Shown here piece after piece: positions 1 through 54,286 of a stretch of 54,286 nucleotides of DNA. The notes beneath the pieces were generated by a model. That model ran no database searches. It had not been told where the DNA came from and saw only the letters and a program-made list of their open reading frames with translations. The first letter of the stretch is position 1. Every line of letters begins with the position of its first letter. Both the position numbers and the translations under genes were made by a program. Source of the DNA: Luminiphilus sp. (GTDB lineage: Bacteria > Pseudomonadota > Gammaproteobacteria > Pseudomonadales > Halieaceae); the NCBI GenBank assembly GCA_016778045.1, contig JADHQG010000003.1, positions 1-54,286 on the forward strand, in the 5' to 3' direction.

Positions 1-2
1 GT

Positions 3-896
3 TTGCACGGCCTGCTCTTTGAGGGCGACATTCTGATGCTCTACGCCGAACTCGGCGTCTTGCTGTTATTGCTCTATCAATTGCCGACAAAATGCCTGCT
101 CTCGCTCGGGCTACTGCTGATGCTCAGCTTTCCAGTTGGCCATTTCCTGGGTGGCGATCGGGGCGATGAATGGCCTGCGGAAAATAACATGGAAGCCAGT
201 GCATGGCTTGACGAGGACCGCATGGATTCGCCACTCGCCGTGGGCGGCTTCACTGAAGTTTTGGCTTACCACGCCGCATTTTTGCCCGAGCGATTCTGGG
301 CTGACTGGCAGTATCCCGACTCGGGGTTTTTGGTACTTGCCTGTTTTCTACTAGGGTTTTGCCTCATGCGCAGCGGTTGGAGTGCGATGGCGCGGCTCGC
401 ACCCGCGCAATCGATGCGGATTGCGCTGGGGCTGTGGGTTTTTGGGCTGTCTCTCATGGCGATAGAGGGTTATTGGTCAGCCACCATGAGTTACGCGCCA
501 TTTGAGCGCTCGGGTGCCACGCCAATGCAGGTGCTGGGCGGCGATCTGGTGTATCTGGTCGCTACCCTCAGTTTGACCGGCGCCTGGTTTTTCAGCGTGC
601 GAAGTTGGGTTCAGAGCCGTTGGCTGGTCGCGCTGAGGAGCTTAATCGCCAGCGCCGGGCAGATGAGCTTGACTGGTTATCTCAGCCAGACGGTGATCTT
701 TACAACGGTTTTTTATGGCTACGGATTGGGCGTTGCCTTTGTGTGGGGGCCGACGCAAGTGCTTGCCTTCGCCGTTATTGTCTACGCCCTACAGGTCGTC
801 CTCTGCCACTGGTGGCTACAGCGATTTCGGCGCGGACCAGTGGAATGGCTGTGGCGCTGCTTGACCTACTGGCGCTGGGAGCCGATCAGACGCTGA
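3..896 (+). CDS. DUF418 family membrane protein, 5'-truncated
   Basis: C-terminal 297 residues of an integral membrane protein; the frame is open from the window edge, so the true start lies outside. Hydrophobic segments occur at about residues 10-25, 30-48, 105-124, 137-155, 176-198, 210-235 and 240-270. The tail carries GPVEWLWRCLTYW, a signature at the end of DUF418 proteins, which are inner-membrane proteins related to membrane acyltransferases and of mostly unknown function. The gene ends 30 bp from the 3' end of the convergent peptide synthetase gene, so the two are neighbours but not co-transcribed. Family assignment is good; biochemical role is unknown. Confidence 0.85.
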   Translation: MHGLLFEGDILMLYAELGVLLLLLYQLPTKCLLSLGLLLMLSFPVGHFLGGDRGDEWPAENNMEASAWLDEDRMDSPLAVGGFTEVLAYHAAFLPERFWADWQYPDSGFLVLACFLLGFCLMRSGWSAMARLAPAQSMRIALGLWVFGLSLMAIEGYWSATMSYAPFERSGATPMQVLGGDLVYLVATLSLTGAWFFSVRSWVQSRWLVALRSLIASAGQMSLTGYLSQTVIFTTVFYGYGLGVAFVWGPTQVLAFAVIVYALQVVLCHWWLQRFRRGPVEWLWRCLTYWRWEPIRR

Positions 897-925
897 TTGT
901 GTCGCGTTGCCACCGATAGCAGGGG

Positions 926-3900
926 CTAGTGAATTCGTTGAGTGGGGCTACCTGCATGAACGCCACTTTCCAGATTCATTGCTTTGAGCACCAGCGACTG
1001 TGGATCGACGGTGACGCCTGGCTCGAGATGCGCGCCGCCCATCAGCATGGTCCCGTGGTTGATGGCGGAGCCGTCTCCAATCGTCGTTCGGGACACTGTC
1101 AGCACGCGATCCTCGAAACTGTGCAGTTGCATTTGTCCGTTAATCACGCAGTTGTTGCCGATATCGACGGCATGCCAGTCAGACATCTGTAAGGGCAAAC
1201 CGATCAGTGTGCGTTGGCCTATCCGGCAGCCGAAGCGTCGCAGAATTGGGTTCGCGAGCGCCGTGCCTGATACCGTACTCATGAAGCCGGTCATCAGGCG
1301 GAAGAAGCAATCCTGCGCTAGAAAGTAGGTGAAGTGGCGCACGGACCAGAACGGCGCGCTGTTATGACGACCCCAGCGATTGCCGACCAGGATCTGCTTG
1401 ACGAGTAACGCGAGCAGGGGTAGCGACAGTGGTACGACAATGCTGGTGACCAATGCCGCACCCACGTTGCTGAAACCCATCATGTTGAGACTCACCAGTA
1501 AGCCGGTGGCCAGAAATACCGTGATCCCTGGAATGATGCCCACCGAGGCCAGATCGTTCAGTAAGAACCGCGCTAAAAAAATGCCGAGCGATGGGACTGG
1601 GTGCACAGGCAGGCTATGCGGATCGGGGGTGCCGATCTCCAGCGGCGGGTTACCTGCGAGCACGCGCTTGGTATCGGGGCGGTCGGTGTATTGCGGCCGG
1701 TACAAATGGGGCCCAAGCGGCGTCGAGACGCCGAGAAGTAGGTTACCAGGGACGGGCCCCGGCTCGACCATGGCATTGTTACTGCCGAAAAATCCGGCAG
1801 GCATTCTAATAGGTTGGGTCAGCAGGAAAGCGCCGTGCTCATCGAGAACGTTGCAGAAACAGCCCTGCGCGATGAACACGTTGGCATCCGCTTGGAGGTG
1901 CTCGGGGAGCAGGTTCACTAACTCGTCGCACTCTGAGCCCCCGACCCGCGAGAATTTGACGCCTGCCAGAGCACGCAGGTATTGGCCGGTGAGGCTCCAG
2001 CCCCACATCTGTTGAACCTGATTCATCTTGGTCTGCCGATAGCGGGCTAGCGTGCCCCGTAAGCTGGCAGCGCGGATCCAGCCCGGCGGAGTGGGGGTGA
2101 GCCGAAGAAACGTGCAGAGAATGAGCGAACTCGTGAGTACCCCCAGCCAGATGCCGATCACGCCAGCGCCACTCATCACTAACAGGTCGGGGGCCGTTAG
2201 CCTCTGCGCATCCAGATTCACTTTGCTGAGGGCCTCGAATCCAAGAAACCAGGTAGTCAGCAGGGCAATAAATGCACCGGGCACAATCACCAGCGAGAGT
2301 TCCAGCACAAATTGCATGGTGACATTACGCAGGTCGATCACCGCCTCGGTGAGTGCTGAGGAGGGAGCAAGGTCAGGTGTCTTGGCGGGTTGGTAGTTGC
2401 CCACTTTGCTGCCCGGGACCCCACTGATCTGGCTGTTGGGTTCAGTCACAGTGTTCAAGCTCGATAACGGAGTGAGCCATGAGTGATGTCCAAGCGACGC
2501 CCCTCCAGCCAGCATAGCCCGGCTCCCAACCCGCGCTTTTTCGCCGACGCGAATTGTGTCGAGAATAAATTCGCTCCCTTCCCAGCGAGTACTGCTGATT
2601 TGCACGCCTGCTTGCACCACCGCCTCTGGCCCGATTGAGATGAGTGATAGCGGGCCATACCACTCGGTGCTCTGAGCGATAAAGGCTTTGGGGTGAACGT
2701 CGGCGCCCAAACGTTTGAGCGCCCAGTTAAATAGCACCGGGCTACGCAATCCTTTTACCAGCGGCTTCAGCACAAAGTCGGCTTGTTGATCTAACCACCA
2801 CAGTTGCAAGTGATGACTCGAGAACTTTTGGTAGCGCCCGGGCGCGATGCTGGGTGTGCGCACTGAAATTGCCTGAATAGAGCGCAACAACAGCACCCAA
2901 CCTAGATTCACGAAGGGTACGACCATATAGACGCAGTAGGCGATGATGGTCGCCCGCAAAAAGCCCACGATATCCCCCACCAGCAACAATTCCTCTGGAT
3001 CGATAATGGCGAGCCCCAATGCGGCCATCAAAAGTACCGGCATCCTCAGTAACACCGCGGCCATGGCCTGTAGTGCTGTGAAATGTCGGAATCCATATAA
3101 ACGACCCGTTTGTCGGGCTGTTTCTGAGTGCGCCTCAGATCCCGCATGCGTTCCGGCGGTCGACTCCATTGACTCCTGCGCATGGTCACGCTGAGTTGGC
3201 AGCTTGGCGATGGCGGCCGCGGTGCGCGTCTCGCTTAATAAGCCCCTGACCGACACGGGATAGCCCGCCGCCTGAAGTTGCTGCGTCAATCGCGCAATCG
3301 CAATCGAGTGAGCGCCCCAGTCGATAAAGTCATCCTGCCAGTCGAGTGTTGGCCCAAGTTCAGCCCGACACAGGGTCAGCACCTCGGCCGGTAAAGGTGC
3401 GCTCCCGTCGTCGGTGGCAGCCATCGGTACAGCGATGTCTGATGCTTCGAACCGGGAGACATCTGCCACCGCGGGTAGGGCGCGGCGATTGATCTTGCCG
3501 GAGGCAGGCACCAGCTCAAATTGATTGACGAGAAAAAAGCGACTCGGTACCGCGTAGGGCGGGAATCGCGCTGAGATCAACTGCTGCGCCTCGCTGACCA
3601 ATGCGTGGTTTAAGGGCTGGATGTTGTCGCCCGCCGTGTCTTCCGACCAGAGAGTCGGGGCTCTCAATAAGGCGACGAGCTCATTACCCTGACAGTCCAA
3701 TACCGCTGTCTCAATGTCGGCAAATTGATCCTGCAACAGCGACTCGATGGGCTGTGCTTCGACCCGGTAACCCCTGACCTTCAATTGGGAATCAATGCGG
3801 CCATGGAAATGCACCCGCAGTGTGGTGGGGTCAACGTGGCACCGGTCTCCCGATCGGTAAATCTGCCCGAGCTCGGGATGTGTCATAAATCGCTCGCTGG

Positions 3901-5149
3901 TGATCTCGGGCAGATTGCGGTAGCCGCGGGCCAGCTGAATGCCGCCGATGCACAGCTCGCCCTCTTCACCATGCGGCAGGGGCGTCAGCGTGTCTGGGTC
4001 AACGATGGTATAGCTCACGCCGGGGAACGGACTGCCGATCGTGACAGGTTCATTGGGCCGCAGCAGTTGCCGGCTGGTATCGGTACTGACCTCTGTCGGG
4101 CCGTACGTGTTGACGATCTGTCGTCGGGCGCGAGACCAGGGCTCAATCAAGGTTGCGGGAAAGGCCTCGCCGGCAGGCACGATATAGCGGCAAATGGGGT
4201 AGGGCAGGTCGCGCTCGGGGTGTGCGGTCAGCGTTGACAGCAACACGGGCGGGCAAAAGAGCGCGGTCACGTGCGCATCGCGCAAAACAGGCAGCAAGTC
4301 AGGACCGGATCTCAGCGCCGATTTGGTCAGCAGCACGACCTCGCAGCCAGCGACCCAGGCGCTGTACATCTCGGAAATACTGCCGTCATATCCTAGCGAC
4401 GAGGTTAGCGAGCTGGCGTCACTGCCGGGCACGAAATCGTAAAAGGTCGCATAGGACTGGGCGAGGTTGATATAGCCCGCATGGGGGCATTCAACGCCCT
4501 TGGGGTGTCCGGTGGTGCCGCTGGTGTAAAACAGTGAAGCCAGTGTGCTCTGCGGGTCATCCAGCCACGGCGCCGAGCGTGCGCGGGAGGATCCCGACTC
4601 AGCTTGCCGGAGGAGCACTTCTGGCAATAGAAACTCTCCGCTATAGCCTGTGGGTAACGTGTGACTGATCAGCAGGGCGGGTTGGGCGTCGTCCAGCACA
4701 CGCAATAACAGTTCATCTGGCGCGTCGGGATCGATAAAGCATTGTGTGGCACCCGCCTTCAGGATGGCCAGATGCAGGGCAACGACGATGGCCGAGTTCT
4801 GGGGGAGCCGCACGGCCACGACCTGATCCGCCTCCGATACAGTATTGCCGATGACGGAAGCGAGCTGGTTGGCCAGTTGATCAAGCTCCGCGTAGGTCAG
4901 TGACTCCCCCGTCTCGGGAACCGATAGCGCGGTCAGCTCGGGGTATTGCGCCGCCGAGCGCTCAAAGATCTCGTGCAACCAGCGCGCACCCTGCTGGTGG
5001 CGGTGGGTACCCCAAGGGGTCGATGGATAGGATTGGGTGAGTGTGGGTTCCCGGCCGGGTGAGCAGGCGTTGTCAGCTACCACCTGGCGATAGCGGACCC
5101 AGGCCGCGGTCACGGCGGCGGGTAGCAGTGCGATCCACAGTAGCGTCAT
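926..5149 (-). CDS. Pls/PosA-type membrane-bound single-module nonribosomal peptide synthetase
   Basis: A 1407-residue protein with the layout of the Pls/PosA family (epsilon-poly-lysine synthetase-like). It has an N-terminal hydrophobic segment (about residues 2-18) and an adenylation domain at about 60-560: TSGTTGHPKG near 209-218, NTYGPTE near 348-354, YRSGDR near 431, catalytic Lys552 in SGKINRRALP. Asp255 in GYDGS matches the residue that binds the substrate amino group, so an amino acid substrate is expected. A carrier domain follows, with Ser615 in DWGAHS as the likely phosphopantetheine site. The C-terminal half has several membrane spans and hexapeptide-rich left-handed beta-helix stretches (about 850-960 and 1280-1390). 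There is no condensation or thioesterase domain; in Pls the C-terminal membrane domains join the monomers. It starts 33 bp after the amidinotransferase gene, so the two look like one operon. Substrate and product cannot be read from the sequence. Confidence 0.88.
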   Translation of the reverse strand: MTLLWIALLPAAVTAAWVRYRQVVADNACSPGREPTLTQSYPSTPWGTHRHQQGARWLHEIFERSAAQYPELTALSVPETGESLTYAELDQLANQLASVIGNTVSEADQVVAVRLPQNSAIVVALHLAILKAGATQCFIDPDAPDELLLRVLDDAQPALLISHTLPTGYSGEFLLPEVLLRQAESGSSRARSAPWLDDPQSTLASLFYTSGTTGHPKGVECPHAGYINLAQSYATFYDFVPGSDASSLTSSLGYDGSISEMYSAWVAGCEVVLLTKSALRSGPDLLPVLRDAHVTALFCPPVLLSTLTAHPERDLPYPICRYIVPAGEAFPATLIEPWSRARRQIVNTYGPTEVSTDTSRQLLRPNEPVTIGSPFPGVSYTIVDPDTLTPLPHGEEGELCIGGIQLARGYRNLPEITSERFMTHPELGQIYRSGDRCHVDPTTLRVHFHGRIDSQLKVRGYRVEAQPIESLLQDQFADIETAVLDCQGNELVALLRAPTLWSEDTAGDNIQPLNHALVSEAQQLISARFPPYAVPSRFFLVNQFELVPASGKINRRALPAVADVSRFEASDIAVPMAATDDGSAPLPAEVLTLCRAELGPTLDWQDDFIDWGAHSIAIARLTQQLQAAGYPVSVRGLLSETRTAAAIAKLPTQRDHAQESMESTAGTHAGSEAHSETARQTGRLYGFRHFTALQAMAAVLLRMPVLLMAALGLAIIDPEELLLVGDIVGFLRATIIAYCVYMVVPFVNLGWVLLLRSIQAISVRTPSIAPGRYQKFSSHHLQLWWLDQQADFVLKPLVKGLRSPVLFNWALKRLGADVHPKAFIAQSTEWYGPLSLISIGPEAVVQAGVQISSTRWEGSEFILDTIRVGEKARVGSRAMLAGGASLGHHSWLTPLSSLNTVTEPNSQISGVPGSKVGNYQPAKTPDLAPSSALTEAVIDLRNVTMQFVLELSLVIVPGAFIALLTTWFLGFEALSKVNLDAQRLTAPDLLVMSGAGVIGIWLGVLTSSLILCTFLRLTPTPPGWIRAASLRGTLARYRQTKMNQVQQMWGWSLTGQYLRALAGVKFSRVGGSECDELVNLLPEHLQADANVFIAQGCFCNVLDEHGAFLLTQPIRMPAGFFGSNNAMVEPGPVPGNLLLGVSTPLGPHLYRPQYTDRPDTKRVLAGNPPLEIGTPDPHSLPVHPVPSLGIFLARFLLNDLASVGIIPGITVFLATGLLVSLNMMGFSNVGAALVTSIVVPLSLPLLALLVKQILVGNRWGRHNSAPFWSVRHFTYFLAQDCFFRLMTGFMSTVSGTALANPILRRFGCRIGQRTLIGLPLQMSDWHAVDIGNNCVINGQMQLHSFEDRVLTVSRTTIGDGSAINHGTMLMGGAHLEPGVTVDPQSLVLKAMNLESGVHAGSPTQRIH

Positions 5150-5182
5150 CGAAGCCTGCCGCAGTTGGTCATGGTGGGTCCG

Positions 5183-6232
5183 TCAGGAAAAATAGGATTC
5201 CATCTTGCCACGGCGCCGGGTATCCAGCGTGACGCAGTGGAAGCCGCCGCCCATCATGCGCGAGTGGCGGAGTGTCAGCGGAATCACCTCCAGGCCTTTG
5301 GATTCGAGTAGCGCGATCAATCCTGTCTGGTAGCTGTCGACCACCACGGTATCGGGCCCGACACTGAATAGATTCATGTCGATCCATTCACTGCCGATGG
5401 CTTGCTGAAGGTATTCTGGACTATGACGCTCCTGGTTCTCCATCGGCGGACTGAAGATGATCTCCCAGTCTTTCAGGAACTCAGGGATGGTATCCATCGA
5501 CAGGCGTTCGGGGTTGGCCAGCACCAGCCCTGGTCGCAAAGCTACCAAGGTGGAGTCGATGTGGCTGCCGAAATACACGTCTTTCATGAAGTGCACACGG
5601 AACTCATCGCCGAGTGTACGCTGCAACCAATGACCGCCTAGTTCGTTGCCCGTGGCGCTGACTAAATAGAGGAGATCACGCCCAAAGCGCAAAATGTTGG
5701 CAGCGTCAAAAGCCGGTTCGAAGTTCTGAGGTGTCGGTGCGGCTGGGTCAAAGTCAAACAGGCGATCTTCCAGCAGCGGCTTGGGGGCGCTGAACCATTT
5801 GGCACCGCTGTCATAGTATTCCATGAGGAGACGCCGATAGGAGCCGGTCTCCAGCGAGCGGCCGCGAATCACATTGGGCGTCTCGATGATCGTATCGCCG
5901 ATTACCAGCAGCACGTCCCGGGGGCAGTAGTTGTAGTAACCCTGGGTTTCCCATTGGACCGTGCTGATGGTCCGCTCGTGGGGCCAGGTGTCAGGCCTCC
6001 GTACGGTGACACCGCGAGCCTCCAGGGTATCAACAAAGCCCTGCAAGTCTTCCTCGGTCTCTTCAATGATTTTGTCCGGGAAGGCGCCCTGAGGAATGTC
6101 CGCGACCTCGCGATCCGGATACTCCGCCAAACGGGTGCTCGGGTCGGCGTGAGGAAAGCGGGCACCGAGGGGGTTGCCCACGATGACTTCTTCGAGCGGA
6201 TCCCACTCGTTACAACTCCAGACTTGGGACAT
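5183..6232 (-). CDS. Amidinotransferase, glycine/inosamine-phosphate amidinotransferase family
   Basis: A 349-residue cytoplasmic enzyme of the AGAT/StrB family, which moves the amidino group of arginine to an acceptor amine, giving ornithine and a guanidino compound. The catalytic triad is visible: Asp176 in FDAANILRFGRDL, His224 in GSHIDSTL and Cys333 in GGGFHCVTLD. The second Asp of the usual FDAAD motif is Asn179 here, and the usual Met before the catalytic His (MHID) is Ser223; these positions lie near the acceptor pocket, so the acceptor may not be glycine. There is no signal peptide. It is the first gene of a two-gene unit with the Pls/PosA synthetase, which suggests that it supplies a guanidinylated building block or modifies the product. 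The ribosome site before the ATG is weak. Family is confident; acceptor unknown. Confidence 0.9.
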   Translation of the reverse strand: MSQVWSCNEWDPLEEVIVGNPLGARFPHADPSTRLAEYPDREVADIPQGAFPDKIIEETEEDLQGFVDTLEARGVTVRRPDTWPHERTISTVQWETQGYYNYCPRDVLLVIGDTIIETPNVIRGRSLETGSYRRLLMEYYDSGAKWFSAPKPLLEDRLFDFDPAAPTPQNFEPAFDAANILRFGRDLLYLVSATGNELGGHWLQRTLGDEFRVHFMKDVYFGSHIDSTLVALRPGLVLANPERLSMDTIPEFLKDWEIIFSPPMENQERHSPEYLQQAIGSEWIDMNLFSVGPDTVVVDSYQTGLIALLESKGLEVIPLTLRHSRMMGGGFHCVTLDTRRRGKMESYFS

Positions 6233-6291
6233 CTTTTGCTACTCGTCTGTCTAACCCCGGCCCGTCAGCGTCACTTTTGACCGGTACAACG

Positions 6292-6316
6292 AAAAAGGGC
6301 CGCCCGGAGGCGGCCC
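6292..6316 (-). terminator. Rho-independent terminator of the small exported protein gene
   Basis: On the minus strand an 8-bp perfect G+C stem (GGGCCGCC / GGCGGCCC, arms 6309-6316 and 6297-6304, 4-nt loop) is followed directly by five T (A run at 6292-6296 on the plus strand). It lies 22 bp past the stop of the 126-residue protein gene and upstream of the amidinotransferase start. It therefore separates the two minus-strand transcripts. Confidence 0.85.
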
Positions 6317-6338
6317 CTGGTATTTCCTCAAGAGGCGT

Positions 6339-6719
6339 TTAGCCGGCCTCACTTTCCCATAATGCGCTGCCGTGGCAGGTCATGGTCTCGCGCTCCATTT
6401 GCGCGACGTCAGAAGAGGGGTAGGCTTCCCACCATTCGCCGTAATTGCTGAATGATCCCCAGCCTACGACCATCATCACATCGGTGCCATCGCCATCAGC
6501 ACCTACAGCGACTGGGTACAGAGACCATACATTCATGCCCTCACCACCGGGCAACTCGCTCGCTGCCTTTTTCCATGCAGTCGCTTGTGCCATCACGGCT
6601 TCTTCGTTTGTGTCGCCGTTGATGTTGCATTTCCACATTTGAACCGGTTGACCCGCCGATGCGAAGGGTGAAACCAGCATCAGGGCGGCAACTGCACTTA
6701 TAAAACCTTTGATTTTCAT
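6339..6719 (-). CDS. Small exported protein of unknown function
   Basis: A 126-residue protein with a clear Sec signal peptide (MKIKGF, hydrophobic core, cleavage after PFASA near residue 22). The mature part is about 104 residues, rich in Trp, Gly and acidic residues, with two cysteines (in MWKCNI and MTCHGS) that could form a disulfide. I do not recognise the family. A strong AAGGAGA ribosome site lies 5 bp before the ATG, and a strong terminator follows the gene, so it is probably a well-expressed single-gene transcript. It sits between the amidinotransferase/synthetase pair and the flavoprotein cluster. Periplasmic or secreted location is inferred from the signal peptide. Confidence 0.75.
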   Translation of the reverse strand: MKIKGFISAVAALMLVSPFASAGQPVQMWKCNINGDTNEEAVMAQATAWKKAASELPGGEGMNVWSLYPVAVGADGDGTDVMMVVGWGSFSNYGEWWEAYPSSDVAQMERETMTCHGSALWESEAG

Positions 6720-6851
6720 GGGATCTCCTTGGTTGACCTCAGATAGAAGCTAACAAGGAGCCATGACGAGTGCAATCGTCGATTCCGGCCTGTCACCTAT
6801 TGCTAAATCCTGCAGATAGCCGCTGCCCAAGGCTAAGCGCCTCGAACCGCG

Positions 6852-8351
6852 CTAGTCGCTCTTTGCCAACCTTGCACCCAGCAGACGTCCAAACGTGATA
6901 GCGGGGGTCACCAGCATGCCATTGGTATACGCGGCACCCGAAGTGGCACCCGCGCCGATCACCTCGCCGATGGCGAACAGGTTGAGGATCGGTCGCCGCT
7001 CGGGGTCCAGCACTTGGAAATTCGTGTTCACACTGAGCCCGGCAAAGGAGACCAGCGTCCACCCCTGCATGGCAATGGCGTAAAAAGGCGCTTTTTCGAT
7101 TGTCATAGGTCGATGTGTTCTGCCAAGGCGGTCTGTCTCGCCTTGCCGCACTCTACGGTTGTAGTCGTCGATATTCTGCTTGAGGGCCGCCGCGTTGATG
7201 CCCGCTCGAAAAGCGAGCGTCTCAAGACTCATGGCACGACTGAACATTGGGTGCGATTGATGTTCCGTGGCGAGGCGATCGCGACTCCAATCCGGAATGA
7301 TCGGTTCGGACTTTGCCAGCATGTCAGCATCATAGATGGCCCAGTGCCGGTGGCCTGGCTGTCGATAAATGCCCCGCTCAATTTGATGGACGCTGGGGTG
7401 ATCCTCCCGCACAAATCGTTCACCGCGGGCATTCACCAAAATCTCCCATGGCTGGCGCACCATCGGATGTAAAGGCGCCCAGGCATGCATTTGAGCGGGG
7501 TACTGCCACGCGTCAGGGACCAGTCCCGGCAAGCTGGCATATTTTTCGCCGCCTACGATGGCGCCGCCGGCTGACATCCCCAAAATCAGCCCATCTCCTT
7601 GTGAGGTGGGATAGGCGGTTTTGGCATAGAGTGGCACGCCATGGAGATCCTCGAACAGTCTGGGATTGGCCGCGCACCCGCCAGACGCGAGCACCACATG
7701 GGATCCCCTGAAGTCGTGGGTGCCCGAGGGGCCTGTGGCGGTCACACCGACGATCTTGCCCGAGCGCTCCTGAATGAGTCCCTCTACTGCAGTGCCGGTC
7801 AGCAGGGTGACCTGTTGCTGAGCAATGCTCGCCTCAAGGGAGGGGAGAAAGGCCTCCAATATCGACAGGCCACTTTTGACTCCCTGCTGGTAACGCCGGG
7901 TGGTGAAGTGGTCGTGGCCAATGCCCGTGACCGGGTGCCCCGCCATGACCTCAAAGCCACGCTCTGCCAGCCAATTGATGGTGTCACCGGCATGGTCAAC
8001 GGTGAGGCGGGTGAGCGCCGGATCAGCGGTGTTTTCGTTGATGCGCATACAGTCATCGAAATGTGCGTCGGGGCTATCAGTGATACCCAGGCGTTGTTGG
8101 AATACGGTTCCCGCGCCGGCGATTTGGCCGGTAGACCAAAACAGGGTGCCGCCCAAAGCGGGACTCTTTTCTATCAGCAATACCCGCGCACCGCCCTGCG
8201 CGGCGAACAACGCGCAGGGAATACCCGCGGTGCCGCCTCCGACCACGATAACGTCGTAGTGCCGGGAGGGATCTGCTCGCGTGGTGTCCGTTCGGCTCAG
8301 CGATAGGGCGGCTACGCTGGCGAGTAAAGTTCTCCTGCTCAGATTCAGCAC
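6852..8351 (-). CDS. Tat-exported FAD-dependent oxidoreductase (FAD_binding_2 / flavocytochrome c type)
   Basis: A 499-residue flavoprotein. The GTG start at 8351 is chosen because GGAGG lies about 10 bp upstream and the reading then begins VLNLSRRTLLASVAALS, a twin-arginine signal. A longer frame to 8531 would run 131 bp into the upstream SDR gene. The FAD dinucleotide motif VVGGGTAGIPCALFAAQGG and the trailing Glu-Lys are near the mature N-terminus, and the C-terminal FAD-binding part reads NLFAIGEVIGAGATSG. This fold is shared by periplasmic fumarate reductase-like flavoproteins and 3-ketosteroid dehydrogenases. It likely oxidises or reduces a small organic substrate in the periplasm; which one is unknown. 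It lies 49 bp downstream of the SDR gene, probably in the same transcript. Confidence 0.85.
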   Translation of the reverse strand: MLNLSRRTLLASVAALSLSRTDTTRADPSRHYDVIVVGGGTAGIPCALFAAQGGARVLLIEKSPALGGTLFWSTGQIAGAGTVFQQRLGITDSPDAHFDDCMRINENTADPALTRLTVDHAGDTINWLAERGFEVMAGHPVTGIGHDHFTTRRYQQGVKSGLSILEAFLPSLEASIAQQQVTLLTGTAVEGLIQERSGKIVGVTATGPSGTHDFRGSHVVLASGGCAANPRLFEDLHGVPLYAKTAYPTSQGDGLILGMSAGGAIVGGEKYASLPGLVPDAWQYPAQMHAWAPLHPMVRQPWEILVNARGERFVREDHPSVHQIERGIYRQPGHRHWAIYDADMLAKSEPIIPDWSRDRLATEHQSHPMFSRAMSLETLAFRAGINAAALKQNIDDYNRRVRQGETDRLGRTHRPMTIEKAPFYAIAMQGWTLVSFAGLSVNTNFQVLDPERRPILNLFAIGEVIGAGATSGAAYTNGMLVTPAITFGRLLGARLAKSD

Positions 8352-8400
8352 TCGACGTCGTCCTCCATGGATTCGATTATTAAGATTGTGGGTGAGCAAT

Positions 8401-9192
8401 TCACTCCGGTCTGGCTTTAATGCGCAGCCAGCGTCGCGTCCAGACGGACTGAAAAATGGGATCCAGCCAGCGGTACAGACGCCCCGACACGACGACGGGT
8501 TTTCCGGCTTCCACGCCCTTAATGGCATCACGCACTACGACATCCGCGTCGTACCACAGCCATTTGGCCATATTGTTTTTCATCTCCATGAGACCGGCGG
8601 TGTCGTGAAAGTCGGTGTGAGTGAAGCCCGGGCAGAGGGCGGAAACATGGACGCCCTGTGTCGCAACAGTGAGGTTCAATTCCTCTGACAATGCCACCAG
8701 GTAAGCCTTGGTCGGGCCATAGTTACAGCCACCCGAGCGCGGGACTCGCGCCGCCACCGATGCCACATTCACGACGCGCCCGTAGCCGCGCGCTGCCATC
8801 TGCGGTATCAGGCGGTGACACAAATCCGCCACCGAGAGCATCATTAATTGAAAAAACCTGTTTTGCGTTGACCAGTCACGATCTTTCAGTAAGTCAGGGC
8901 CCGCCACGCCGGCGTTGTTCACCAGCCAATCGACCTGCCAGCCAGCGTCAAGACAGCGCGTGGCGACTCGCTCGCCTGCTCCGGGGTCAGACAGGTCAGC
9001 GACGATGATTTCACAGTCCACGCTATAAATCTGGCGAAGGGATTCAGCGAGCGACTGCAGACGATCTTCGCGTCGCGCCACCAGAATGAGACCATGTTGT
9101 TGGGCCGCGAGTTGTCGCGCAAATTCGGCGCCCAGTCCCGCAGAGGCGCCGGTGATCAGTGCATAGCCGCCATGGTTGGCCGTATCTGTCAC
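8401..9192 (-). CDS. Short-chain dehydrogenase/reductase
   Basis: A 263-residue classical SDR. It shows the nucleotide motif TGASAGLG near residue 14, NNAG near 91, the catalytic Ser in NVASVA and the YxxxK pair in YGPTK. These enzymes oxidise alcohols or reduce ketones with NAD(P)H. The basic residue run ARREDR after the second strand suggests NADP preference (inference). The C-terminal 60 residues (LYRWLDPIF and on) are hydrophobic and basic, as in SDRs that associate with membranes or lipid substrates. It lies between the SnoaL-like gene (52 bp upstream) and the flavoprotein (49 bp downstream). Substrate unknown. Confidence 0.9.
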   Translation of the reverse strand: MTDTANHGGYALITGASAGLGAEFARQLAAQQHGLILVARREDRLQSLAESLRQIYSVDCEIIVADLSDPGAGERVATRCLDAGWQVDWLVNNAGVAGPDLLKDRDWSTQNRFFQLMMLSVADLCHRLIPQMAARGYGRVVNVASVAARVPRSGGCNYGPTKAYLVALSEELNLTVATQGVHVSALCPGFTHTDFHDTAGLMEMKNNMAKWLWYDADVVVRDAIKGVEAGKPVVVSGRLYRWLDPIFQSVWTRRWLRIKARPE

Positions 9193-9244
9193 GGCCGCTA
9201 ACCGAAAAATACTTTGGGCAAAGACGGCATCTTTGGCGCCGGTC

Positions 9245-9733
9245 TCACAGCGTCATGGACCAGCTGTGGAGACGAATTTTCCATGTCCCCGAATCATCTT
9301 TGGCGACCACATCAATGTAATGGCTAGTGGTGGACTCACCCTCAAGCGCGCCCTCTGGCAAGTCATCCTCCGCTGCGCTGTCAACGATGCGGCGGATTGT
9401 GTAGTCGTACTCGACCACCGCTGCATCACCCATCATGGTAATGCTGTGCGGCACGTCGATGGTGATCTCGTAGCGCGCAGTGGCAAAGACCGGGCCAAGA
9501 AATTCCCGATAGTTTTCCCGACCGTCAAGGCCGGGCACGCCCGGCGGGCGCAAACTGACATCAGGGTGTAATCCGCCCACGTAGCCGTCGATGTCGCTGG
9601 CTTCTACCGCTGTGATCCAGCCCTGGTAGAGCGCGAGGATTTCCGCGTGGTCGTCTGCCGCGTGACCGACCGGTGATAAGGTCAGGGCCAGCGCAGCGGC
9701 AAGAGAGAGAAGCAGTGCTTTGATCTGTGACAT
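9245..9733 (-). CDS. Exported SnoaL-like / NTF2-fold protein
   Basis: A 162-residue protein with a Sec signal peptide (core LLLSLAAALALTLS, cleavage after GHA near residue 25). A single NTF2-like domain follows: an initial helix (EILALYQGWITAVEASDIDGYV) and the strand pattern ending TWKIRLHSWSM that is typical of SnoaL/DUF4440 proteins. Such folds act as cyclases, isomerases or binding proteins. The export signal makes a periplasmic role likely. It is probably the first gene of an operon with the SDR and the Tat flavoprotein, suggesting a shared small-molecule pathway. No catalytic residues can be assigned from the sequence alone. Confidence 0.75.
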   Translation of the reverse strand: MSQIKALLLSLAAALALTLSPVGHAADDHAEILALYQGWITAVEASDIDGYVGGLHPDVSLRPPGVPGLDGRENYREFLGPVFATARYEITIDVPHSITMMGDAAVVEYDYTIRRIVDSAAEDDLPEGALEGESTTSHYIDVVAKDDSGTWKIRLHSWSMTL

Positions 9734-9980
9734 GGCGGGTCAATTCCTGTTTTGGTTGTTGTCATGATGGAATGCTATTGATTCTGTGCAGATCGCCCGC
9801 GAATCGCAAGCCGGTTAGGGTCCACGTCAGCTAATGGATGCTGCGGTTTTGACCGAACCAGCGCGCGCTGATGGTAAAGAGTCAGATTGGGTCGATCTGC
9901 GGTGCTAGAACGCTCCCGCCGCGAGACAAAGCCGAAGGCACAGCGACTGTCAGGGTGTCTTGATGGAGTGTCTAACGTTC

Positions 9981-10784
9981 TCAGCCCCTTAGAAAGTCTG
10001 ATACCGCAGCAACCCACTCGTTAGGCATTTGATCAGTGATGTCGACGCCCCCGCCTTGCAATTCACAAAATGCAAAGTCGGGCCTCATCTCATGTGCTCT
10101 TTTCGCATGCTCATAAATGATGTCGCCGGTGTTGATGAGAATCATCGTACGGTGTTTGATTTTCGGCAGCGTGACATTGTGATCATAGGTAAAGGCCGCG
10201 TTGTGTCCGTACCAGAACGGTCCATACCCCTGAAATTGCTCGACCACATACCGAGTGACCAGGGCGGGGTCGGTCCCTTTTTCTGCCCAGTTCCACCGGC
10301 GACTGAATACCTCGCTGAGGTGAGAGCCGTCGTGTTTGTGCTCAAAGTTCTTCTCGAAATTTTCAACAAACGCGTTCCATTCAACCAGTTCCTCGGGTGT
10401 GAAAGGACAGGGGCCATTGATCACCAGGTTGCGGACTCGGTCAGGAAATTGAAGCGCGACTTCAGTCGCAATCAGTCCGCCAGTGTGATGCCCAAGGATA
10501 TCGGTTTGAGTGATCCCAAGATGATCCAGGACCGGCGGTATGGCTGTCGCGTAGTCCTCGACCGACGGGACATGGTTCGGCTCGTCAGACAGTCCAAATC
10601 CCGGTGTATCGATGCCAATTGCGCGAATACCCTCGGCGGAGAGAAGCGGGTAGACCGTATCGTATTGGCGCGAAGTCATCGGCGCTTGATGACAGAGCAC
10701 CAGAGGGAACCCTTCACCGCCAGTGTCCTGATAATGGATTTGCCCAAAAGGACCATCCGTGTAGCCGCGGCGGGGTCGTGTCAT
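9981..10784 (-). CDS. Alpha/beta-hydrolase fold protein with non-canonical active site
   Basis: A 267-residue protein with alpha/beta-hydrolase features: the oxyanion-hole strand LVLCHQAPMTS, GIDTPGFGLSD and the elbow LGHHTGG. The elbow normally reads G-x-Ser-x-G, but the nucleophile position is His100. The usual C-terminal catalytic His in a GGGHD context is Val248 (GGGVD). The acid loop NTGDIIYEHA keeps Asp. So two of the three triad residues are replaced. It may be a cofactor-free lyase or oxygenase, an enzyme with another mechanism, or a non-catalytic member. There is no signal peptide. It is 247 bp upstream of the SnoaL-like gene on the same strand, so co-transcription is possible but not shown. 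Confidence 0.8.
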   Translation of the reverse strand: MTRPRRGYTDGPFGQIHYQDTGGEGFPLVLCHQAPMTSRQYDTVYPLLSAEGIRAIGIDTPGFGLSDEPNHVPSVEDYATAIPPVLDHLGITQTDILGHHTGGLIATEVALQFPDRVRNLVINGPCPFTPEELVEWNAFVENFEKNFEHKHDGSHLSEVFSRRWNWAEKGTDPALVTRYVVEQFQGYGPFWYGHNAAFTYDHNVTLPKIKHRTMILINTGDIIYEHAKRAHEMRPDFAFCELQGGGVDITDQMPNEWVAAVSDFLRG

Positions 10785-10821
10785 CAGGATAGCGCCTCGC
10801 TGTCACCCAACATTCTCACCA

Positions 10822-11943
10822 CTATACCTCCCTTGACGGCGCCAGACCGAGTACTTCTAGGTAGGCTGCGGCGCTCGAGGCTTGGTGATATGCGGTGACG
10901 GCCTCGACCAGATCATTGCCATCGGGGCGGTGGGCAAGGGTGGACAGTAGCGCCTCAGCGAGCGCTTCGGTGTCGCCCATGGCGACCAGCGGCGCAACGC
11001 GACCGCTATCGAGTAACTCCTTTGGGCCACTCGGGCAGTCGGTACTCACCACCGGCACCCCCAGCCCCATGGCCTCGGTCAGCGTGTTGGGCGAACCCTC
11101 CCATCGAGACGAGAGCGCAAACACACTGGCCCGTTTCATCCACGCCCACGGATTGTCCTGAAAGCCGGGCAATGCAACATCTTCCGCTACACCAAGCGTC
11201 TCGGCTTGAGCCAGTAAATCAGACCGCAGCCTACCGTCTCCCAGAATAATCAGTCGCGCCTGTCGCTGCGCGCGAACCAAGGCAAAGGCCGACAGCAGAG
11301 TGGGGAAATCTTTTTGCTCGGTCAGGCGTCCCACTCCGAGTATGACGGGAATATCCGACGCAGTTTGCAGCCACGGATGGTCGACGGGGTGCTCAGCGGC
11401 TTGTAGCAACTCAGGCGTGATAGTGGGATTGCGCACCACCGTAATCTGTGGGGGTTTCATGTCAGTGATAGCCATCACATCGTCGGCGACACCCTGTGAG
11501 ACGGCAACCAACGTCTCCAGCTGGGGGTAATGGCGCCGCATGGCGCGATACCAGCTTTGTTGACGGCGTCGGGATTTGCTCGCTAAGGCAGCCGATACCG
11601 TGGTGCCCAAGCGTCCGGAGATCGGCGTGGTTGTACCCGCCAGCCGCCTCGCTCTGAGCGCTGCCAATATCGCGCGATGCTTGATCGCCAGCAGAGCCGT
11701 TGGCCGCTCTGTGCGCAGATATCGAGAGACTTCCCAGACGCTGGTCAGCGAGTGCTTTGCGCGCAGTCGAATGATATTGGCGTTATTGGGTAGCCTGTCG
11801 ACATACGGCCCCTGAGCTTTGATGAGTAGCACGTCGAGATCGATCGGGGTTTCGACAAAGGCCCGGCACAGATTGGCCACCATGCGCTCCACGCCACCTT
11901 GTCCAGAAAAGGAAACCAGAATTGCCAGTTTTGGCCGTGACAC
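10822..11943 (-). CDS. Glycosyltransferase family 4 protein
   Basis: A 373-residue GT-B glycosyltransferase. The N-terminal acceptor half starts KLAILVSFSGQGGVERM, a loop typical of GT4. The donor half begins near VILGVGRLTEQKDF and contains EGSPNTLTEAMGLGVPVVST, the E-x7-E motif that contacts the nucleotide sugar. Cytoplasmic, probably peripheral to the inner membrane, adding a sugar to a surface glycan or lipid carrier. The start is GTG at 11943, since an overlapping ATG two codons upstream is out of frame. It is divergent from the AsnB-like gene, a common companion of surface polysaccharide genes. Sugar donor and acceptor unknown. Confidence 0.88.
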   Translation of the reverse strand: MSRPKLAILVSFSGQGGVERMVANLCRAFVETPIDLDVLLIKAQGPYVDRLPNNANIIRLRAKHSLTSVWEVSRYLRTERPTALLAIKHRAILAALRARRLAGTTTPISGRLGTTVSAALASKSRRRQQSWYRAMRRHYPQLETLVAVSQGVADDVMAITDMKPPQITVVRNPTITPELLQAAEHPVDHPWLQTASDIPVILGVGRLTEQKDFPTLLSAFALVRAQRQARLIILGDGRLRSDLLAQAETLGVAEDVALPGFQDNPWAWMKRASVFALSSRWEGSPNTLTEAMGLGVPVVSTDCPSGPKELLDSGRVAPLVAMGDTEALAEALLSTLAHRPDGNDLVEAVTAYHQASSAAAYLEVLGLAPSREV

Positions 11944-11999
11944 TGCATATCGCCTTCAGAGAGCTGTTTCGAGGTTAGCACAGGGCTGACGGCCGTGAC

Positions 12000-12028
12000 T
12001 TGGTGAGGCCGAGCCTCGCGCTTACACT
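12000..12028 (+). promoter_or_regulatory. Candidate sigma-70 promoter for the AsnB-like gene
   Basis: TTGGTG (12000-12005), a 17-bp spacer and TACACT (12023-12028) match a sigma-70 promoter reasonably well. Transcription would begin near 12035, giving a leader of about 75 nt. Just before the start codon, AGCTC (12089-12093) and GAGCT (12102-12106) can pair and would cover the only purine-rich ribosome site. This is sequence matching only. Confidence 0.4.
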
Positions 12029-12110
12029 CTATCTATTCCGACGCAGTGGAGGCTCGATGCCTGCTCTCTCTCAGTCCGCTTTTTTCACAGCTCGTTGGTG
12101 TGAGCTCTAG

Positions 12111-13922
12111 ATGTGTGGTCTGGCGGGCATTGCAGCCCGCGGCGAACTCTCTGCTGACCGGCTGCCCTTTGCGCTTGCGGCGCTACAGCACCGAGGCCCC
12201 GATGGGCAGGGCGATTCCATCGAACAGCGGGTGGCGCTGGGGCATACGCGACTTTCGATTATCGATCTCGAGGGGGGGGCGCAACCGCTGCGCTCGCCCT
12301 GCGGCCGCTATGTACTGGTGGCCAACGGGGAAATCTATAACCACCTAGAGCTGCGTTCGGAGCTTTTGGCGCTCGGCGCACCGTTTCAAACCGGTTCAGA
12401 CTGCGAGGTGATCCTTCAGGGCTACCGACTGTGGGGTCGAGACATTCTCGATCGCCTTGAAGGGATGTACGCCTTTGCGTTGCAGGATATCGAGTCAGGC
12501 GAGGTATTGCTGGCTCGGGATCCGCTGGGCATGAAGCCGCTTTACTGGTCCGAAAGTCGCGACGGTGTGCACTTTGCCTCTGAGCTTAAGGCGCTATTGG
12601 CGCTATTGCCCTCCACACCGGTTCTCAACTCGCTCGCGCTCTTGCAATACATCGAGGCGCAGCATCCGCTCTCCCGCAATACACCGTTTGAGGGGGTGCA
12701 GCGATTGTTGGCTGGTGAGGCGCTGTTGATCCGCGATGGCCGTTGCGTCGATCAATGGCGTCACTGGACACTGAATCAGCTTGTCAGCGCGGAGATGGAG
12801 GATCCCGTAGCGGCACTCGATGAGCTGATGGAGGTCGTATTCACCCAGCACCAACGATCTGATGTGCCCATTGGTCTGTTTCTGTCAGGCGGGGTCGATT
12901 CGACCATTCTGCTCGGCTTGATGCGACGCTACGGTATGGAAAACATCCATACATTCTCGCTGGGATTTCCCGACTCTTCCGTCGGCGACGAGCTGGATGT
13001 CGCCACCCGCCTAGCCACACACTTTGGCACCGTCCACCGTGTTATTACGCCCAAGGCAGATGACATGTTGTCGCGACTGCCGCAGGTTGTTTGGGCGGCG
13101 GATGATCTCATGCGCGACCCCGCGAGCCTGCCGACATTGCTGCTCGCTGAGCAGGCCAGCCACACGATGAAAGTCGTATTTTCGGGGGAAGGTGGTGATG
13201 AGAGCTTCGCGGGGTATGGCCGCTATCGCACAGGTGCGCTGGAGCGTTTCTTCAAGAGTTTGTTGTTCCCTGGTACGGGTGGGTTTCGTTCCCGAGGGGA
13301 TTTGCGAGGCGCCGTTGCGCGGCAATTGCTCGGTGACCGACTGATGGCGGTGCGTGGCGAGTGGCGTTCGGAGCTCGCTACTAGCTGGCAGTCGTTTCCT
13401 GCGCGATGGACATCGCTGCAGAAGATGCAGGCGCTGGATCTACAGCATGCACTACCTGACAACCTGCTGGTCAAGGCAGATCGCATGCTGATGGCGCATG
13501 GCGTGGAGGGGCGGATGCCCTTTGTTGATCGGCGGGTGGTGTCGTGGGGCTTGGGCTTGGCGGATGCGCTGAAATGCGATCAGCGCGAGGGTAAGAAAAT
13601 CCTCAAGGCTTGGGCACAAACTTTTATGCCGGCGGATCATTTTGCCGCGAAAAAGCGCGGTTTTTACGTGCCTGTCAATGACTGGTGGCAGGGCAATCGA
13701 CTCGAGGCCTTGGGGCGTGTGCTCAGCGGTAATGACGCGATTCGAGAGTGGTTCAAGCCCGCTGGGGTCGACAGCTTACTCAGAGAGCAAGGCCGGTCGC
13801 ACCGCGTTGGGCGCCAATTGATGACCCTGTTGCAGTTCGCGCTGTGGCATCGGCTCTTTGTCGAGTCATCGACGCCGTCACTGCCAGAGGTGGGTGACCC
13901 GCTGGCATTGCTGTCTCAATAG
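12111..13922 (+). CDS. asnB: Asparagine synthase (glutamine-hydrolysing) family amidotransferase
   Basis: A 603-residue class-II glutamine amidotransferase fused to an ATP-pyrophosphatase synthetase domain. The start is fixed because Cys2 (MCGLAGI) must become the N-terminal nucleophile. The glutaminase half shows LQHRGPDG, GHTRLSI and NGEIYN. The synthetase half has the PP-loop SGGVDST near residues 259-265 and GEGGDESFAGYGRY. The reaction is either aspartate to asparagine or amidation of another carboxylate: many bacterial AsnB homologues in polysaccharide clusters amidate surface sugars or lipids. The divergent GT4 gene fits that, but plain asparagine synthesis cannot be excluded. Confidence 0.88.
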   Translation: MCGLAGIAARGELSADRLPFALAALQHRGPDGQGDSIEQRVALGHTRLSIIDLEGGAQPLRSPCGRYVLVANGEIYNHLELRSELLALGAPFQTGSDCEVILQGYRLWGRDILDRLEGMYAFALQDIESGEVLLARDPLGMKPLYWSESRDGVHFASELKALLALLPSTPVLNSLALLQYIEAQHPLSRNTPFEGVQRLLAGEALLIRDGRCVDQWRHWTLNQLVSAEMEDPVAALDELMEVVFTQHQRSDVPIGLFLSGGVDSTILLGLMRRYGMENIHTFSLGFPDSSVGDELDVATRLATHFGTVHRVITPKADDMLSRLPQVVWAADDLMRDPASLPTLLLAEQASHTMKVVFSGEGGDESFAGYGRYRTGALERFFKSLLFPGTGGFRSRGDLRGAVARQLLGDRLMAVRGEWRSELATSWQSFPARWTSLQKMQALDLQHALPDNLLVKADRMLMAHGVEGRMPFVDRRVVSWGLGLADALKCDQREGKKILKAWAQTFMPADHFAAKKRGFYVPVNDWWQGNRLEALGRVLSGNDAIREWFKPAGVDSLLREQGRSHRVGRQLMTLLQFALWHRLFVESSTPSLPEVGDPLALLSQ

Positions 13923-14081
13923 ATCGACCACAACGGATCTTAGCGAGAGAACCGTGTGTGGTTGTGAGCGCTGGGCGGTCGCTCGCTGCAGCCGTTATAC
14001 TGATCTGCCCTGCTGCCGGCGCGCTGCACGACATACCAGTGAACCTGTCGGCGCGCTGATTTTCATAAAGCGGAGAACAGA

Positions 14082-14870
14082 ATGTCTGATCGAGTTGCTG
14101 TCAACGTATCGGCCCACATTGCCCATGTCACGCTGACCCGCGCGGACAAAATGAACGCGCTGGACCCCGCGATGTTCGAGGCGATTTGTTCCGCCATTGA
14201 TGAATTAAACACCTTGGACGATTTGCGCGCCGTAGTGGTGTCGGGTGAGGGCCGCGGATTTTGCGCTGGTCTCGATCTGTCCAATTTTTCCAGCGACAGC
14301 GAACCGATGGATTTGATGCTTCGCACCCACGGCGCTGCCAATATGCCACAGCAAATTGCCTGGGGTTGGCGAACGCTGCCGGTGCCGGTCATTGCCGCCG
14401 CCCACGGCGTGGCGATTGGCGGTGGGCTGAATATTATGTCGGGGGCCGATATCCGGATTATCCACCCCGACACACGCTGTGCCGTGATGGAAATGCGCTG
14501 GGGTTTGGTGCCCGATATGGCGGGATATCCCCTTTGGCGAGGTAATGTTCGCGACGACGTGCTGCGCAAGCTTGTTTACACTCATGCTGAGTTCTCGGGT
14601 GCCGATGCCTGTGCAATGGGCTTTGCCACAGAAGTCGCGGAGGAACCGTTGTCACGCGCCATGGCGTTGGCAGATGAGATTGCAGGCAAGAATCCCCACG
14701 CCATTCGGGCCGCAAAGCGACTCTCAAATGCGTTGGCAACCAGCACCGACGAGGAACTGCTGCTGGCCGAATCAGAGGAGCAGACCCAGATTATCGGCAA
14801 GCCAAATCAGATCGAGGCGGTGATGTCCCAGATGGAGGGTAGGCCCGCGGCTTATCCAGACAGCGTCTGA
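14082..14870 (+). CDS. Crotonase family protein (enoyl-CoA hydratase/isomerase)
   Basis: A 262-residue crotonase-fold enzyme acting on acyl-CoA in the cytoplasm. The oxyanion-hole segments are visible: GFCAGLDLS near 60-67 and AIGGGLNIM near 111-119. Glu137 (AVMEM) sits at the first catalytic position and Asp145 (GLVPDMAG) at the second, eight residues apart. True hydratases usually have Glu at both, while dienoyl-CoA isomerases have Glu/Asp; however, the third isomerase acid is Asn117 here. So the product may be an isomerase or a variant hydratase. CGGAGAA precedes the ATG at a good distance. It looks monocistronic. Confidence 0.88.
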   Translation: MSDRVAVNVSAHIAHVTLTRADKMNALDPAMFEAICSAIDELNTLDDLRAVVVSGEGRGFCAGLDLSNFSSDSEPMDLMLRTHGAANMPQQIAWGWRTLPVPVIAAAHGVAIGGGLNIMSGADIRIIHPDTRCAVMEMRWGLVPDMAGYPLWRGNVRDDVLRKLVYTHAEFSGADACAMGFATEVAEEPLSRAMALADEIAGKNPHAIRAAKRLSNALATSTDEELLLAESEEQTQIIGKPNQIEAVMSQMEGRPAAYPDSV

Positions 14871-14994
14871 GGAATCTTCCGACCCAGATCAACAGACAGG
14901 GCAAACCCTCGCCAATGCTAGAATAGGAGTGGTTGCGCAGGACGACACCGCCCTGCGACTGCGGTCCTTCTGGCACGGCTAAAGTGAGACAGCG

Positions 14995-17127
14995 ATGAGC
15001 GACGGAACCACCCAAACACATCACCGGGTCTGCCATCTGTGCGAGGCCATGTGCGGCCTAGTCATCCGCACGGCGGGTAATCAGGTCGTCGATATTCGCG
15101 GCGACGACAATGACCCTTTGAGCCGTGGTCACGTCTGCCCCAAGGCGGTTGCGCTGCAGGATATCCATGAAGATCCAGACCGACTGCGTAAGCCCTTGAA
15201 GCGTGTTCGAACGGCGCCGGGTGAGTACCAGCACATTGAAATTGAGTGGGCCGAAGCGCTTGATCTGGCCGCCGACGCGTTGGCGTCGACCATCGAAACC
15301 CACGGCGTGGATGCGGTGGGGGCGTACTTTGGCAACCCCTCGGTTCACAACTACGGGATGCTCACCCATCAGCGCAATCTTTTCCGACATATTCGGACCC
15401 GCAATCGTTTCTCTGCGACGTCAGTAGATCAATTACCCCATCATTTAGTGTCCTTGTGGTGCTTCGGGCACATGCTCTTGCACCCCATTCCCGATGTGGA
15501 CCGTACTCATTATTTTCTGATGCTGGGGGCGAATCCCCTGGCTTCCAATGGCAGCATCTGGACGGTGCCCGATGTCCGTCGGCGTTTGAAAGACCTGAAA
15601 TCGCGAGGCGGTAAGCTGGTGGTTGTAGACCCGCGTCGCACGGAGACCGCAGAGCTCGCCAGCGAGCACCTTTTTATTAACCCCGGCACCGATGCGGCCT
15701 TGCTGTTGGCGATGATTCACGTGCTTTTTCGGGACGGCCTGGTGGCACCGGGGCCGTTGGCAGACTTCACTGATGGCCTCGATGAGGTAGCTGATGCGGT
15801 CGGCGAATTGACGCCTGAGTGGGCGGCTTCGCTCACGGGGATCGCAGCGGCCGACATTGAGCGTATCGCTCACGAGCTGGCCAGTGCCGAGGCGGGAATT
15901 TGTTACGGCAGGATGGGCGTCAGCACGCAGGCCTATGGCGCGCTTTGTCAGTGGGCGATTCAAGTGGTTAATGTGGCGACTGGGCACCTCGACAAGCCCG
16001 GTGGTAGCCTGTTCACACACCCGGCAATGGACCAGGTGGTCAACACGAATCCCGGCGGTTTCGCTCGCTTTGCCTCGCGGGGGCGGGGTTTGCCCGAATT
16101 CAATTACGAGCTACCCGCCGTCACCATGGTCGATGAAATCCGCACCGAGGGAGAAGGGCAGATCCGTCTCATGTTCACCGGAGCGGGTAACCCCGTGCTG
16201 TCCACGCCCAACGGTCGGGCGCTCGATGAGGCACTGGAAGAGATCGAGTACATGATTTCAGTCGATCCGGCGCTGAACGAGACCACGCGCCATGCCGACC
16301 TTATTTTGCCGCCCACCTCGCCGTTGGAACATGACCACTACGACATCGCGTTTCACAATCTGGCGATTCGCAATACGGCGCGCTATAACCCGCCGGTATT
16401 TGAAAAGCCCGAGGGCGCGCTGCACGACTGGGAGATTTTTGCGGCGCTGGGGGAGCGTGTCGCATCGCGACTCAACCTGGAGGCCATGCCTACTGTGCCG
16501 CCTGACAGATTGATCGATGCGGCGCTGCGCGCCGGTCCCTATGGCGACCATACTGAGTGGCAGCTGAGCATTGAAAAGCTGAAAGCGCACCCCTCCGGCA
16601 TCGACTTGGGGCCGCTGCAGCCCTCATGTCCCGATCGTTTGCAAACGCCGAATCAGCGCATTCAGCTGGCGATTCCGGAAGTACTGGCAGACATTCAGCG
16701 TTTCCGCGCAGACACCGTAATACCGGCGGAACACTACCGTTTAATTGGTCGCCGCCATGTCAGGGACAACAATTCCTGGATGCACAACCATCACCGATTG
16801 ATGAAGGGCAAGTCGCGCTGCCAATTACTGATGAACCCGGTCGATGTCGAAAAAGAAGGTTGGCAGAGTGGTATGACCGTAACGATTCAGAGCCGGGTAG
16901 GGTCGATCGATGCAGAGCTCCTCGCCTCTGATGAGATGATGCGGGGCGTGGTGAGTCTGCCGCATGGTTATGGTCACGGCTTGCAAGGCACCCGGGGCGA
17001 AATCGCGGGTCGTCATGCCGGGGTCAGCTGCAATGACATCACTGACGAGCTATTTATCGATGCCCTGTCGGGTAACGCGGCGGTCAATGGTGTTTTGGTG
17101 CAGCTCAGTGCCTCGGCGGCGGCGTGA
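14995..17127 (+). CDS. Molybdopterin-dependent oxidoreductase (DMSO reductase family)
   Basis: A 710-residue bis-MGD molybdo/tungsto-enzyme. An N-terminal [4Fe-4S] site is formed by Cys13, Cys16, Cys20 and Cys48 (CHLCEAMC ... GHVCPKA). MopB motifs follow ([35 protein letters not shown]), and the C-terminal dinucleotide-binding domain includes [10 protein letters not shown]. In the region where the protein ligand to Mo is expected (near [11 protein letters not shown]) there is no Cys or selenocysteine, so the ligand may be Ser, Asp or absent. No Tat signal is present, hence cytoplasmic. No electron-transfer subunit is adjacent. The stop overlaps the lipA start (GTGA), suggesting one transcript. 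MobA, needed for its cofactor, is also in the window. Substrate unknown. Confidence 0.88.
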
Positions 17128-18137
17128 GCGAGCGGACATCTGACATGTCAGGAAAACGCATCCCCACCACGCAGATCGACAGCGGCAGCAAGTTCACGAA
17201 TAGCCGTGGCATGTCGGTGATCAAAGATGGCATCAAGGCGTCGTCGACGGAATCTGCGCGACTAGCGAAGCCTGATTGGCTCAGGATGCGGGTGCAAAGC
17301 AGCCCCAAATTCGCTGCCGTGCGGGACATTGTCCACGAACACGGTCTGGCCACCGTGTGTGAGGAGGCGAAGTGCCCGAATATTGGCGAGTGCTGGAGTG
17401 CGGGTACCGCTACGATCATGCTGATGGGCGATGTCTGTACCCGAGCCTGCCGCTTCTGCTCGGTCAATACCGGCAATCCCAACGGGTGGTTGGATGGGGA
17501 TGAACCGCAGCAGACTGCCGAAGCAGTCAAGCTAATGGGGCTTAAGTATGTGGTCCTCACCTCTGTCAATCGGGATGACCTGCCCGACGGCGGTGCCCGT
17601 CATTATGCTGATGTGGTGCGCGCGACCAAGGCGCTGAACCCGAACACTGCAGTCGAGGCACTGACGCCAGACTTTTTGGGCGATCACTCGTCGGTAGAGA
17701 CTTTGCTGGACTCCGGTATCGAGGTGTTCGCCCAAAACGTCGAGACCGTTGCGCGGCTGACGCACCCGGTACGTGACCCTCGCGCAGGCTACCAGCAAAC
17801 ACTGGATGTCTTGGCTTACGGCAAGCGCTATCGCCCTGACGTCGTTACCAAAACCTCGCTGATGCTGGGCTTGGGTGAGACAGAGGACGAAATTAAAGCC
17901 TGTATGGATGATCTCCGCGCTCATCAGATCGATGTGCTGACGCTGGGCCAATATCTGCAACCGACGAAACACCATCTGCAGGTCGAGCGTTTTGTATCAC
18001 CGGATGAATTTGAGCAGTATCGTCAATGGGGCCTCGAGCGTGGATTCCTCGAGGTGGTGTCGGGCGTATTTGTCCGTTCTAGTTATCGCGCTGAACGGGT
18101 TCTCGAGCAGAATAACGTTGGCCTTGGGCTGAGTTGA
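17124..18137 (+). CDS. lipA: Lipoyl synthase
   Basis: Radical SAM enzyme that inserts two sulfurs into octanoyl groups on E2 and GcvH proteins. All hallmark residues are seen: auxiliary cluster Cys79, Cys84 and Cys90 ([12 protein letters not shown]), SAM cluster Cys105, Cys109 and Cys112 (CTRACRFC), and the C-terminal VRSSYRAE whose Ser ligates the auxiliary cluster. 337 residues from the GTG that overlaps the upstream stop; an in-frame ATG at 17145 would give 330 residues and cannot be excluded. The first 45 residues are less conserved. lipB, its usual neighbour, is absent; instead it is followed after 1 bp by a glycosyltransferase gene. Confidence 0.97.
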
Positions 18138-18138
18138 G

Positions 18139-19332
18139 ATGGAGGCGTCGGGCCGCCCGCAGGTCCTGTATTTGACCGCCGCAGATCGACTGACCGACAC
18201 AGCGGGCCTCAGTCGTGAGACGCGCCTGGTAGTCGGTGTGCTGGCCAGAGACATGGACCTCTCGCTCGGCATTGCCGGCCCTATTGACCACCAATCCCTG
18301 CAAACGCTGCGCGATCACTTTGCCTCGCTGAGAGCGGCGGGCGGTTTTCCCGCGAGCTCTGCTGATCAGCCCGTTGACCGGGCGCTGCGCAGGTTGGCGA
18401 TCGAGCGGCTGGGGTCGGAGATCGTGAATGCCAGGTTGCAGGCAGCCATTCAGCGACGGAGCAATACGTTTGACGCGGTGGTGATCGATGAGTTGGTGGC
18501 ATTCCCTTACCTACCCGTCGGGCTAAGGTGCCCAACCTACTATCTTGCGCATCGCTGCGAGGCCCGGGCGGCGACTGTGCGGTGGTGGCAGTGGTTGCAA
18601 CGACGGCAACAGCGCCGTCTCAGACAGGGCGAGAAAGCGGCGCTGCGCTCGGTGGGCGGCGTCTATGCTAAACCCGACATTGCCGGGCAGTTGCTGGAGC
18701 AAGGTTTGTCTCTTCGGCAATTGAATCCCTCCTTCGGTCGTTTCCGGCCGGAAATTGCGCTGGGGGCTGCGGTGGACTGGGGTGACACCCAACGCCGAGT
18801 GGGATATGTCGGATATCTGGGCGATGACCGCAACCTAGCGAGCCTTGAGTGGCTGTTGCGCGAGGTGTGGTCCCCCGCTCAGCGCACGCTCGCAGATATC
18901 GAGTTGCATTTAGTGGGCGCGGCACCGCCGTCTCCGCTTAGAGAGCTGGCCGCTGCCAACAATAATGTTTATCTTCACAGTGGCGACAGGCAGCAACTGG
19001 AGCTGATGGGTTGTCGGGCCGTGATCGAGCCACTGTTATTTGAGCAACATGTGGATACCAAGCTGGTCAACGCCATGTCGCACGGTTTGCCCGTGGTCAG
19101 TACGCAAACGGGCATGTTGCGCGCCCATGCGGACATCGGTGAGGGTGTGTTGGCCGCTGGTGGCCCCGAACAGATGTCGGTGTTGGTGCATCAGTTGATG
19201 ACCGACCGCGAGCTCTGGCAGCTGCACGCCAACGCGGCGCGGCATACCGCGGCGCTACAATTGGCTGATTTTGAGGTGGCGCATGATTTGCGTCGCGCCA
19301 TATTGAAGGGACAGGAGGAGGGCGTTAGCTGA
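18139..19332 (+). CDS. Glycosyltransferase, GT4-like
   Basis: A 397-residue protein with GT-B organisation. The donor half begins near RVGYVGYLGDDRNLASLEW and contains IELHLVGAAPPSPLREL and the segment HVDTKLVNAMSHGLPVVST. This matches the GIxNKxLEAM...PVVxT segment of glycosyltransferases found with exosortase/EPS systems. The conserved Glu before Ala-Met is Asn here. The middle shows YYLAHRCEARA, corresponding to the DSEKW-type region of these relatives. Start ATG lies 1 bp after the lipA stop, so translation is likely coupled. Role in a surface glycan is inferred. The family is moderately certain. Confidence 0.75.
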   Translation: MEASGRPQVLYLTAADRLTDTAGLSRETRLVVGVLARDMDLSLGIAGPIDHQSLQTLRDHFASLRAAGGFPASSADQPVDRALRRLAIERLGSEIVNARLQAAIQRRSNTFDAVVIDELVAFPYLPVGLRCPTYYLAHRCEARAATVRWWQWLQRRQQRRLRQGEKAALRSVGGVYAKPDIAGQLLEQGLSLRQLNPSFGRFRPEIALGAAVDWGDTQRRVGYVGYLGDDRNLASLEWLLREVWSPAQRTLADIELHLVGAAPPSPLRELAAANNNVYLHSGDRQQLELMGCRAVIEPLLFEQHVDTKLVNAMSHGLPVVSTQTGMLRAHADIGEGVLAAGGPEQMSVLVHQLMTDRELWQLHANAARHTAALQLADFEVAHDLRRAILKGQEEGVS

Positions 19333-19357
19333 TGCACACGATTGCGACGCTTGAGAG

Positions 19358-20242
19358 ATGACCGCCACATTCAGCCACATAGGTTTACTGGGACGTCGGG
19401 AGCACCCCGGCGTTGAGGAAATTGTCTCCGGTCTGCTGAATTTGCTGGATGACCGCGGAATTCAGGTGACCATTGAAGATCGACTCGCCACGCTGTCCCA
19501 CTTTGAAAAGCGGGAGATGGAGTCGCGTGATCAAATAGGTGCCATGGTGGACCTGGCTATTGTCATTGGAGGCGACGGTAGCTTGCTGAGCGCGGCCAGG
19601 ACCCTGGTCAAGCACGACACGCCGGTCATCGGCGTGAACCGCGGCCGCCTGGGATTCCTGACAGACGTCAGTCCCGACGAGCTGATTGATCAGGTCAGTG
19701 CGGTGCTCGATGGGCACTTCATTAGCGAGAATCGCTTTCTATTGGACGCCGAAGTCTGGCGCGGTGACCAGGTTATCGGTCGGGGCGATGCCCTAAACGA
19801 TATTGTTGTGAACTCGGGCGCCTCGGCACAAATGATTGAATTTGAGCTCAGTATCGACGGTGAATTCGTCTACCGGTTGAATGCCGACGGTCTGTTGGTG
19901 GCGACACCGACTGGCTCCACCGCCTACTGCTTATCGGCAGGTGGCCCGATCATGTATCCCGGGCTCGACGCGTTGGTACTTGTGCCGATGTTCCCGCACT
20001 CTCTCACCAGTCGACCCATTGTCGTTAGCGGACAGAGTGAGATCCGCATTGACGTGGTGTCGCGCAACGACATTCATCCGCCCATCACTTGCGATGGCCA
20101 GATTTCGATCACTGCTTTACCAGGCGACTCCGTCCGGATCCGTAAAAAGGCCAGAGAGCTGACTCTGTTGCATCCTCCGGGATATAGTTTTTACGCCAGC
20201 TGCAGAGACAAGCTTCGCTGGTCAGATGCCCTCGTTAAATAA
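19358..20242 (+). CDS. nadK: NAD kinase
   Basis: A 294-residue ATP-dependent NAD kinase that makes NADP in the cytoplasm. The GGDGS motif is at residues 71-75 with catalytic Asp73. GVNRGRLGFLTD, a following NAD-contact segment near DALNDIVV, and ADGLLVATPTGSTAY with SAGGPI are all present, as in the gammaproteobacterial enzyme. Length matches E. coli NadK (292). It starts 25 bp after the glycosyltransferase and overlaps the rhomboid gene by 17 bp, part of the tightly packed lipA-pepN run. Confidence 0.97.
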   Translation: MTATFSHIGLLGRREHPGVEEIVSGLLNLLDDRGIQVTIEDRLATLSHFEKREMESRDQIGAMVDLAIVIGGDGSLLSAARTLVKHDTPVIGVNRGRLGFLTDVSPDELIDQVSAVLDGHFISENRFLLDAEVWRGDQVIGRGDALNDIVVNSGASAQMIEFELSIDGEFVYRLNADGLLVATPTGSTAYCLSAGGPIMYPGLDALVLVPMFPHSLTSRPIVVSGQSEIRIDVVSRNDIHPPITCDGQISITALPGDSVRIRKKARELTLLHPPGYSFYASCRDKLRWSDALVK

Positions 20243-20861
20243 TCTGCCGCTTCCCATTCGCAGGGCGCCTGCGACGTTCGCGCTGGTGGTGGTCACCAGC
20301 GTGTGTTTTCTGCTGTTTTACCCCCTGCAATGGGTCAGCATGCTGTCGCTATTCAATTTTGTACCCTTTCGCGCTGCGGGGGGCTATGTCGCCTTCGGAG
20401 AGTGGGGGGATTGGTGGCGCTTGGTCACCCCGACCTTGATTCACTTCGGGTGGTTGCACGTGGTGTTTAACTGTCTGTGGCTGTGGGAGTTTGGGCAACG
20501 GATTGAGCATCGTTTGGGCGGTGCGAACCTGCTGGGTCTCTACGTTGTGAGCGCTATGGTGAGCAACTATTGCCAATATTGGTGGGAAGGGCCGTCGATA
20601 TTCGGCGGGATGTCGGGCGTTGTGTACGCTTTGATGGGGCTCATTATGGCGTCCCAATGGCGCAGGCCCGGATGGATTGCGCCGCCGCCCATGGCGGTGT
20701 TTGCTTTTATGCTTATCTGGTTGGTGATTGGCATGGCGGGTAGCATGGAGTTTATCGGTGCAGGGGCGGTGGCGAACGGCGCTCACCTGGGTGGCCTGGT
20801 GACAGGCTGGTGCTTGGGCCTTGTCATCGGTGCTATCCCCCGATTATTTAGCCGCCGGTAA
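20226..20861 (+). CDS. Rhomboid family intramembrane serine protease
   Basis: A 211-residue inner-membrane protein with six likely transmembrane segments. The catalytic dyad is Ser130 in GGMSGVVYALMG and His187 in NGAHLGGLVTG; the conserved Asn in HVVFNCLWLW marks the oxyanion side. Rhomboids cleave membrane proteins within or near the bilayer. It overlaps nadK by 17 bp. Its stop is followed at once by the 9-bp tandem repeat. Substrate unknown. Confidence 0.92.
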   Translation: MPSLNNLPLPIRRAPATFALVVVTSVCFLLFYPLQWVSMLSLFNFVPFRAAGGYVAFGEWGDWWRLVTPTLIHFGWLHVVFNCLWLWEFGQRIEHRLGGANLLGLYVVSAMVSNYCQYWWEGPSIFGGMSGVVYALMGLIMASQWRRPGWIAPPPMAVFAFMLIWLVIGMAGSMEFIGAGAVANGAHLGGLVTGWCLGLVIGAIPRLFSRR

Positions 20862-20865
20862 TGTG

Positions 20866-20946
20866 GGGAGTGTCGGTAGTGTCAGGAATGTCAGCAGTGT
20901 CAGGAGTCTTAGGAGTCTTAGGAGTCTTAGGAGTCTTAGGAGTGTC
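20866..20946 (+). repeat. 9-bp tandem repeat carrying Shine-Dalgarno cores
   Basis: Nine consecutive 9-bp units fill the gap between the rhomboid stop and the DUF1315 start. The first four are degenerate (GGGAGTGTC, GGTAGTGTC, AGGAATGTC, AGCAGTGTC). Units 5-8 are identical (AGGAGTCTT, 20902-20937). Unit 9 is AGGAGTGTC. Five units contain the AGGAG core, and the last lies 6 nt before the GTG start of DUF1315, so it acts as its ribosome site. The unit length is a multiple of three, and copies could change by slippage. Confidence 0.95.
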
Positions 20947-20948
20947 TT

Positions 20949-21206
20949 GTGTTGTCTGATCAGTATCGTGAGTCAGTGCAGCAGATGGACCGGCAGGTCT
21001 ATGAGCAGCTGTTGGAGTCACTCTCCACGGGGCGTTGGCCCGACGGTCGCACCCTGACTGAGACCCAGCGCCAGCACGCCATGCGCGCGGTGATTACCTG
21101 GGGCGAAATTTATCTGTCGCCGGAAGAGCGTGTTGGCTTCATTGATAAAGGCGCAAAGGCTGGCGATGTCTGCGACGACCCAGAACCTCTGGCCTGGAAG
21201 GATTGA
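20949..21206 (+). CDS. DUF1315 family protein (YeaC-like)
   Basis: An 85-residue cytoplasmic protein matching the YeaC/DUF1315 family, whose pattern is DQYRxSV...VYxxLxxSLxTGRWPDG...LTxxQR...AVIxWGE...LxxxERVGFID. Function of the family is unknown. The GTG at 20949 is preceded by AGGAG at 20938-20942, the last unit of the tandem repeat; a TTG one codon later is an alternative. The DUF2797 gene starts 4 bp downstream, so the two are likely co-translated. Confidence 0.9.
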   Translation: MLSDQYRESVQQMDRQVYEQLLESLSTGRWPDGRTLTETQRQHAMRAVITWGEIYLSPEERVGFIDKGAKAGDVCDDPEPLAWKD

Positions 21207-21210
21207 TTAC

Positions 21211-22041
21211 ATGACAGATTGGCATGGTTGCTTGCGCAAAATGCAAACCGAACTCTCCGATACGGTGCGTTACACACTGACCGCGGGGGGCGAAGAACAC
21301 TGCGTAAACGACTGGTTGGGTCAGTCGCTGCAGCTGAAGTTTGCCGGGGCGATTCACTGTGTTGCCTGCGATCGTCTGACTAAAAAGAGTTTCAATCAGG
21401 GCTATTGTTTTCCCTGTCTTCGCAAGCTTGCAGCCTGTGACAGTTGCATCGTCAGCCCCGAAAAATGTCACCTGGCTGAGGGCACGTGCCGCGAGCCCGA
21501 TTGGGCCGAGACGCATTGTCAGGTGCCACATATTGTCTATTTGTCCAACACGTCGAGTGTGAAAGTCGGCATTACCCGTGAGACGCAGCTACCGACGCGC
21601 TGGATTGATCAGGGGGCGACGCAGGCAAAACCGATTGCGCGGGTCGCTACCCGGCATTACTCAGGGTTACTGGAAGTGCTCTGTGCCAAAGAGGTTGGGG
21701 ACCGCACCGCGTGGCAAACCATGCTCAAAGGTAACGGTGCGCCACAGGACCTCGAGCAGATTCGCCAGCAGTTGATGTCGAGCTGTGAGCACGGCATTGC
21801 TGACCTCACGCTCAACTATGGCGCTGCGTCGTTTGAGTTTCTAGAGGACGCCGATGAGACCTGGATTGATTACCCTGTATTGAGCTGGCCCGAGAAGGTC
21901 AAGGCGCACAATTTTGATAAGCAGGCGAGTGTTGAGGGCACGCTGATGGGCATCAAAGGGCAGTATTTGATGCTCGATACAGGCGTGCTCAATATCCGCA
22001 AATTTGGTGGCTACGAGGTGGAGATTAAGGTGGCAGCATGA
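21211..22041 (+). CDS. DUF2797 domain protein
   Basis: A 276-residue protein of the DUF2797 family, of unknown function. The ATG at 21211 is chosen because it follows the DUF1315 stop; an upstream extension would overlap that gene. A Cys-rich block at about residues 50-110 (CVACDRLTK, CFPCLRK, CDSCIV, CHLAEGTC) looks like one or two zinc sites. The middle IVYLSNTSSVKVGITRE resembles a GIY-YIG-like start (tyrosine plus VGIT), as reported for some single-strand nuclease-fold proteins, but the similarity is short. It overlaps pepN by 4 bp (ATGA). Confidence 0.85.
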   Translation: MTDWHGCLRKMQTELSDTVRYTLTAGGEEHCVNDWLGQSLQLKFAGAIHCVACDRLTKKSFNQGYCFPCLRKLAACDSCIVSPEKCHLAEGTCREPDWAETHCQVPHIVYLSNTSSVKVGITRETQLPTRWIDQGATQAKPIARVATRHYSGLLEVLCAKEVGDRTAWQTMLKGNGAPQDLEQIRQQLMSSCEHGIADLTLNYGAASFEFLEDADETWIDYPVLSWPEKVKAHNFDKQASVEGTLMGIKGQYLMLDTGVLNIRKFGGYEVEIKVAA

Positions 22042-24659
22042 TGGCGTTACGAGAGGGTTTACCCGGAACGATTTACCGCAAGGACTATGCAGCACCCGAC
22101 TTTACGGTCCAAAAGGTTGATCTTCTTGTTCAGATCAAACAGGGCCGGACAGAGGTGACCGCGACGCTGGAAATCAGTCGGCAGGCCGGGCAGGACAGCG
22201 CACTGAAGCTCGATGGTGAACAGCTGGATTTGCTGTGGGTCGAGCTCGACGGTCAAAGGCTGTCGCCTCATGATTATGAGATCAGTGACACCGAGCTGCT
22301 GATTCCATCGGTGCCGGACAGCTTTTCTTTGCGCACCTGTGTGGCGATTTGCCCTGAGGAAAATACCTCTTTGGAGGGCTTTTACCGCTCTCAGAGCGCT
22401 TACTGCACCCAGTGCGAGGCAGAAGGTTTTCGAAAGATCACTTACTTCACTGATCGCCCCGATGTATTGGCCATCTATACGGTGATGCTGGAAGCAGATG
22501 CTGAGGCCTGCCCGGTGTTACTCAGTAACGGCAACTTGGTCGAGGAGGTGGCCCTCAACGATGGCAGGCATCGCGCCGTGTGGCATGACCCCTTTCCCAA
22601 GCCCAGCTATTTATTCGCCATGGTCGCTGGCGATTTGAAGCGTACCAGTGACGTGTTCACGACGGCTTCGGGTAAATCGGTCGACCTGCACATTTGGGTT
22701 GAAGAAAAAGATCTGGGTTACTGCGATTACGCAATGACTTCGCTCAAGGAGGCCATGCGTTGGGATGAGGCAGTTTATGGACTCGAGTATGACCTTGATC
22801 TCTACAACATTGTTGCCGTCGACGATTTCAACATGGGTGCGATGGAAAACAAGAGCCTCAACGTGTTCAACACTTCTTGCGTACTCGCACATCCCGACAT
22901 CACAACCGATATGGGCTTTCAGCGCGTCGAGGCAGTGGTGGCCCATGAATATTTTCACAATTACTCAGGCAACAGAGTCACCTGCCGGGACTGGTTCCAA
23001 CTCAGTCTCAAAGAGGGTTTTACAGTGTTTCGCGACTCGGAATTTTCAGCGGATATGAATTCCCGGGGCGTGAAGCGTGTTGAGGATGCGCTGTTTCTCA
23101 GAACGCACCAATTCGCAGAGGATGCCGGCCCATTGGCCCATCCGGTGCGCCCGGACGCGTTTGTCGACATCTCGAATTTCTACACTTTGACGGTTTATGA
23201 GAAGGGCGCAGAGGTGGTGCGCATGCTGCATACCCTTTTGGGCGAGGACGCGTTCTATGCCGGCACGCGCTTGTATTTCGAGCGCTTTGATGGACAGGCA
23301 GTGACCTGCGACGATTTTGTGGACTGCCTGGCCGAGGCCTCAGGTCGTGACCTCAGCCAATTTCGCCGCTGGTACGAACAGGCAGGTACGCCTGAGCTGG
23401 CCTTCGAAGAGACGTACGATGCGGCGACACAGCATTACAGCTTGACCTTGCGGCAACACAGTCGGGCAACGCCAGGCCAAAAAGATAAGTCGCCGCTGGT
23501 GATTCCCGTCGCCACTGGACTGCTGGTAGACGGTACGCCGATACCGCTGGGCTCGGGTACGACGCGGATCCTTGAACTGACTGACCGAGAGCAGACCTTT
23601 ACTTTCGATAACGTGGCATCAAAACCCGTGTTGTCGTTGCTGCGCGGCTTCTCAGCACCCGTGCGAATGGTGACAGCACAGAGCGAAGCGGATTTGCTTG
23701 TGCTGATGGGCAACGATGATGACCCGTTTGTTGCCTGGGATGCGGCGCAGAACCTGCTGGCACGATTGATAGAGGCCGGTTCTGAAACAGCGCCTGTCGC
23801 GATCCCTGATGCTTTTTTGCAGGCCTGTGAGCAGGTGCTGAAGGGATCTATGGATCCGGCGATGAAGGCGCTCACTCTGGCTTTGCCGAGTGAAGAGCTG
23901 TTGGCTGATCGGGCAGCGCAGCGTGGCCTCGTGAATGTCGCCGAGATTCATCAGTATCGTTGTCAGGTCAAAGCGGCGCTGGGCGAATCACTGACCAACG
24001 CTTGGCGCGACGTGTTGAAAGATCATCCCGCTGCGACCGGGTATACACCTCACGCCAGTGATATTGGTATTCGCTCGTTGCGGCATCTCGCCGGGGATTA
24101 CTTGCTGGCCGCTAACCCGGTCGATCTGACGGATGCACACCGACTACTGGATACTGCCGACAATTTGACGGATCGCCTGACGGCGCTGCGCTGGATTGTC
24201 TATTACGACTCGCCGGATGGGCGTGCGCAACGGCTGGGCGATTTTTATGAGCGGTGGCAACACGAGGCATTGGTGGTGAATCAGTGGCTGACTGTGCAGG
24301 CCACCCGTCCTGACCCGAGTTGCGTCGACGATATTCGTGCATTGCTGGATCACGAGGCGTTCGACTGGCGAAACCCCAACAAACTGCGCGCTCTTGTGGG
24401 TGCCTTTGCAGGCGCTAATCCAATTGCCTTCCATCGTCCCGATGGTGCCGGATATCGGCTAATGGGCGAGGTGATCGAGCGCGTACAGGCGAGCAATCCG
24501 CAGATTGCGGCGCGCATGTTGGCGCCTTTGACGCGCTGGCGTCGCTACGCAACAGGGCAGGAAGCCATGCGCACCGAGTTGGAGCGGTTGGCTGCTATCG
24601 AGCCTTTACCCAAGGACGTCCTCGAGGTGCTCAGCCGGGCCTTAGCGCCGGCCGATTGA
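22038..24659 (+). CDS. pepN: Aminopeptidase N (M1 family)
   Basis: An 873-residue zinc aminopeptidase that removes N-terminal residues from peptides in the cytoplasm. The exopeptidase motif GAMEN is near 267-271, the zinc motif HEYFH at 303-307 with the downstream Glu in LSLKEGFTVFRD, and the C-terminal helical domain is complete. Length is close to the E. coli enzyme (870). It is the last gene of the plus-strand run, converging on batD with 29 bp between stops. Confidence 0.97.
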   Translation: MMALREGLPGTIYRKDYAAPDFTVQKVDLLVQIKQGRTEVTATLEISRQAGQDSALKLDGEQLDLLWVELDGQRLSPHDYEISDTELLIPSVPDSFSLRTCVAICPEENTSLEGFYRSQSAYCTQCEAEGFRKITYFTDRPDVLAIYTVMLEADAEACPVLLSNGNLVEEVALNDGRHRAVWHDPFPKPSYLFAMVAGDLKRTSDVFTTASGKSVDLHIWVEEKDLGYCDYAMTSLKEAMRWDEAVYGLEYDLDLYNIVAVDDFNMGAMENKSLNVFNTSCVLAHPDITTDMGFQRVEAVVAHEYFHNYSGNRVTCRDWFQLSLKEGFTVFRDSEFSADMNSRGVKRVEDALFLRTHQFAEDAGPLAHPVRPDAFVDISNFYTLTVYEKGAEVVRMLHTLLGEDAFYAGTRLYFERFDGQAVTCDDFVDCLAEASGRDLSQFRRWYEQAGTPELAFEETYDAATQHYSLTLRQHSRATPGQKDKSPLVIPVATGLLVDGTPIPLGSGTTRILELTDREQTFTFDNVASKPVLSLLRGFSAPVRMVTAQSEADLLVLMGNDDDPFVAWDAAQNLLARLIEAGSETAPVAIPDAFLQACEQVLKGSMDPAMKALTLALPSEELLADRAAQRGLVNVAEIHQYRCQVKAALGESLTNAWRDVLKDHPAATGYTPHASDIGIRSLRHLAGDYLLAANPVDLTDAHRLLDTADNLTDRLTALRWIVYYDSPDGRAQRLGDFYERWQHEALVVNQWLTVQATRPDPSCVDDIRALLDHEAFDWRNPNKLRALVGAFAGANPIAFHRPDGAGYRLMGEVIERVQASNPQIAARMLAPLTRWRRYATGQEAMRTELERLAAIEPLPKDVLEVLSRALAPAD

Positions 24660-24688
24660 GTCACGCCATCCGGCGGTGGGGTGCCTTT

Positions 24689-26356
24689 TCAGCTGGGGTA
24701 TAGCGCTAGTTTCGCGCTTGCCTCGCGATGTTGGGCGAGCGCCGGCTCTTCTCGCAGCGCGTCAATTAAGCCGGACTCGGCGTCTGCCAGATGACCTGTG
24801 CCATAGAGGGCCTCGTCCAGCCTCAATAGCTTCGCGGCGAGTGAAGGCGAGGTCATGCTGGCCAGTTTTTGTAACGATGCGACAGCTGATCCTGAGTACA
24901 GCGCGCCCCAATCGAGGATGGCGCTACGCAACGCTGCGGGGTCCTGTGCTTCAACCGCGCGTCTTGCGGCAACCAAAGATTGTCGGATGGTTTCGGGAGA
25001 TGCTGAGCCTGAGGTAGCCCCCGGGTCTGTAGTTTGCCGCGGTTGGCGATTGAGCCAGAGCAGGACCGCCATTACCAGCGAGATCAACCACCCCGAGGCG
25101 CTGAGTATCCAGAGCCACTGGGGTGCGTTCTGTGTCGACATAGCGATGGCACCGTTAGTGGCAGTGGGCGATAGGCTCGAGTCCAGTGGTTGTGACGCCG
25201 CAACGGCTACGCGGCGCGCTGGTACGACAGCGAATTCAAGTTGGTCAGTATCAGTGTTCCACCATGGAATGCGAATCTCGGGCAGTACCCAGGCGCCTCC
25301 TGATCGCGCGACCAGCGCTTCGCTCTGCACGCGTCGACCTTGCAGGCCATCCGCCAGCTCGCTCTGATCGATGGCCTCTTGATCCGGATAAAAACGGAGC
25401 TCCGGAATATTGAGCGCGCCCTGCACGCTGCTCAGGGGAGGGAGCTGGCTGCCCTGAAGCCCGCGTCCTACGAGCGTGAGCGTGCGTGTGGTTGAGTCAC
25501 CGACGCTCAAGGCTTCGGGATCAATGGACCAATTCTCTTCCAATGTCAGGTCTCTTGCGGGGAGCCACACTTCGCCGGGGAAGGTGGTCGGAACGCTCTT
25601 CACGTTCATTTCGATCGGCTCAGAGGTTAGACGCAAGCGCCTACCCAGTCGCGCTCCCAGTAGAGAGCGGCCCGGCTGTACTTCTCTCGCGCTGAAACCG
25701 ATGGCAGGAATCGTCAGCCTGCCGCTTTTCTCCGGGTACACGGCATACCGTAATTCGGTCACCAGCCAGGTACGGTTGCCTACCCAGCGCTGGAACGATC
25801 GCCGCTCGAGGTTCTCCACGACGGCGTCCGGTATATCAAAGGCAGAGATTTCGCCGCCATCGAGGTTAATGGCTTGCTGGAGGGTGACCGTCAGAATGGT
25901 CTCGGCCTGAACATAGACGCTGTCGCTTTCAATACTGGCTTCGAACAGCACAAGGGCATCGCCCGGAGCGACCACCGGCTCGGGATTGACGCGAATTGAC
26001 AGCGGCGTCGTATTACGGCCGCCAGCGGTCAGCGAAGGAATGCTCAACGTCCCCTCTCTGAGCGGTGCCAGTTCCATTTCCAGCGTGCGCGTCACCTGGT
26101 TCTGGCCGTTAATGAAGCGCGCGTTGGTGGCGCTTGATCGCGACAAAATCTCCCAATCTCGGCTGAGCGGCGTCAGGTCGATCTCCGCAGGCTGTTCACC
26201 CGCGTCCCCTAACAGGGTGAGCCGAAGCGTCTCGCCCATGGCAATTTCCCGTCGATCTACGGTCGCCGAGAGCTCGGCCAGTGCACACTGGGTCCATAGC
26301 AATGCACACAGCAGCAACCAGAGGCTGATGTTGCGATTACCAGCGGATCGATTCAT
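24689..26356 (-). CDS. batD: BatD-like protein
   Basis: A 555-residue exported, membrane-anchored protein. The signal peptide (core ISLWLLLCALLW, cleavage after CALA) is followed by beta-rich domains beginning LSATVDRREIAMGETLRLTL, the usual opening of BatD/oxygen-tolerance proteins. A transmembrane helix lies near residues 415-435 (LWILSASGWLISLVMAVLLWL region), with a cytoplasmic helical tail. It is the last gene of the Bat operon and overlaps the BatB/C gene by 20 bp. Function in envelope stress resistance is known only loosely for the family. Confidence 0.88.
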   Translation of the reverse strand: MNRSAGNRNISLWLLLCALLWTQCALAELSATVDRREIAMGETLRLTLLGDAGEQPAEIDLTPLSRDWEILSRSSATNARFINGQNQVTRTLEMELAPLREGTLSIPSLTAGGRNTTPLSIRVNPEPVVAPGDALVLFEASIESDSVYVQAETILTVTLQQAINLDGGEISAFDIPDAVVENLERRSFQRWVGNRTWLVTELRYAVYPEKSGRLTIPAIGFSAREVQPGRSLLGARLGRRLRLTSEPIEMNVKSVPTTFPGEVWLPARDLTLEENWSIDPEALSVGDSTTRTLTLVGRGLQGSQLPPLSSVQGALNIPELRFYPDQEAIDQSELADGLQGRRVQSEALVARSGGAWVLPEIRIPWWNTDTDQLEFAVVPARRVAVAASQPLDSSLSPTATNGAIAMSTQNAPQWLWILSASGWLISLVMAVLLWLNRQPRQTTDPGATSGSASPETIRQSLVAARRAVEAQDPAALRSAILDWGALYSGSAVASLQKLASMTSPSLAAKLLRLDEALYGTGHLADAESGLIDALREEPALAQHREASAKLALYPS

Positions 26357-28130
26357 CAGGTTCCTCGCCTTCTCTCAGTCGTTGCATGGTTTGGTAACGA
26401 AATTTGCGCCGCAGCAGCCCGCCCGGGTCATCTGGTACGCGACGCAGCCACTGCTCCAGGGCCTGTTGCTCTTCGAGTGCCTCGTCGAATTTAGCCATCT
26501 GCTCCTGCGTTGCGGCCTCCAGCGCATCCTGATTCATGTCCTGCGCATCGGCCATGGCTGAATCCTGCTCACCCTGCTGCTCTTCCGAGTCGCCGTCTTC
26601 GCTATCGCCACCACCACTGTCTTCGTTGCTATCGCCTGGATCTTGCTGTGAATCCCCCTGGTCAGATGACTCTGATGAGTCGTCGCCCTCGGACTCGCTC
26701 TCATTACTGTCCTGCGCGTCGTCGTTCTCCTGACTCTGCTCGTCACCTTGCTGATCTTGTTGCTGTTGTTCTTCTTGATCCAGCAGTGACTGAATGAAAT
26801 CACGATTGGCGATCGCATCCTCGGCATCGGGCGCGAGGCCAAGGCTCTCCTCATAGGCGCGGAGAGCACCCCGAAGATCGCCCTGCAGCGCCAGCGCGTT
26901 GCCCAGATTGTAGAAATTGTCGGCAGAGGGCGTGTTGGCGAAGCTCTTTGCTGCCTGCTCGTAGCCGCCCGCCTCAAATTCGGCAACACCTCGCCACGTC
27001 GAGTCTTCGAATACCTTTGCCGCGGCGTCGGGTTCTCCTTCAGCAAGATAGCGGGCACCCTGCTGGTCCGGCGTCTGCCAGAGATCGTCCCAGCCTGCCG
27101 CTTGCGGCGGTGGAGAATGGGTTATCAGCACCAGCGCCACACCCGCAACCACGCCTTTGCGAAATGCCGGTAACAGTAGCAATGCAACTAGGGCAGCAAG
27201 CCAATAGCCCTGATCTTGCCAAGCGTCAGTCTGGCGATCCAAATCCAGTTCGCCCTCGCTGGCCTGTAGATCGCGACTCGTTAGTGCGGCGATGTCCTGC
27301 TCATCGAGACGGACGACTTCATAAAGGGCATCCAGTTCCGCCGCAATGGATTGAATCTGATCGGCATCCAGCGCCGGAATCACAATTTCTCCGTCGTTGT
27401 CCTTCAGGAAGCCGCCGCTCGGTAATGGAATCGGTGCGCCAGTGGCGGTACCGACCGCCAGAATGGACAGCGTGGCACCGCTGTCCTCCAATGCGCGCTG
27501 CGCTGCTGTGACGTCGAAGCGAGGCAGCCCGTCTGTGATCAATAAAATTTGCCCGCCTTGAGCCCCCGCTGTTCGCAGTAGCTCCGACGCCATGCTGATG
27601 CCGCTGGTGGCATTCGCCCCAGGCAACGGCATGATGGCAGGGGACAGGGCGGGCATGAGATTGGCGATGGTGCGGGTATCATCAGTCAGCGGGGTCACCA
27701 CATGTGCATCGCCAGCAAACACCACCAGGCCGGTGACCCCCTCGTCACGCGTCTCCAGCAGATCGAGAATTTTTTGCCGAGACCGCTGAATGCGGCTGGG
27801 CTGCACATCTGCCGCCAACATTGACGCACTCAAATCCAGGACGATGACCAGCGCATCGGCGCGCTTGATCACCGGCAACTCTACTCGATTCAAGCTTGGC
27901 CCCGCTGCTGCGACGGCAATGAGGGCCAGCAGCAGAGTAGGTAACCAAACCATTGACCGCTGCTTCTGCTGACGCTGATCTGGCAGCAAGTAAGAGAGCA
28001 GCTCGGCGTCGATGACCTTGGACCAGTCGCCCTGATACGATCTGCGATACCACAGTGCCGCAGCGACCAGTGGGCATGCGGCAAGCATCCACAGCAATTC
28101 CGGCCTCAGTATGTGAACGCCGTCGATCAT
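26337..28130 (-). CDS. BatB-BatC fusion: von Willebrand A domain plus TPR, with acidic tail
   Basis: A 597-residue protein. Two N-terminal membrane segments (about 10-28 and 60-78) flank the start of a vWA domain whose MIDAS motif is Asp99-Leu-Ser101-Ala-Ser103. A third membrane helix (about 310-325) ends the BatB part. Then come a signal-like hydrophobic stretch and TPR units (FYNLGNALALQGDLRGALRAYEESLGL near 410-435), the BatC part. Residues about 450-545 are a low-complexity Gln/Glu/Asp/Ser region, followed by a short basic tail. BatB and BatC are separate proteins in many genomes; here they are one chain. Start overlaps batA by 4 bp. Confidence 0.9.
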   Translation of the reverse strand: MIDGVHILRPELLWMLAACPLVAAALWYRRSYQGDWSKVIDAELLSYLLPDQRQQKQRSMVWLPTLLLALIAVAAAGPSLNRVELPVIKRADALVIVLDLSASMLAADVQPSRIQRSRQKILDLLETRDEGVTGLVVFAGDAHVVTPLTDDTRTIANLMPALSPAIMPLPGANATSGISMASELLRTAGAQGGQILLITDGLPRFDVTAAQRALEDSGATLSILAVGTATGAPIPLPSGGFLKDNDGEIVIPALDADQIQSIAAELDALYEVVRLDEQDIAALTSRDLQASEGELDLDRQTDAWQDQGYWLAALVALLLLPAFRKGVVAGVALVLITHSPPPQAAGWDDLWQTPDQQGARYLAEGEPDAAAKVFEDSTWRGVAEFEAGGYEQAAKSFANTPSADNFYNLGNALALQGDLRGALRAYEESLGLAPDAEDAIANRDFIQSLLDQEEQQQQDQQGDEQSQENDDAQDSNESESEGDDSSESSDQGDSQQDPGDSNEDSGGGDSEDGDSEEQQGEQDSAMADAQDMNQDALEAATQEQMAKFDEALEEQQALEQWLRRVPDDPGGLLRRKFRYQTMQRLREGEEPDESIRW

Positions 28131-29122
28131 GTCGCGCGACCGTAGCGGGGATTCATCATCAGCCTCGGCAGCCAGTTGCTTCGCAGCAGGGCGAGAAGGC
28201 TCGCCAGCACCAGCGCCGCCAGCAGTGGAATCCAGCTTAATGCGCGCTTGGGACGGAAGGTGCTCGCTTCTTGCTCAACCGGCTCGAGTTCGTCCAGCAG
28301 CGCGTAAACCGCTTCCAGTTCGGCCGGCGATCTGGCGCGGAAATACTGACCGCCGGTGGCCGCCGCAACCGCGTTCAGCATGGCTTCGTCGACCTCGCTG
28401 CGGCCTGCCGCCGACCGACCCAGATTCCGGCTAATACCAATGGTATAAATTTTGACGTTAAGCTGAGCCGCCAGAGCAGCCGCTTCCATCGGGTCAACGG
28501 TGCTGGCGGTGTCCTGGCCGTCAGTCAGCAAAATAAAAATTCGGGACGACGCGGGCCGCTCTCTAAGGCGTTTGATGGCCAGACCGAGGGCATCGCCGAT
28601 CGCGGTGTCCTCACCAGCGAATCCCAACTGTGCCTCGTCGATAAATCGGGTCACTGTGCTCAGATCAAAAGTCAGCGGCGCCTGCAGATAGGCGCGGGTG
28701 CCAAACAGGATCAGTCCCACTCGATCGCCTTGTCGGCGCTGGGTGAAGTCAGCGGCAATCGCTTTCACCGCAGTGATTCGCGGAACCAGGCGGCTACCGA
28801 TTTGCATGTCTTCGATCTGCATGCTGCCCGACAGGTCCAGCCCGAGCATCAAATCCCGCCCGGTGTTAGGGAGCTCGATAGGCTCGCCAATCCATTGAGG
28901 GCGGGCGATGGCGGTGACGAGCATCATCCAGGCCAGCCACAGCAGCCACCAATAGCCGCGACCGGATCGTGCTGGTGAGCCCGAGGCAGACAGGCCCCGC
29001 CAGCGCGCAGCGAACGGTGCGCGCAGGGCTGACGGCTGTAGCGATTCTCCGCGACTCAACCGGTGCACGATGAACGGTAAGGGTGAGACAGCAAAGACCC
29101 ACGGCCATAGCCACTCAAGCAT
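28127..29122 (-). CDS. batA: BatA-like von Willebrand A domain protein
   Basis: A 331-residue membrane protein with the aerotolerance BatA layout: an N-terminal hydrophobic helix, a second near residue 60, a vWA domain with MIDAS motif in GLDLSGSM, and a C-terminal helix (WIPLLAALVLASLLALL). The ATG at 29122 is preferred because TGAGGT lies 6 bp before it and it overlaps the DUF4381 stop by 8 bp; a frame extension to 29164 has no better ribosome site. vWA domains bind Mg and partner proteins; with MoxR they form chaperone-like complexes. Confidence 0.9.
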   Translation of the reverse strand: MLEWLWPWVFAVSPLPFIVHRLSRGESLQPSALRAPFAARWRGLSASGSPARSGRGYWWLLWLAWMMLVTAIARPQWIGEPIELPNTGRDLMLGLDLSGSMQIEDMQIGSRLVPRITAVKAIAADFTQRRQGDRVGLILFGTRAYLQAPLTFDLSTVTRFIDEAQLGFAGEDTAIGDALGLAIKRLRERPASSRIFILLTDGQDTASTVDPMEAAALAAQLNVKIYTIGISRNLGRSAAGRSEVDEAMLNAVAAATGGQYFRARSPAELEAVYALLDELEPVEQEASTFRPKRALSWIPLLAALVLASLLALLRSNWLPRLMMNPRYGRAT

Positions 29123-29570
29123 GGCTGACCTCATGGTGTTTAATCCACCGCTCCACTGAGTCATACAGACTGTCGCTGACCGGATCTTTAGAGGGTTGAT
29201 AAATGCGGTCGAGCTCAGTGAAAACTTCGGGCGTCAGGCCTGTACAAGTGGATACCAAAAAGCTGTGCCACGCTGCGCCATGAAGGTTTGCGACGTGTTC
29301 GCTGGGAAAGGCTCTGAGCGCTGCAGCCTTCAGCAGCCAATTGATTTCATCCCCGCCTGCCTGTCTTGCACGCATCAGCGTAAGCTCCGCCAATGCTAAT
29401 CTTCGGTAGCGGTTGCGTCGGCGCCTTTTTTGCAACCACAAAAACATGCCAATGAGCGCGAGTAATATTGTGACGAGCAGGATCCACCAGCCGGGCGCCA
29501 GTGGCCACCAGCCAATCGCGGCGGGTTCGCGCAGTGGGGCGAGTTGGCCCAGCATCATCTCTGGATTCAT
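29115..29570 (-). CDS. DUF4381 protein of the Bat operon
   Basis: A 151-residue protein with one transmembrane helix (about 27-46, WWILLVTILLALIGMFLWL) followed by a basic stop-transfer run (KRRRRNRYRR) and a cytoplasmic helical domain containing LLKAAALRAFP. This matches DUF4381, regularly found between DUF58 and BatA genes. Its function is unknown; probably it tethers the MoxR/DUF58 complex to the membrane (inference). Overlaps DUF58 by 4 bp and BatA by 8 bp. Confidence 0.88.
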   Translation of the reverse strand: MNPEMMLGQLAPLREPAAIGWWPLAPGWWILLVTILLALIGMFLWLQKRRRRNRYRRLALAELTLMRARQAGGDEINWLLKAAALRAFPSEHVANLHGAAWHSFLVSTCTGLTPEVFTELDRIYQPSKDPVSDSLYDSVERWIKHHEVSHA

Positions 29571-30535
29571 CGGGGCGGCAACACCGTCAAAAGCTGTTTG
29601 AGCGGATCTTCATGAGTGCTGATGCCCAGCAGGGGAATGCGGAGCTCCCTCAGCCGGCGTGCTGTGTGGTCTCGGTGCTCAAGGAAGTCCCTTGCGTATT
29701 GCTCCCGGGCGCCGGACAGACTGGTATCGAGCTGTGAATGCGAGTTGCCATCGGTCACTGCGTAGTAGCCTGCCCGCGGTAGTTCAGCCTCCAGCGTATC
29801 GCCAATGCCTACGGCGACCACCTGCGTTTTGCGCGCCAGCCGCCGAAGGGGAGCGAGGTGATCACCCTCGAACAGGTCGTGAAAATCGCTGATCAGGAAA
29901 ATACGGCTGCCCGGGCGAGCGATCCGCTCCAATTGTTGCGCTAAATCGCCGAGGGTTAGCTCAGGTGCCGACTGACTGACATTGGGTGTGCCTTCCGCAA
30001 CCATGTCGCCAATCATATTCAGTACGGCATGCTGGCTACGTTTAGGCCGGGTGTCATGCAGGCGGAGGTCGCCGAGCACAGCACCGCCAATTCGCTCCCC
30101 AGCCTGGAGCCCAGACCAAAGGGTCAGCGCGCCAACGTGCGCTGCCAAGACGGATTTAAAGCACCGCGTAGAGCCAAATTTCATGGGTGCCCGCTGGTCT
30201 ACCGCGACCAGAACGGGCTGCTCTCGATCCTCATGAAATAACTTGGTATGGGGTGTGCCCGACCTCGCCGTCACCCGCCAGTCGATCGCGCGAACATCAT
30301 CGCCTGCGGCATAGGCGCGCACTTCATCAAATTCGACGCCGCGGCCCCGCTGACGCGCACGGCGCATGCCCGCTAGATTGGCAAGTGCACGGGTTTGACC
30401 GGTTACGTCGACAAATCTCGCAGCAAAACGTGCGGCAATGAGCGCCTCAGCTGTCACCTGGGCGCCGCGCGGGCCTGTGGTTGCTAACTGCGCAGTGTGT
30501 TCAGGCAACGGGGATGGTCTCAAGTAGCCGCGCAA
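29567..30535 (-). CDS. DUF58 domain protein
   Basis: About 322 residues with the DUF58 core GRGVEFDEVRAYAAGDDVRAIDWRV cut here as GRGVEFDEVR and DDVRAIDWR, then a vWA-like fold ending IFLISDFHDLFEGD. DUF58 proteins accompany MoxR ATPases. The start is uncertain: the TTG at 30535 lies inside the moxR 3' end and has no clear ribosome site. A TTG overlapping the moxR stop (about codon 10) would also fit. Confidence 0.88.
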   Translation of the reverse strand: MRGYLRPSPLPEHTAQLATTGPRGAQVTAEALIAARFAARFVDVTGQTRALANLAGMRRARQRGRGVEFDEVRAYAAGDDVRAIDWRVTARSGTPHTKLFHEDREQPVLVAVDQRAPMKFGSTRCFKSVLAAHVGALTLWSGLQAGERIGGAVLGDLRLHDTRPKRSQHAVLNMIGDMVAEGTPNVSQSAPELTLGDLAQQLERIARPGSRIFLISDFHDLFEGDHLAPLRRLARKTQVVAVGIGDTLEAELPRAGYYAVTDGNSHSQLDTSLSGAREQYARDFLEHRDHTARRLRELRIPLLGISTHEDPLKQLLTVLPPR

Positions 30536-31457
30536 TGATCTGATCGCTGGTCACCCCCGCAGCTTCGGCCTCAAACGAGACGATGAGTCGGTGTCGCAGG
30601 CACTCCATTGCCACTGCTTGGACATCATCGGGGCTGACGTAGTCGCGTCCCGCGATCCACGCATTTGCGCGAGCACAGCGATCTAGCGCGATAGTGGCAC
30701 GTGGGCTGGCACCGTATTCCAACCACTCCGCCAACTCGACATCGTATTGCTGGGGCGATCGGGTGCCCATAATGAGCTGAATGATGTACTCCTCCACCGC
30801 GGGGGCCATGTGGATATCAAGCACAGCTTTGCGGGCCGCGAAAATGTCTTCCTGTGACACGGTGCCCTCCGGACGGCTATGGCTGCCGCCCGCTTCATTC
30901 CTTGCTAGCCGCAGGATCGCTTGTTCTGCGCTGGCATCGGGATACGAGACTCGCACGTGCATCAGAAAGCGATCCAGCTGCGCTTCGGGGAGAGGGTAAG
31001 TACCTTCTTGCTCGATCGGGTTTTGGGTTGCCATTACCAAAAACAAATTGGGCAGGGTGTAGGTCTGACTGCCAATGCTGACTTGTCGCTCCGCCATGGC
31101 TTCCAGCAGAGCCGACTGCACTTTGGCTGGTGCCCGATTGATCTCATCCGCCAGAACCAGATTGTTGAAAATTGGTCCGTGCTGAAACTCAAACGCGCCG
31201 GTTTGTGGGCGGAAAATATCGGTGCCTGTGATATCGCCAGGCAGGAGGTCGGGGGTGAACTGAATACGGTGGAAGCTGCCTTCGATGCCTTCTGCCATCT
31301 CTTTGATAGCGCGCGTCTTGGCCAGACCAGGAGCCCCCTCGACCAAGAGGTGGCCGTCAGCGAGGAGGGCCAGAATGAGTTTATGAATCAGATCTTGCTG
31401 GCCAACAATCTGTTGCCCCAGCCAGTTTTCTAGGTTTGCGAGGAGTTGGTAATTCAC
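30501..31457 (-). CDS. MoxR family AAA+ ATPase
   Basis: A 318-residue MoxR-type ATPase, GTG start. Walker A GAPGLAKT at 41-48, Walker B LVLADEINR near 104-112, sensor motif MATQNPIEQEGTYPLPEAQ. MoxR proteins act with vWA partners as chaperones for maturation or stress resistance, and the downstream DUF58, BatA and BatB genes are those partners. First gene of the Bat operon; a 9-bp inverted repeat sits 25 bp before its start. Confidence 0.95.
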   Translation of the reverse strand: MNYQLLANLENWLGQQIVGQQDLIHKLILALLADGHLLVEGAPGLAKTRAIKEMAEGIEGSFHRIQFTPDLLPGDITGTDIFRPQTGAFEFQHGPIFNNLVLADEINRAPAKVQSALLEAMAERQVSIGSQTYTLPNLFLVMATQNPIEQEGTYPLPEAQLDRFLMHVRVSYPDASAEQAILRLARNEAGGSHSRPEGTVSQEDIFAARKAVLDIHMAPAVEEYIIQLIMGTRSPQQYDVELAEWLEYGASPRATIALDRCARANAWIAGRDYVSPDDVQAVAMECLRHRLIVSFEAEAAGVTSDQIIARLLETIPVA

Positions 31458-31481
31458 GAGTCAGACCTTTGTTACCGCAGT

Positions 31482-31505
31482 GTCAGAAATAGCGTCATTT
31501 CTGAC
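31482..31505. promoter_or_regulatory. Perfect 9-bp inverted repeat upstream of moxR
   Basis: GTCAGAAAT (31482-31490), 6-nt spacer, ATTTCTGAC (31497-31505). A further direct copy TCAGAAAT is at 31525-31532. It lies between the rmf stop and the moxR start on the minus strand. There is no T run, so it is not a classical terminator; it could be an operator, or a hairpin protecting the rmf mRNA 3' end. Confidence 0.6.
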
Positions 31506-31565
31506 CATTACAAGGCCGAGACGTTCAGAAATTTCCCGCTTGTCGGGGAATCTCTTGCTGGCCAG

Positions 31566-31769
31566 TCAGAAACCCGACAATTTATAGCATGTCAGGGCAT
31601 CTGTGAGCCCCTCCCGCCAGTCTTCTCTGCCCTCACGCCAGCCTTCAAGCCACTTAATCCGCACGAGGCCGGTCAAAAAGGGACAATTTTCTTTGGAGCG
31701 GCCTGCGAGACCCAGTTGATAGCCTTTTTCAAAGGCGCGTTGGACTCGGTTGCGTTTGAATCGTTTCAT
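31566..31769 (-). CDS. rmf: Ribosome modulation factor
   Basis: A 67-residue basic protein matching RMF: KRFKRNRVQRAFEKGYQLG, then AGRSKENCPF and W-x-x-GWREG, the same blocks as E. coli RMF (55 residues). RMF binds 70S ribosomes and drives dimerisation into inactive 100S particles in stationary phase. The start is the second ATG of a doublet (31772/31769) with AAGGGAG just upstream; the longer frame to 31799 lacks similarity. The C-terminus is about 10 residues longer than in E. coli. Confidence 0.92.
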   Translation of the reverse strand: MKRFKRNRVQRAFEKGYQLGLAGRSKENCPFLTGLVRIKWLEGWREGREDWREGLTDALTCYKLSGF

Positions 31770-32242
31770 CATCTCTCCCTTGTTGGGGCGTCTGCCCAAG
31801 GGCGATGCTGTGTCGGCACCGCACCCTTATCGGTAGGGCATTGCGACGGCTCGCTGATGAAGCCGGAACGCATGCCACGCTGTCTCGCTCAGCGAGGTTA
31901 CGGGAAACGGCGCGGGGACATCTGTTAGTGACCTTCGCAGGACACGATAGTATTGCCTTTCGCTGTGCGCTTGCCGCGTCTTCAGCGGGCGGTGGCAAAA
32001 ATGTCGCCGGGAAATGGCTCTCAACGCACGTTAGCGCTTTACTCGGGGGTTGTCGAAAAACCTTTTCTCATCAGAGGACCCCCCCCTCAGTCGGCTTGGC
32101 TATAAGCCAGTGTTCACGGGCTCTGGCGAGGATATTTTTTATCTGCTGGGTGTGATCCGGCCCGATTAACGGGGCGTAAATCTTTTCGACCGGACCATCG
32201 ACTCTCCGGTTAAGCCATCTTCCCCCAGGTGGCGAATTCTTA
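31770..32242. other. Gene-free stretch with several possible RNA hairpins
   Basis: The only stretch over 300 bp without a supported gene. The left part should hold the rmf promoter (minus strand). The right part can form hairpins on the plus strand: GGCTT/AAGCC (32093-32108), GCCC/GGGGC (about 32159-32175) and ACCGGA/TCCGGT (32189-32210). It then runs into a strong terminator. Open frames here look non-coding. I do not recognise a known ncRNA family; it could be a small RNA or the leader of the DUF3429 gene. Confidence 0.4.
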
Positions 32243-32269
32243 CCCCGGCCTCTGGCCGGGGTTTTTTTT
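32243..32269 (+). terminator. Strong rho-independent terminator abutting the DUF3429 ribosome site
   Basis: CCCCGGCC (32243-32250), loop TCT, GGCCGGGG (32254-32261), then eight T (32262-32269). GGAGG, the ribosome site of the DUF3429 gene, begins at the next base. No plus-strand gene lies upstream for this to end, so it is either the end of a small RNA or an attenuator in the DUF3429 leader. Confidence 0.85.
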
Positions 32270-32280
32270 GGAGGTCCGGT

Positions 32281-32718
32281 ATGCAGAATCGCACCATCAT
32301 GCTCTGTCTGGGGTACGCCGGGTTGCTGCCATTCTATGGATTTTTAGCGGGTGCCTGGTGGCTGAAAGATTGGCCCGCTGCCGTTTCCGTGCAGGGTTTC
32401 GTGATCTATTCGCTGGGTATTCTCTGTTTTCTGGGTGGCACTCTCTGGGGCCGCGTTCAGTCTTTGGAAGAACCTTTCGCGGCGAGGCTGCTGGTCAGCA
32501 ATGGCCTGGTGTTATTCGCCGTGGCAGCTGTCCTGACCGCGCAAGCCTGGCTGGCCGCGGTGGCACTGATGGCGGGGTATCTGGCTTTGCTGTGGTATGA
32601 GCGCGCCGGTGAGCACCTGCCCGCCTGGTACGGTGTGATGAGACGGAATCTCACTCTGGGGGTGGTATTGGCCCATGCCCTGTTTTTTGCGCTGCAATCG
32701 GTTCAATTGTCACCATAA
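32281..32718 (+). CDS. DUF3429 family membrane protein
   Basis: A 145-residue protein with about five hydrophobic helices (residues 8-28, 40-60, 75-92, 94-108 and 122-140). The pattern LGYAGLLPFYGFLAG and YSLGILCFLGGTLWG is that of DUF3429 inner-membrane proteins, of unknown function. GGAGG at 32270-32274 lies 6 bp before the ATG and touches the upstream terminator. The 3' end overlaps the convergent mobA gene by 16 bp. Confidence 0.85.
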   Translation: MQNRTIMLCLGYAGLLPFYGFLAGAWWLKDWPAAVSVQGFVIYSLGILCFLGGTLWGRVQSLEEPFAARLLVSNGLVLFAVAAVLTAQAWLAAVALMAGYLALLWYERAGEHLPAWYGVMRRNLTLGVVLAHALFFALQSVQLSP

Positions 32719-33302
32719 GGGCGCAAAGCTTGAGGATTGTTGGCATCTTGTAGCCAGCGACTATCTACTGCCAGTGCGCGCGCCCCGATGGCGTTGAGCA
32801 ACCCCGATAGTTTCTGTCCTCCCTGATCGACATACGCCTCGCATCGAGGCAGCAGGCTGGTACACAGTCGAATACACGGCGAATGCCGACCTGCTTCATC
32901 GGACAATACCAGGGCAGTATCGTCCTCGCGCCATGCTGTCTCCAGTGTGGCAATGACGTCCTCTGGCGCCCCGATCAGATCCACGGGCAACACGACGAGG
33001 GTCGCACTTTGCGCCGCGGCGGCCAGTGCAACGATGCCAGCACAGGGCCCCGCGTGACTGCGTGTCTCGCACAGCACTCGGTCGCCATAGTGTTGATACA
33101 GATGAGCATTGTCGCGACAGCAGATGAGGATCTCGCGAGCTGCCGAGGGACGCGGTGAGCAGAGAGTCGCAACCAGCGGTTGGCCGCCGTGCACAATGAG
33201 GCCTTTGTCACGGTGGCCCCACCGGCGTCCTGCGCCACCGGCCAAAATACCCAAGCTGTACCCCTGTCCCGCATTCAAAGTTCTCGTCCCCTGTGGGATC
33301 AT
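32703..33302 (-). CDS. mobA: Molybdenum cofactor guanylyltransferase
   Basis: About 199 residues with the nucleotidyltransferase opening LGILAGGAGRRWGHRDKGL and the later VLPVDLIGAPEDV and SPCIRLC blocks of MobA. It attaches GMP to molybdopterin to make the dinucleotide used by DMSO-reductase-family enzymes such as the one at 14995. The ATG at 33302 is preferred to a GTG two codons upstream. The start is only 26 bp from the divergent tsaB start. Confidence 0.9.
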   Translation of the reverse strand: MIPQGTRTLNAGQGYSLGILAGGAGRRWGHRDKGLIVHGGQPLVATLCSPRPSAAREILICCRDNAHLYQHYGDRVLCETRSHAGPCAGIVALAAAAQSATLVVLPVDLIGAPEDVIATLETAWREDDTALVLSDEAGRHSPCIRLCTSLLPRCEAYVDQGGQKLSGLLNAIGARALAVDSRWLQDANNPQALRPYGDN

Positions 33303-33328
33303 TTCCACTTGCTGATTGACTATAGCTC

Positions 33329-34042
33329 ATGCCACCTATGTCGCGTGTTTTAGCGCTCGATACGTCAACGGAAACCTGCACTCTCGCGCTGTGGAGCGGG
33401 GGGGCAGTGCGTGCGCGTCATGAGCAGCAGGCGCGTGCTCACAATCGTCACATTCTGCGCATGCTCTCGGAGGTATTGGATGGTCAATCTCTGGCTGAAG
33501 CAGTCGATATGGTTGCCTGTGGCATCGGCCCGGGGTCATTCACAGGGTTACGGGTCGCGGTCAGCGTTGCACAAGGTCTGGCCTGGTCTCGGCAATTGCC
33601 GGTACACGGCTTCTGCTCTTTGAGTGCTCAGGTCTACAGCGCAGCAGAGCAGGGTTTCCTCAACGATGGCGAGCGCATTTTGACCACCATCGACGCACGG
33701 ATTGATCAACTTTACGGTCTCTGGGGTGAGTGGCGCGACGGGGTTTTTACGCCGGATGGCGAACCCTTTATTTGCCCACCTGAGGCGATGTCCGAGTCCG
33801 CGCAGGGTGGACTGCAACAGATGCTGGGGTCGGGGGCAGTCTATCGAGATCGTTTACCGGCAGCGATCACAGAACACGCGCAGATACACCCGGCCGTGAC
33901 GCCGGATGCCGCTGTCATGGCACGGCTACTGGGTACCGCTGTGTTGCAGGCGAATCTGCAGCCAGCTCATGCGCTGTCACCCCAATATGTCCAGAAAGAA
34001 ATCGGCTGGAAAAAATTATCAGAGCAGGGCCGGCGTGACTGA
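33329..34042 (+). CDS. tsaB: tRNA threonylcarbamoyladenosine biosynthesis protein TsaB
   Basis: A 237-residue ASKHA-fold protein, partner of TsaD/TsaE in t6A37 tRNA modification. N-terminal LALDTSTETCTLAL, the HNRHILRML helix and GIGPGSFTGLRV are typical TsaB. An ATG at 33338 is an alternative start. Its end overlaps uppP by 8 bp. Confidence 0.95.
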   Translation: MPPMSRVLALDTSTETCTLALWSGGAVRARHEQQARAHNRHILRMLSEVLDGQSLAEAVDMVACGIGPGSFTGLRVAVSVAQGLAWSRQLPVHGFCSLSAQVYSAAEQGFLNDGERILTTIDARIDQLYGLWGEWRDGVFTPDGEPFICPPEAMSESAQGGLQQMLGSGAVYRDRLPAAITEHAQIHPAVTPDAAVMARLLGTAVLQANLQPAHALSPQYVQKEIGWKKLSEQGRRD

Positions 34043-34829
34043 CTGGGCACAAGTGCTGGTCCTAGCGCTGATTCAGGGCATCACCGAATTTTTACCGGTG
34101 TCTAGCTCAGCGCATCTGATTTTGCCCGCTCAATTGTTGGGTTGGACGGACCAAGGCTTACTGTTCGACGTCGCTGTGCACGCCGGTACGCTGTGTGCCG
34201 TGCTGTGGTATTTCAGAGAGGCTTGCTTTGACTTGCTTCGCTCGGTGTTGCCCAGCGCATCGCTTGATCGGACGGAGCTGTGGAGCCTCTGCATTGCGAC
34301 TGTCCCGGTTGTGGTGGTGGGTGCGGGCCTGAAAGATGTGATTGCCAGTGAGGCGCGTGCTGTCGGCGTCATTGTTGCCACCACATTGATATTTGGCGTG
34401 CTGCTGGGGGCGGCGGATCGACTCGCCAAGCGGGGTGAAAGTCAGACGGCGACGGTGTCTTACCGCGATGCCCTGTGGATTGGCTTGGCGCAGGTTTTTG
34501 CTTTGATTCCCGGTACATCGCGCTCGGGCGTGACGATCACCGCCGCATTATTTCTGGGGTACCATCCCAGCGTCGCGGCCCGGTTTTCATTTCTGCTCAG
34601 CATTCCTGTCATTGCGGCCGCGCTGTTGGTGATGCTGGTCTCACCTGAAAGCGGAAGCGCGTCTTTGACCCTGCTACAGTTGCTAGCTGCTTTTATGTTA
34701 TCGGCTGGTTTTGCCTACGCCACGATCAAGGGTTTCATGCATCTGGTGAGCAGGATCGGGCTCATGCCCTTCGTAATCTATCGTTTGTTACTGGGCGTGC
34801 TGTTATGGGTTTGGGTTGCCGGGGGATAG
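34035..34829 (+). CDS. uppP: Undecaprenyl-diphosphatase
   Basis: A 264-residue BacA-type membrane phosphatase that recycles the undecaprenyl carrier for peptidoglycan and glycan synthesis. Both active-site motifs are present: QGITEFLPVSSSAH near the N-terminus and LIPGTSRSG. The GTG at 34035 overlaps the tsaB stop and gives the normal family length; a longer frame would lie inside tsaB. Confidence 0.96.
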   Translation: MTDWAQVLVLALIQGITEFLPVSSSAHLILPAQLLGWTDQGLLFDVAVHAGTLCAVLWYFREACFDLLRSVLPSASLDRTELWSLCIATVPVVVVGAGLKDVIASEARAVGVIVATTLIFGVLLGAADRLAKRGESQTATVSYRDALWIGLAQVFALIPGTSRSGVTITAALFLGYHPSVAARFSFLLSIPVIAAALLVMLVSPESGSASLTLLQLLAAFMLSAGFAYATIKGFMHLVSRIGLMPFVIYRLLLGVLLWVWVAGG

Positions 34830-34836
34830 GGAAAAA

Positions 34837-36114
34837 ATGACACAACTTACTGAGCTGACTGATTTTTTGGGCGAGGCGAAAACGCCTTTCCATGCGGTCG
34901 CGGCCATGTCATCCCGTTTGCTCGCGGCAGGGTTTGAGGCGGTGGCGCAGTTCGATCCCGGTGCGATGTCGCCTGGCAAAGGCTATTTCATGACCCGGCA
35001 GGGTAGTTCGTTGATCGCGCTGCGAGCCGGCGCGACACCGCCGCAGGCCGGACTGAGATTGGTGGGTGCTCATACTGACAGCCCTAACCTGTCGATCAAG
35101 CCGAATCCGGTGAAGGGCCGCGGCGGCTGTGTGCAGCTGGGGGTGGACGTTTACGGGGGCGCGTTACTTAACCCCTGGTTCGATCGCGACCTCGCCATGG
35201 CGGGCCGCGTAACGCTGTTGACTGACGGGGGCGAGCTTCGCTCGACGTTATTTGATTCAGGCCGAGCGGTGGCCGTGATTCCAAGCTTGGCCATTCACCT
35301 CGACCGCGAGGCGAACAAACAGCGCAGCGTGAACCCTCAAACAGACGTGGTGCCGGTGGTGATGCTCGGCGAGCCCGAAGCATTTGACCTGAAAACCTGG
35401 CTGGCCGACTGCTTGGCTCGTGACGACGCCGAGTTCAAAGGCGCACGGGTATTGGATTACGAGCTGTCGCTATATGACAACCAACCGCCGGCGCTAGTTG
35501 GAATAGATCAACAGTTACTGACGTCAGCGCGGCTGGACAACTTGCTGAGCTGCTATGCCGGTCTCGCGGCACTCATCGCCAGTGACAATGCAGAATGGTC
35601 CATGTTGGTGGCAACAGACCATGAAGAGGTAGGCAGTGCGTCGACGATTGGTGCACAGGGACCGATGCTGATGGATGCATTAACCGCACTGGTGCCCGAC
35701 GCGGTGCAGAACCAATCTTTAAGGGCGCAATCGTGGATGCTGTCGGTCGATAACGCGCACGCAGTCCATCCCAATTTTGCCGACAAGCATGATGACCAGC
35801 ACAGCCCCCGACTGGGTGGCGGACCGGTGATCAAAATCAATCGCAACCAGCGATATGCCACTGATGCTGAGGGTGCGGCACGTCTGCGGCTGCTGGCCGA
35901 GCGGTCTGACGTGTCGGTGCAGGCATTTGTGATGCGAGCAGACCTGGCCTGCGGCAGCACCATAGGGCCCATCACTGCCACTGAAACCGGCATTCCGACA
36001 ACCGATCTCGGTCTCCCGACTCTGGCAATGCACTCGATCCGCGAGCTGGCATGCACGGCCGATATTCCGCAGTTATTGTCACTGTTGCAGGCGTTTTACC
36101 GCCGTGTTGCTTGA
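34837..36114 (+). CDS. apeB: M18 family aminopeptidase
   Basis: A 425-residue dinuclear zinc peptidase that removes N-terminal acidic residues in the cytoplasm. Metal and catalytic motifs: GAHTDSPNLSIKPN, DHEEVGSASTIGAQGP and SVDNAHAVHPNF, with a C-terminal MHSIRE. The ATG at 34837 is preferred over an upstream frame that overlaps uppP. It lies 7 bp after uppP, in the same run. Confidence 0.94.
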   Translation: MTQLTELTDFLGEAKTPFHAVAAMSSRLLAAGFEAVAQFDPGAMSPGKGYFMTRQGSSLIALRAGATPPQAGLRLVGAHTDSPNLSIKPNPVKGRGGCVQLGVDVYGGALLNPWFDRDLAMAGRVTLLTDGGELRSTLFDSGRAVAVIPSLAIHLDREANKQRSVNPQTDVVPVVMLGEPEAFDLKTWLADCLARDDAEFKGARVLDYELSLYDNQPPALVGIDQQLLTSARLDNLLSCYAGLAALIASDNAEWSMLVATDHEEVGSASTIGAQGPMLMDALTALVPDAVQNQSLRAQSWMLSVDNAHAVHPNFADKHDDQHSPRLGGGPVIKINRNQRYATDAEGAARLRLLAERSDVSVQAFVMRADLACGSTIGPITATETGIPTTDLGLPTLAMHSIRELACTADIPQLLSLLQAFYRRVA

Positions 36115-36126
36115 GGAGATGTGTGC

Positions 36127-37134
36127 ATGAGCGCAACCCGGGTTCTGACCGGTATTACCACCACGGGTTCGCCGCACTTGGGCAATTACGTGGGCGCGAT
36201 TCGGCCTGCCATTGCGGCTTCCCGTGATGCCTCGGTAGAGGCCTATTTATTTTTGGCCGACTACCACGCGCTGATTAAGAACCAAAACCCGGAGGAGGTG
36301 GCCCAATCGAGTCGCGAAATCGCCGCCACCTGGCTGGCGCTGGGGCTCGATCCTGAGAGCACGTTCTTCTACCGGCAATCGGATATTCCGGAAATCACGG
36401 AGCTTAGCTGGGTGCTGACCTGCTCCGCGGCAAAGGGATTAATGAATCGAGCCCATGCTTACAAAGCGGTGGTACAGGCGAATGAAGCCTCGGGCGAGGA
36501 TCCCGATTTTGGCGTCACGATGGGGCTGTTTTCTTACCCCATACTCATGGCGGCTGACATTCTCATTTTTAACGCGCATCAGGTGCCTGTGGGTCGTGAT
36601 CAGATCCAGCATGTCGAGATGGCGCGCGATATTGCCCAGCGTTTCAACCATCATTATGGAGAGATCTTCACGCTACCCGAGGCGGTGGTCGATGACGATG
36701 TCGCTGTACTGCAGGGTCTGGATGGTCGCAAAATGAGTAAAAGCTACGGCAATACCATTCCCCTTTTTGGTACGCCGAAACAGCTCCAAAAATCCATTAA
36801 CAAAATCAAAACCAACCTGCTTGAGCCCGGTGAGCCGAAGGACGCCGACGACTCCACGGTCTTTCAGGTGTGGTGTGCGTTCGCCAACGACGCCGAGCGG
36901 GAGAGCATGCGCCAAGCATTTGCTGACGGCATCGCTTGGGGCGAAGCAAAGAAGCAGTTGTTCGAGCGCGTCAATGACGAGCTGGCACCTGCCCGGGGGC
37001 AGTATGAGGCGTTAATGGCCAACCCCGGTGAGGTCGAGGCGGTGTTGCAACAGGGCGCTCAGAAATTAAAGCCCAAAAGCGAGGCGTTACTGGAGCAAGT
37101 CCGCCATGCCGTGGGTCTGCGGGCCTATCACTAG
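36127..37134 (+). CDS. trpS: Tryptophanyl-tRNA synthetase
   Basis: A 335-residue class I aminoacyl-tRNA synthetase that charges tRNA-Trp. The HIGH-type signature is SPHLGNYVG near 15-23, and [10 protein letters not shown] is the KMSKS loop. GAGGAG (36113-36118) lies 8 bp before the ATG at 36127; a GTG at 36121 is too close to that site. It follows apeB by 12 bp and is the end of the plus-strand run, facing the TonB receptor gene. Confidence 0.96.
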
Positions 37135-37193
37135 CGGCCCTTAACTCGGCGCAATCCTGTCATCGATTGGCGAGGCAGTCTGGGCGGGCTTTC

Positions 37194-39260
37194 TTACAGG
37201 GCCAAGGTCAACCCGACGACAGCACTGCGGGGTTCGCCAACAAAGTACCGGTAGCTGCCGAAGCCAAAATCCGCGCGCTCCGCGTACCCTTCATCGAGTA
37301 GATTGGTTGCCACGAGCGTGACGGTCACGGTTGGACTCACTGCCCACGCCGCGCGCAGATTCAACAACTCATGCCCTTGGTATTCGTGCTGATTGGCAGG
37401 GTCCAGCCAATATTTAGCAACCCACAGCCATTCGAGCTCCGCGGTCAGTGCGGGGCCGTTGGCGGAAAAATCAGCGAGTAATTGAACAGAGCCAAAGTGC
37501 TTGGGTGCGGTATCGATGTCGTTGCCTTCGATGTTGCTCCGTGAACCCAGTAGCTCCATATCGCTGTCGTAGCGGTGGCGAGCATAGCTGCCATTGCCGC
37601 GCAGAGACCAGATCTCCGACAGCCGCCAACTGGCCGCCAGCTCAATGCCCCGGTGCGTGGTTTCTGCACCAGAGACGTTGTAGCGGTCGCGATCTTGAAA
37701 AATGACGTTGTCTTTCGTCATCCAATAGGCAGTGATGTCATAGGCAAAGCCATTGAGATCACCTCGTACACCCAGTTCCGCACTGTCGACGGTCTCAGAG
37801 TCGATATCCGCGACCATTTGGCCTGATTGCAGCCGGTAAAGTTCTGCCGTTTGGGGTGCGCGGAAACCCGTTGCGATCCGGCCATAGAGCGTGCGCCGCG
37901 CTGTGTGATGGCTGAGCGCGATATTGCCTGTCCAGTCGCTGAAATGGTCTTTGCGGCTCGCCGGTCGATAGAACCGGCAGGCGCTGGCGGTGGGCGCGCA
38001 CGCGGGCCCCGGGTCGGTGCCATTGCGGTAGTCGTAACGGGTCTCTTCGAGACGCAGCCCGCCGTCGAGCTGCCAACGGTCCGATAGCGCCCACTGCATG
38101 TGAGTGAAGCCGGCGAGGGTGTTGGCATCGACATCGTAATCGTAATGAATGCCATCGGGTTGATTGGGGCTAAAAAATTCTGCCTGTGTCTCCAGCAGTG
38201 AGCCGTCGGTGCGGTCGACGTCGACGCCCGCATACCAGTCCAGTCTCCCCGTTGTATTGCTGGCAAGTGCTTGCAGGCCGATGCTTCGATGCCGGTTATT
38301 TTCCGTCGCTTGCCACGGCAGATAATGCTGCAGGAATGTCATGCTGTTACTGCGCCAGTAGGGACGCAGCGACAGCTCTCCCTCGCCGCCCCAGTCCCGA
38401 CTGACGCTTAAATAGCCTCTGGCCGACCAGGCGTTGCGATAAGCCTCTGGGTTCGGATTCTGTTCGCGCACATCGTCATCTTTGTAGGCTTCATAGCCGA
38501 CAATATAGCCCGCGGTTTCTTGATCCAGCTGACTGCCTTCCAGGACACCGGCAACCCGCCAGGCTCCCCAGTTGTCATCGAGTCTGAGTGTGGCCTTTTG
38601 CTGATCGTAGCCCGATTGGTCCTGATAGCCGCCGTATCGTGCGGTCTGAGCCGACAACGCCACGCTGTCCCAGGCGCCGCTGGCCGACACGCGATAGTAA
38701 TCCCGCGAACCCGCCTCGACTCGTAGCTGGTTTGGCGTCGCCTCCACACTCCGGGTGAGCACGTTGATAATCCCGTGGAGCGCGTTAGAGCCAAATACGA
38801 CCGTGGCAGGGCCTTTGAGCACTTCCACTTTGCCGGCTTGTAGCAAATTCGCGTCAAACAGCTGGTTCACATTGCAAAAGCCGGGCGAGCGCATGCTGAT
38901 GCCATCCTGAGCGGTCATAAAAGCGCCGCAGCTGCCTGCCCCTGTCAGCACCGGCGAGCGCAGCGAGATCAGTGACTCTTGCCCGTTGCCGCGACTGACC
39001 CAACTGCCGGCGATTCGGTTAAATACCTGATTGCTGTGTTGGGGCGAAATGCGCTCCAGCGTCTCGTTATCCAGTGACGACCAGGCGGCGGGCAGGGCCA
39101 TCGCAGAGGCCGGTGTGCGGGAGGCTGTCACAATGACGGTCTCGAGCTCGTCACCCGGGTCGCCCTGCTGCGCGAGCGCTCCAACAGGAGGAAGGGCGAG
39201 CGCCATGGCGAACAACAAAGACACACTCCGGAGGCGGACCGGCGATTGTGGATACAGCAT
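37194..39260 (-). CDS. TonB-dependent outer-membrane receptor
   Basis: A 688-residue outer-membrane beta-barrel transporter. The ATG at 39260 gives a signal peptide (core SVSLLFAMALALPP, cleavage after ALA); an upstream frame extension would run through purC. A TonB-box-like ETVIVTASR is followed by a plug domain with KVEVLKGPATVVFGSNALHGIINV. The plug has two cysteines (GSCGAF and GFCNVNQ) placed as for a disulfide. The barrel ends GEPRSAVVGLTLAL. Substrate (siderophore, vitamin or other) is unknown; no transporter or regulator is adjacent. Confidence 0.92.
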   Translation of the reverse strand: MLYPQSPVRLRSVSLLFAMALALPPVGALAQQGDPGDELETVIVTASRTPASAMALPAAWSSLDNETLERISPQHSNQVFNRIAGSWVSRGNGQESLISLRSPVLTGAGSCGAFMTAQDGISMRSPGFCNVNQLFDANLLQAGKVEVLKGPATVVFGSNALHGIINVLTRSVEATPNQLRVEAGSRDYYRVSASGAWDSVALSAQTARYGGYQDQSGYDQQKATLRLDDNWGAWRVAGVLEGSQLDQETAGYIVGYEAYKDDDVREQNPNPEAYRNAWSARGYLSVSRDWGGEGELSLRPYWRSNSMTFLQHYLPWQATENNRHRSIGLQALASNTTGRLDWYAGVDVDRTDGSLLETQAEFFSPNQPDGIHYDYDVDANTLAGFTHMQWALSDRWQLDGGLRLEETRYDYRNGTDPGPACAPTASACRFYRPASRKDHFSDWTGNIALSHHTARRTLYGRIATGFRAPQTAELYRLQSGQMVADIDSETVDSAELGVRGDLNGFAYDITAYWMTKDNVIFQDRDRYNVSGAETTHRGIELAASWRLSEIWSLRGNGSYARHRYDSDMELLGSRSNIEGNDIDTAPKHFGSVQLLADFSANGPALTAELEWLWVAKYWLDPANQHEYQGHELLNLRAAWAVSPTVTVTLVATNLLDEGYAERADFGFGSYRYFVGEPRSAVVGLTLAL

Positions 39261-39269
39261 AGTGACTGT

Positions 39270-39282
39270 CCTGATAATCAGG
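39270..39282. promoter_or_regulatory. Palindrome overlapping the TonB receptor ribosome site
   Basis: CCTGATAATCAGG, a 13-bp palindrome 9 bp before the receptor ATG. On the minus strand its right arm supplies the AGGA ribosome site. TGATAAT matches one half of a Fur box, but the other half does not, so a repressor site is only possible. Confidence 0.3.
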
Positions 39283-39361
39283 TGACCTGCCACAGTTCGT
39301 GACAACAGCGCGCATTTTGGGCAAAACTCCACCCCATGCCAAGTAGAGAGGACCGCAGACC

Positions 39362-40459
39362 TTGAGTGCCGAGGTATTGGCCGTGAATGACACGCTCCCG
39401 ATCCGAACCAGTGAGCCGGTTCATTCGGGCAAGGTGCGCTCTGTCTATTGGTTGAGCGAGGCCGACAGTGCCCGATTGATTCGTGAACGGAGCTACGACG
39501 TAGCGCCTGATGCACAGTTGGCCGTCATGGTCATCAGTGACCGTATTTCGGCTTTTGACTGCATTTGGCACGGAGAGGGCGGGCTCGCCGGCGTGCCGGG
39601 TAAAGGTGCGGCATTAAATGCGATCTCGCATTTCTGGTTTCAAACCTTTCGTGATGCGGGCTTGGCGCGCAGTCACATTCTCGAGGTTCCACATCCACTG
39701 GTATGGGTTGTGCAAAGGGCGAAGCCCATTATGGTGGAGGCCATTGCTCGGCGTTTTATCACCGGTTCAATGTGGCGCGCTTACGAGCGGGGCGTGAGGG
39801 AGTTTTGCGGCATCGCGCTACCCGATCATCTGCACAGAGATCAACGATTGAGCGAGACGCTGGTGACGCCCTCTACCAAGGGGGTCATGCGCGGTTTGCC
39901 GGGTATTCCAGAGGCGGACGACACCAACGTGTCCAAGGAGCAGCTGGTGACGCACTGGCAGGCATTTGGTTTTCACTCGGTTAACGATGTTGAGCACTAT
40001 GAGATCCTGCTCAGAGAGGGTGTCGAGTTAATTGCCCAACATTTGACCCCGCTTGATTTGATGTTGGTCGATACAAAATTCGAGTTTGGTTATGCCCGCG
40101 ATGCCGAGGGCCGAGAAAATCTGATTTATATGGATGAGGTGGGCACACCAGACTCGTCGCGTATTTGGGATGCTGTTGCTTACCGGGGCGGCAGCGTGAT
40201 CGAGAACAGCAAAGAGGAGTTCCGGCAGGCGCTCCTGCGGCACGTTAATGACGCTGAACTGCTGCTCGACCATCAACGCTTTGAGGAGCGAAAACGCTTT
40301 GCGGCGGAGCACGCGTTGCCCGCCGTCATGCTACATACCTTGTCCAATACCTACTCATCGGTAGCAGAGCGGATCATAGGCCAGCCGCTGTCTGTGCCAG
40401 AGAGGCCTCTGGAGAGTATGATGGCGGTGCTTGGGGACGAGTTTGATCTGGTGCGCTAG
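39362..40459 (+). CDS. purC: SAICAR synthetase, long gammaproteobacterial form
   Basis: A 365-residue phosphoribosylaminoimidazole-succinocarboxamide synthase, purine pathway step 7. Motifs: HSGKVRSVYWL (nucleotide loop), VISDRISAFDCIW, KPIMVEAIARRFITGSMW, LVDTKFEFGY and DEVGTPDSSR. The long C-terminal tail distinguishes it from the 240-residue form. A TTG start at 39362 with AGAGGA upstream is the best fit; a GTG nine codons later is possible. Confidence 0.95.
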   Translation: MSAEVLAVNDTLPIRTSEPVHSGKVRSVYWLSEADSARLIRERSYDVAPDAQLAVMVISDRISAFDCIWHGEGGLAGVPGKGAALNAISHFWFQTFRDAGLARSHILEVPHPLVWVVQRAKPIMVEAIARRFITGSMWRAYERGVREFCGIALPDHLHRDQRLSETLVTPSTKGVMRGLPGIPEADDTNVSKEQLVTHWQAFGFHSVNDVEHYEILLREGVELIAQHLTPLDLMLVDTKFEFGYARDAEGRENLIYMDEVGTPDSSRIWDAVAYRGGSVIENSKEEFRQALLRHVNDAELLLDHQRFEERKRFAAEHALPAVMLHTLSNTYSSVAERIIGQPLSVPERPLESMMAVLGDEFDLVR

Positions 40460-40480
40460 CGCGTCGGACGGGGGAAATCG

Positions 40481-40882
40481 ATGCCAATTTTTCAACTAAC
40501 AGAGACCCTGTCAGTGGCCGCGCAGGTCACACCGCAGGATATTCCTAATATTGCTGCGCAAGGTTTCTCAACGGTGGTTTGCAATCGCCCCGACGGCGAG
40601 GTGCCTGATCAAGCCTCAATGGATGCCATCGAGGCGGCCTGTAATGATGCGAACGTGCTCTTTGTGCGCTATCCCGTTGATGCCCTGAACTTCCCGGGTC
40701 CCGATCTCGAGGGTTTGGGAGAGCTGTTTGATGATGCCGGTCAGCGAGTTTTAGCCTACTGCCGCACCGGAACCCGCTGCGCCAACTTGTGGGTGGCGAC
40801 CCGTAGTGAGGAAGAACGCCAGGCCGCTATTCAGGTGGCGCGGGAAATTGGCTTCGATCTCAGCATGGTGACACCGCGTTAA
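40481..40882 (+). CDS. TIGR01244 family phosphatase-like / sulfur-transferase-like protein
   Basis: A 133-residue cytoplasmic protein of the DUF442/TIGR01244 family. It has a dual-specificity-phosphatase-like fold with the P-loop CRTGTRC, where Cys is the nucleophile. Relatives are fused to sulfide oxygenase or beta-lactamase-like domains, linking the family to sulfur metabolism. It starts 21 bp after purC, likely the same transcript. Substrate unknown. Confidence 0.85.
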   Translation: MPIFQLTETLSVAAQVTPQDIPNIAAQGFSTVVCNRPDGEVPDQASMDAIEAACNDANVLFVRYPVDALNFPGPDLEGLGELFDDAGQRVLAYCRTGTRCANLWVATRSEEERQAAIQVAREIGFDLSMVTPR

Positions 40883-40893
40883 ATCGCGCTCTG

Positions 40894-40924
40894 ACCGCTT
40901 GTTACACACGATTAGGCGGTTTTC
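40894..40924. terminator. Weak candidate terminator between convergent genes
   Basis: ACCGCTT (40894-40900) and AGGCGGT (40914-40920) can pair with one G-U, 13-nt loop, followed by four T. It sits at the end of the TIGR01244 gene and beside the stop of the convergent 173-residue gene. Confidence 0.35.
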
Positions 40925-41444
40925 AGTTTAAGGCTTCGAGCAACGCACTCATCGCGAGTTCCGCGTCTACCCCCCATTGGGCGGAGTCCATGCCGGTTAA
41001 TGGCAATAACTCAGAAGCCGGTGGTAGGTGTTCGGGATGATGGGCCTCGGCAATCGTCGCATAGGGTGCGAGTGAGTCGGTGGTCAAACCTGCATCCAGT
41101 CTATAAAGCCGGATATACAAGAGATCCCCTTCGGCCACCGTGCCTTCCGCGTGTTGCGCAAATCCGTAACCACAGGGTGCACTGGCTTCGGCGAGAACTT
41201 CCCGGGAAATGGCGCAGGATGCCTCGGCCAGGGTGCTGCCAATGCTCATGCCACTGCGTATTGCCTGATCGGCGCTGGCCAGCGCTTGGGGTGTTGGCGC
41301 GGCGAACCGTGTGACCGCCAGCGTGCGGCAAATATCCCGCCCGTTATGCCGGCTACACAGATTGGCAACGCGGCTCACCTCATCTTGATGAAGCACTTTG
41401 ACGCGGTAGCTACCGAAGCGCTGTAGGATTTGTTCGCTGTTCAC
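40923..41444 (-). CDS. Conserved-looking cytoplasmic protein of unknown function
   Basis: A 173-residue protein without signal peptide or membrane segment. Four cysteines (LCSRH, ICRTL, SCAIS, PCGYG). The frame is long, ends close to the convergent gene and has no competing frame of better quality, so it is likely real. I do not recognise the family. Start ATG at 41444; no close upstream partner on this strand. Confidence 0.7.
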   Translation of the reverse strand: MNSEQILQRFGSYRVKVLHQDEVSRVANLCSRHNGRDICRTLAVTRFAAPTPQALASADQAIRSGMSIGSTLAEASCAISREVLAEASAPCGYGFAQHAEGTVAEGDLLYIRLYRLDAGLTTDSLAPYATIAEAHHPEHLPPASELLPLTGMDSAQWGVDAELAMSALLEALN

Positions 41445-41659
41445 TCAGAGCTGTTCCTTTCGCTGCGTCGGCGCTTAGCCTCGTGAAATCTGGCAAAGGC
41501 GGCACGGCGCGGGCGGACACTAACGCGACTGCCATGAATCTGCAATCAGTGAGCCGCTCGATGGCACAATTTGTGGGGTATGATCCGCTCGACCCATCAA
41601 CGGGCCGGCGGATGGCTATCGGTCAAATGCCGCATCACCCACTGTCAGGAGATCTCGCC

Positions 41660-42985
41660 ATGAACCTGTTTCGCCATGCTGTAATGACGTTGACCTTGCT
41701 GCTAGCAGTTCAGACCTCTTTGGCGGCGGCCGATTCTCTGCGGGATGAAGTCAGTGCTGTCTACAGCGACAAGCTAAAGGATCTGTTTCTGTACTTTCAT
41801 CAAAATCCCGAGTTGTCGACGATGGAGCACAAAACGTCCGCTCGGCTTGCCGACGAGTTGGAGTCATTGGGCTACGTCGTGCATCGAAACGTGGGTGGTA
41901 CCGGAATCGTCGCTCTGTTGGAGAATGGCGATGGGCCATTGGTCATGTTCAGGGCCGATATGGATGGTCTGCCGGTTGAGGAAAAATCCGGACTTGCCTA
42001 CGCGTCGCGGGCCAAGCAGATCGACCCGAATGGCAACGAGGTGTTTGTCATGCACGCCTGCGGCCATGACGTGCACATCACGAGTCTGGTGGGGACTGCC
42101 CAGCTCATGGCCGAGAAGCGGGACGAGTGGCAGGGCACGCTGATGCTGATTGGCCAGCCGGCGGAAGAACGTGTGCTCGGTGCGGCGGCGATGCGCGCTG
42201 ACAATCTGTGGCAGCGATTTGGCCAGCCGGATTACGCGATGGCGTTTCACGTCACCTCGGCCATGCCAACTGGATTGCTGGGCGCCTCCGTGGATTCTCC
42301 CTATTCGGGTGCTGACACCGTCGATATTTATATTACCGGCGTGGGTGCTCACGGCGCCTCCCCTCATCGCGGCGTGGATCCCATCGTACTGGGCTCGCAA
42401 ATCGTGATGGGATTGCAGACCGTGGTCAGCCGAACGTTACCGCCGCGGCGGCCCGGTGTGATCACCGTGGGTGCTTTCCACAGCGGCACCAAGCACAACA
42501 TTATTTCGGATGCCGCCCACCTGCAGTTAACGGTGCGCAGCGAGTCTGCTGAGGATCGAACGCTGTTGCTCGATGGCATTCGTAGAGTGGCAGAAAACAT
42601 GGGTCGGGTAGCCGGCTTGCCCGACGAGCTGCTGCCAAAGGTGGTGGTGTCTGAGGAGAGTGTGCCACCCACCTTGAATGACAAAGCGTTGACCGAGCGC
42701 ATCATGGCGTTGTGGAACGGGCACTTTGGCGCGGGCGTTCTCTTCTCGGGTGAGCGTCTTGGTATGGGTGCAGAAGACTTTCCGTTTTTTACCGTCGACC
42801 CTTATATACCCAGCCTTTACTTCGCGGTGGGCGGTACGCCGCCCGAAGATTTTGCGATCGAGCAATCCGGAGGAGATCCTGTACCGTCGCATCACTCGCC
42901 GCTGTTTAAGATCGAACCCGACGCGTCGGTCACGATGGGCGTAGAAGCGTCAGTGACGGCATTGTTGGATTTGCTCGGTTCGTGA
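41660..42985 (+). CDS. Exported M20 family amidohydrolase
   Basis: A 441-residue zinc hydrolase of the M20D type (hippurate/indole-acetyl-amino-acid hydrolase-like). A signal peptide (core LTLLLAVQTSLA, cleavage after LAAA) is followed by MFRADMDGLPVEE, MHACGHDVHI and GQPAEE, the metal and catalytic motifs. The ATG at 41660 has AGGAGAT upstream; an upstream frame lacks a signal peptide. It probably hydrolyses an N-acyl amino acid or related amide in the periplasm. Overlaps the cytochrome b gene by 4 bp. Confidence 0.9.
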   Translation: MNLFRHAVMTLTLLLAVQTSLAAADSLRDEVSAVYSDKLKDLFLYFHQNPELSTMEHKTSARLADELESLGYVVHRNVGGTGIVALLENGDGPLVMFRADMDGLPVEEKSGLAYASRAKQIDPNGNEVFVMHACGHDVHITSLVGTAQLMAEKRDEWQGTLMLIGQPAEERVLGAAAMRADNLWQRFGQPDYAMAFHVTSAMPTGLLGASVDSPYSGADTVDIYITGVGAHGASPHRGVDPIVLGSQIVMGLQTVVSRTLPPRRPGVITVGAFHSGTKHNIISDAAHLQLTVRSESAEDRTLLLDGIRRVAENMGRVAGLPDELLPKVVVSEESVPPTLNDKALTERIMALWNGHFGAGVLFSGERLGMGAEDFPFFTVDPYIPSLYFAVGGTPPEDFAIEQSGGDPVPSHHSPLFKIEPDASVTMGVEASVTALLDLLGS

Positions 42986-43656
42986 ATGTCACTGACGACG
43001 CGTGGCGTGAGCCGCGTTTTCCTGTTTGGGACCGCGCAGTTCGTCTGATCCATTGGTCCTTTCCAATCGGTCTTGGGCTCATGTGGTGGAGTGGCGAACA
43101 GGGGCGTATGGATGTCCACCAATGGGTAGGGTATAGCCTCTTATGTCTCGTTATGACACGCGTGGCGTGGGGATTTGTGGGTAGCGAGCCGACGCGTTTT
43201 ACTCATTTTGTGCCGAGCCCCTCCGGGTTGCTGCGCTACCTCAAAGAGGGCGGGGAGTATGCGGGGCATAATCCTCTGGGGGCGCTGTCCGCGCTGGTAT
43301 TACTGGGGCTCGTGCTGACGCAATCCCTGTCGGGCACCATGAGTCGCGACGACCTGCTGTTTGAGGGACCGTTCTCTTACTGGGCGGGTGATCTGTCTGG
43401 CACGATGACCGAGTGGCACGAGATCAACTGGCAACTGCTGCAGGGATTCGTTGCCCTGCACCTTGTCTCTGTCGGCTGGTACCAATGGCGCAAGCGCCAG
43501 CCTTTGCTGCAGGCAATGTGGCGAGGCAAGGCAGGGCATAAGCACGCCCGCTCCGCACCCAAGCCGCTGCTAGGGGCGATCGCGATCCTGTTGGCGGCGG
43601 CGGCGGTGCTCTGGGGGTTGGTGAGCGTGGCGCCTGAGGCGCCCAGCTACTACTGA
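42982..43656 (+). CDS. Cytochrome b561-type membrane protein
   Basis: A 224-residue di-haem-type cytochrome b (Ni/Fe-hydrogenase b subunit-like) with about four transmembrane helices plus a C-terminal one. Candidate haem ligands are His in RLIHWSFP, DVHQWVGY, EWHEINWQ and VALHLVSV. It carries electrons between the quinone pool and periplasmic partners; the convergent cytochrome c' is a possible partner. GTG start overlaps the M20 stop. Confidence 0.9.
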   Translation: MNVTDDAWREPRFPVWDRAVRLIHWSFPIGLGLMWWSGEQGRMDVHQWVGYSLLCLVMTRVAWGFVGSEPTRFTHFVPSPSGLLRYLKEGGEYAGHNPLGALSALVLLGLVLTQSLSGTMSRDDLLFEGPFSYWAGDLSGTMTEWHEINWQLLQGFVALHLVSVGWYQWRKRQPLLQAMWRGKAGHKHARSAPKPLLGAIAILLAAAAVLWGLVSVAPEAPSYY

Positions 43657-43676
43657 CGCTGGAACACCGCATCGAG

Positions 43677-43729
43677 CGCATCCTTAGGATGCGAACTCGA
43701 TGATCAAAGTGCCTCAGGATAGCCTGAGG
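43677..43729. repeat. Two hairpins between convergent cytochrome genes
   Basis: CGCATCC-TTA-GGATGCG (43677-43693) and CCTCAGG-ATAG-CCTGAGG (43712-43729) are perfect 7-bp inverted repeats in the 97-bp gap. Neither has a T run, so they are probably transcript 3'-end or rho-dependent structures rather than classical terminators. Confidence 0.6.
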
Positions 43730-43753
43730 AGACTGAGTGACGGGTCAGTAGAG

Positions 43754-44221
43754 TCAGTAAAGATAGTCTTTTGACTTGTACTCATCGTGGCAGGCTTTGC
43801 AGGTGCCGCCTGTGGCAATGAACTGATCGCGGCTGGCACCCTGATCTCCCTCGCTGGCCGTTTCGGCCAATTGAGCGGCGGCCGCGCGGAAGTCGTCCAG
43901 TTTGCTCTGGAAATCATCCATGTTTGACCAGATGTTTGGGCGTGCTCGCGTCATGCCTTTTTCCGAGCCGGGCGCAAAACCACGCTCAACGCCAAATTGT
44001 GCGGCGTGATTCAAGTCAGCTGCCCAACCGGCAAAGCGGGCGTTATCCCACTCGATCTTGCCCTTCACCATATCGCCCATTGGCCCGAAGGTCATACCCA
44101 GCAAAGCGAAATAAGACTGACGCAGGGACTGCAATGGCTCTGACTGCTCGATGTGAGCGAGGGATGGGCCAGAGAGCAAGGTGGCGGCAAGCACGGTGCT
44201 TACCAGTGTCTGTCGTTTCAT
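43754..44221 (-). CDS. Cytochrome c' (cytochrome c-556 family)
   Basis: A 155-residue periplasmic four-helix haem protein. Signal peptide (core LVSTVLAATLLSG, cleavage after SLA), then LRQSYFALLGMTFGPMGDMV, which supplies the axial region, and the C-terminal haem motif CKACH at 141-145. Cytochromes c' bind NO and other gases or act in electron transfer. It faces the cytochrome b561 gene, suggesting a functional pair though on opposite strands. Confidence 0.92.
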   Translation of the reverse strand: MKRQTLVSTVLAATLLSGPSLAHIEQSEPLQSLRQSYFALLGMTFGPMGDMVKGKIEWDNARFAGWAADLNHAAQFGVERGFAPGSEKGMTRARPNIWSNMDDFQSKLDDFRAAAAQLAETASEGDQGASRDQFIATGGTCKACHDEYKSKDYLY

Positions 44222-44258
44222 ATCAAATCTTCCCGGTCTATCAACTATTGGATTTGGC

Positions 44259-44283
44259 GCTCGGAGCGGGCATTTCTCCGAGC
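44259..44283. repeat. 8-bp perfect stem-loop in the cytochrome c'/aminotransferase promoter region
   Basis: GCTCGGAG (44259-44266), 9-nt loop, CTCCGAGC (44276-44283), between divergent genes. Could be an operator or a leader hairpin; no known motif recognised. Confidence 0.5.
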
Positions 44284-44353
44284 AGGCTATCCCAATAAGG
44301 GGAGTGAGTTGCCCCCCTTGGTGGGTTTACACTTTGCCTCCTAAGGAGACGCC

Positions 44354-45670
44354 ATGTCGAATCAGTTACCGCTAGATGCCTACTGGATGCCGTATACCGG
44401 TAACCGCCAGTTCAAACGAGACCCGCGCATCATTGTTGCGGCTCAGGATGTGTGGTTTACGGATGATCAGGGCAGGCGGATTCTTGACGGACACTCCGGT
44501 CTGTGGACATCTGGGTTGGGACACGGCCATCCCGAGGTATCCAAGGCGGTGGCGGAACAGATTGAGACGCTGGATTTCGCACCGCCCTTTCAGTTCGGTC
44601 ACCCGGCGGCTTTCCAGTTGGCGGATCGACTCAGGCATTTGATGCCCGGTGATCTTAACTATGCCTTTTTCACCAACTCGGGATCCGAGTCCGCTGACAC
44701 GTCGTTGAAGATGGCGCGCGCCTACTGGCGTCTCAAGGGGCAGCCGGCCAAGACGCGGTTTATCGGCCGCCAGAAGGGGTATCACGGGGTCAATTACGGC
44801 GGTACCGCGGTCGGTGGTATTGGCGCCAATCGTAAGCCCTTCGGACAGTCATTGGAGGTTGATCACCTGCGGCACACCATGCTGCCCGAGAATGCCTTTT
44901 GTCGAGGCATGCCCGTTCATGGTGCCCAACTTGCCGATGAGCTTGCGGATCTGATTACGCTGCATGACGCCTCGACCATCGCCGCCGTTATTGTCGAGCC
45001 TATGGCAGGTTCGGCGGGTGTCATCCCGCCGCCCACGGGTTACCTGCAACGATTGCGTGAGCTTTGTGATGCAAACGATATTCTGCTGATCTTCGACGAG
45101 GTCATCACCGGGCTGGGCCGATGCGGGGCTTACACCGGAGCTGAAGCGTTTGGTGTGACCCCCGATATACTCAACCTGGCCAAGCAAATCACCAATGGTG
45201 CGGTGCCAATGGGCGCGGTGATGGCGACCCCCGAGATTTACGACACCTTCATGGCGCATGGTGGACCGGATTATGCGTTGGAATTTGCCCATGGGTATAC
45301 TTATTCGGGACACCCGGTCGCCTGCGCAGCCGGGCTGGCTGCGCTTGAGGTCTTGGTGCGAGACGAGTTGCCTGCGAGGGTGGCCGCAGAGGCGCCATTT
45401 TGGGAGTCCCTGCTCCACGACGCGGTAGCAGACAAGCCTCATGTCGCAGACGTGCGCAATTATGGCTTCGCTGGAGCGATGACGTTGGATCCCTACCCGG
45501 GAGAGCCGCTCCGCAGACCCTTTGAGGTTGCCATGCGGATGTGGGAGAAGGGCTTTCTGGTGCGCTATGGCGGCGATACGATTCAGCTCGCGCCGCACTT
45601 TGTGATGGCGCGCGAGCAGATGACCTCGCTCGTGGAGGCGCTGGCCGAATCTTTGGATGAGTTAGCCTGA
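44354..45670 (+). CDS. Omega-amino acid:pyruvate aminotransferase (class III)
   Basis: A 438-residue PLP enzyme close to beta-alanine:pyruvate transaminases: N-terminal YWMPYTGNRQFKRDPR and ILDGHSGLWTSGLGHGHPEV, FDEVITGLGRCG, then Lys277 in LAKQITNGAVPMG, which binds PLP. It moves amino groups from beta-alanine, other omega-amino acids or amines to pyruvate. AAGGAG lies 6 bp upstream of the ATG. A T-rich tract (45715-45727) 45 bp past the stop may aid termination, though the hairpin before it is weak. Confidence 0.88.
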   Translation: MSNQLPLDAYWMPYTGNRQFKRDPRIIVAAQDVWFTDDQGRRILDGHSGLWTSGLGHGHPEVSKAVAEQIETLDFAPPFQFGHPAAFQLADRLRHLMPGDLNYAFFTNSGSESADTSLKMARAYWRLKGQPAKTRFIGRQKGYHGVNYGGTAVGGIGANRKPFGQSLEVDHLRHTMLPENAFCRGMPVHGAQLADELADLITLHDASTIAAVIVEPMAGSAGVIPPPTGYLQRLRELCDANDILLIFDEVITGLGRCGAYTGAEAFGVTPDILNLAKQITNGAVPMGAVMATPEIYDTFMAHGGPDYALEFAHGYTYSGHPVACAAGLAALEVLVRDELPARVAAEAPFWESLLHDAVADKPHVADVRNYGFAGAMTLDPYPGEPLRRPFEVAMRMWEKGFLVRYGGDTIQLAPHFVMAREQMTSLVEALAESLDELA

Positions 45671-45814
45671 GTCGCCGCAGAACCCTCGTCGCGCAGCGCC
45701 GTCTGGGTACTCCTGTTTCTTTTTTTTACCGACGAGTGCCATGACGCCCGCGAAATGCAAGAGACCGCACCCGCAGCGTGTGCCCTCTGCAGCGGATAAG
45801 CTGGAGGAGCAGTG

Positions 45815-46624
45815 ATGACCTCGTGGACGCCGTATTACATCGTCAACGCCTTCACAGAGCGGACATTCGGTGGCAATCCTGCCGCTGTCATGGTCCTAGA
45901 TGATTGGTTGAACGACGATCAGCTGCTGGCGCTAGCAGCGCAACACAACCTTTCTGAGACCGCGTTTCTGGTCGAGCGCGACCCAGGTGTTTACGGTCTT
46001 CGGTGGTTTACACCCGCGGCCGAGGTGCCGCTATGTGGTCATGCGACGTTAGCCGCCGCTCACGTGCTGCGACACGAGTTGGGCGTCGACGTGCCACGGT
46101 TGCAGTTTGAGACACTGCATAGCGGGCGGCTGACTGCCAGCGCGCAGGAAGTGGGCATCGCGATCGACCTGCCAGCGATAACCTTTGAGCCGCACGCAAC
46201 GGAGTCTGAGATTGTCGCTGCCCTCGGTGTGGCGGTGCTGGAAGCGGTCAGACCGGTCGAGACGCCATGGCAGGTCGTTTATCGGTTGGCGCATGAGCAG
46301 GATGTCAGGACGCTGACACCGGACATCGGCCGGCTCGCGCGCGCGGTGCCCCATTGCGTCATTGTCACTGCGGAGGGGCTTCAGGTGGATTTTGTCTCGC
46401 GGATGTTTGCACCGCAGTATGGCGTTGACGAAGACCCGGTAACGGGTTCTGCACACTGTCTTTTGACACCCTTCTGGGCAGCCTCTTATGGCAAATCCTC
46501 GCTCACCGCTGAGCAGTGTTCATCGCGTGGCGGCAGGTTGCACTGTGCCTTGGAGGATTCGCGGGTCATCTTGACGGGGCAGGCTGTCACCTTCGCCACA
46601 GGGCACATCACCGCCCCGATCTGA
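45815..46624 (+). CDS. PhzF family protein
   Basis: A 269-residue isomerase-fold protein of the PhzF/diaminopimelate-epimerase-like family. FGGNPAAV at the N-terminus and Glu48 in NLSETAFLV, the catalytic acid, are present, along with EVPLCGHATLAAAHVL and DEDPVTGSAHC. Most members have unknown substrates. ATG at 45815 with GGAGGAG upstream; a GTG one codon earlier is possible. Confidence 0.93.
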   Translation: MTSWTPYYIVNAFTERTFGGNPAAVMVLDDWLNDDQLLALAAQHNLSETAFLVERDPGVYGLRWFTPAAEVPLCGHATLAAAHVLRHELGVDVPRLQFETLHSGRLTASAQEVGIAIDLPAITFEPHATESEIVAALGVAVLEAVRPVETPWQVVYRLAHEQDVRTLTPDIGRLARAVPHCVIVTAEGLQVDFVSRMFAPQYGVDEDPVTGSAHCLLTPFWAASYGKSSLTAEQCSSRGGRLHCALEDSRVILTGQAVTFATGHITAPI

Positions 46625-46723
46625 GGGCGCTCGGAGTCTGGTTGTCGGTAAGCCACATCCTCGCAGCGTTGGTGCCTTGAGAAAGCAGCGCGATGCGACG
46701 CGGTGAGGTCGCAGTATTCCGCG

Positions 46724-48520
46724 CTAGGGGCTCATCGCCACGTCTTGGTTAGCGAGTTGCGCTGCCAGCCAAGCGTCCATGCGGGCTTCTAGAATATCGA
46801 GTGGGAGCGCACCCGCGCCCAGCATGTGATCGTGGAAGCTGCGGATATCAAAGTTGTCGCCAAGAGCTGTTTCGGCCTTGCCTCTGAGCTCCAGCATTTT
46901 CAGTTGTCCGATCTTGTAAGCCAGTGCCTGCCCGGGCCAGCCAATGTAGCGGTCGATCTCATTGATGATGTCGGCCTCGGACTTGGCGGCGTTATCGAGA
47001 AAGTAATCGATCGCCCTTTGTCGGCTCCAGCCGAAATAGTGGATGCCGGTGTCGACCACCAGGCGCACCGCTCGCCACATGTCATACACCAGTTGTCCGT
47101 AGCGGGAGTAGGGGTCGGTATACAAACCCATGTCATAACCGAGGCGCTCTGAGTACAGGCCCCAGCCCTCGATGAAGGCAGTAAAGCCTCCGTTGCGGCG
47201 GAACTCCGGTAGTCCGGTGAGTTCTTGGGCCAGTGCTATCTGCAGATGATGGCCGGGCACGCTCTCGTGCACGCTCAGCACCTCCATTTCAAACTTGGGT
47301 CGCACGGCCGGCTGATGGAGGTTGACGTAGTACCAGCCCGGCCGGGAACCATCGATCGCAGGACGCATGTAATAGGCGGTAGTGGTATCCGGCGCTTCTT
47401 CGTCTGGAATAGGGCGCACACCATAGGGTGCTCTGGGGAGTTTGCCAAAAAGCTTCACCAGTCCTGGGTCGAGGCGTTTCGACACTGCCTGATAGCCCTC
47501 GAGCAACGCTTCTGGGGTGTCGTAGTAGAACTGCGGGTCAGTGCGCAGGAAGGTGTTGAAGGCCGCGATGTCGCCTTCAAATTTAACCTCTTCAATGACC
47601 GCCAGCATTTCGCTTCGGATGCGCGCCACTTCTTGTAGCCCGATTTCGTGGATTTCGTCCGGTGTTAAGTCGGTGGTAGTAAAGTGCCGTGCTAGGCGGC
47701 TGTAGACCTGCTTTCCACCGGGCAGTGCGCCAATGCCCGGCGCCCTCGCGGCGGGCAGATAATCCTGTTCAAGAAAGCTGAGGAGTTCCTGCAATGCCGG
47801 ATTGATCTCCTTATCAATGATGGCGGCGGCGGATGCGGTAAGTGTCTCGCGCGTCTCATCATCGAAACTCTCTGGCATCTCTGCAAAGGCGCGGTAGAAC
47901 GGACTTTCCTCAGCGTCATTGGTGATCAGGTTTTGAATCTGGGCGGGCACGCGCGACATGACGATCTGCGCCTGAGTGCGCTCCCGTGCGATCCCCTCTT
48001 GCAGGAGGGCACGATAGTCTCCCAACTGCGCTGGCAAGGCGTCCAGGCGCGCCAGCCAGTCCTCGTAATCCCGCTTATTCTCCATGGGCAGGTAATCGAT
48101 CATGCTGTGTCGATGTTGGGGGCCAGAGCGCATATTCAGCGCGATCAGATGCAGGCCATCCTCGAACTCTGTGCGGTTGTCTCTCAGCTGCCTGAGGAGC
48201 ATGGCCCGGTTTATTTGCTCATCGCTGGTCAGCGTGGCGGGTTCCAACTGTTCGAGGCGTTGTACAAACTGACCTTCGTCATCGTAGCGTCGCTGAAAGG
48301 CCTCAGGGCTCATGTCGGTCCACTGGTTGTTGCCAGAGCGATCTCCGTACTCGAGCCGTCGCTCCGGATATTGTTCGAGCACCCACTGCCAGTGCTCGTC
48401 GATAATGGCCGAGAGCGCCGATTCTGACGCTGAGGCCGAAAGCGGCGCCACGAAGAGGCAGCCGGCCAAGAGTCCGCGCACCAGCGGCCATAGATGAGAC
48501 GATGCGTTGTGTTCAGTCAT
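46724..48520 (-). CDS. Exported DUF885 protein, probable metallopeptidase-like
   Basis: A 598-residue protein with a signal peptide (core LLAGCLFVAPLSA, cleavage after SASA) and the DUF885 fold. The motif SVHESVPGHHLQIALAQE, followed by a Glu in FIEGWGLYSE, resembles a zinc HExxH-type site with an altered spacing, as usual in this family. Some members are proposed to be dipeptidyl or carboxypeptidase-like, but activity is not established. Single-gene unit; its start is 113 bp downstream of nothing on the same strand except the ACAD gene end. Confidence 0.88.
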   Translation of the reverse strand: MTEHNASSHLWPLVRGLLAGCLFVAPLSASASESALSAIIDEHWQWVLEQYPERRLEYGDRSGNNQWTDMSPEAFQRRYDDEGQFVQRLEQLEPATLTSDEQINRAMLLRQLRDNRTEFEDGLHLIALNMRSGPQHRHSMIDYLPMENKRDYEDWLARLDALPAQLGDYRALLQEGIARERTQAQIVMSRVPAQIQNLITNDAEESPFYRAFAEMPESFDDETRETLTASAAAIIDKEINPALQELLSFLEQDYLPAARAPGIGALPGGKQVYSRLARHFTTTDLTPDEIHEIGLQEVARIRSEMLAVIEEVKFEGDIAAFNTFLRTDPQFYYDTPEALLEGYQAVSKRLDPGLVKLFGKLPRAPYGVRPIPDEEAPDTTTAYYMRPAIDGSRPGWYYVNLHQPAVRPKFEMEVLSVHESVPGHHLQIALAQELTGLPEFRRNGGFTAFIEGWGLYSERLGYDMGLYTDPYSRYGQLVYDMWRAVRLVVDTGIHYFGWSRQRAIDYFLDNAAKSEADIINEIDRYIGWPGQALAYKIGQLKMLELRGKAETALGDNFDIRSFHDHMLGAGALPLDILEARMDAWLAAQLANQDVAMSP

Positions 48521-48635
48521 GACGTGTTCACTCCGGGCGCCAGTAGACGGACTGCTGGCGATTTCTCAATAGATCTGGGGTGCTACCCGGTCGTGCCGGC
48601 GCAGGTCCGGCGGTGGTACACGGGATATGTGCGGG

Positions 48636-49784
48636 TTAGCGACCCAGTATCGAGCGCGCAACCAACTCGCGCATGATCTCTGACGAGCCGCCATAAATCG
48701 TCTGAATGCGGGCATCGACATAGAACCGTGAAATGGGGTATTCCGAGGTATACCCGTAGCCGCCAAACATCTGCAGGCACTGATCGGCCACGCGGCATTG
48801 CATCTCGCAGCTGGCTAGCTTCAGCATCGCCGCGGCGTCGGCAGTTAAAGTGCCCTCGGCGTACTCGCGCGCGCACTGCTCGTAAAACGCTCGATTAATG
48901 GCGATGTCGGTTTTGACGTCAGCCAGTTTGAATCGGGTATTCTGGAACTGCCCGATTTTTTGGCCAAAAGCCTCGCGCTCCTGCACATACTGCAGGGTGA
49001 TGTTGAGTGCGCCCTCTGAGGCGGCCACCGCTTGCGCAGCGATACCGAGTCGCTCCCGCGGAAGCTCTTCCATCATGATTACAAAGCCGCGGTTTTCCTT
49101 GCCAAGTAGCGCCTCCGCCGGCAAGCGGACATCGTTAAAGAACAGCAGCGCCGTATCGGAGGTGTGTTGACCAATCTTGTCGATCTTTTTGGACTTTTCG
49201 AAGCCGGGGCTGTGTGCATCGACGAGGAACAGCGAGGTGCCTTTGGCGCCTTTGCCTGGATCAGTAATGGCGGCCACAATCACTAGGTCGGCATGGATGC
49301 CGTTAGTGATAAAGATCTTGGATCCATTGAGAACCCATTCGTCTCCGTCGCGCACCGCGTTGGTGCGAATGCCCTGAACGTCCGAGCCGGCGCCCGGCTC
49401 GGTCATCGCGAGTGCGCCGACAACTTCGCCCTTGGCCATGCGCGGCAACCAGTGCATCTTTTGCTCCTCAGTGCCGTGCCGGCTGAGGTAGGGCGCGATG
49501 ATGTTGTTGTGGATGCCATAGCTGGAGGCGAAACCGCCGAATCCCATCTCCGACAGCTCTTCAATCATCGCCAACGTGACGTGAGGCGTGGTGCCGGCGC
49601 CCCCGTATTGCTCTTCCATATCGGGGCAGAGCAAGCCCGCTTCACCCAAGCGGTTCCAGAGCGTGCGCGGCACCATCCGCTGCTCTTCCCACTCCTCGTA
49701 GTGGGGTGTAATCTCCTGCTCGAAAGCGCGCCGCGCCATATCTCGAAACAGCGTGAGTTCGTCCAAATCAACGGCTTGATTCAT
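48636..49784 (-). CDS. Acyl-CoA dehydrogenase
   Basis: A 382-residue FAD enzyme that introduces a trans-2 double bond in acyl-CoA. The signature LAMTEPGAGSD, the FAD/ETF region CLQMFGGYGYTSEYP and the catalytic Glu369 in TIYGGSSEIMRE are present. ATG at 49784 is chosen because the longer frame would overlap the divergent PhyH gene and has no family similarity. The specific acyl chain is not determined. Confidence 0.95.
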   Translation of the reverse strand: MNQAVDLDELTLFRDMARRAFEQEITPHYEEWEEQRMVPRTLWNRLGEAGLLCPDMEEQYGGAGTTPHVTLAMIEELSEMGFGGFASSYGIHNNIIAPYLSRHGTEEQKMHWLPRMAKGEVVGALAMTEPGAGSDVQGIRTNAVRDGDEWVLNGSKIFITNGIHADLVIVAAITDPGKGAKGTSLFLVDAHSPGFEKSKKIDKIGQHTSDTALLFFNDVRLPAEALLGKENRGFVIMMEELPRERLGIAAQAVAASEGALNITLQYVQEREAFGQKIGQFQNTRFKLADVKTDIAINRAFYEQCAREYAEGTLTADAAAMLKLASCEMQCRVADQCLQMFGGYGYTSEYPISRFYVDARIQTIYGGSSEIMRELVARSILGR

Positions 49785-49866
49785 GTTCCTGCCCTGAACG
49801 GCTTTTTGAAAGCAGGAGTATGAAGAAGATCTCGCCGCAGCACAAAGCAGGCCCGGAGACAGCACT

Positions 49867-50763
49867 GTGCAGGCATCCAAGATTCAATCCAGTCAGGATG
49901 GGCCCGAGACCCGGGAGCGTTTGTTGCTTCAGCTGTCGCCATTGTTGCCCGACCATGAAGTGACGAGCCTAGTCGAACAATTTGATACTGAGGGCTACTG
50001 TGTCATTCCTGAGCTGCTCGACGCGTCTCAGCTACAGCAACAGCGTGAGGCCCTCGCTCCGTGGATTGATGGTGGGCCGAAGGGGCGGAACGTTTTCGAG
50101 GGGACCCGTACGCACCGCATCTACGCGATGCTGGCCAAAGATCCGGCGTTTGCCGACTTGGTGGCCCATCCCGTCTCATTGGCGTGGGCTGAGCACTATC
50201 TCGGGCAGAGTTGTCTGTTGTCCGCCTGTCTGGCTATTCATCTGCAGCCGGGTGAGTCAGCTCAACCCTGGCACACGGATGACGGCCATACCTCCCTGAC
50301 GCCACCGCATGACTTACTCGGCGTGTCGACCTTTTGGGCGCTCGATGATACGACGGTGGAGAACGGCGCCACCGAGGTGCTGCCCGGCAGTCATCGCTGG
50401 TCTGAGACCGAGTTCCCGGGGGTGCTACGGGATCAGGATTTTGCAACGGGAGAAGACGTAGCCGGCGACCCGGGGGCGCACCCAGGCGCCGTGAAGGTCA
50501 CCATGCCAGCGGGGTCTTTGATGATCGCCCGGGGTGACCTGTGGCACCGCGGTGGGGCGAACCGGTCGGATACCACTCGTTGTCTCATTACCCCGCAATA
50601 CTGTGCGGGTTGGTTGCGGCCGCTGGAAAGCATGCTGTTGTCGGTGCCGCCCGAGCCTGCCGCCGCCCTGCCAAAGCGTGTCCGGGAATTGCTCGGGTAC
50701 TCCATTCATCCCCCGTTTATGGGTTATTCTGACGGCATGCATCCGCAGCGGGTGTTGTCATGA
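49867..50763 (+). CDS. Phytanoyl-CoA dioxygenase (PhyH) family protein
   Basis: A 298-residue Fe(II)/2-oxoglutarate dioxygenase-type protein. The iron triad is visible: HTD in QPWHTDDGH, and the distal His in GDLWHRGGANRS, followed by the Arg (TTRCLIT) that binds 2-oxoglutarate. It begins FDTEGYCVIPELL, the usual PhyH opening. GTG start at 49867. It hydroxylates a small molecule or lipid; substrate unknown. 82 bp separates its start from the divergent ACAD start. Confidence 0.9.
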   Translation: MQASKIQSSQDGPETRERLLLQLSPLLPDHEVTSLVEQFDTEGYCVIPELLDASQLQQQREALAPWIDGGPKGRNVFEGTRTHRIYAMLAKDPAFADLVAHPVSLAWAEHYLGQSCLLSACLAIHLQPGESAQPWHTDDGHTSLTPPHDLLGVSTFWALDDTTVENGATEVLPGSHRWSETEFPGVLRDQDFATGEDVAGDPGAHPGAVKVTMPAGSLMIARGDLWHRGGANRSDTTRCLITPQYCAGWLRPLESMLLSVPPEPAAALPKRVRELLGYSIHPPFMGYSDGMHPQRVLS

Positions 50764-50812
50764 GCAATGCTTCGCTGACTCATTAACGATAATCGAACAT
50801 TCCGAGGTCATC

Positions 50813-52243
50813 ATGCGCGACTACACACAGTTCTATATCAACGGTAAGTGGGTTGACCCCGTCACACCCAAAACGCTCGAGGTACTGGACCCCTCTACCG
50901 AAGAGGCCTGTGCGACCATTTCACTCGGTTCAGAAGCCGACGTCGATTTGGCGGTGGCCGCAGCCAAAGCCGCGTTTGAAACCTTCAGCCAGACCTCTGT
51001 GGAGGAGCGGGTCGGAATGCTCGAGCGGATGGCGGAGATTTTCCAGCGCCGCATTGGCGAGATCGCCGAGGCCATTCGTCTCGAAATGGGTGCGCCCATC
51101 AAGCTGGCCAGTACCGCGCAGGCGTATGCCGGGCTGGGCCACATCACCGAAGCCGCGAAGATTTTGAAGGACTACACCTTCACCGAAGATCTGGGCCCAC
51201 ACCGGGTGGTGAAAGAGCCCATCGGCGTCTGCGGCCTCATCACCCCTTGGAATTGGCCCCTGAATCAGGTCAGCTGCAAGGTCGCGCCGGCGCTGGCGGT
51301 GGGCTGCACCATGGTGCTTAAGCCCAGCGAAATCGCGCCGCTGTCGGCTTATCTCTATGCAGAGATTATGGATGAGGCGGGCATTCCCGCCGGCGTATTC
51401 AATCTGGTCAACGGCGACGGACCCACTGTCGGTGAGGCCCTGTCGCGCCATCCCGATGTCGACATGATGTCCTTTACCGGCTCAACGCGCGCGGGCTCGC
51501 TGGTCGCACAAAATGCCGCGCCCACCGTTAAGCGCGTCACGCAGGAGCTGGGCGGTAAGTCACCGAATATCATCCTCGCGGATGCCGATTTGGAGGCAGC
51601 GGTCACCCGCGGCGTGATGCATATGTACAACAACACCGGGCAATCCTGTAACGCACCATCGCGCATGCTGGTGCCCCGCGACCTGCTGTCTGAGGCGGAA
51701 GCGATTGCCGCCAAGGTCACCGAGAGCGTGGTGATTGGCCCGACCGCTGAAGACTCCACAACGATGGGTCCTGTTGTTTCCAAGGTGCAGTGGGACAAGA
51801 TTCAGGCGCTCATCGAAGGCGGCATCGCCGAGGGCGCGAAAGTGGTCTGCGGCGGACCGGGCCTGCCTGATGGCATTGACCGGGGCTATTACGTGCGACC
51901 CACGGTGTTCTCCGATGTCACGAATGACATGAGCATCGCTGCGCAGGAAATCTTTGGCCCCGTGTTGGTTATGATTCCTTATGACAGCGAGGAAGAGGCG
52001 ATCCAGATCGCCAACGACACGCCATACGGTTTGGCAGGCTATGTGCAGAGCGGCGATTTAGACCACGCGAGAAAAGTGGCATCGCGCATTCGCGCCGGTA
52101 ATGTGCACATTAACGGCGCTTCGCCCGGCATGGATGTACCCTTCGGCGGTTACAAGCAGTCGGGTAATGGCCGCGAATGGGGCGCACACGGCTTCACTGA
52201 TTACCTCGAGATCAAGGCGATCTCCGGGTTTGAGGCTGCCTGA
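50813..52243 (+). CDS. NAD(P)-dependent aldehyde dehydrogenase
   Basis: A 476-residue ALDH. Catalytic Cys279 in NNTGQSCNAPSR and the general base Glu in QELGGKSPNII are present; ITPWNWPLNQ marks the cofactor site. The ATG at 50813 is 49 bp after the PhyH stop; the longer frame lies within PhyH in another register. It oxidises an aldehyde to the acid; likely co-transcribed with the PhyH gene and glpK. Confidence 0.94.
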   Translation: MRDYTQFYINGKWVDPVTPKTLEVLDPSTEEACATISLGSEADVDLAVAAAKAAFETFSQTSVEERVGMLERMAEIFQRRIGEIAEAIRLEMGAPIKLASTAQAYAGLGHITEAAKILKDYTFTEDLGPHRVVKEPIGVCGLITPWNWPLNQVSCKVAPALAVGCTMVLKPSEIAPLSAYLYAEIMDEAGIPAGVFNLVNGDGPTVGEALSRHPDVDMMSFTGSTRAGSLVAQNAAPTVKRVTQELGGKSPNIILADADLEAAVTRGVMHMYNNTGQSCNAPSRMLVPRDLLSEAEAIAAKVTESVVIGPTAEDSTTMGPVVSKVQWDKIQALIEGGIAEGAKVVCGGPGLPDGIDRGYYVRPTVFSDVTNDMSIAAQEIFGPVLVMIPYDSEEEAIQIANDTPYGLAGYVQSGDLDHARKVASRIRAGNVHINGASPGMDVPFGGYKQSGNGREWGAHGFTDYLEIKAISGFEAA

Positions 52244-52270
52244 CTCACCGATTCGTAACCGGGGCTGCCT

Positions 52271-53764
52271 GTGAAAGCGATTCTGGCGATCGATCAGGGT
52301 ACAACGGGCACCACGGTTGCGGTGATGAATACCCGGGGGGCTCTGCTGGGGAGCGTCAACTATGAGTTCCCCCAGATCTATCCCAAGCCGGGCTGGGTAG
52401 AGCATGACCCGGAGGCGATCTGGGCATCAGCCCTCAAGGGCATCCGCGCTGTCTTTCGCAGGGGGCTCTGCAAGCCCACCGAGGTTGCGTGTATTGGCAT
52501 TACCAATCAGCGAGAGACGTCGCTGCTGTGGGAGCGCCGCAGCGGCAAGCCATTGGGCAATGCCATTGTCTGGCAATGCCGACGCACGGCGAGTTTCTGT
52601 GAGGGATTGCGCAAAAAAGGGCTGGAGCCCATGGTGCGCGATCGCACGGGGCTGGTGCTCGACCCGTATTTTTCGGCCAGCAAGTTCCGCTGGTTGCTCA
52701 ACGACATTGAGGGTGCCAGAGGTCGGGCCAAACGCGGTGACATCGCTGCCGGCACGATCGATTCTTACTTACTGTATCGGCTGACAGGGGGCGCGGTGCA
52801 TGCCACCGACGTCTCTAACGCCTCACGTACCTCACTGATGAATCTGCAGACACTGGATTGGGATTCAGAGCTGCTGAAACTGTTTAACGTTCCGAAAACC
52901 GTGTTGCCCGAGATTATCCCTTCGAGTGGTGACCTGGGTCGCACACAGGGTGTGCCGGGGCTGCCGGATGGCGTGCCCATTGCGGGCATTGCCGGCGATC
53001 AACAATCTGCGCTGTTTGGGCAGGCGGGCTTTGACCGGGGCGCTGCCAAATGCACCTTTGGCACCGGCTCCTTCATTTTGATGAATACCGGTCAGGACCG
53101 CATGCACAGCGACGCTGGTTTGCTAAGCACTGTGGCGTGGCAACTGCCCGGTCAGAAGACGCCGGTCTATGCGCTCGAGGGCGGCGCCTTCATCTGTGGT
53201 GCGGCGGTGCAGTGGCTTCGCGACGAGCTGGGCATCATCAAGCGCGCCCCGGACATCGAGAAGCTCGCCTCACAGGTACCCGACGCCGGCGGCGTTGAGT
53301 TTGTGCCCGCTTTGACGGGTTTAGGTGCGCCGCATTGGGATCCTGACGCGAGGGGCGTCATTTCAGGGCTGACCAGAGGGGCGGGTGCAGCGCATATCGC
53401 TCGCGCCACGCTTGAAGCCATGGCGCTACAGAACGTCGATATCCTCCGGGCCATGGAGCGCGACCTGGGTCGCAGGATGGGAGATCTGAAAGTCGACGGC
53501 GGAGCCGCCGCCAATAATTTGTTGATGCAATTACAGGCAGATTATCTGGGCAGGGCAATCATCCGTCCCAAAGTGATTGAAACCACGGTTGCGGGCGCTT
53601 GTTTCCTGGCGGGGCTCGGCGTCGGCATATGGAAGGACACCGAGGCGCTGGCCAAGGTGTGGCGAGCAGACCAGCGCTTTCCCTCCCGCATGGGAACGGG
53701 CCCGCGGCGCCGTAGGTTGGAATCCTGGCAGCAAGCCGTCAGTCGTGCCAAAACAGCAAGCTAA
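52271..53764 (+). CDS. glpK: Glycerol kinase
   Basis: A 497-residue FGGY kinase that makes glycerol 3-phosphate. Motifs: LAIDQGTTGTT at the N-terminus, WVEHDPEAIW, ITNQRETSLLW, CTFGTGSFILMN and KVDGGAAANN. The usual GTTSSR phosphate loop is GTTGTT here. The GTG at 52271 lies 27 bp after the ALDH stop. No glpF or glpD is in the window. Its neighbours suggest it serves glycerol released from lipid breakdown, an inference. Confidence 0.93.
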   Translation: MKAILAIDQGTTGTTVAVMNTRGALLGSVNYEFPQIYPKPGWVEHDPEAIWASALKGIRAVFRRGLCKPTEVACIGITNQRETSLLWERRSGKPLGNAIVWQCRRTASFCEGLRKKGLEPMVRDRTGLVLDPYFSASKFRWLLNDIEGARGRAKRGDIAAGTIDSYLLYRLTGGAVHATDVSNASRTSLMNLQTLDWDSELLKLFNVPKTVLPEIIPSSGDLGRTQGVPGLPDGVPIAGIAGDQQSALFGQAGFDRGAAKCTFGTGSFILMNTGQDRMHSDAGLLSTVAWQLPGQKTPVYALEGGAFICGAAVQWLRDELGIIKRAPDIEKLASQVPDAGGVEFVPALTGLGAPHWDPDARGVISGLTRGAGAAHIARATLEAMALQNVDILRAMERDLGRRMGDLKVDGGAAANNLLMQLQADYLGRAIIRPKVIETTVAGACFLAGLGVGIWKDTEALAKVWRADQRFPSRMGTGPRRRRLESWQQAVSRAKTAS

Positions 53765-53770
53765 AGCCTC

Positions 53771-53944
53771 ATGGCAGATATCCTGCGTTTTGAGAAGCCG
53801 CAAAAACCGAATCAAACACTCTGTCGGAACGGGCACCATAAATGGCGCCCAGTAAAAAGCGACCCCTTCGCTGTGCATCGCGGCGAATTGATTACCCGGT
53901 TTCGGTGCGAGCGCTGCGGCAAGGAAAAAACCAAAGCCACCTGA
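53771..53944 (+). CDS. Small zinc-ribbon-like protein
   Basis: A 57-residue basic protein starting MADILRFEKPQ, 6 bp after the glpK stop, so it is likely translated with it. It carries LCRNGHHKW and RFRCERCGKEKTK: one Cys-x3-His pair and one CxxC pair, enough for a zinc site. I recall similar short proteins in other Gammaproteobacteria, with no function known. No other frame competes. Confidence 0.65.
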   Translation: MADILRFEKPQKPNQTLCRNGHHKWRPVKSDPFAVHRGELITRFRCERCGKEKTKAT

Positions 53945-54073
53945 CAAAGAGTTATACCGGCTAGTGCGCCTGACACAGGGCGATGATGACATGGCGACTT
54001 TGCTTTCGCGGCGGCTCCCCCAAGCCTCGCTTCAGCAGTTGCCCGTGATCCGAGTATTACCACCAGTGGGGAG

Positions 54074-54085
54074 TAGTGGGCACTA
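54074..54085. promoter_or_regulatory. Short dyad upstream of the terminal aminotransferase
   Basis: TAGTG-GG-CACTA is a 5-bp dyad 64 bp before the last start codon, in a 205-bp gap with no other visible feature. Possibly an operator; weak evidence. Confidence 0.2.
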
Positions 54086-54149
54086 GTCGGAGTCGATACA
54101 CTTTGAGCACTGAAGATTGCCCCAGAGAAAGGCAATAGGAGGGATCCCC

Positions 54150-54286
54150 ATGACGTCAATGATTTACCCCACCACCAACCCGGCGATGTCCGAGACCATG
54201 GTGGTCGCCCGAGCCGAGGGCCCCTACATTTATGACAAGCAGGGCAAGCGCTACCTCGAGGGGATGGCCGGGCTGTGGTGCACGGC
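54150..54286 (+). CDS. Class-III aminotransferase, 3'-truncated
   Basis: The first 45 residues of an aspartate aminotransferase-family (omega-transaminase) protein, cut by the window end. VARAEGPYIYDKQGKRYLEG and MAGLWCTA match the N-terminus of class-III PLP enzymes. AGGAGGGA lies just before the ATG. Substrate cannot be told from this fragment. It is the second class-III aminotransferase in the window. Confidence 0.8.
   Translation, partial: MTSMIYPTTNPAMSETMVVARAEGPYIYDKQGKRYLEGMAGLWCT

What the first reader, a model, noticed from the sequence alone, without database searches (positions are those of the whole stretch)
926..6232. Amidinotransferase plus Pls/PosA synthetase: candidate guanidinylated peptide or polymer system
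Seen: two minus-strand genes 33 bp apart. One is an AGAT/StrB-type amidinotransferase with an intact Asp176/His224/Cys333 triad but an altered acceptor-side motif (SHID, FDAAN). The other is a Pls/PosA-type synthetase with an amino-acid-type A domain (Asp255), a carrier Ser615 and membrane/beta-helix C-terminus, and no thioesterase. Known: Pls relatives make isopeptide homopolymers such as epsilon-poly-lysine or short amino-acid conjugates; amidinotransferases make guanidino groups. Inference: the pair makes a guanidino-bearing amino acid polymer or conjugate, probably at the membrane. I know of no described product with exactly this gene pair.
Basis: partly seen in the sequence, partly recalled or inferred. 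Interest (0 to 1): 0.75.

Follow-up and report, generated by a model that had tools for sequence, protein, structure and literature searches.

The report
Guanidino-peptide synthesis gene cluster
Two neighbouring genes in a marine bacterium belong to a rare gene cluster, found in scattered species of several bacterial phyla, that probably adds an arginine-like group to a small amino acid and then links that amino acid into an unknown product at the cell membrane.

Summary
In detail: an amidinotransferase (AMT) and a Pls/PosA-like NRPS (PLS) lie 33 bp apart. They are a fixed pair: PLS occurs in 56 of 66 core AMT loci (5 of the other 10 are cut contigs), in six phyla by record title, with congruent distances (Mantel r 0.92). 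The cluster is larger than the finding: SbnA and SbnB (2,3-diaminopropionate synthesis) in 31 of 66 loci, a PPTase, and a membrane protein (DUF418, or TraX, fused to PLS in Acidobacteriota). The window contig ends inside DUF418; in most near kin sbnB-sbnA lie beyond it.
The PLS pocket code is invariant (DGSF[V/I]ATTDK, 44 of 44). It lacks the Glu that binds the side-chain amine in PosA and has Asp at a neighbouring contact. Best reading: diaminopropionate is guanidinylated, activated by PLS, joined at the membrane and capped; a poly-lysine-type isopeptide is then unlikely. Against: 12 of 28 AMT-bearing relatives show no SbnB, and AMT and PLS stay under purifying selection in a clade without SbnAB, so the acceptor is unproven. 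Ten paper searches (some with capped lists) showed no such cluster. New variant of a known kind.

The parts
5183..6232 (-). Amidinotransferase (AMT), 349 aa, StrB1/AGAT-like; triad codons Asp176 5705-5707, His224 5561-5563, Cys333 5234-5236
926..5149 (-). Pls/PosA-like single-module NRPS (PLS), 1407 aa
3920..4966 (-). PLS adenylation core (residues 62-410); pocket Asp255 4385-4387, Ser259 4373-4375, Asp357 4079-4081
3203..3385 (-). PLS carrier domain (residues 589-649), phosphopantetheine Ser615 at 3305-3307
950..3172 (-). PLS C-terminal membrane domain (residues 660-1400), seven hydrophobic segments in three groups by crude hydropathy, hexapeptide repeats, NRPS_term_dom-like
6339..6719 (-). 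SIG126: small protein with an N-terminal hydrophobic segment (signal-peptide-like), unknown family, in 37 of 66 core loci
3..896 (+). C-terminal part of a DUF418 membrane protein, cut by the contig start, converging on PLS; sbnB-sbnA lie beyond it in most near kin

Best explanation
The two genes are the core of a cluster for a guanidino amino-acid product. SbnA and SbnB make L-2,3-diaminopropionate (Dap). AMT moves the amidino group of L-arginine onto the side-chain amine of Dap, giving L-2-amino-3-guanidinopropionate (AGPA) and ornithine. A PPTase primes Ser615 of PLS. The PLS adenylation domain holds the alpha-amine with Asp255 and the cationic side chain with Asp357/Thr348, and loads AGPA on the carrier. 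The C-terminal membrane domain forms amide bonds; with the side-chain amine blocked, the free alpha-amine is the likely nucleophile, giving an alpha-linked oligomer or a short conjugate. The DUF418/TraX protein probably acyl-caps it. Shown: gene content, conservation, active-site letters, the pocket change against PosA. Inferred: AGPA as substrate, bond type, capping, export.
For: PLS lies in the same locus as AMT in 56 of 66 core loci and in 23 of 24 with full flanks. Among 146 genomes (own included), 23 of 24 with a TIGR02353 domain also have AMT; the exception, G024, has its PLS cut by a contig end. AMT and PLS distances agree: Mantel r 0.92 over 41 loci and 0.90 over 20 outside the Luminiphilus-like set, 0 of 2000 permutations each. 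SbnA+SbnB in 31 of 66 loci and 16 of 24 with full flanks, upstream of AMT on its strand in 19 of the 31. Both exceed their NCBIfam equivalog cut-offs in L098. SbnB over cut-off: 10 of 30 chosen AMT-bearing genomes against 2 of 398 in a phylum sample; at E 1e-20 the figures are 20 of 30 and 120 of 398. Pocket DGSF[V/I]ATTDK in 44 of 44 PLS of at least 1200 aa; the same extraction returns PosA's published DMEHNGTVSK. PosA's Glu221 is Ser here, and Ser313, which contacts the terminal amine, is Asp. Amidinotransferases acting on diamino acids are known (AmtA on Lys and Orn, PMC4887976). DUF418 in 16 and TraX in 5 of 24 full-flank loci, never both; TraX fused to PLS in 4 acidobacterial loci.
Against: SbnB is not seen in the window's own genome (67.8% complete, contig begins in DUF418). 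Of the 28 AMT-positive genomes, 12 have no SbnB match at E 1e-15: own, G004, G012, G013, G014, G023, G026, G032, G033, G039, G041, G046. Some are contig-cut or incomplete (G026, a near relative, ends in PLS), and G014's AMT is a distant homologue, but in others the place beyond DUF418 is present and empty of sbnAB. G025 has SbnB lacking an internal stretch. Eight of 24 full-flank loci lack both genes; 10 of 30 genomes have no SbnB at E 1e-20. Yet AMT and PLS stay under purifying selection in SbnAB-less pairs (dN/dS 0.03-0.07 and 0.12-0.14). So Dap is either imported there or not the acceptor. AmtA did not accept Dap. In the near-kin locus L063 SbnA (265 of 350 bits) and SbnB (311 of 327) fall below their equivalog cut-offs. 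The pocket code string occurs in no held paper, so no substrate can be read from it. Five loci have AMT without PLS in reach (L079, L093, L109, L111, L118).
Confidence: 0.45

Rival explanations
1. The AMT acceptor is another amine (ornithine, lysine, diaminobutyrate or an unknown), and Dap enters the product as a second building block or not at all.
For: Lineages with intact AMT+PLS but no SbnAB; AmtA uses Lys and Orn, not Dap; the AMT relative on the Robbsia plasmid lies about 7 kb from an ectB (diaminobutyrate aminotransferase) annotation, with no SbnAB in that stretch.
Against: sbnA-sbnB lie upstream of AMT in the same direction in 19 loci of several phyla, and over-cut-off SbnB is rare elsewhere (2 of 398). 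The PLS pocket code is the same with or without SbnAB.
Confidence: 0.25
2. PLS activates Dap itself and makes a poly-Dap-like isopeptide polymer; AMT guanidinylates chain ends or side chains afterwards.
For: Poly-Dap synthesis in Streptomyces albulus PD-1 uses a cysteine-synthase-like and an ornithine-cyclodeaminase-like protein plus a Pls-type enzyme (PMC4668381, passages read).
Against: The Glu that binds the side-chain amine, present in all six canonical references, is Ser in 44 of 44 PLS here. AGAT, CyrA, StrB1 and AmtA, as described in PMC4887976, act on small molecules.
Confidence: 0.12
3. AMT serves only to make ornithine or a free guanidino compound, and PLS activates an unrelated amino acid.
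For: The reaction releases ornithine; an earlier genomics paper read an amidinotransferase in NRPS neighbourhoods as an ornithine source (PMC2922099, passages read).
Against: Tight co-inheritance of AMT with this one PLS clade, and an Asp at the side-chain end of the pocket, which suits a cation.
Confidence: 0.12

Closest known systems
Pls/PosA cationic homopoly(amino acid) synthetases (epsilon-poly-lysine, delta-poly-ornithine, poly-Dap)
   Same: A-PCP-membrane C-terminal layout; weak homology along most of the C-terminal domain; PPTase and acetyltransferase neighbours in some canonical loci
   Different: Separate clade on a long branch; pocket Glu replaced by Ser, Asp at position 9; below the family cut-off; AMT partner
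Poly-L-diaminopropionate pathway of Streptomyces albulus PD-1 (PMC4668381)
   Same: Two-enzyme Dap synthesis of the same kind supplying a Pls-type enzyme
   Different: There the Dap genes are not near the synthetase gene, and the search listings count no occurrence of amidinotransferase in that paper
StrB1 inosamine-phosphate amidinotransferase
   Same: Closest solved relative; same triad and FDAAN motif
   Different: Acceptor is an aminocyclitol phosphate; different pathway
AmtA of phaseolotoxin biosynthesis
   Same: Arginine-dependent amidination of a diamino acid for a peptide product
   Different: Accepts Lys and Orn, not Dap

Membership tests
AGAT/StrB-type amidinotransferases | Full-length homology and Asp-His-Cys triad | tested here: met
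   no curated Pfam or NCBIfam model rings
AGAT/StrB-type amidinotransferases | Arginine as amidino donor; identity of the acceptor | not testable with these tools
   Arg243, recalled as the donor carboxylate binder in AGAT, is invariant in alignment A1; no assay
Pls/PosA synthetases | A-PCP module without C or TE domain, membrane C-terminus with paired TM segments | tested here: met
   TM by crude hydropathy, which also flagged one segment inside the A domain
Pls/PosA synthetases | NRPS_term_dom (TIGR02353) above curated cut-off | tested here: not met
   125.7 against 423.1 bits; 0 of 146 genomes over cut-off
Pls/PosA synthetases | Asp for the alpha-amine and Glu for the side-chain amine in the pocket | tested here: not met
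   Asp kept, Glu is Ser in 44 of 44; Glu in 6 of 6 references
Pls/PosA synthetases | Isopeptide homopolymer as product | not testable with these tools
   no assay
SbnA/SbnB Dap pathway | Both genes with the cluster | tested here: inconclusive
   31 of 66 loci and most near kin, but no SbnB in the window's incomplete genome nor in 12 of 28 AMT-positive genomes

The most novel reading that the evidence does not exclude
A new class of membrane-assembled guanidino peptides: AGPA units joined through alpha-amide bonds by a diverged Pls clade and acyl-capped by a DUF418/TraX enzyme, carried by horizontal transfer among several bacterial phyla.
Probability: 0.33. Interest if true: 0.78.

Novelty: new variant of a known kind. 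Interest (0 to 1): 0.6.

Why it matters
If true, it adds a guanidino, arginine-like branch to the small set of known cationic poly(amino acids) and shows how a Pls enzyme changes substrate. The cluster occurs in named strains (HTCC2080, HTCC2148, Zhengella mangrovi; recalled as harmless environmental isolates, not checked here), so the product can be looked for directly. It would also link the poorly understood DUF418 and TraX membrane proteins to peptide capping.

Tried and rejected
Rejected: canonical diamino-acid homopolymer (pocket Glu absent). Rejected: the FAD, SDR and NTF2-like genes upstream (6852-9733) as cluster members; they keep the neighbourhood only in the closest kin. Rejected: an apparent extra family 'f40' in L090, L103 and L110. 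One search put an SbnB in L110 at the place where my first ORF choice had taken an antisense frame, and the HMM map then found SbnA and SbnB in all three. Guanidine or other riboswitch: none in 1-15000 at Rfam gathering scores. Signature code in held papers: no hit. Replacement precursor genes in SbnAB-less loci: Pfam on ten neighbours showed no diamino-acid enzyme. Paper searches: (all ten allowed; some searches listed 20 of 235, 38 and 4,070, and one search listed 10 of 11).

For this I lowered the main confidence from 0.50 to 0.45 and the novel case from 0.35 to 0.33, and raised the first rival from 0.22 to 0.25.

Full report
Observation. AMT is closest to StrB1 among solved structures; the 'altered' FDAAN is StrB1's own motif. 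PLS has A and PCP domains, hexapeptide repeats and no C or TE family; crude hydropathy finds seven C-terminal segments in three groups, and one more inside the A domain.

Context in kin. The window is contig C54 of a 1.87 Mb, 67.8% complete genome; nearest named relatives are Luminiphilus/Halieaceae MAGs. AMT matches 28 of 146 genomes at E 1e-30, own included; one of them, G014, is a distant 37% homologue without PLS on its 7.7 kb contig. In the genus the block SIG126-AMT-PLS, with DUF418 converging, is kept wherever the contig reaches. TIGR02353 domains occur in 24 of 146, none over cut-off, and 23 of those 24 genomes have AMT. The reverse is 23 of 28: G012, G026 and G038 have only part of PLS on cut contigs, G046's PLS is split, and G014 has none.

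Wider spread. A scan of 84,980 species gave 69 loci with AMT relatives. It used two exact peptide patterns, so it is a lower bound. I set aside L115, L121 and L122 (Streptomyces, Actinomadura, Chloroflexi); L121 has only an NRPS A-domain match. Of the 66 left, 56 hold PLS, 5 are cut within 1.5 kb and 5 have no PLS in reach: L079, L093, L109, L111, L118. In L102 PLS is a fragment upstream, and in L100 a 57-bit fragment. A few loci come from one genome (for example L117/L127). By record title they fall in Pseudomonadota, Acidobacteriota, Planctomycetota, Verrucomicrobiota, Thermodesulfobacteriota and, with the fragment only, Cyanobacteriota; these are mostly MAG labels. A phylum sample found AMT at E 1e-100 in 1 of 398 genomes, the window's own: rare and patchy. 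The AMT tree mixes phyla, with 16 of 60 inner branches well supported, and AMT and PLS distances agree. Horizontal transfer of the pair as a unit is the simplest reading but is not proven.

The larger cluster. Clustering of neighbours showed SbnA, SbnB, a PPTase, DUF418 and an S41 peptidase. HMM mapping found SbnA+SbnB in 31 of 66 loci (L065 with an SbnB that lacks an internal stretch), DUF418 in 28, TraX in 10, PPTase in 24, S41 in 12, SIG126 in 37. Outside the Luminiphilus-like set, sbnB is upstream of AMT on its strand in 19 of the 20 loci that have both genes, L113 being the exception. DUF418 and TraX exclude each other in 24 full-flank loci (16, 5, and 3 with neither). TraX is the C-terminal domain of PLS in four acidobacterial proteins. 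That both belong to one membrane acyltransferase superfamily, and that TraX acetylates pilin, is recalled. Canonical Pls loci also carry acetyltransferases: GNAT in Sphingomonas and Aureimonas, an HGSNAT-domain protein in Rhodococcus, 3 of the 6 canonical loci fetched, with flanks of 3 to 9 kb.

Substrate. Code extraction by alignment reproduces PosA's published DMEHNGTVSK. All 44 PLS of at least 1200 aa read DGSF[V/I]ATTDK (shorter pieces were dropped). Asp for the alpha-amine is kept; PosA's Glu221 is Ser; PosA's Thr304 is Thr and Ser313, which contacts the terminal amine, is Asp. This suits a cation held differently, such as a guanidinium. With Dap genes next door and an amidinotransferase between them and PLS, AGPA is the natural candidate. 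It is an inference. In PosA's paper a homologue with code DSECYGGVTK showed modest activity with arginine; a Streptomyces plasmid homologue here has that same code and is the closest of the six canonical references.

Against. Twelve of the 28 AMT-positive genomes, own included, have no SbnB match at E 1e-15. Some are cut or incomplete, but L067, L069, L071, L088, L089, L095, L105 and L118 have full flanks and neither gene, and 10 of 30 genomes searched with TIGR03944 have none at E 1e-20. G025's SbnB lacks an internal stretch. The AMT tree needs 7 changes of SbnAB state over 38 scored rows (28 with, 10 without; I scored L066 and L070 as without on shorter flanks, both also empty). dN/dS shows AMT and PLS remain selected without SbnAB. 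Dap may be taken up, or the acceptor may differ. AmtA rejects Dap. In the window's own genome SbnB is not found. Near kin: G024, G030, G050 and G052 show PLS-DUF418-sbnB-sbnA in one piece; G038, G042 and G043 show sbnA-sbnB-DUF418 on a contig that does not reach PLS; G037 has a partial SbnB on its PLS contig; G026, 92% identical in AMT, has no hit, its contig ending in PLS.

Membership and novelty. PLS works like a Pls enzyme but fails two defining tests (family cut-off, pocket Glu), so I call it a sister clade; a tree of 20 proteins separates it on a long branch with SH-aLRT 100 and a long-branch warning. Papers: PMC10522769 (abstract, two parts of Results and the section on the C-terminal domain read), PMC4668381, PMC4887976 and PMC2922099 (passages read); the others only as search listings. 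None of the ten searches showed this cluster in what they listed; some lists were capped, and most subscription papers are outside that library.

Noticed in passing
L030 (Robbsia andropogonis plasmid p3) 571-15041 and L115 (Streptomyces hygroscopicus) 3207-12614: A different cluster shared by a betaproteobacterium and a streptomycete: AMT 61-62% identical to the window's, with a PurD-like ATP-grasp, SDR, aldehyde dehydrogenase, a ligase (of different kinds) and an MFS-type gene, no PLS.
   Followed up: partly
L187, L188, L189: Canonical Pls/PosA genes on plasmids sit beside acetyltransferases (HGSNAT-domain or GNAT) and, in L188 and L189, a PPTase, suggesting that acyl capping or self-protection may be common in this enzyme class.
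   Followed up: partly
L184 8932-12951: Streptomyces plasmid Pls homologue with pocket code DSECYGGVTK, the code of the Bdellovibrionales enzyme reported to activate arginine.
   Followed up: no
window 6339-6719: SIG126, a small signal-peptide-like protein with no Pfam or NCBIfam match, tracks the cluster in 37 of 66 loci; role unknown.
   Followed up: partly
L080 16396-17637 and L090 16280-17485: A protein family of about 400 aa without Pfam match next to PLS in two alphaproteobacterial loci.
   Followed up: no
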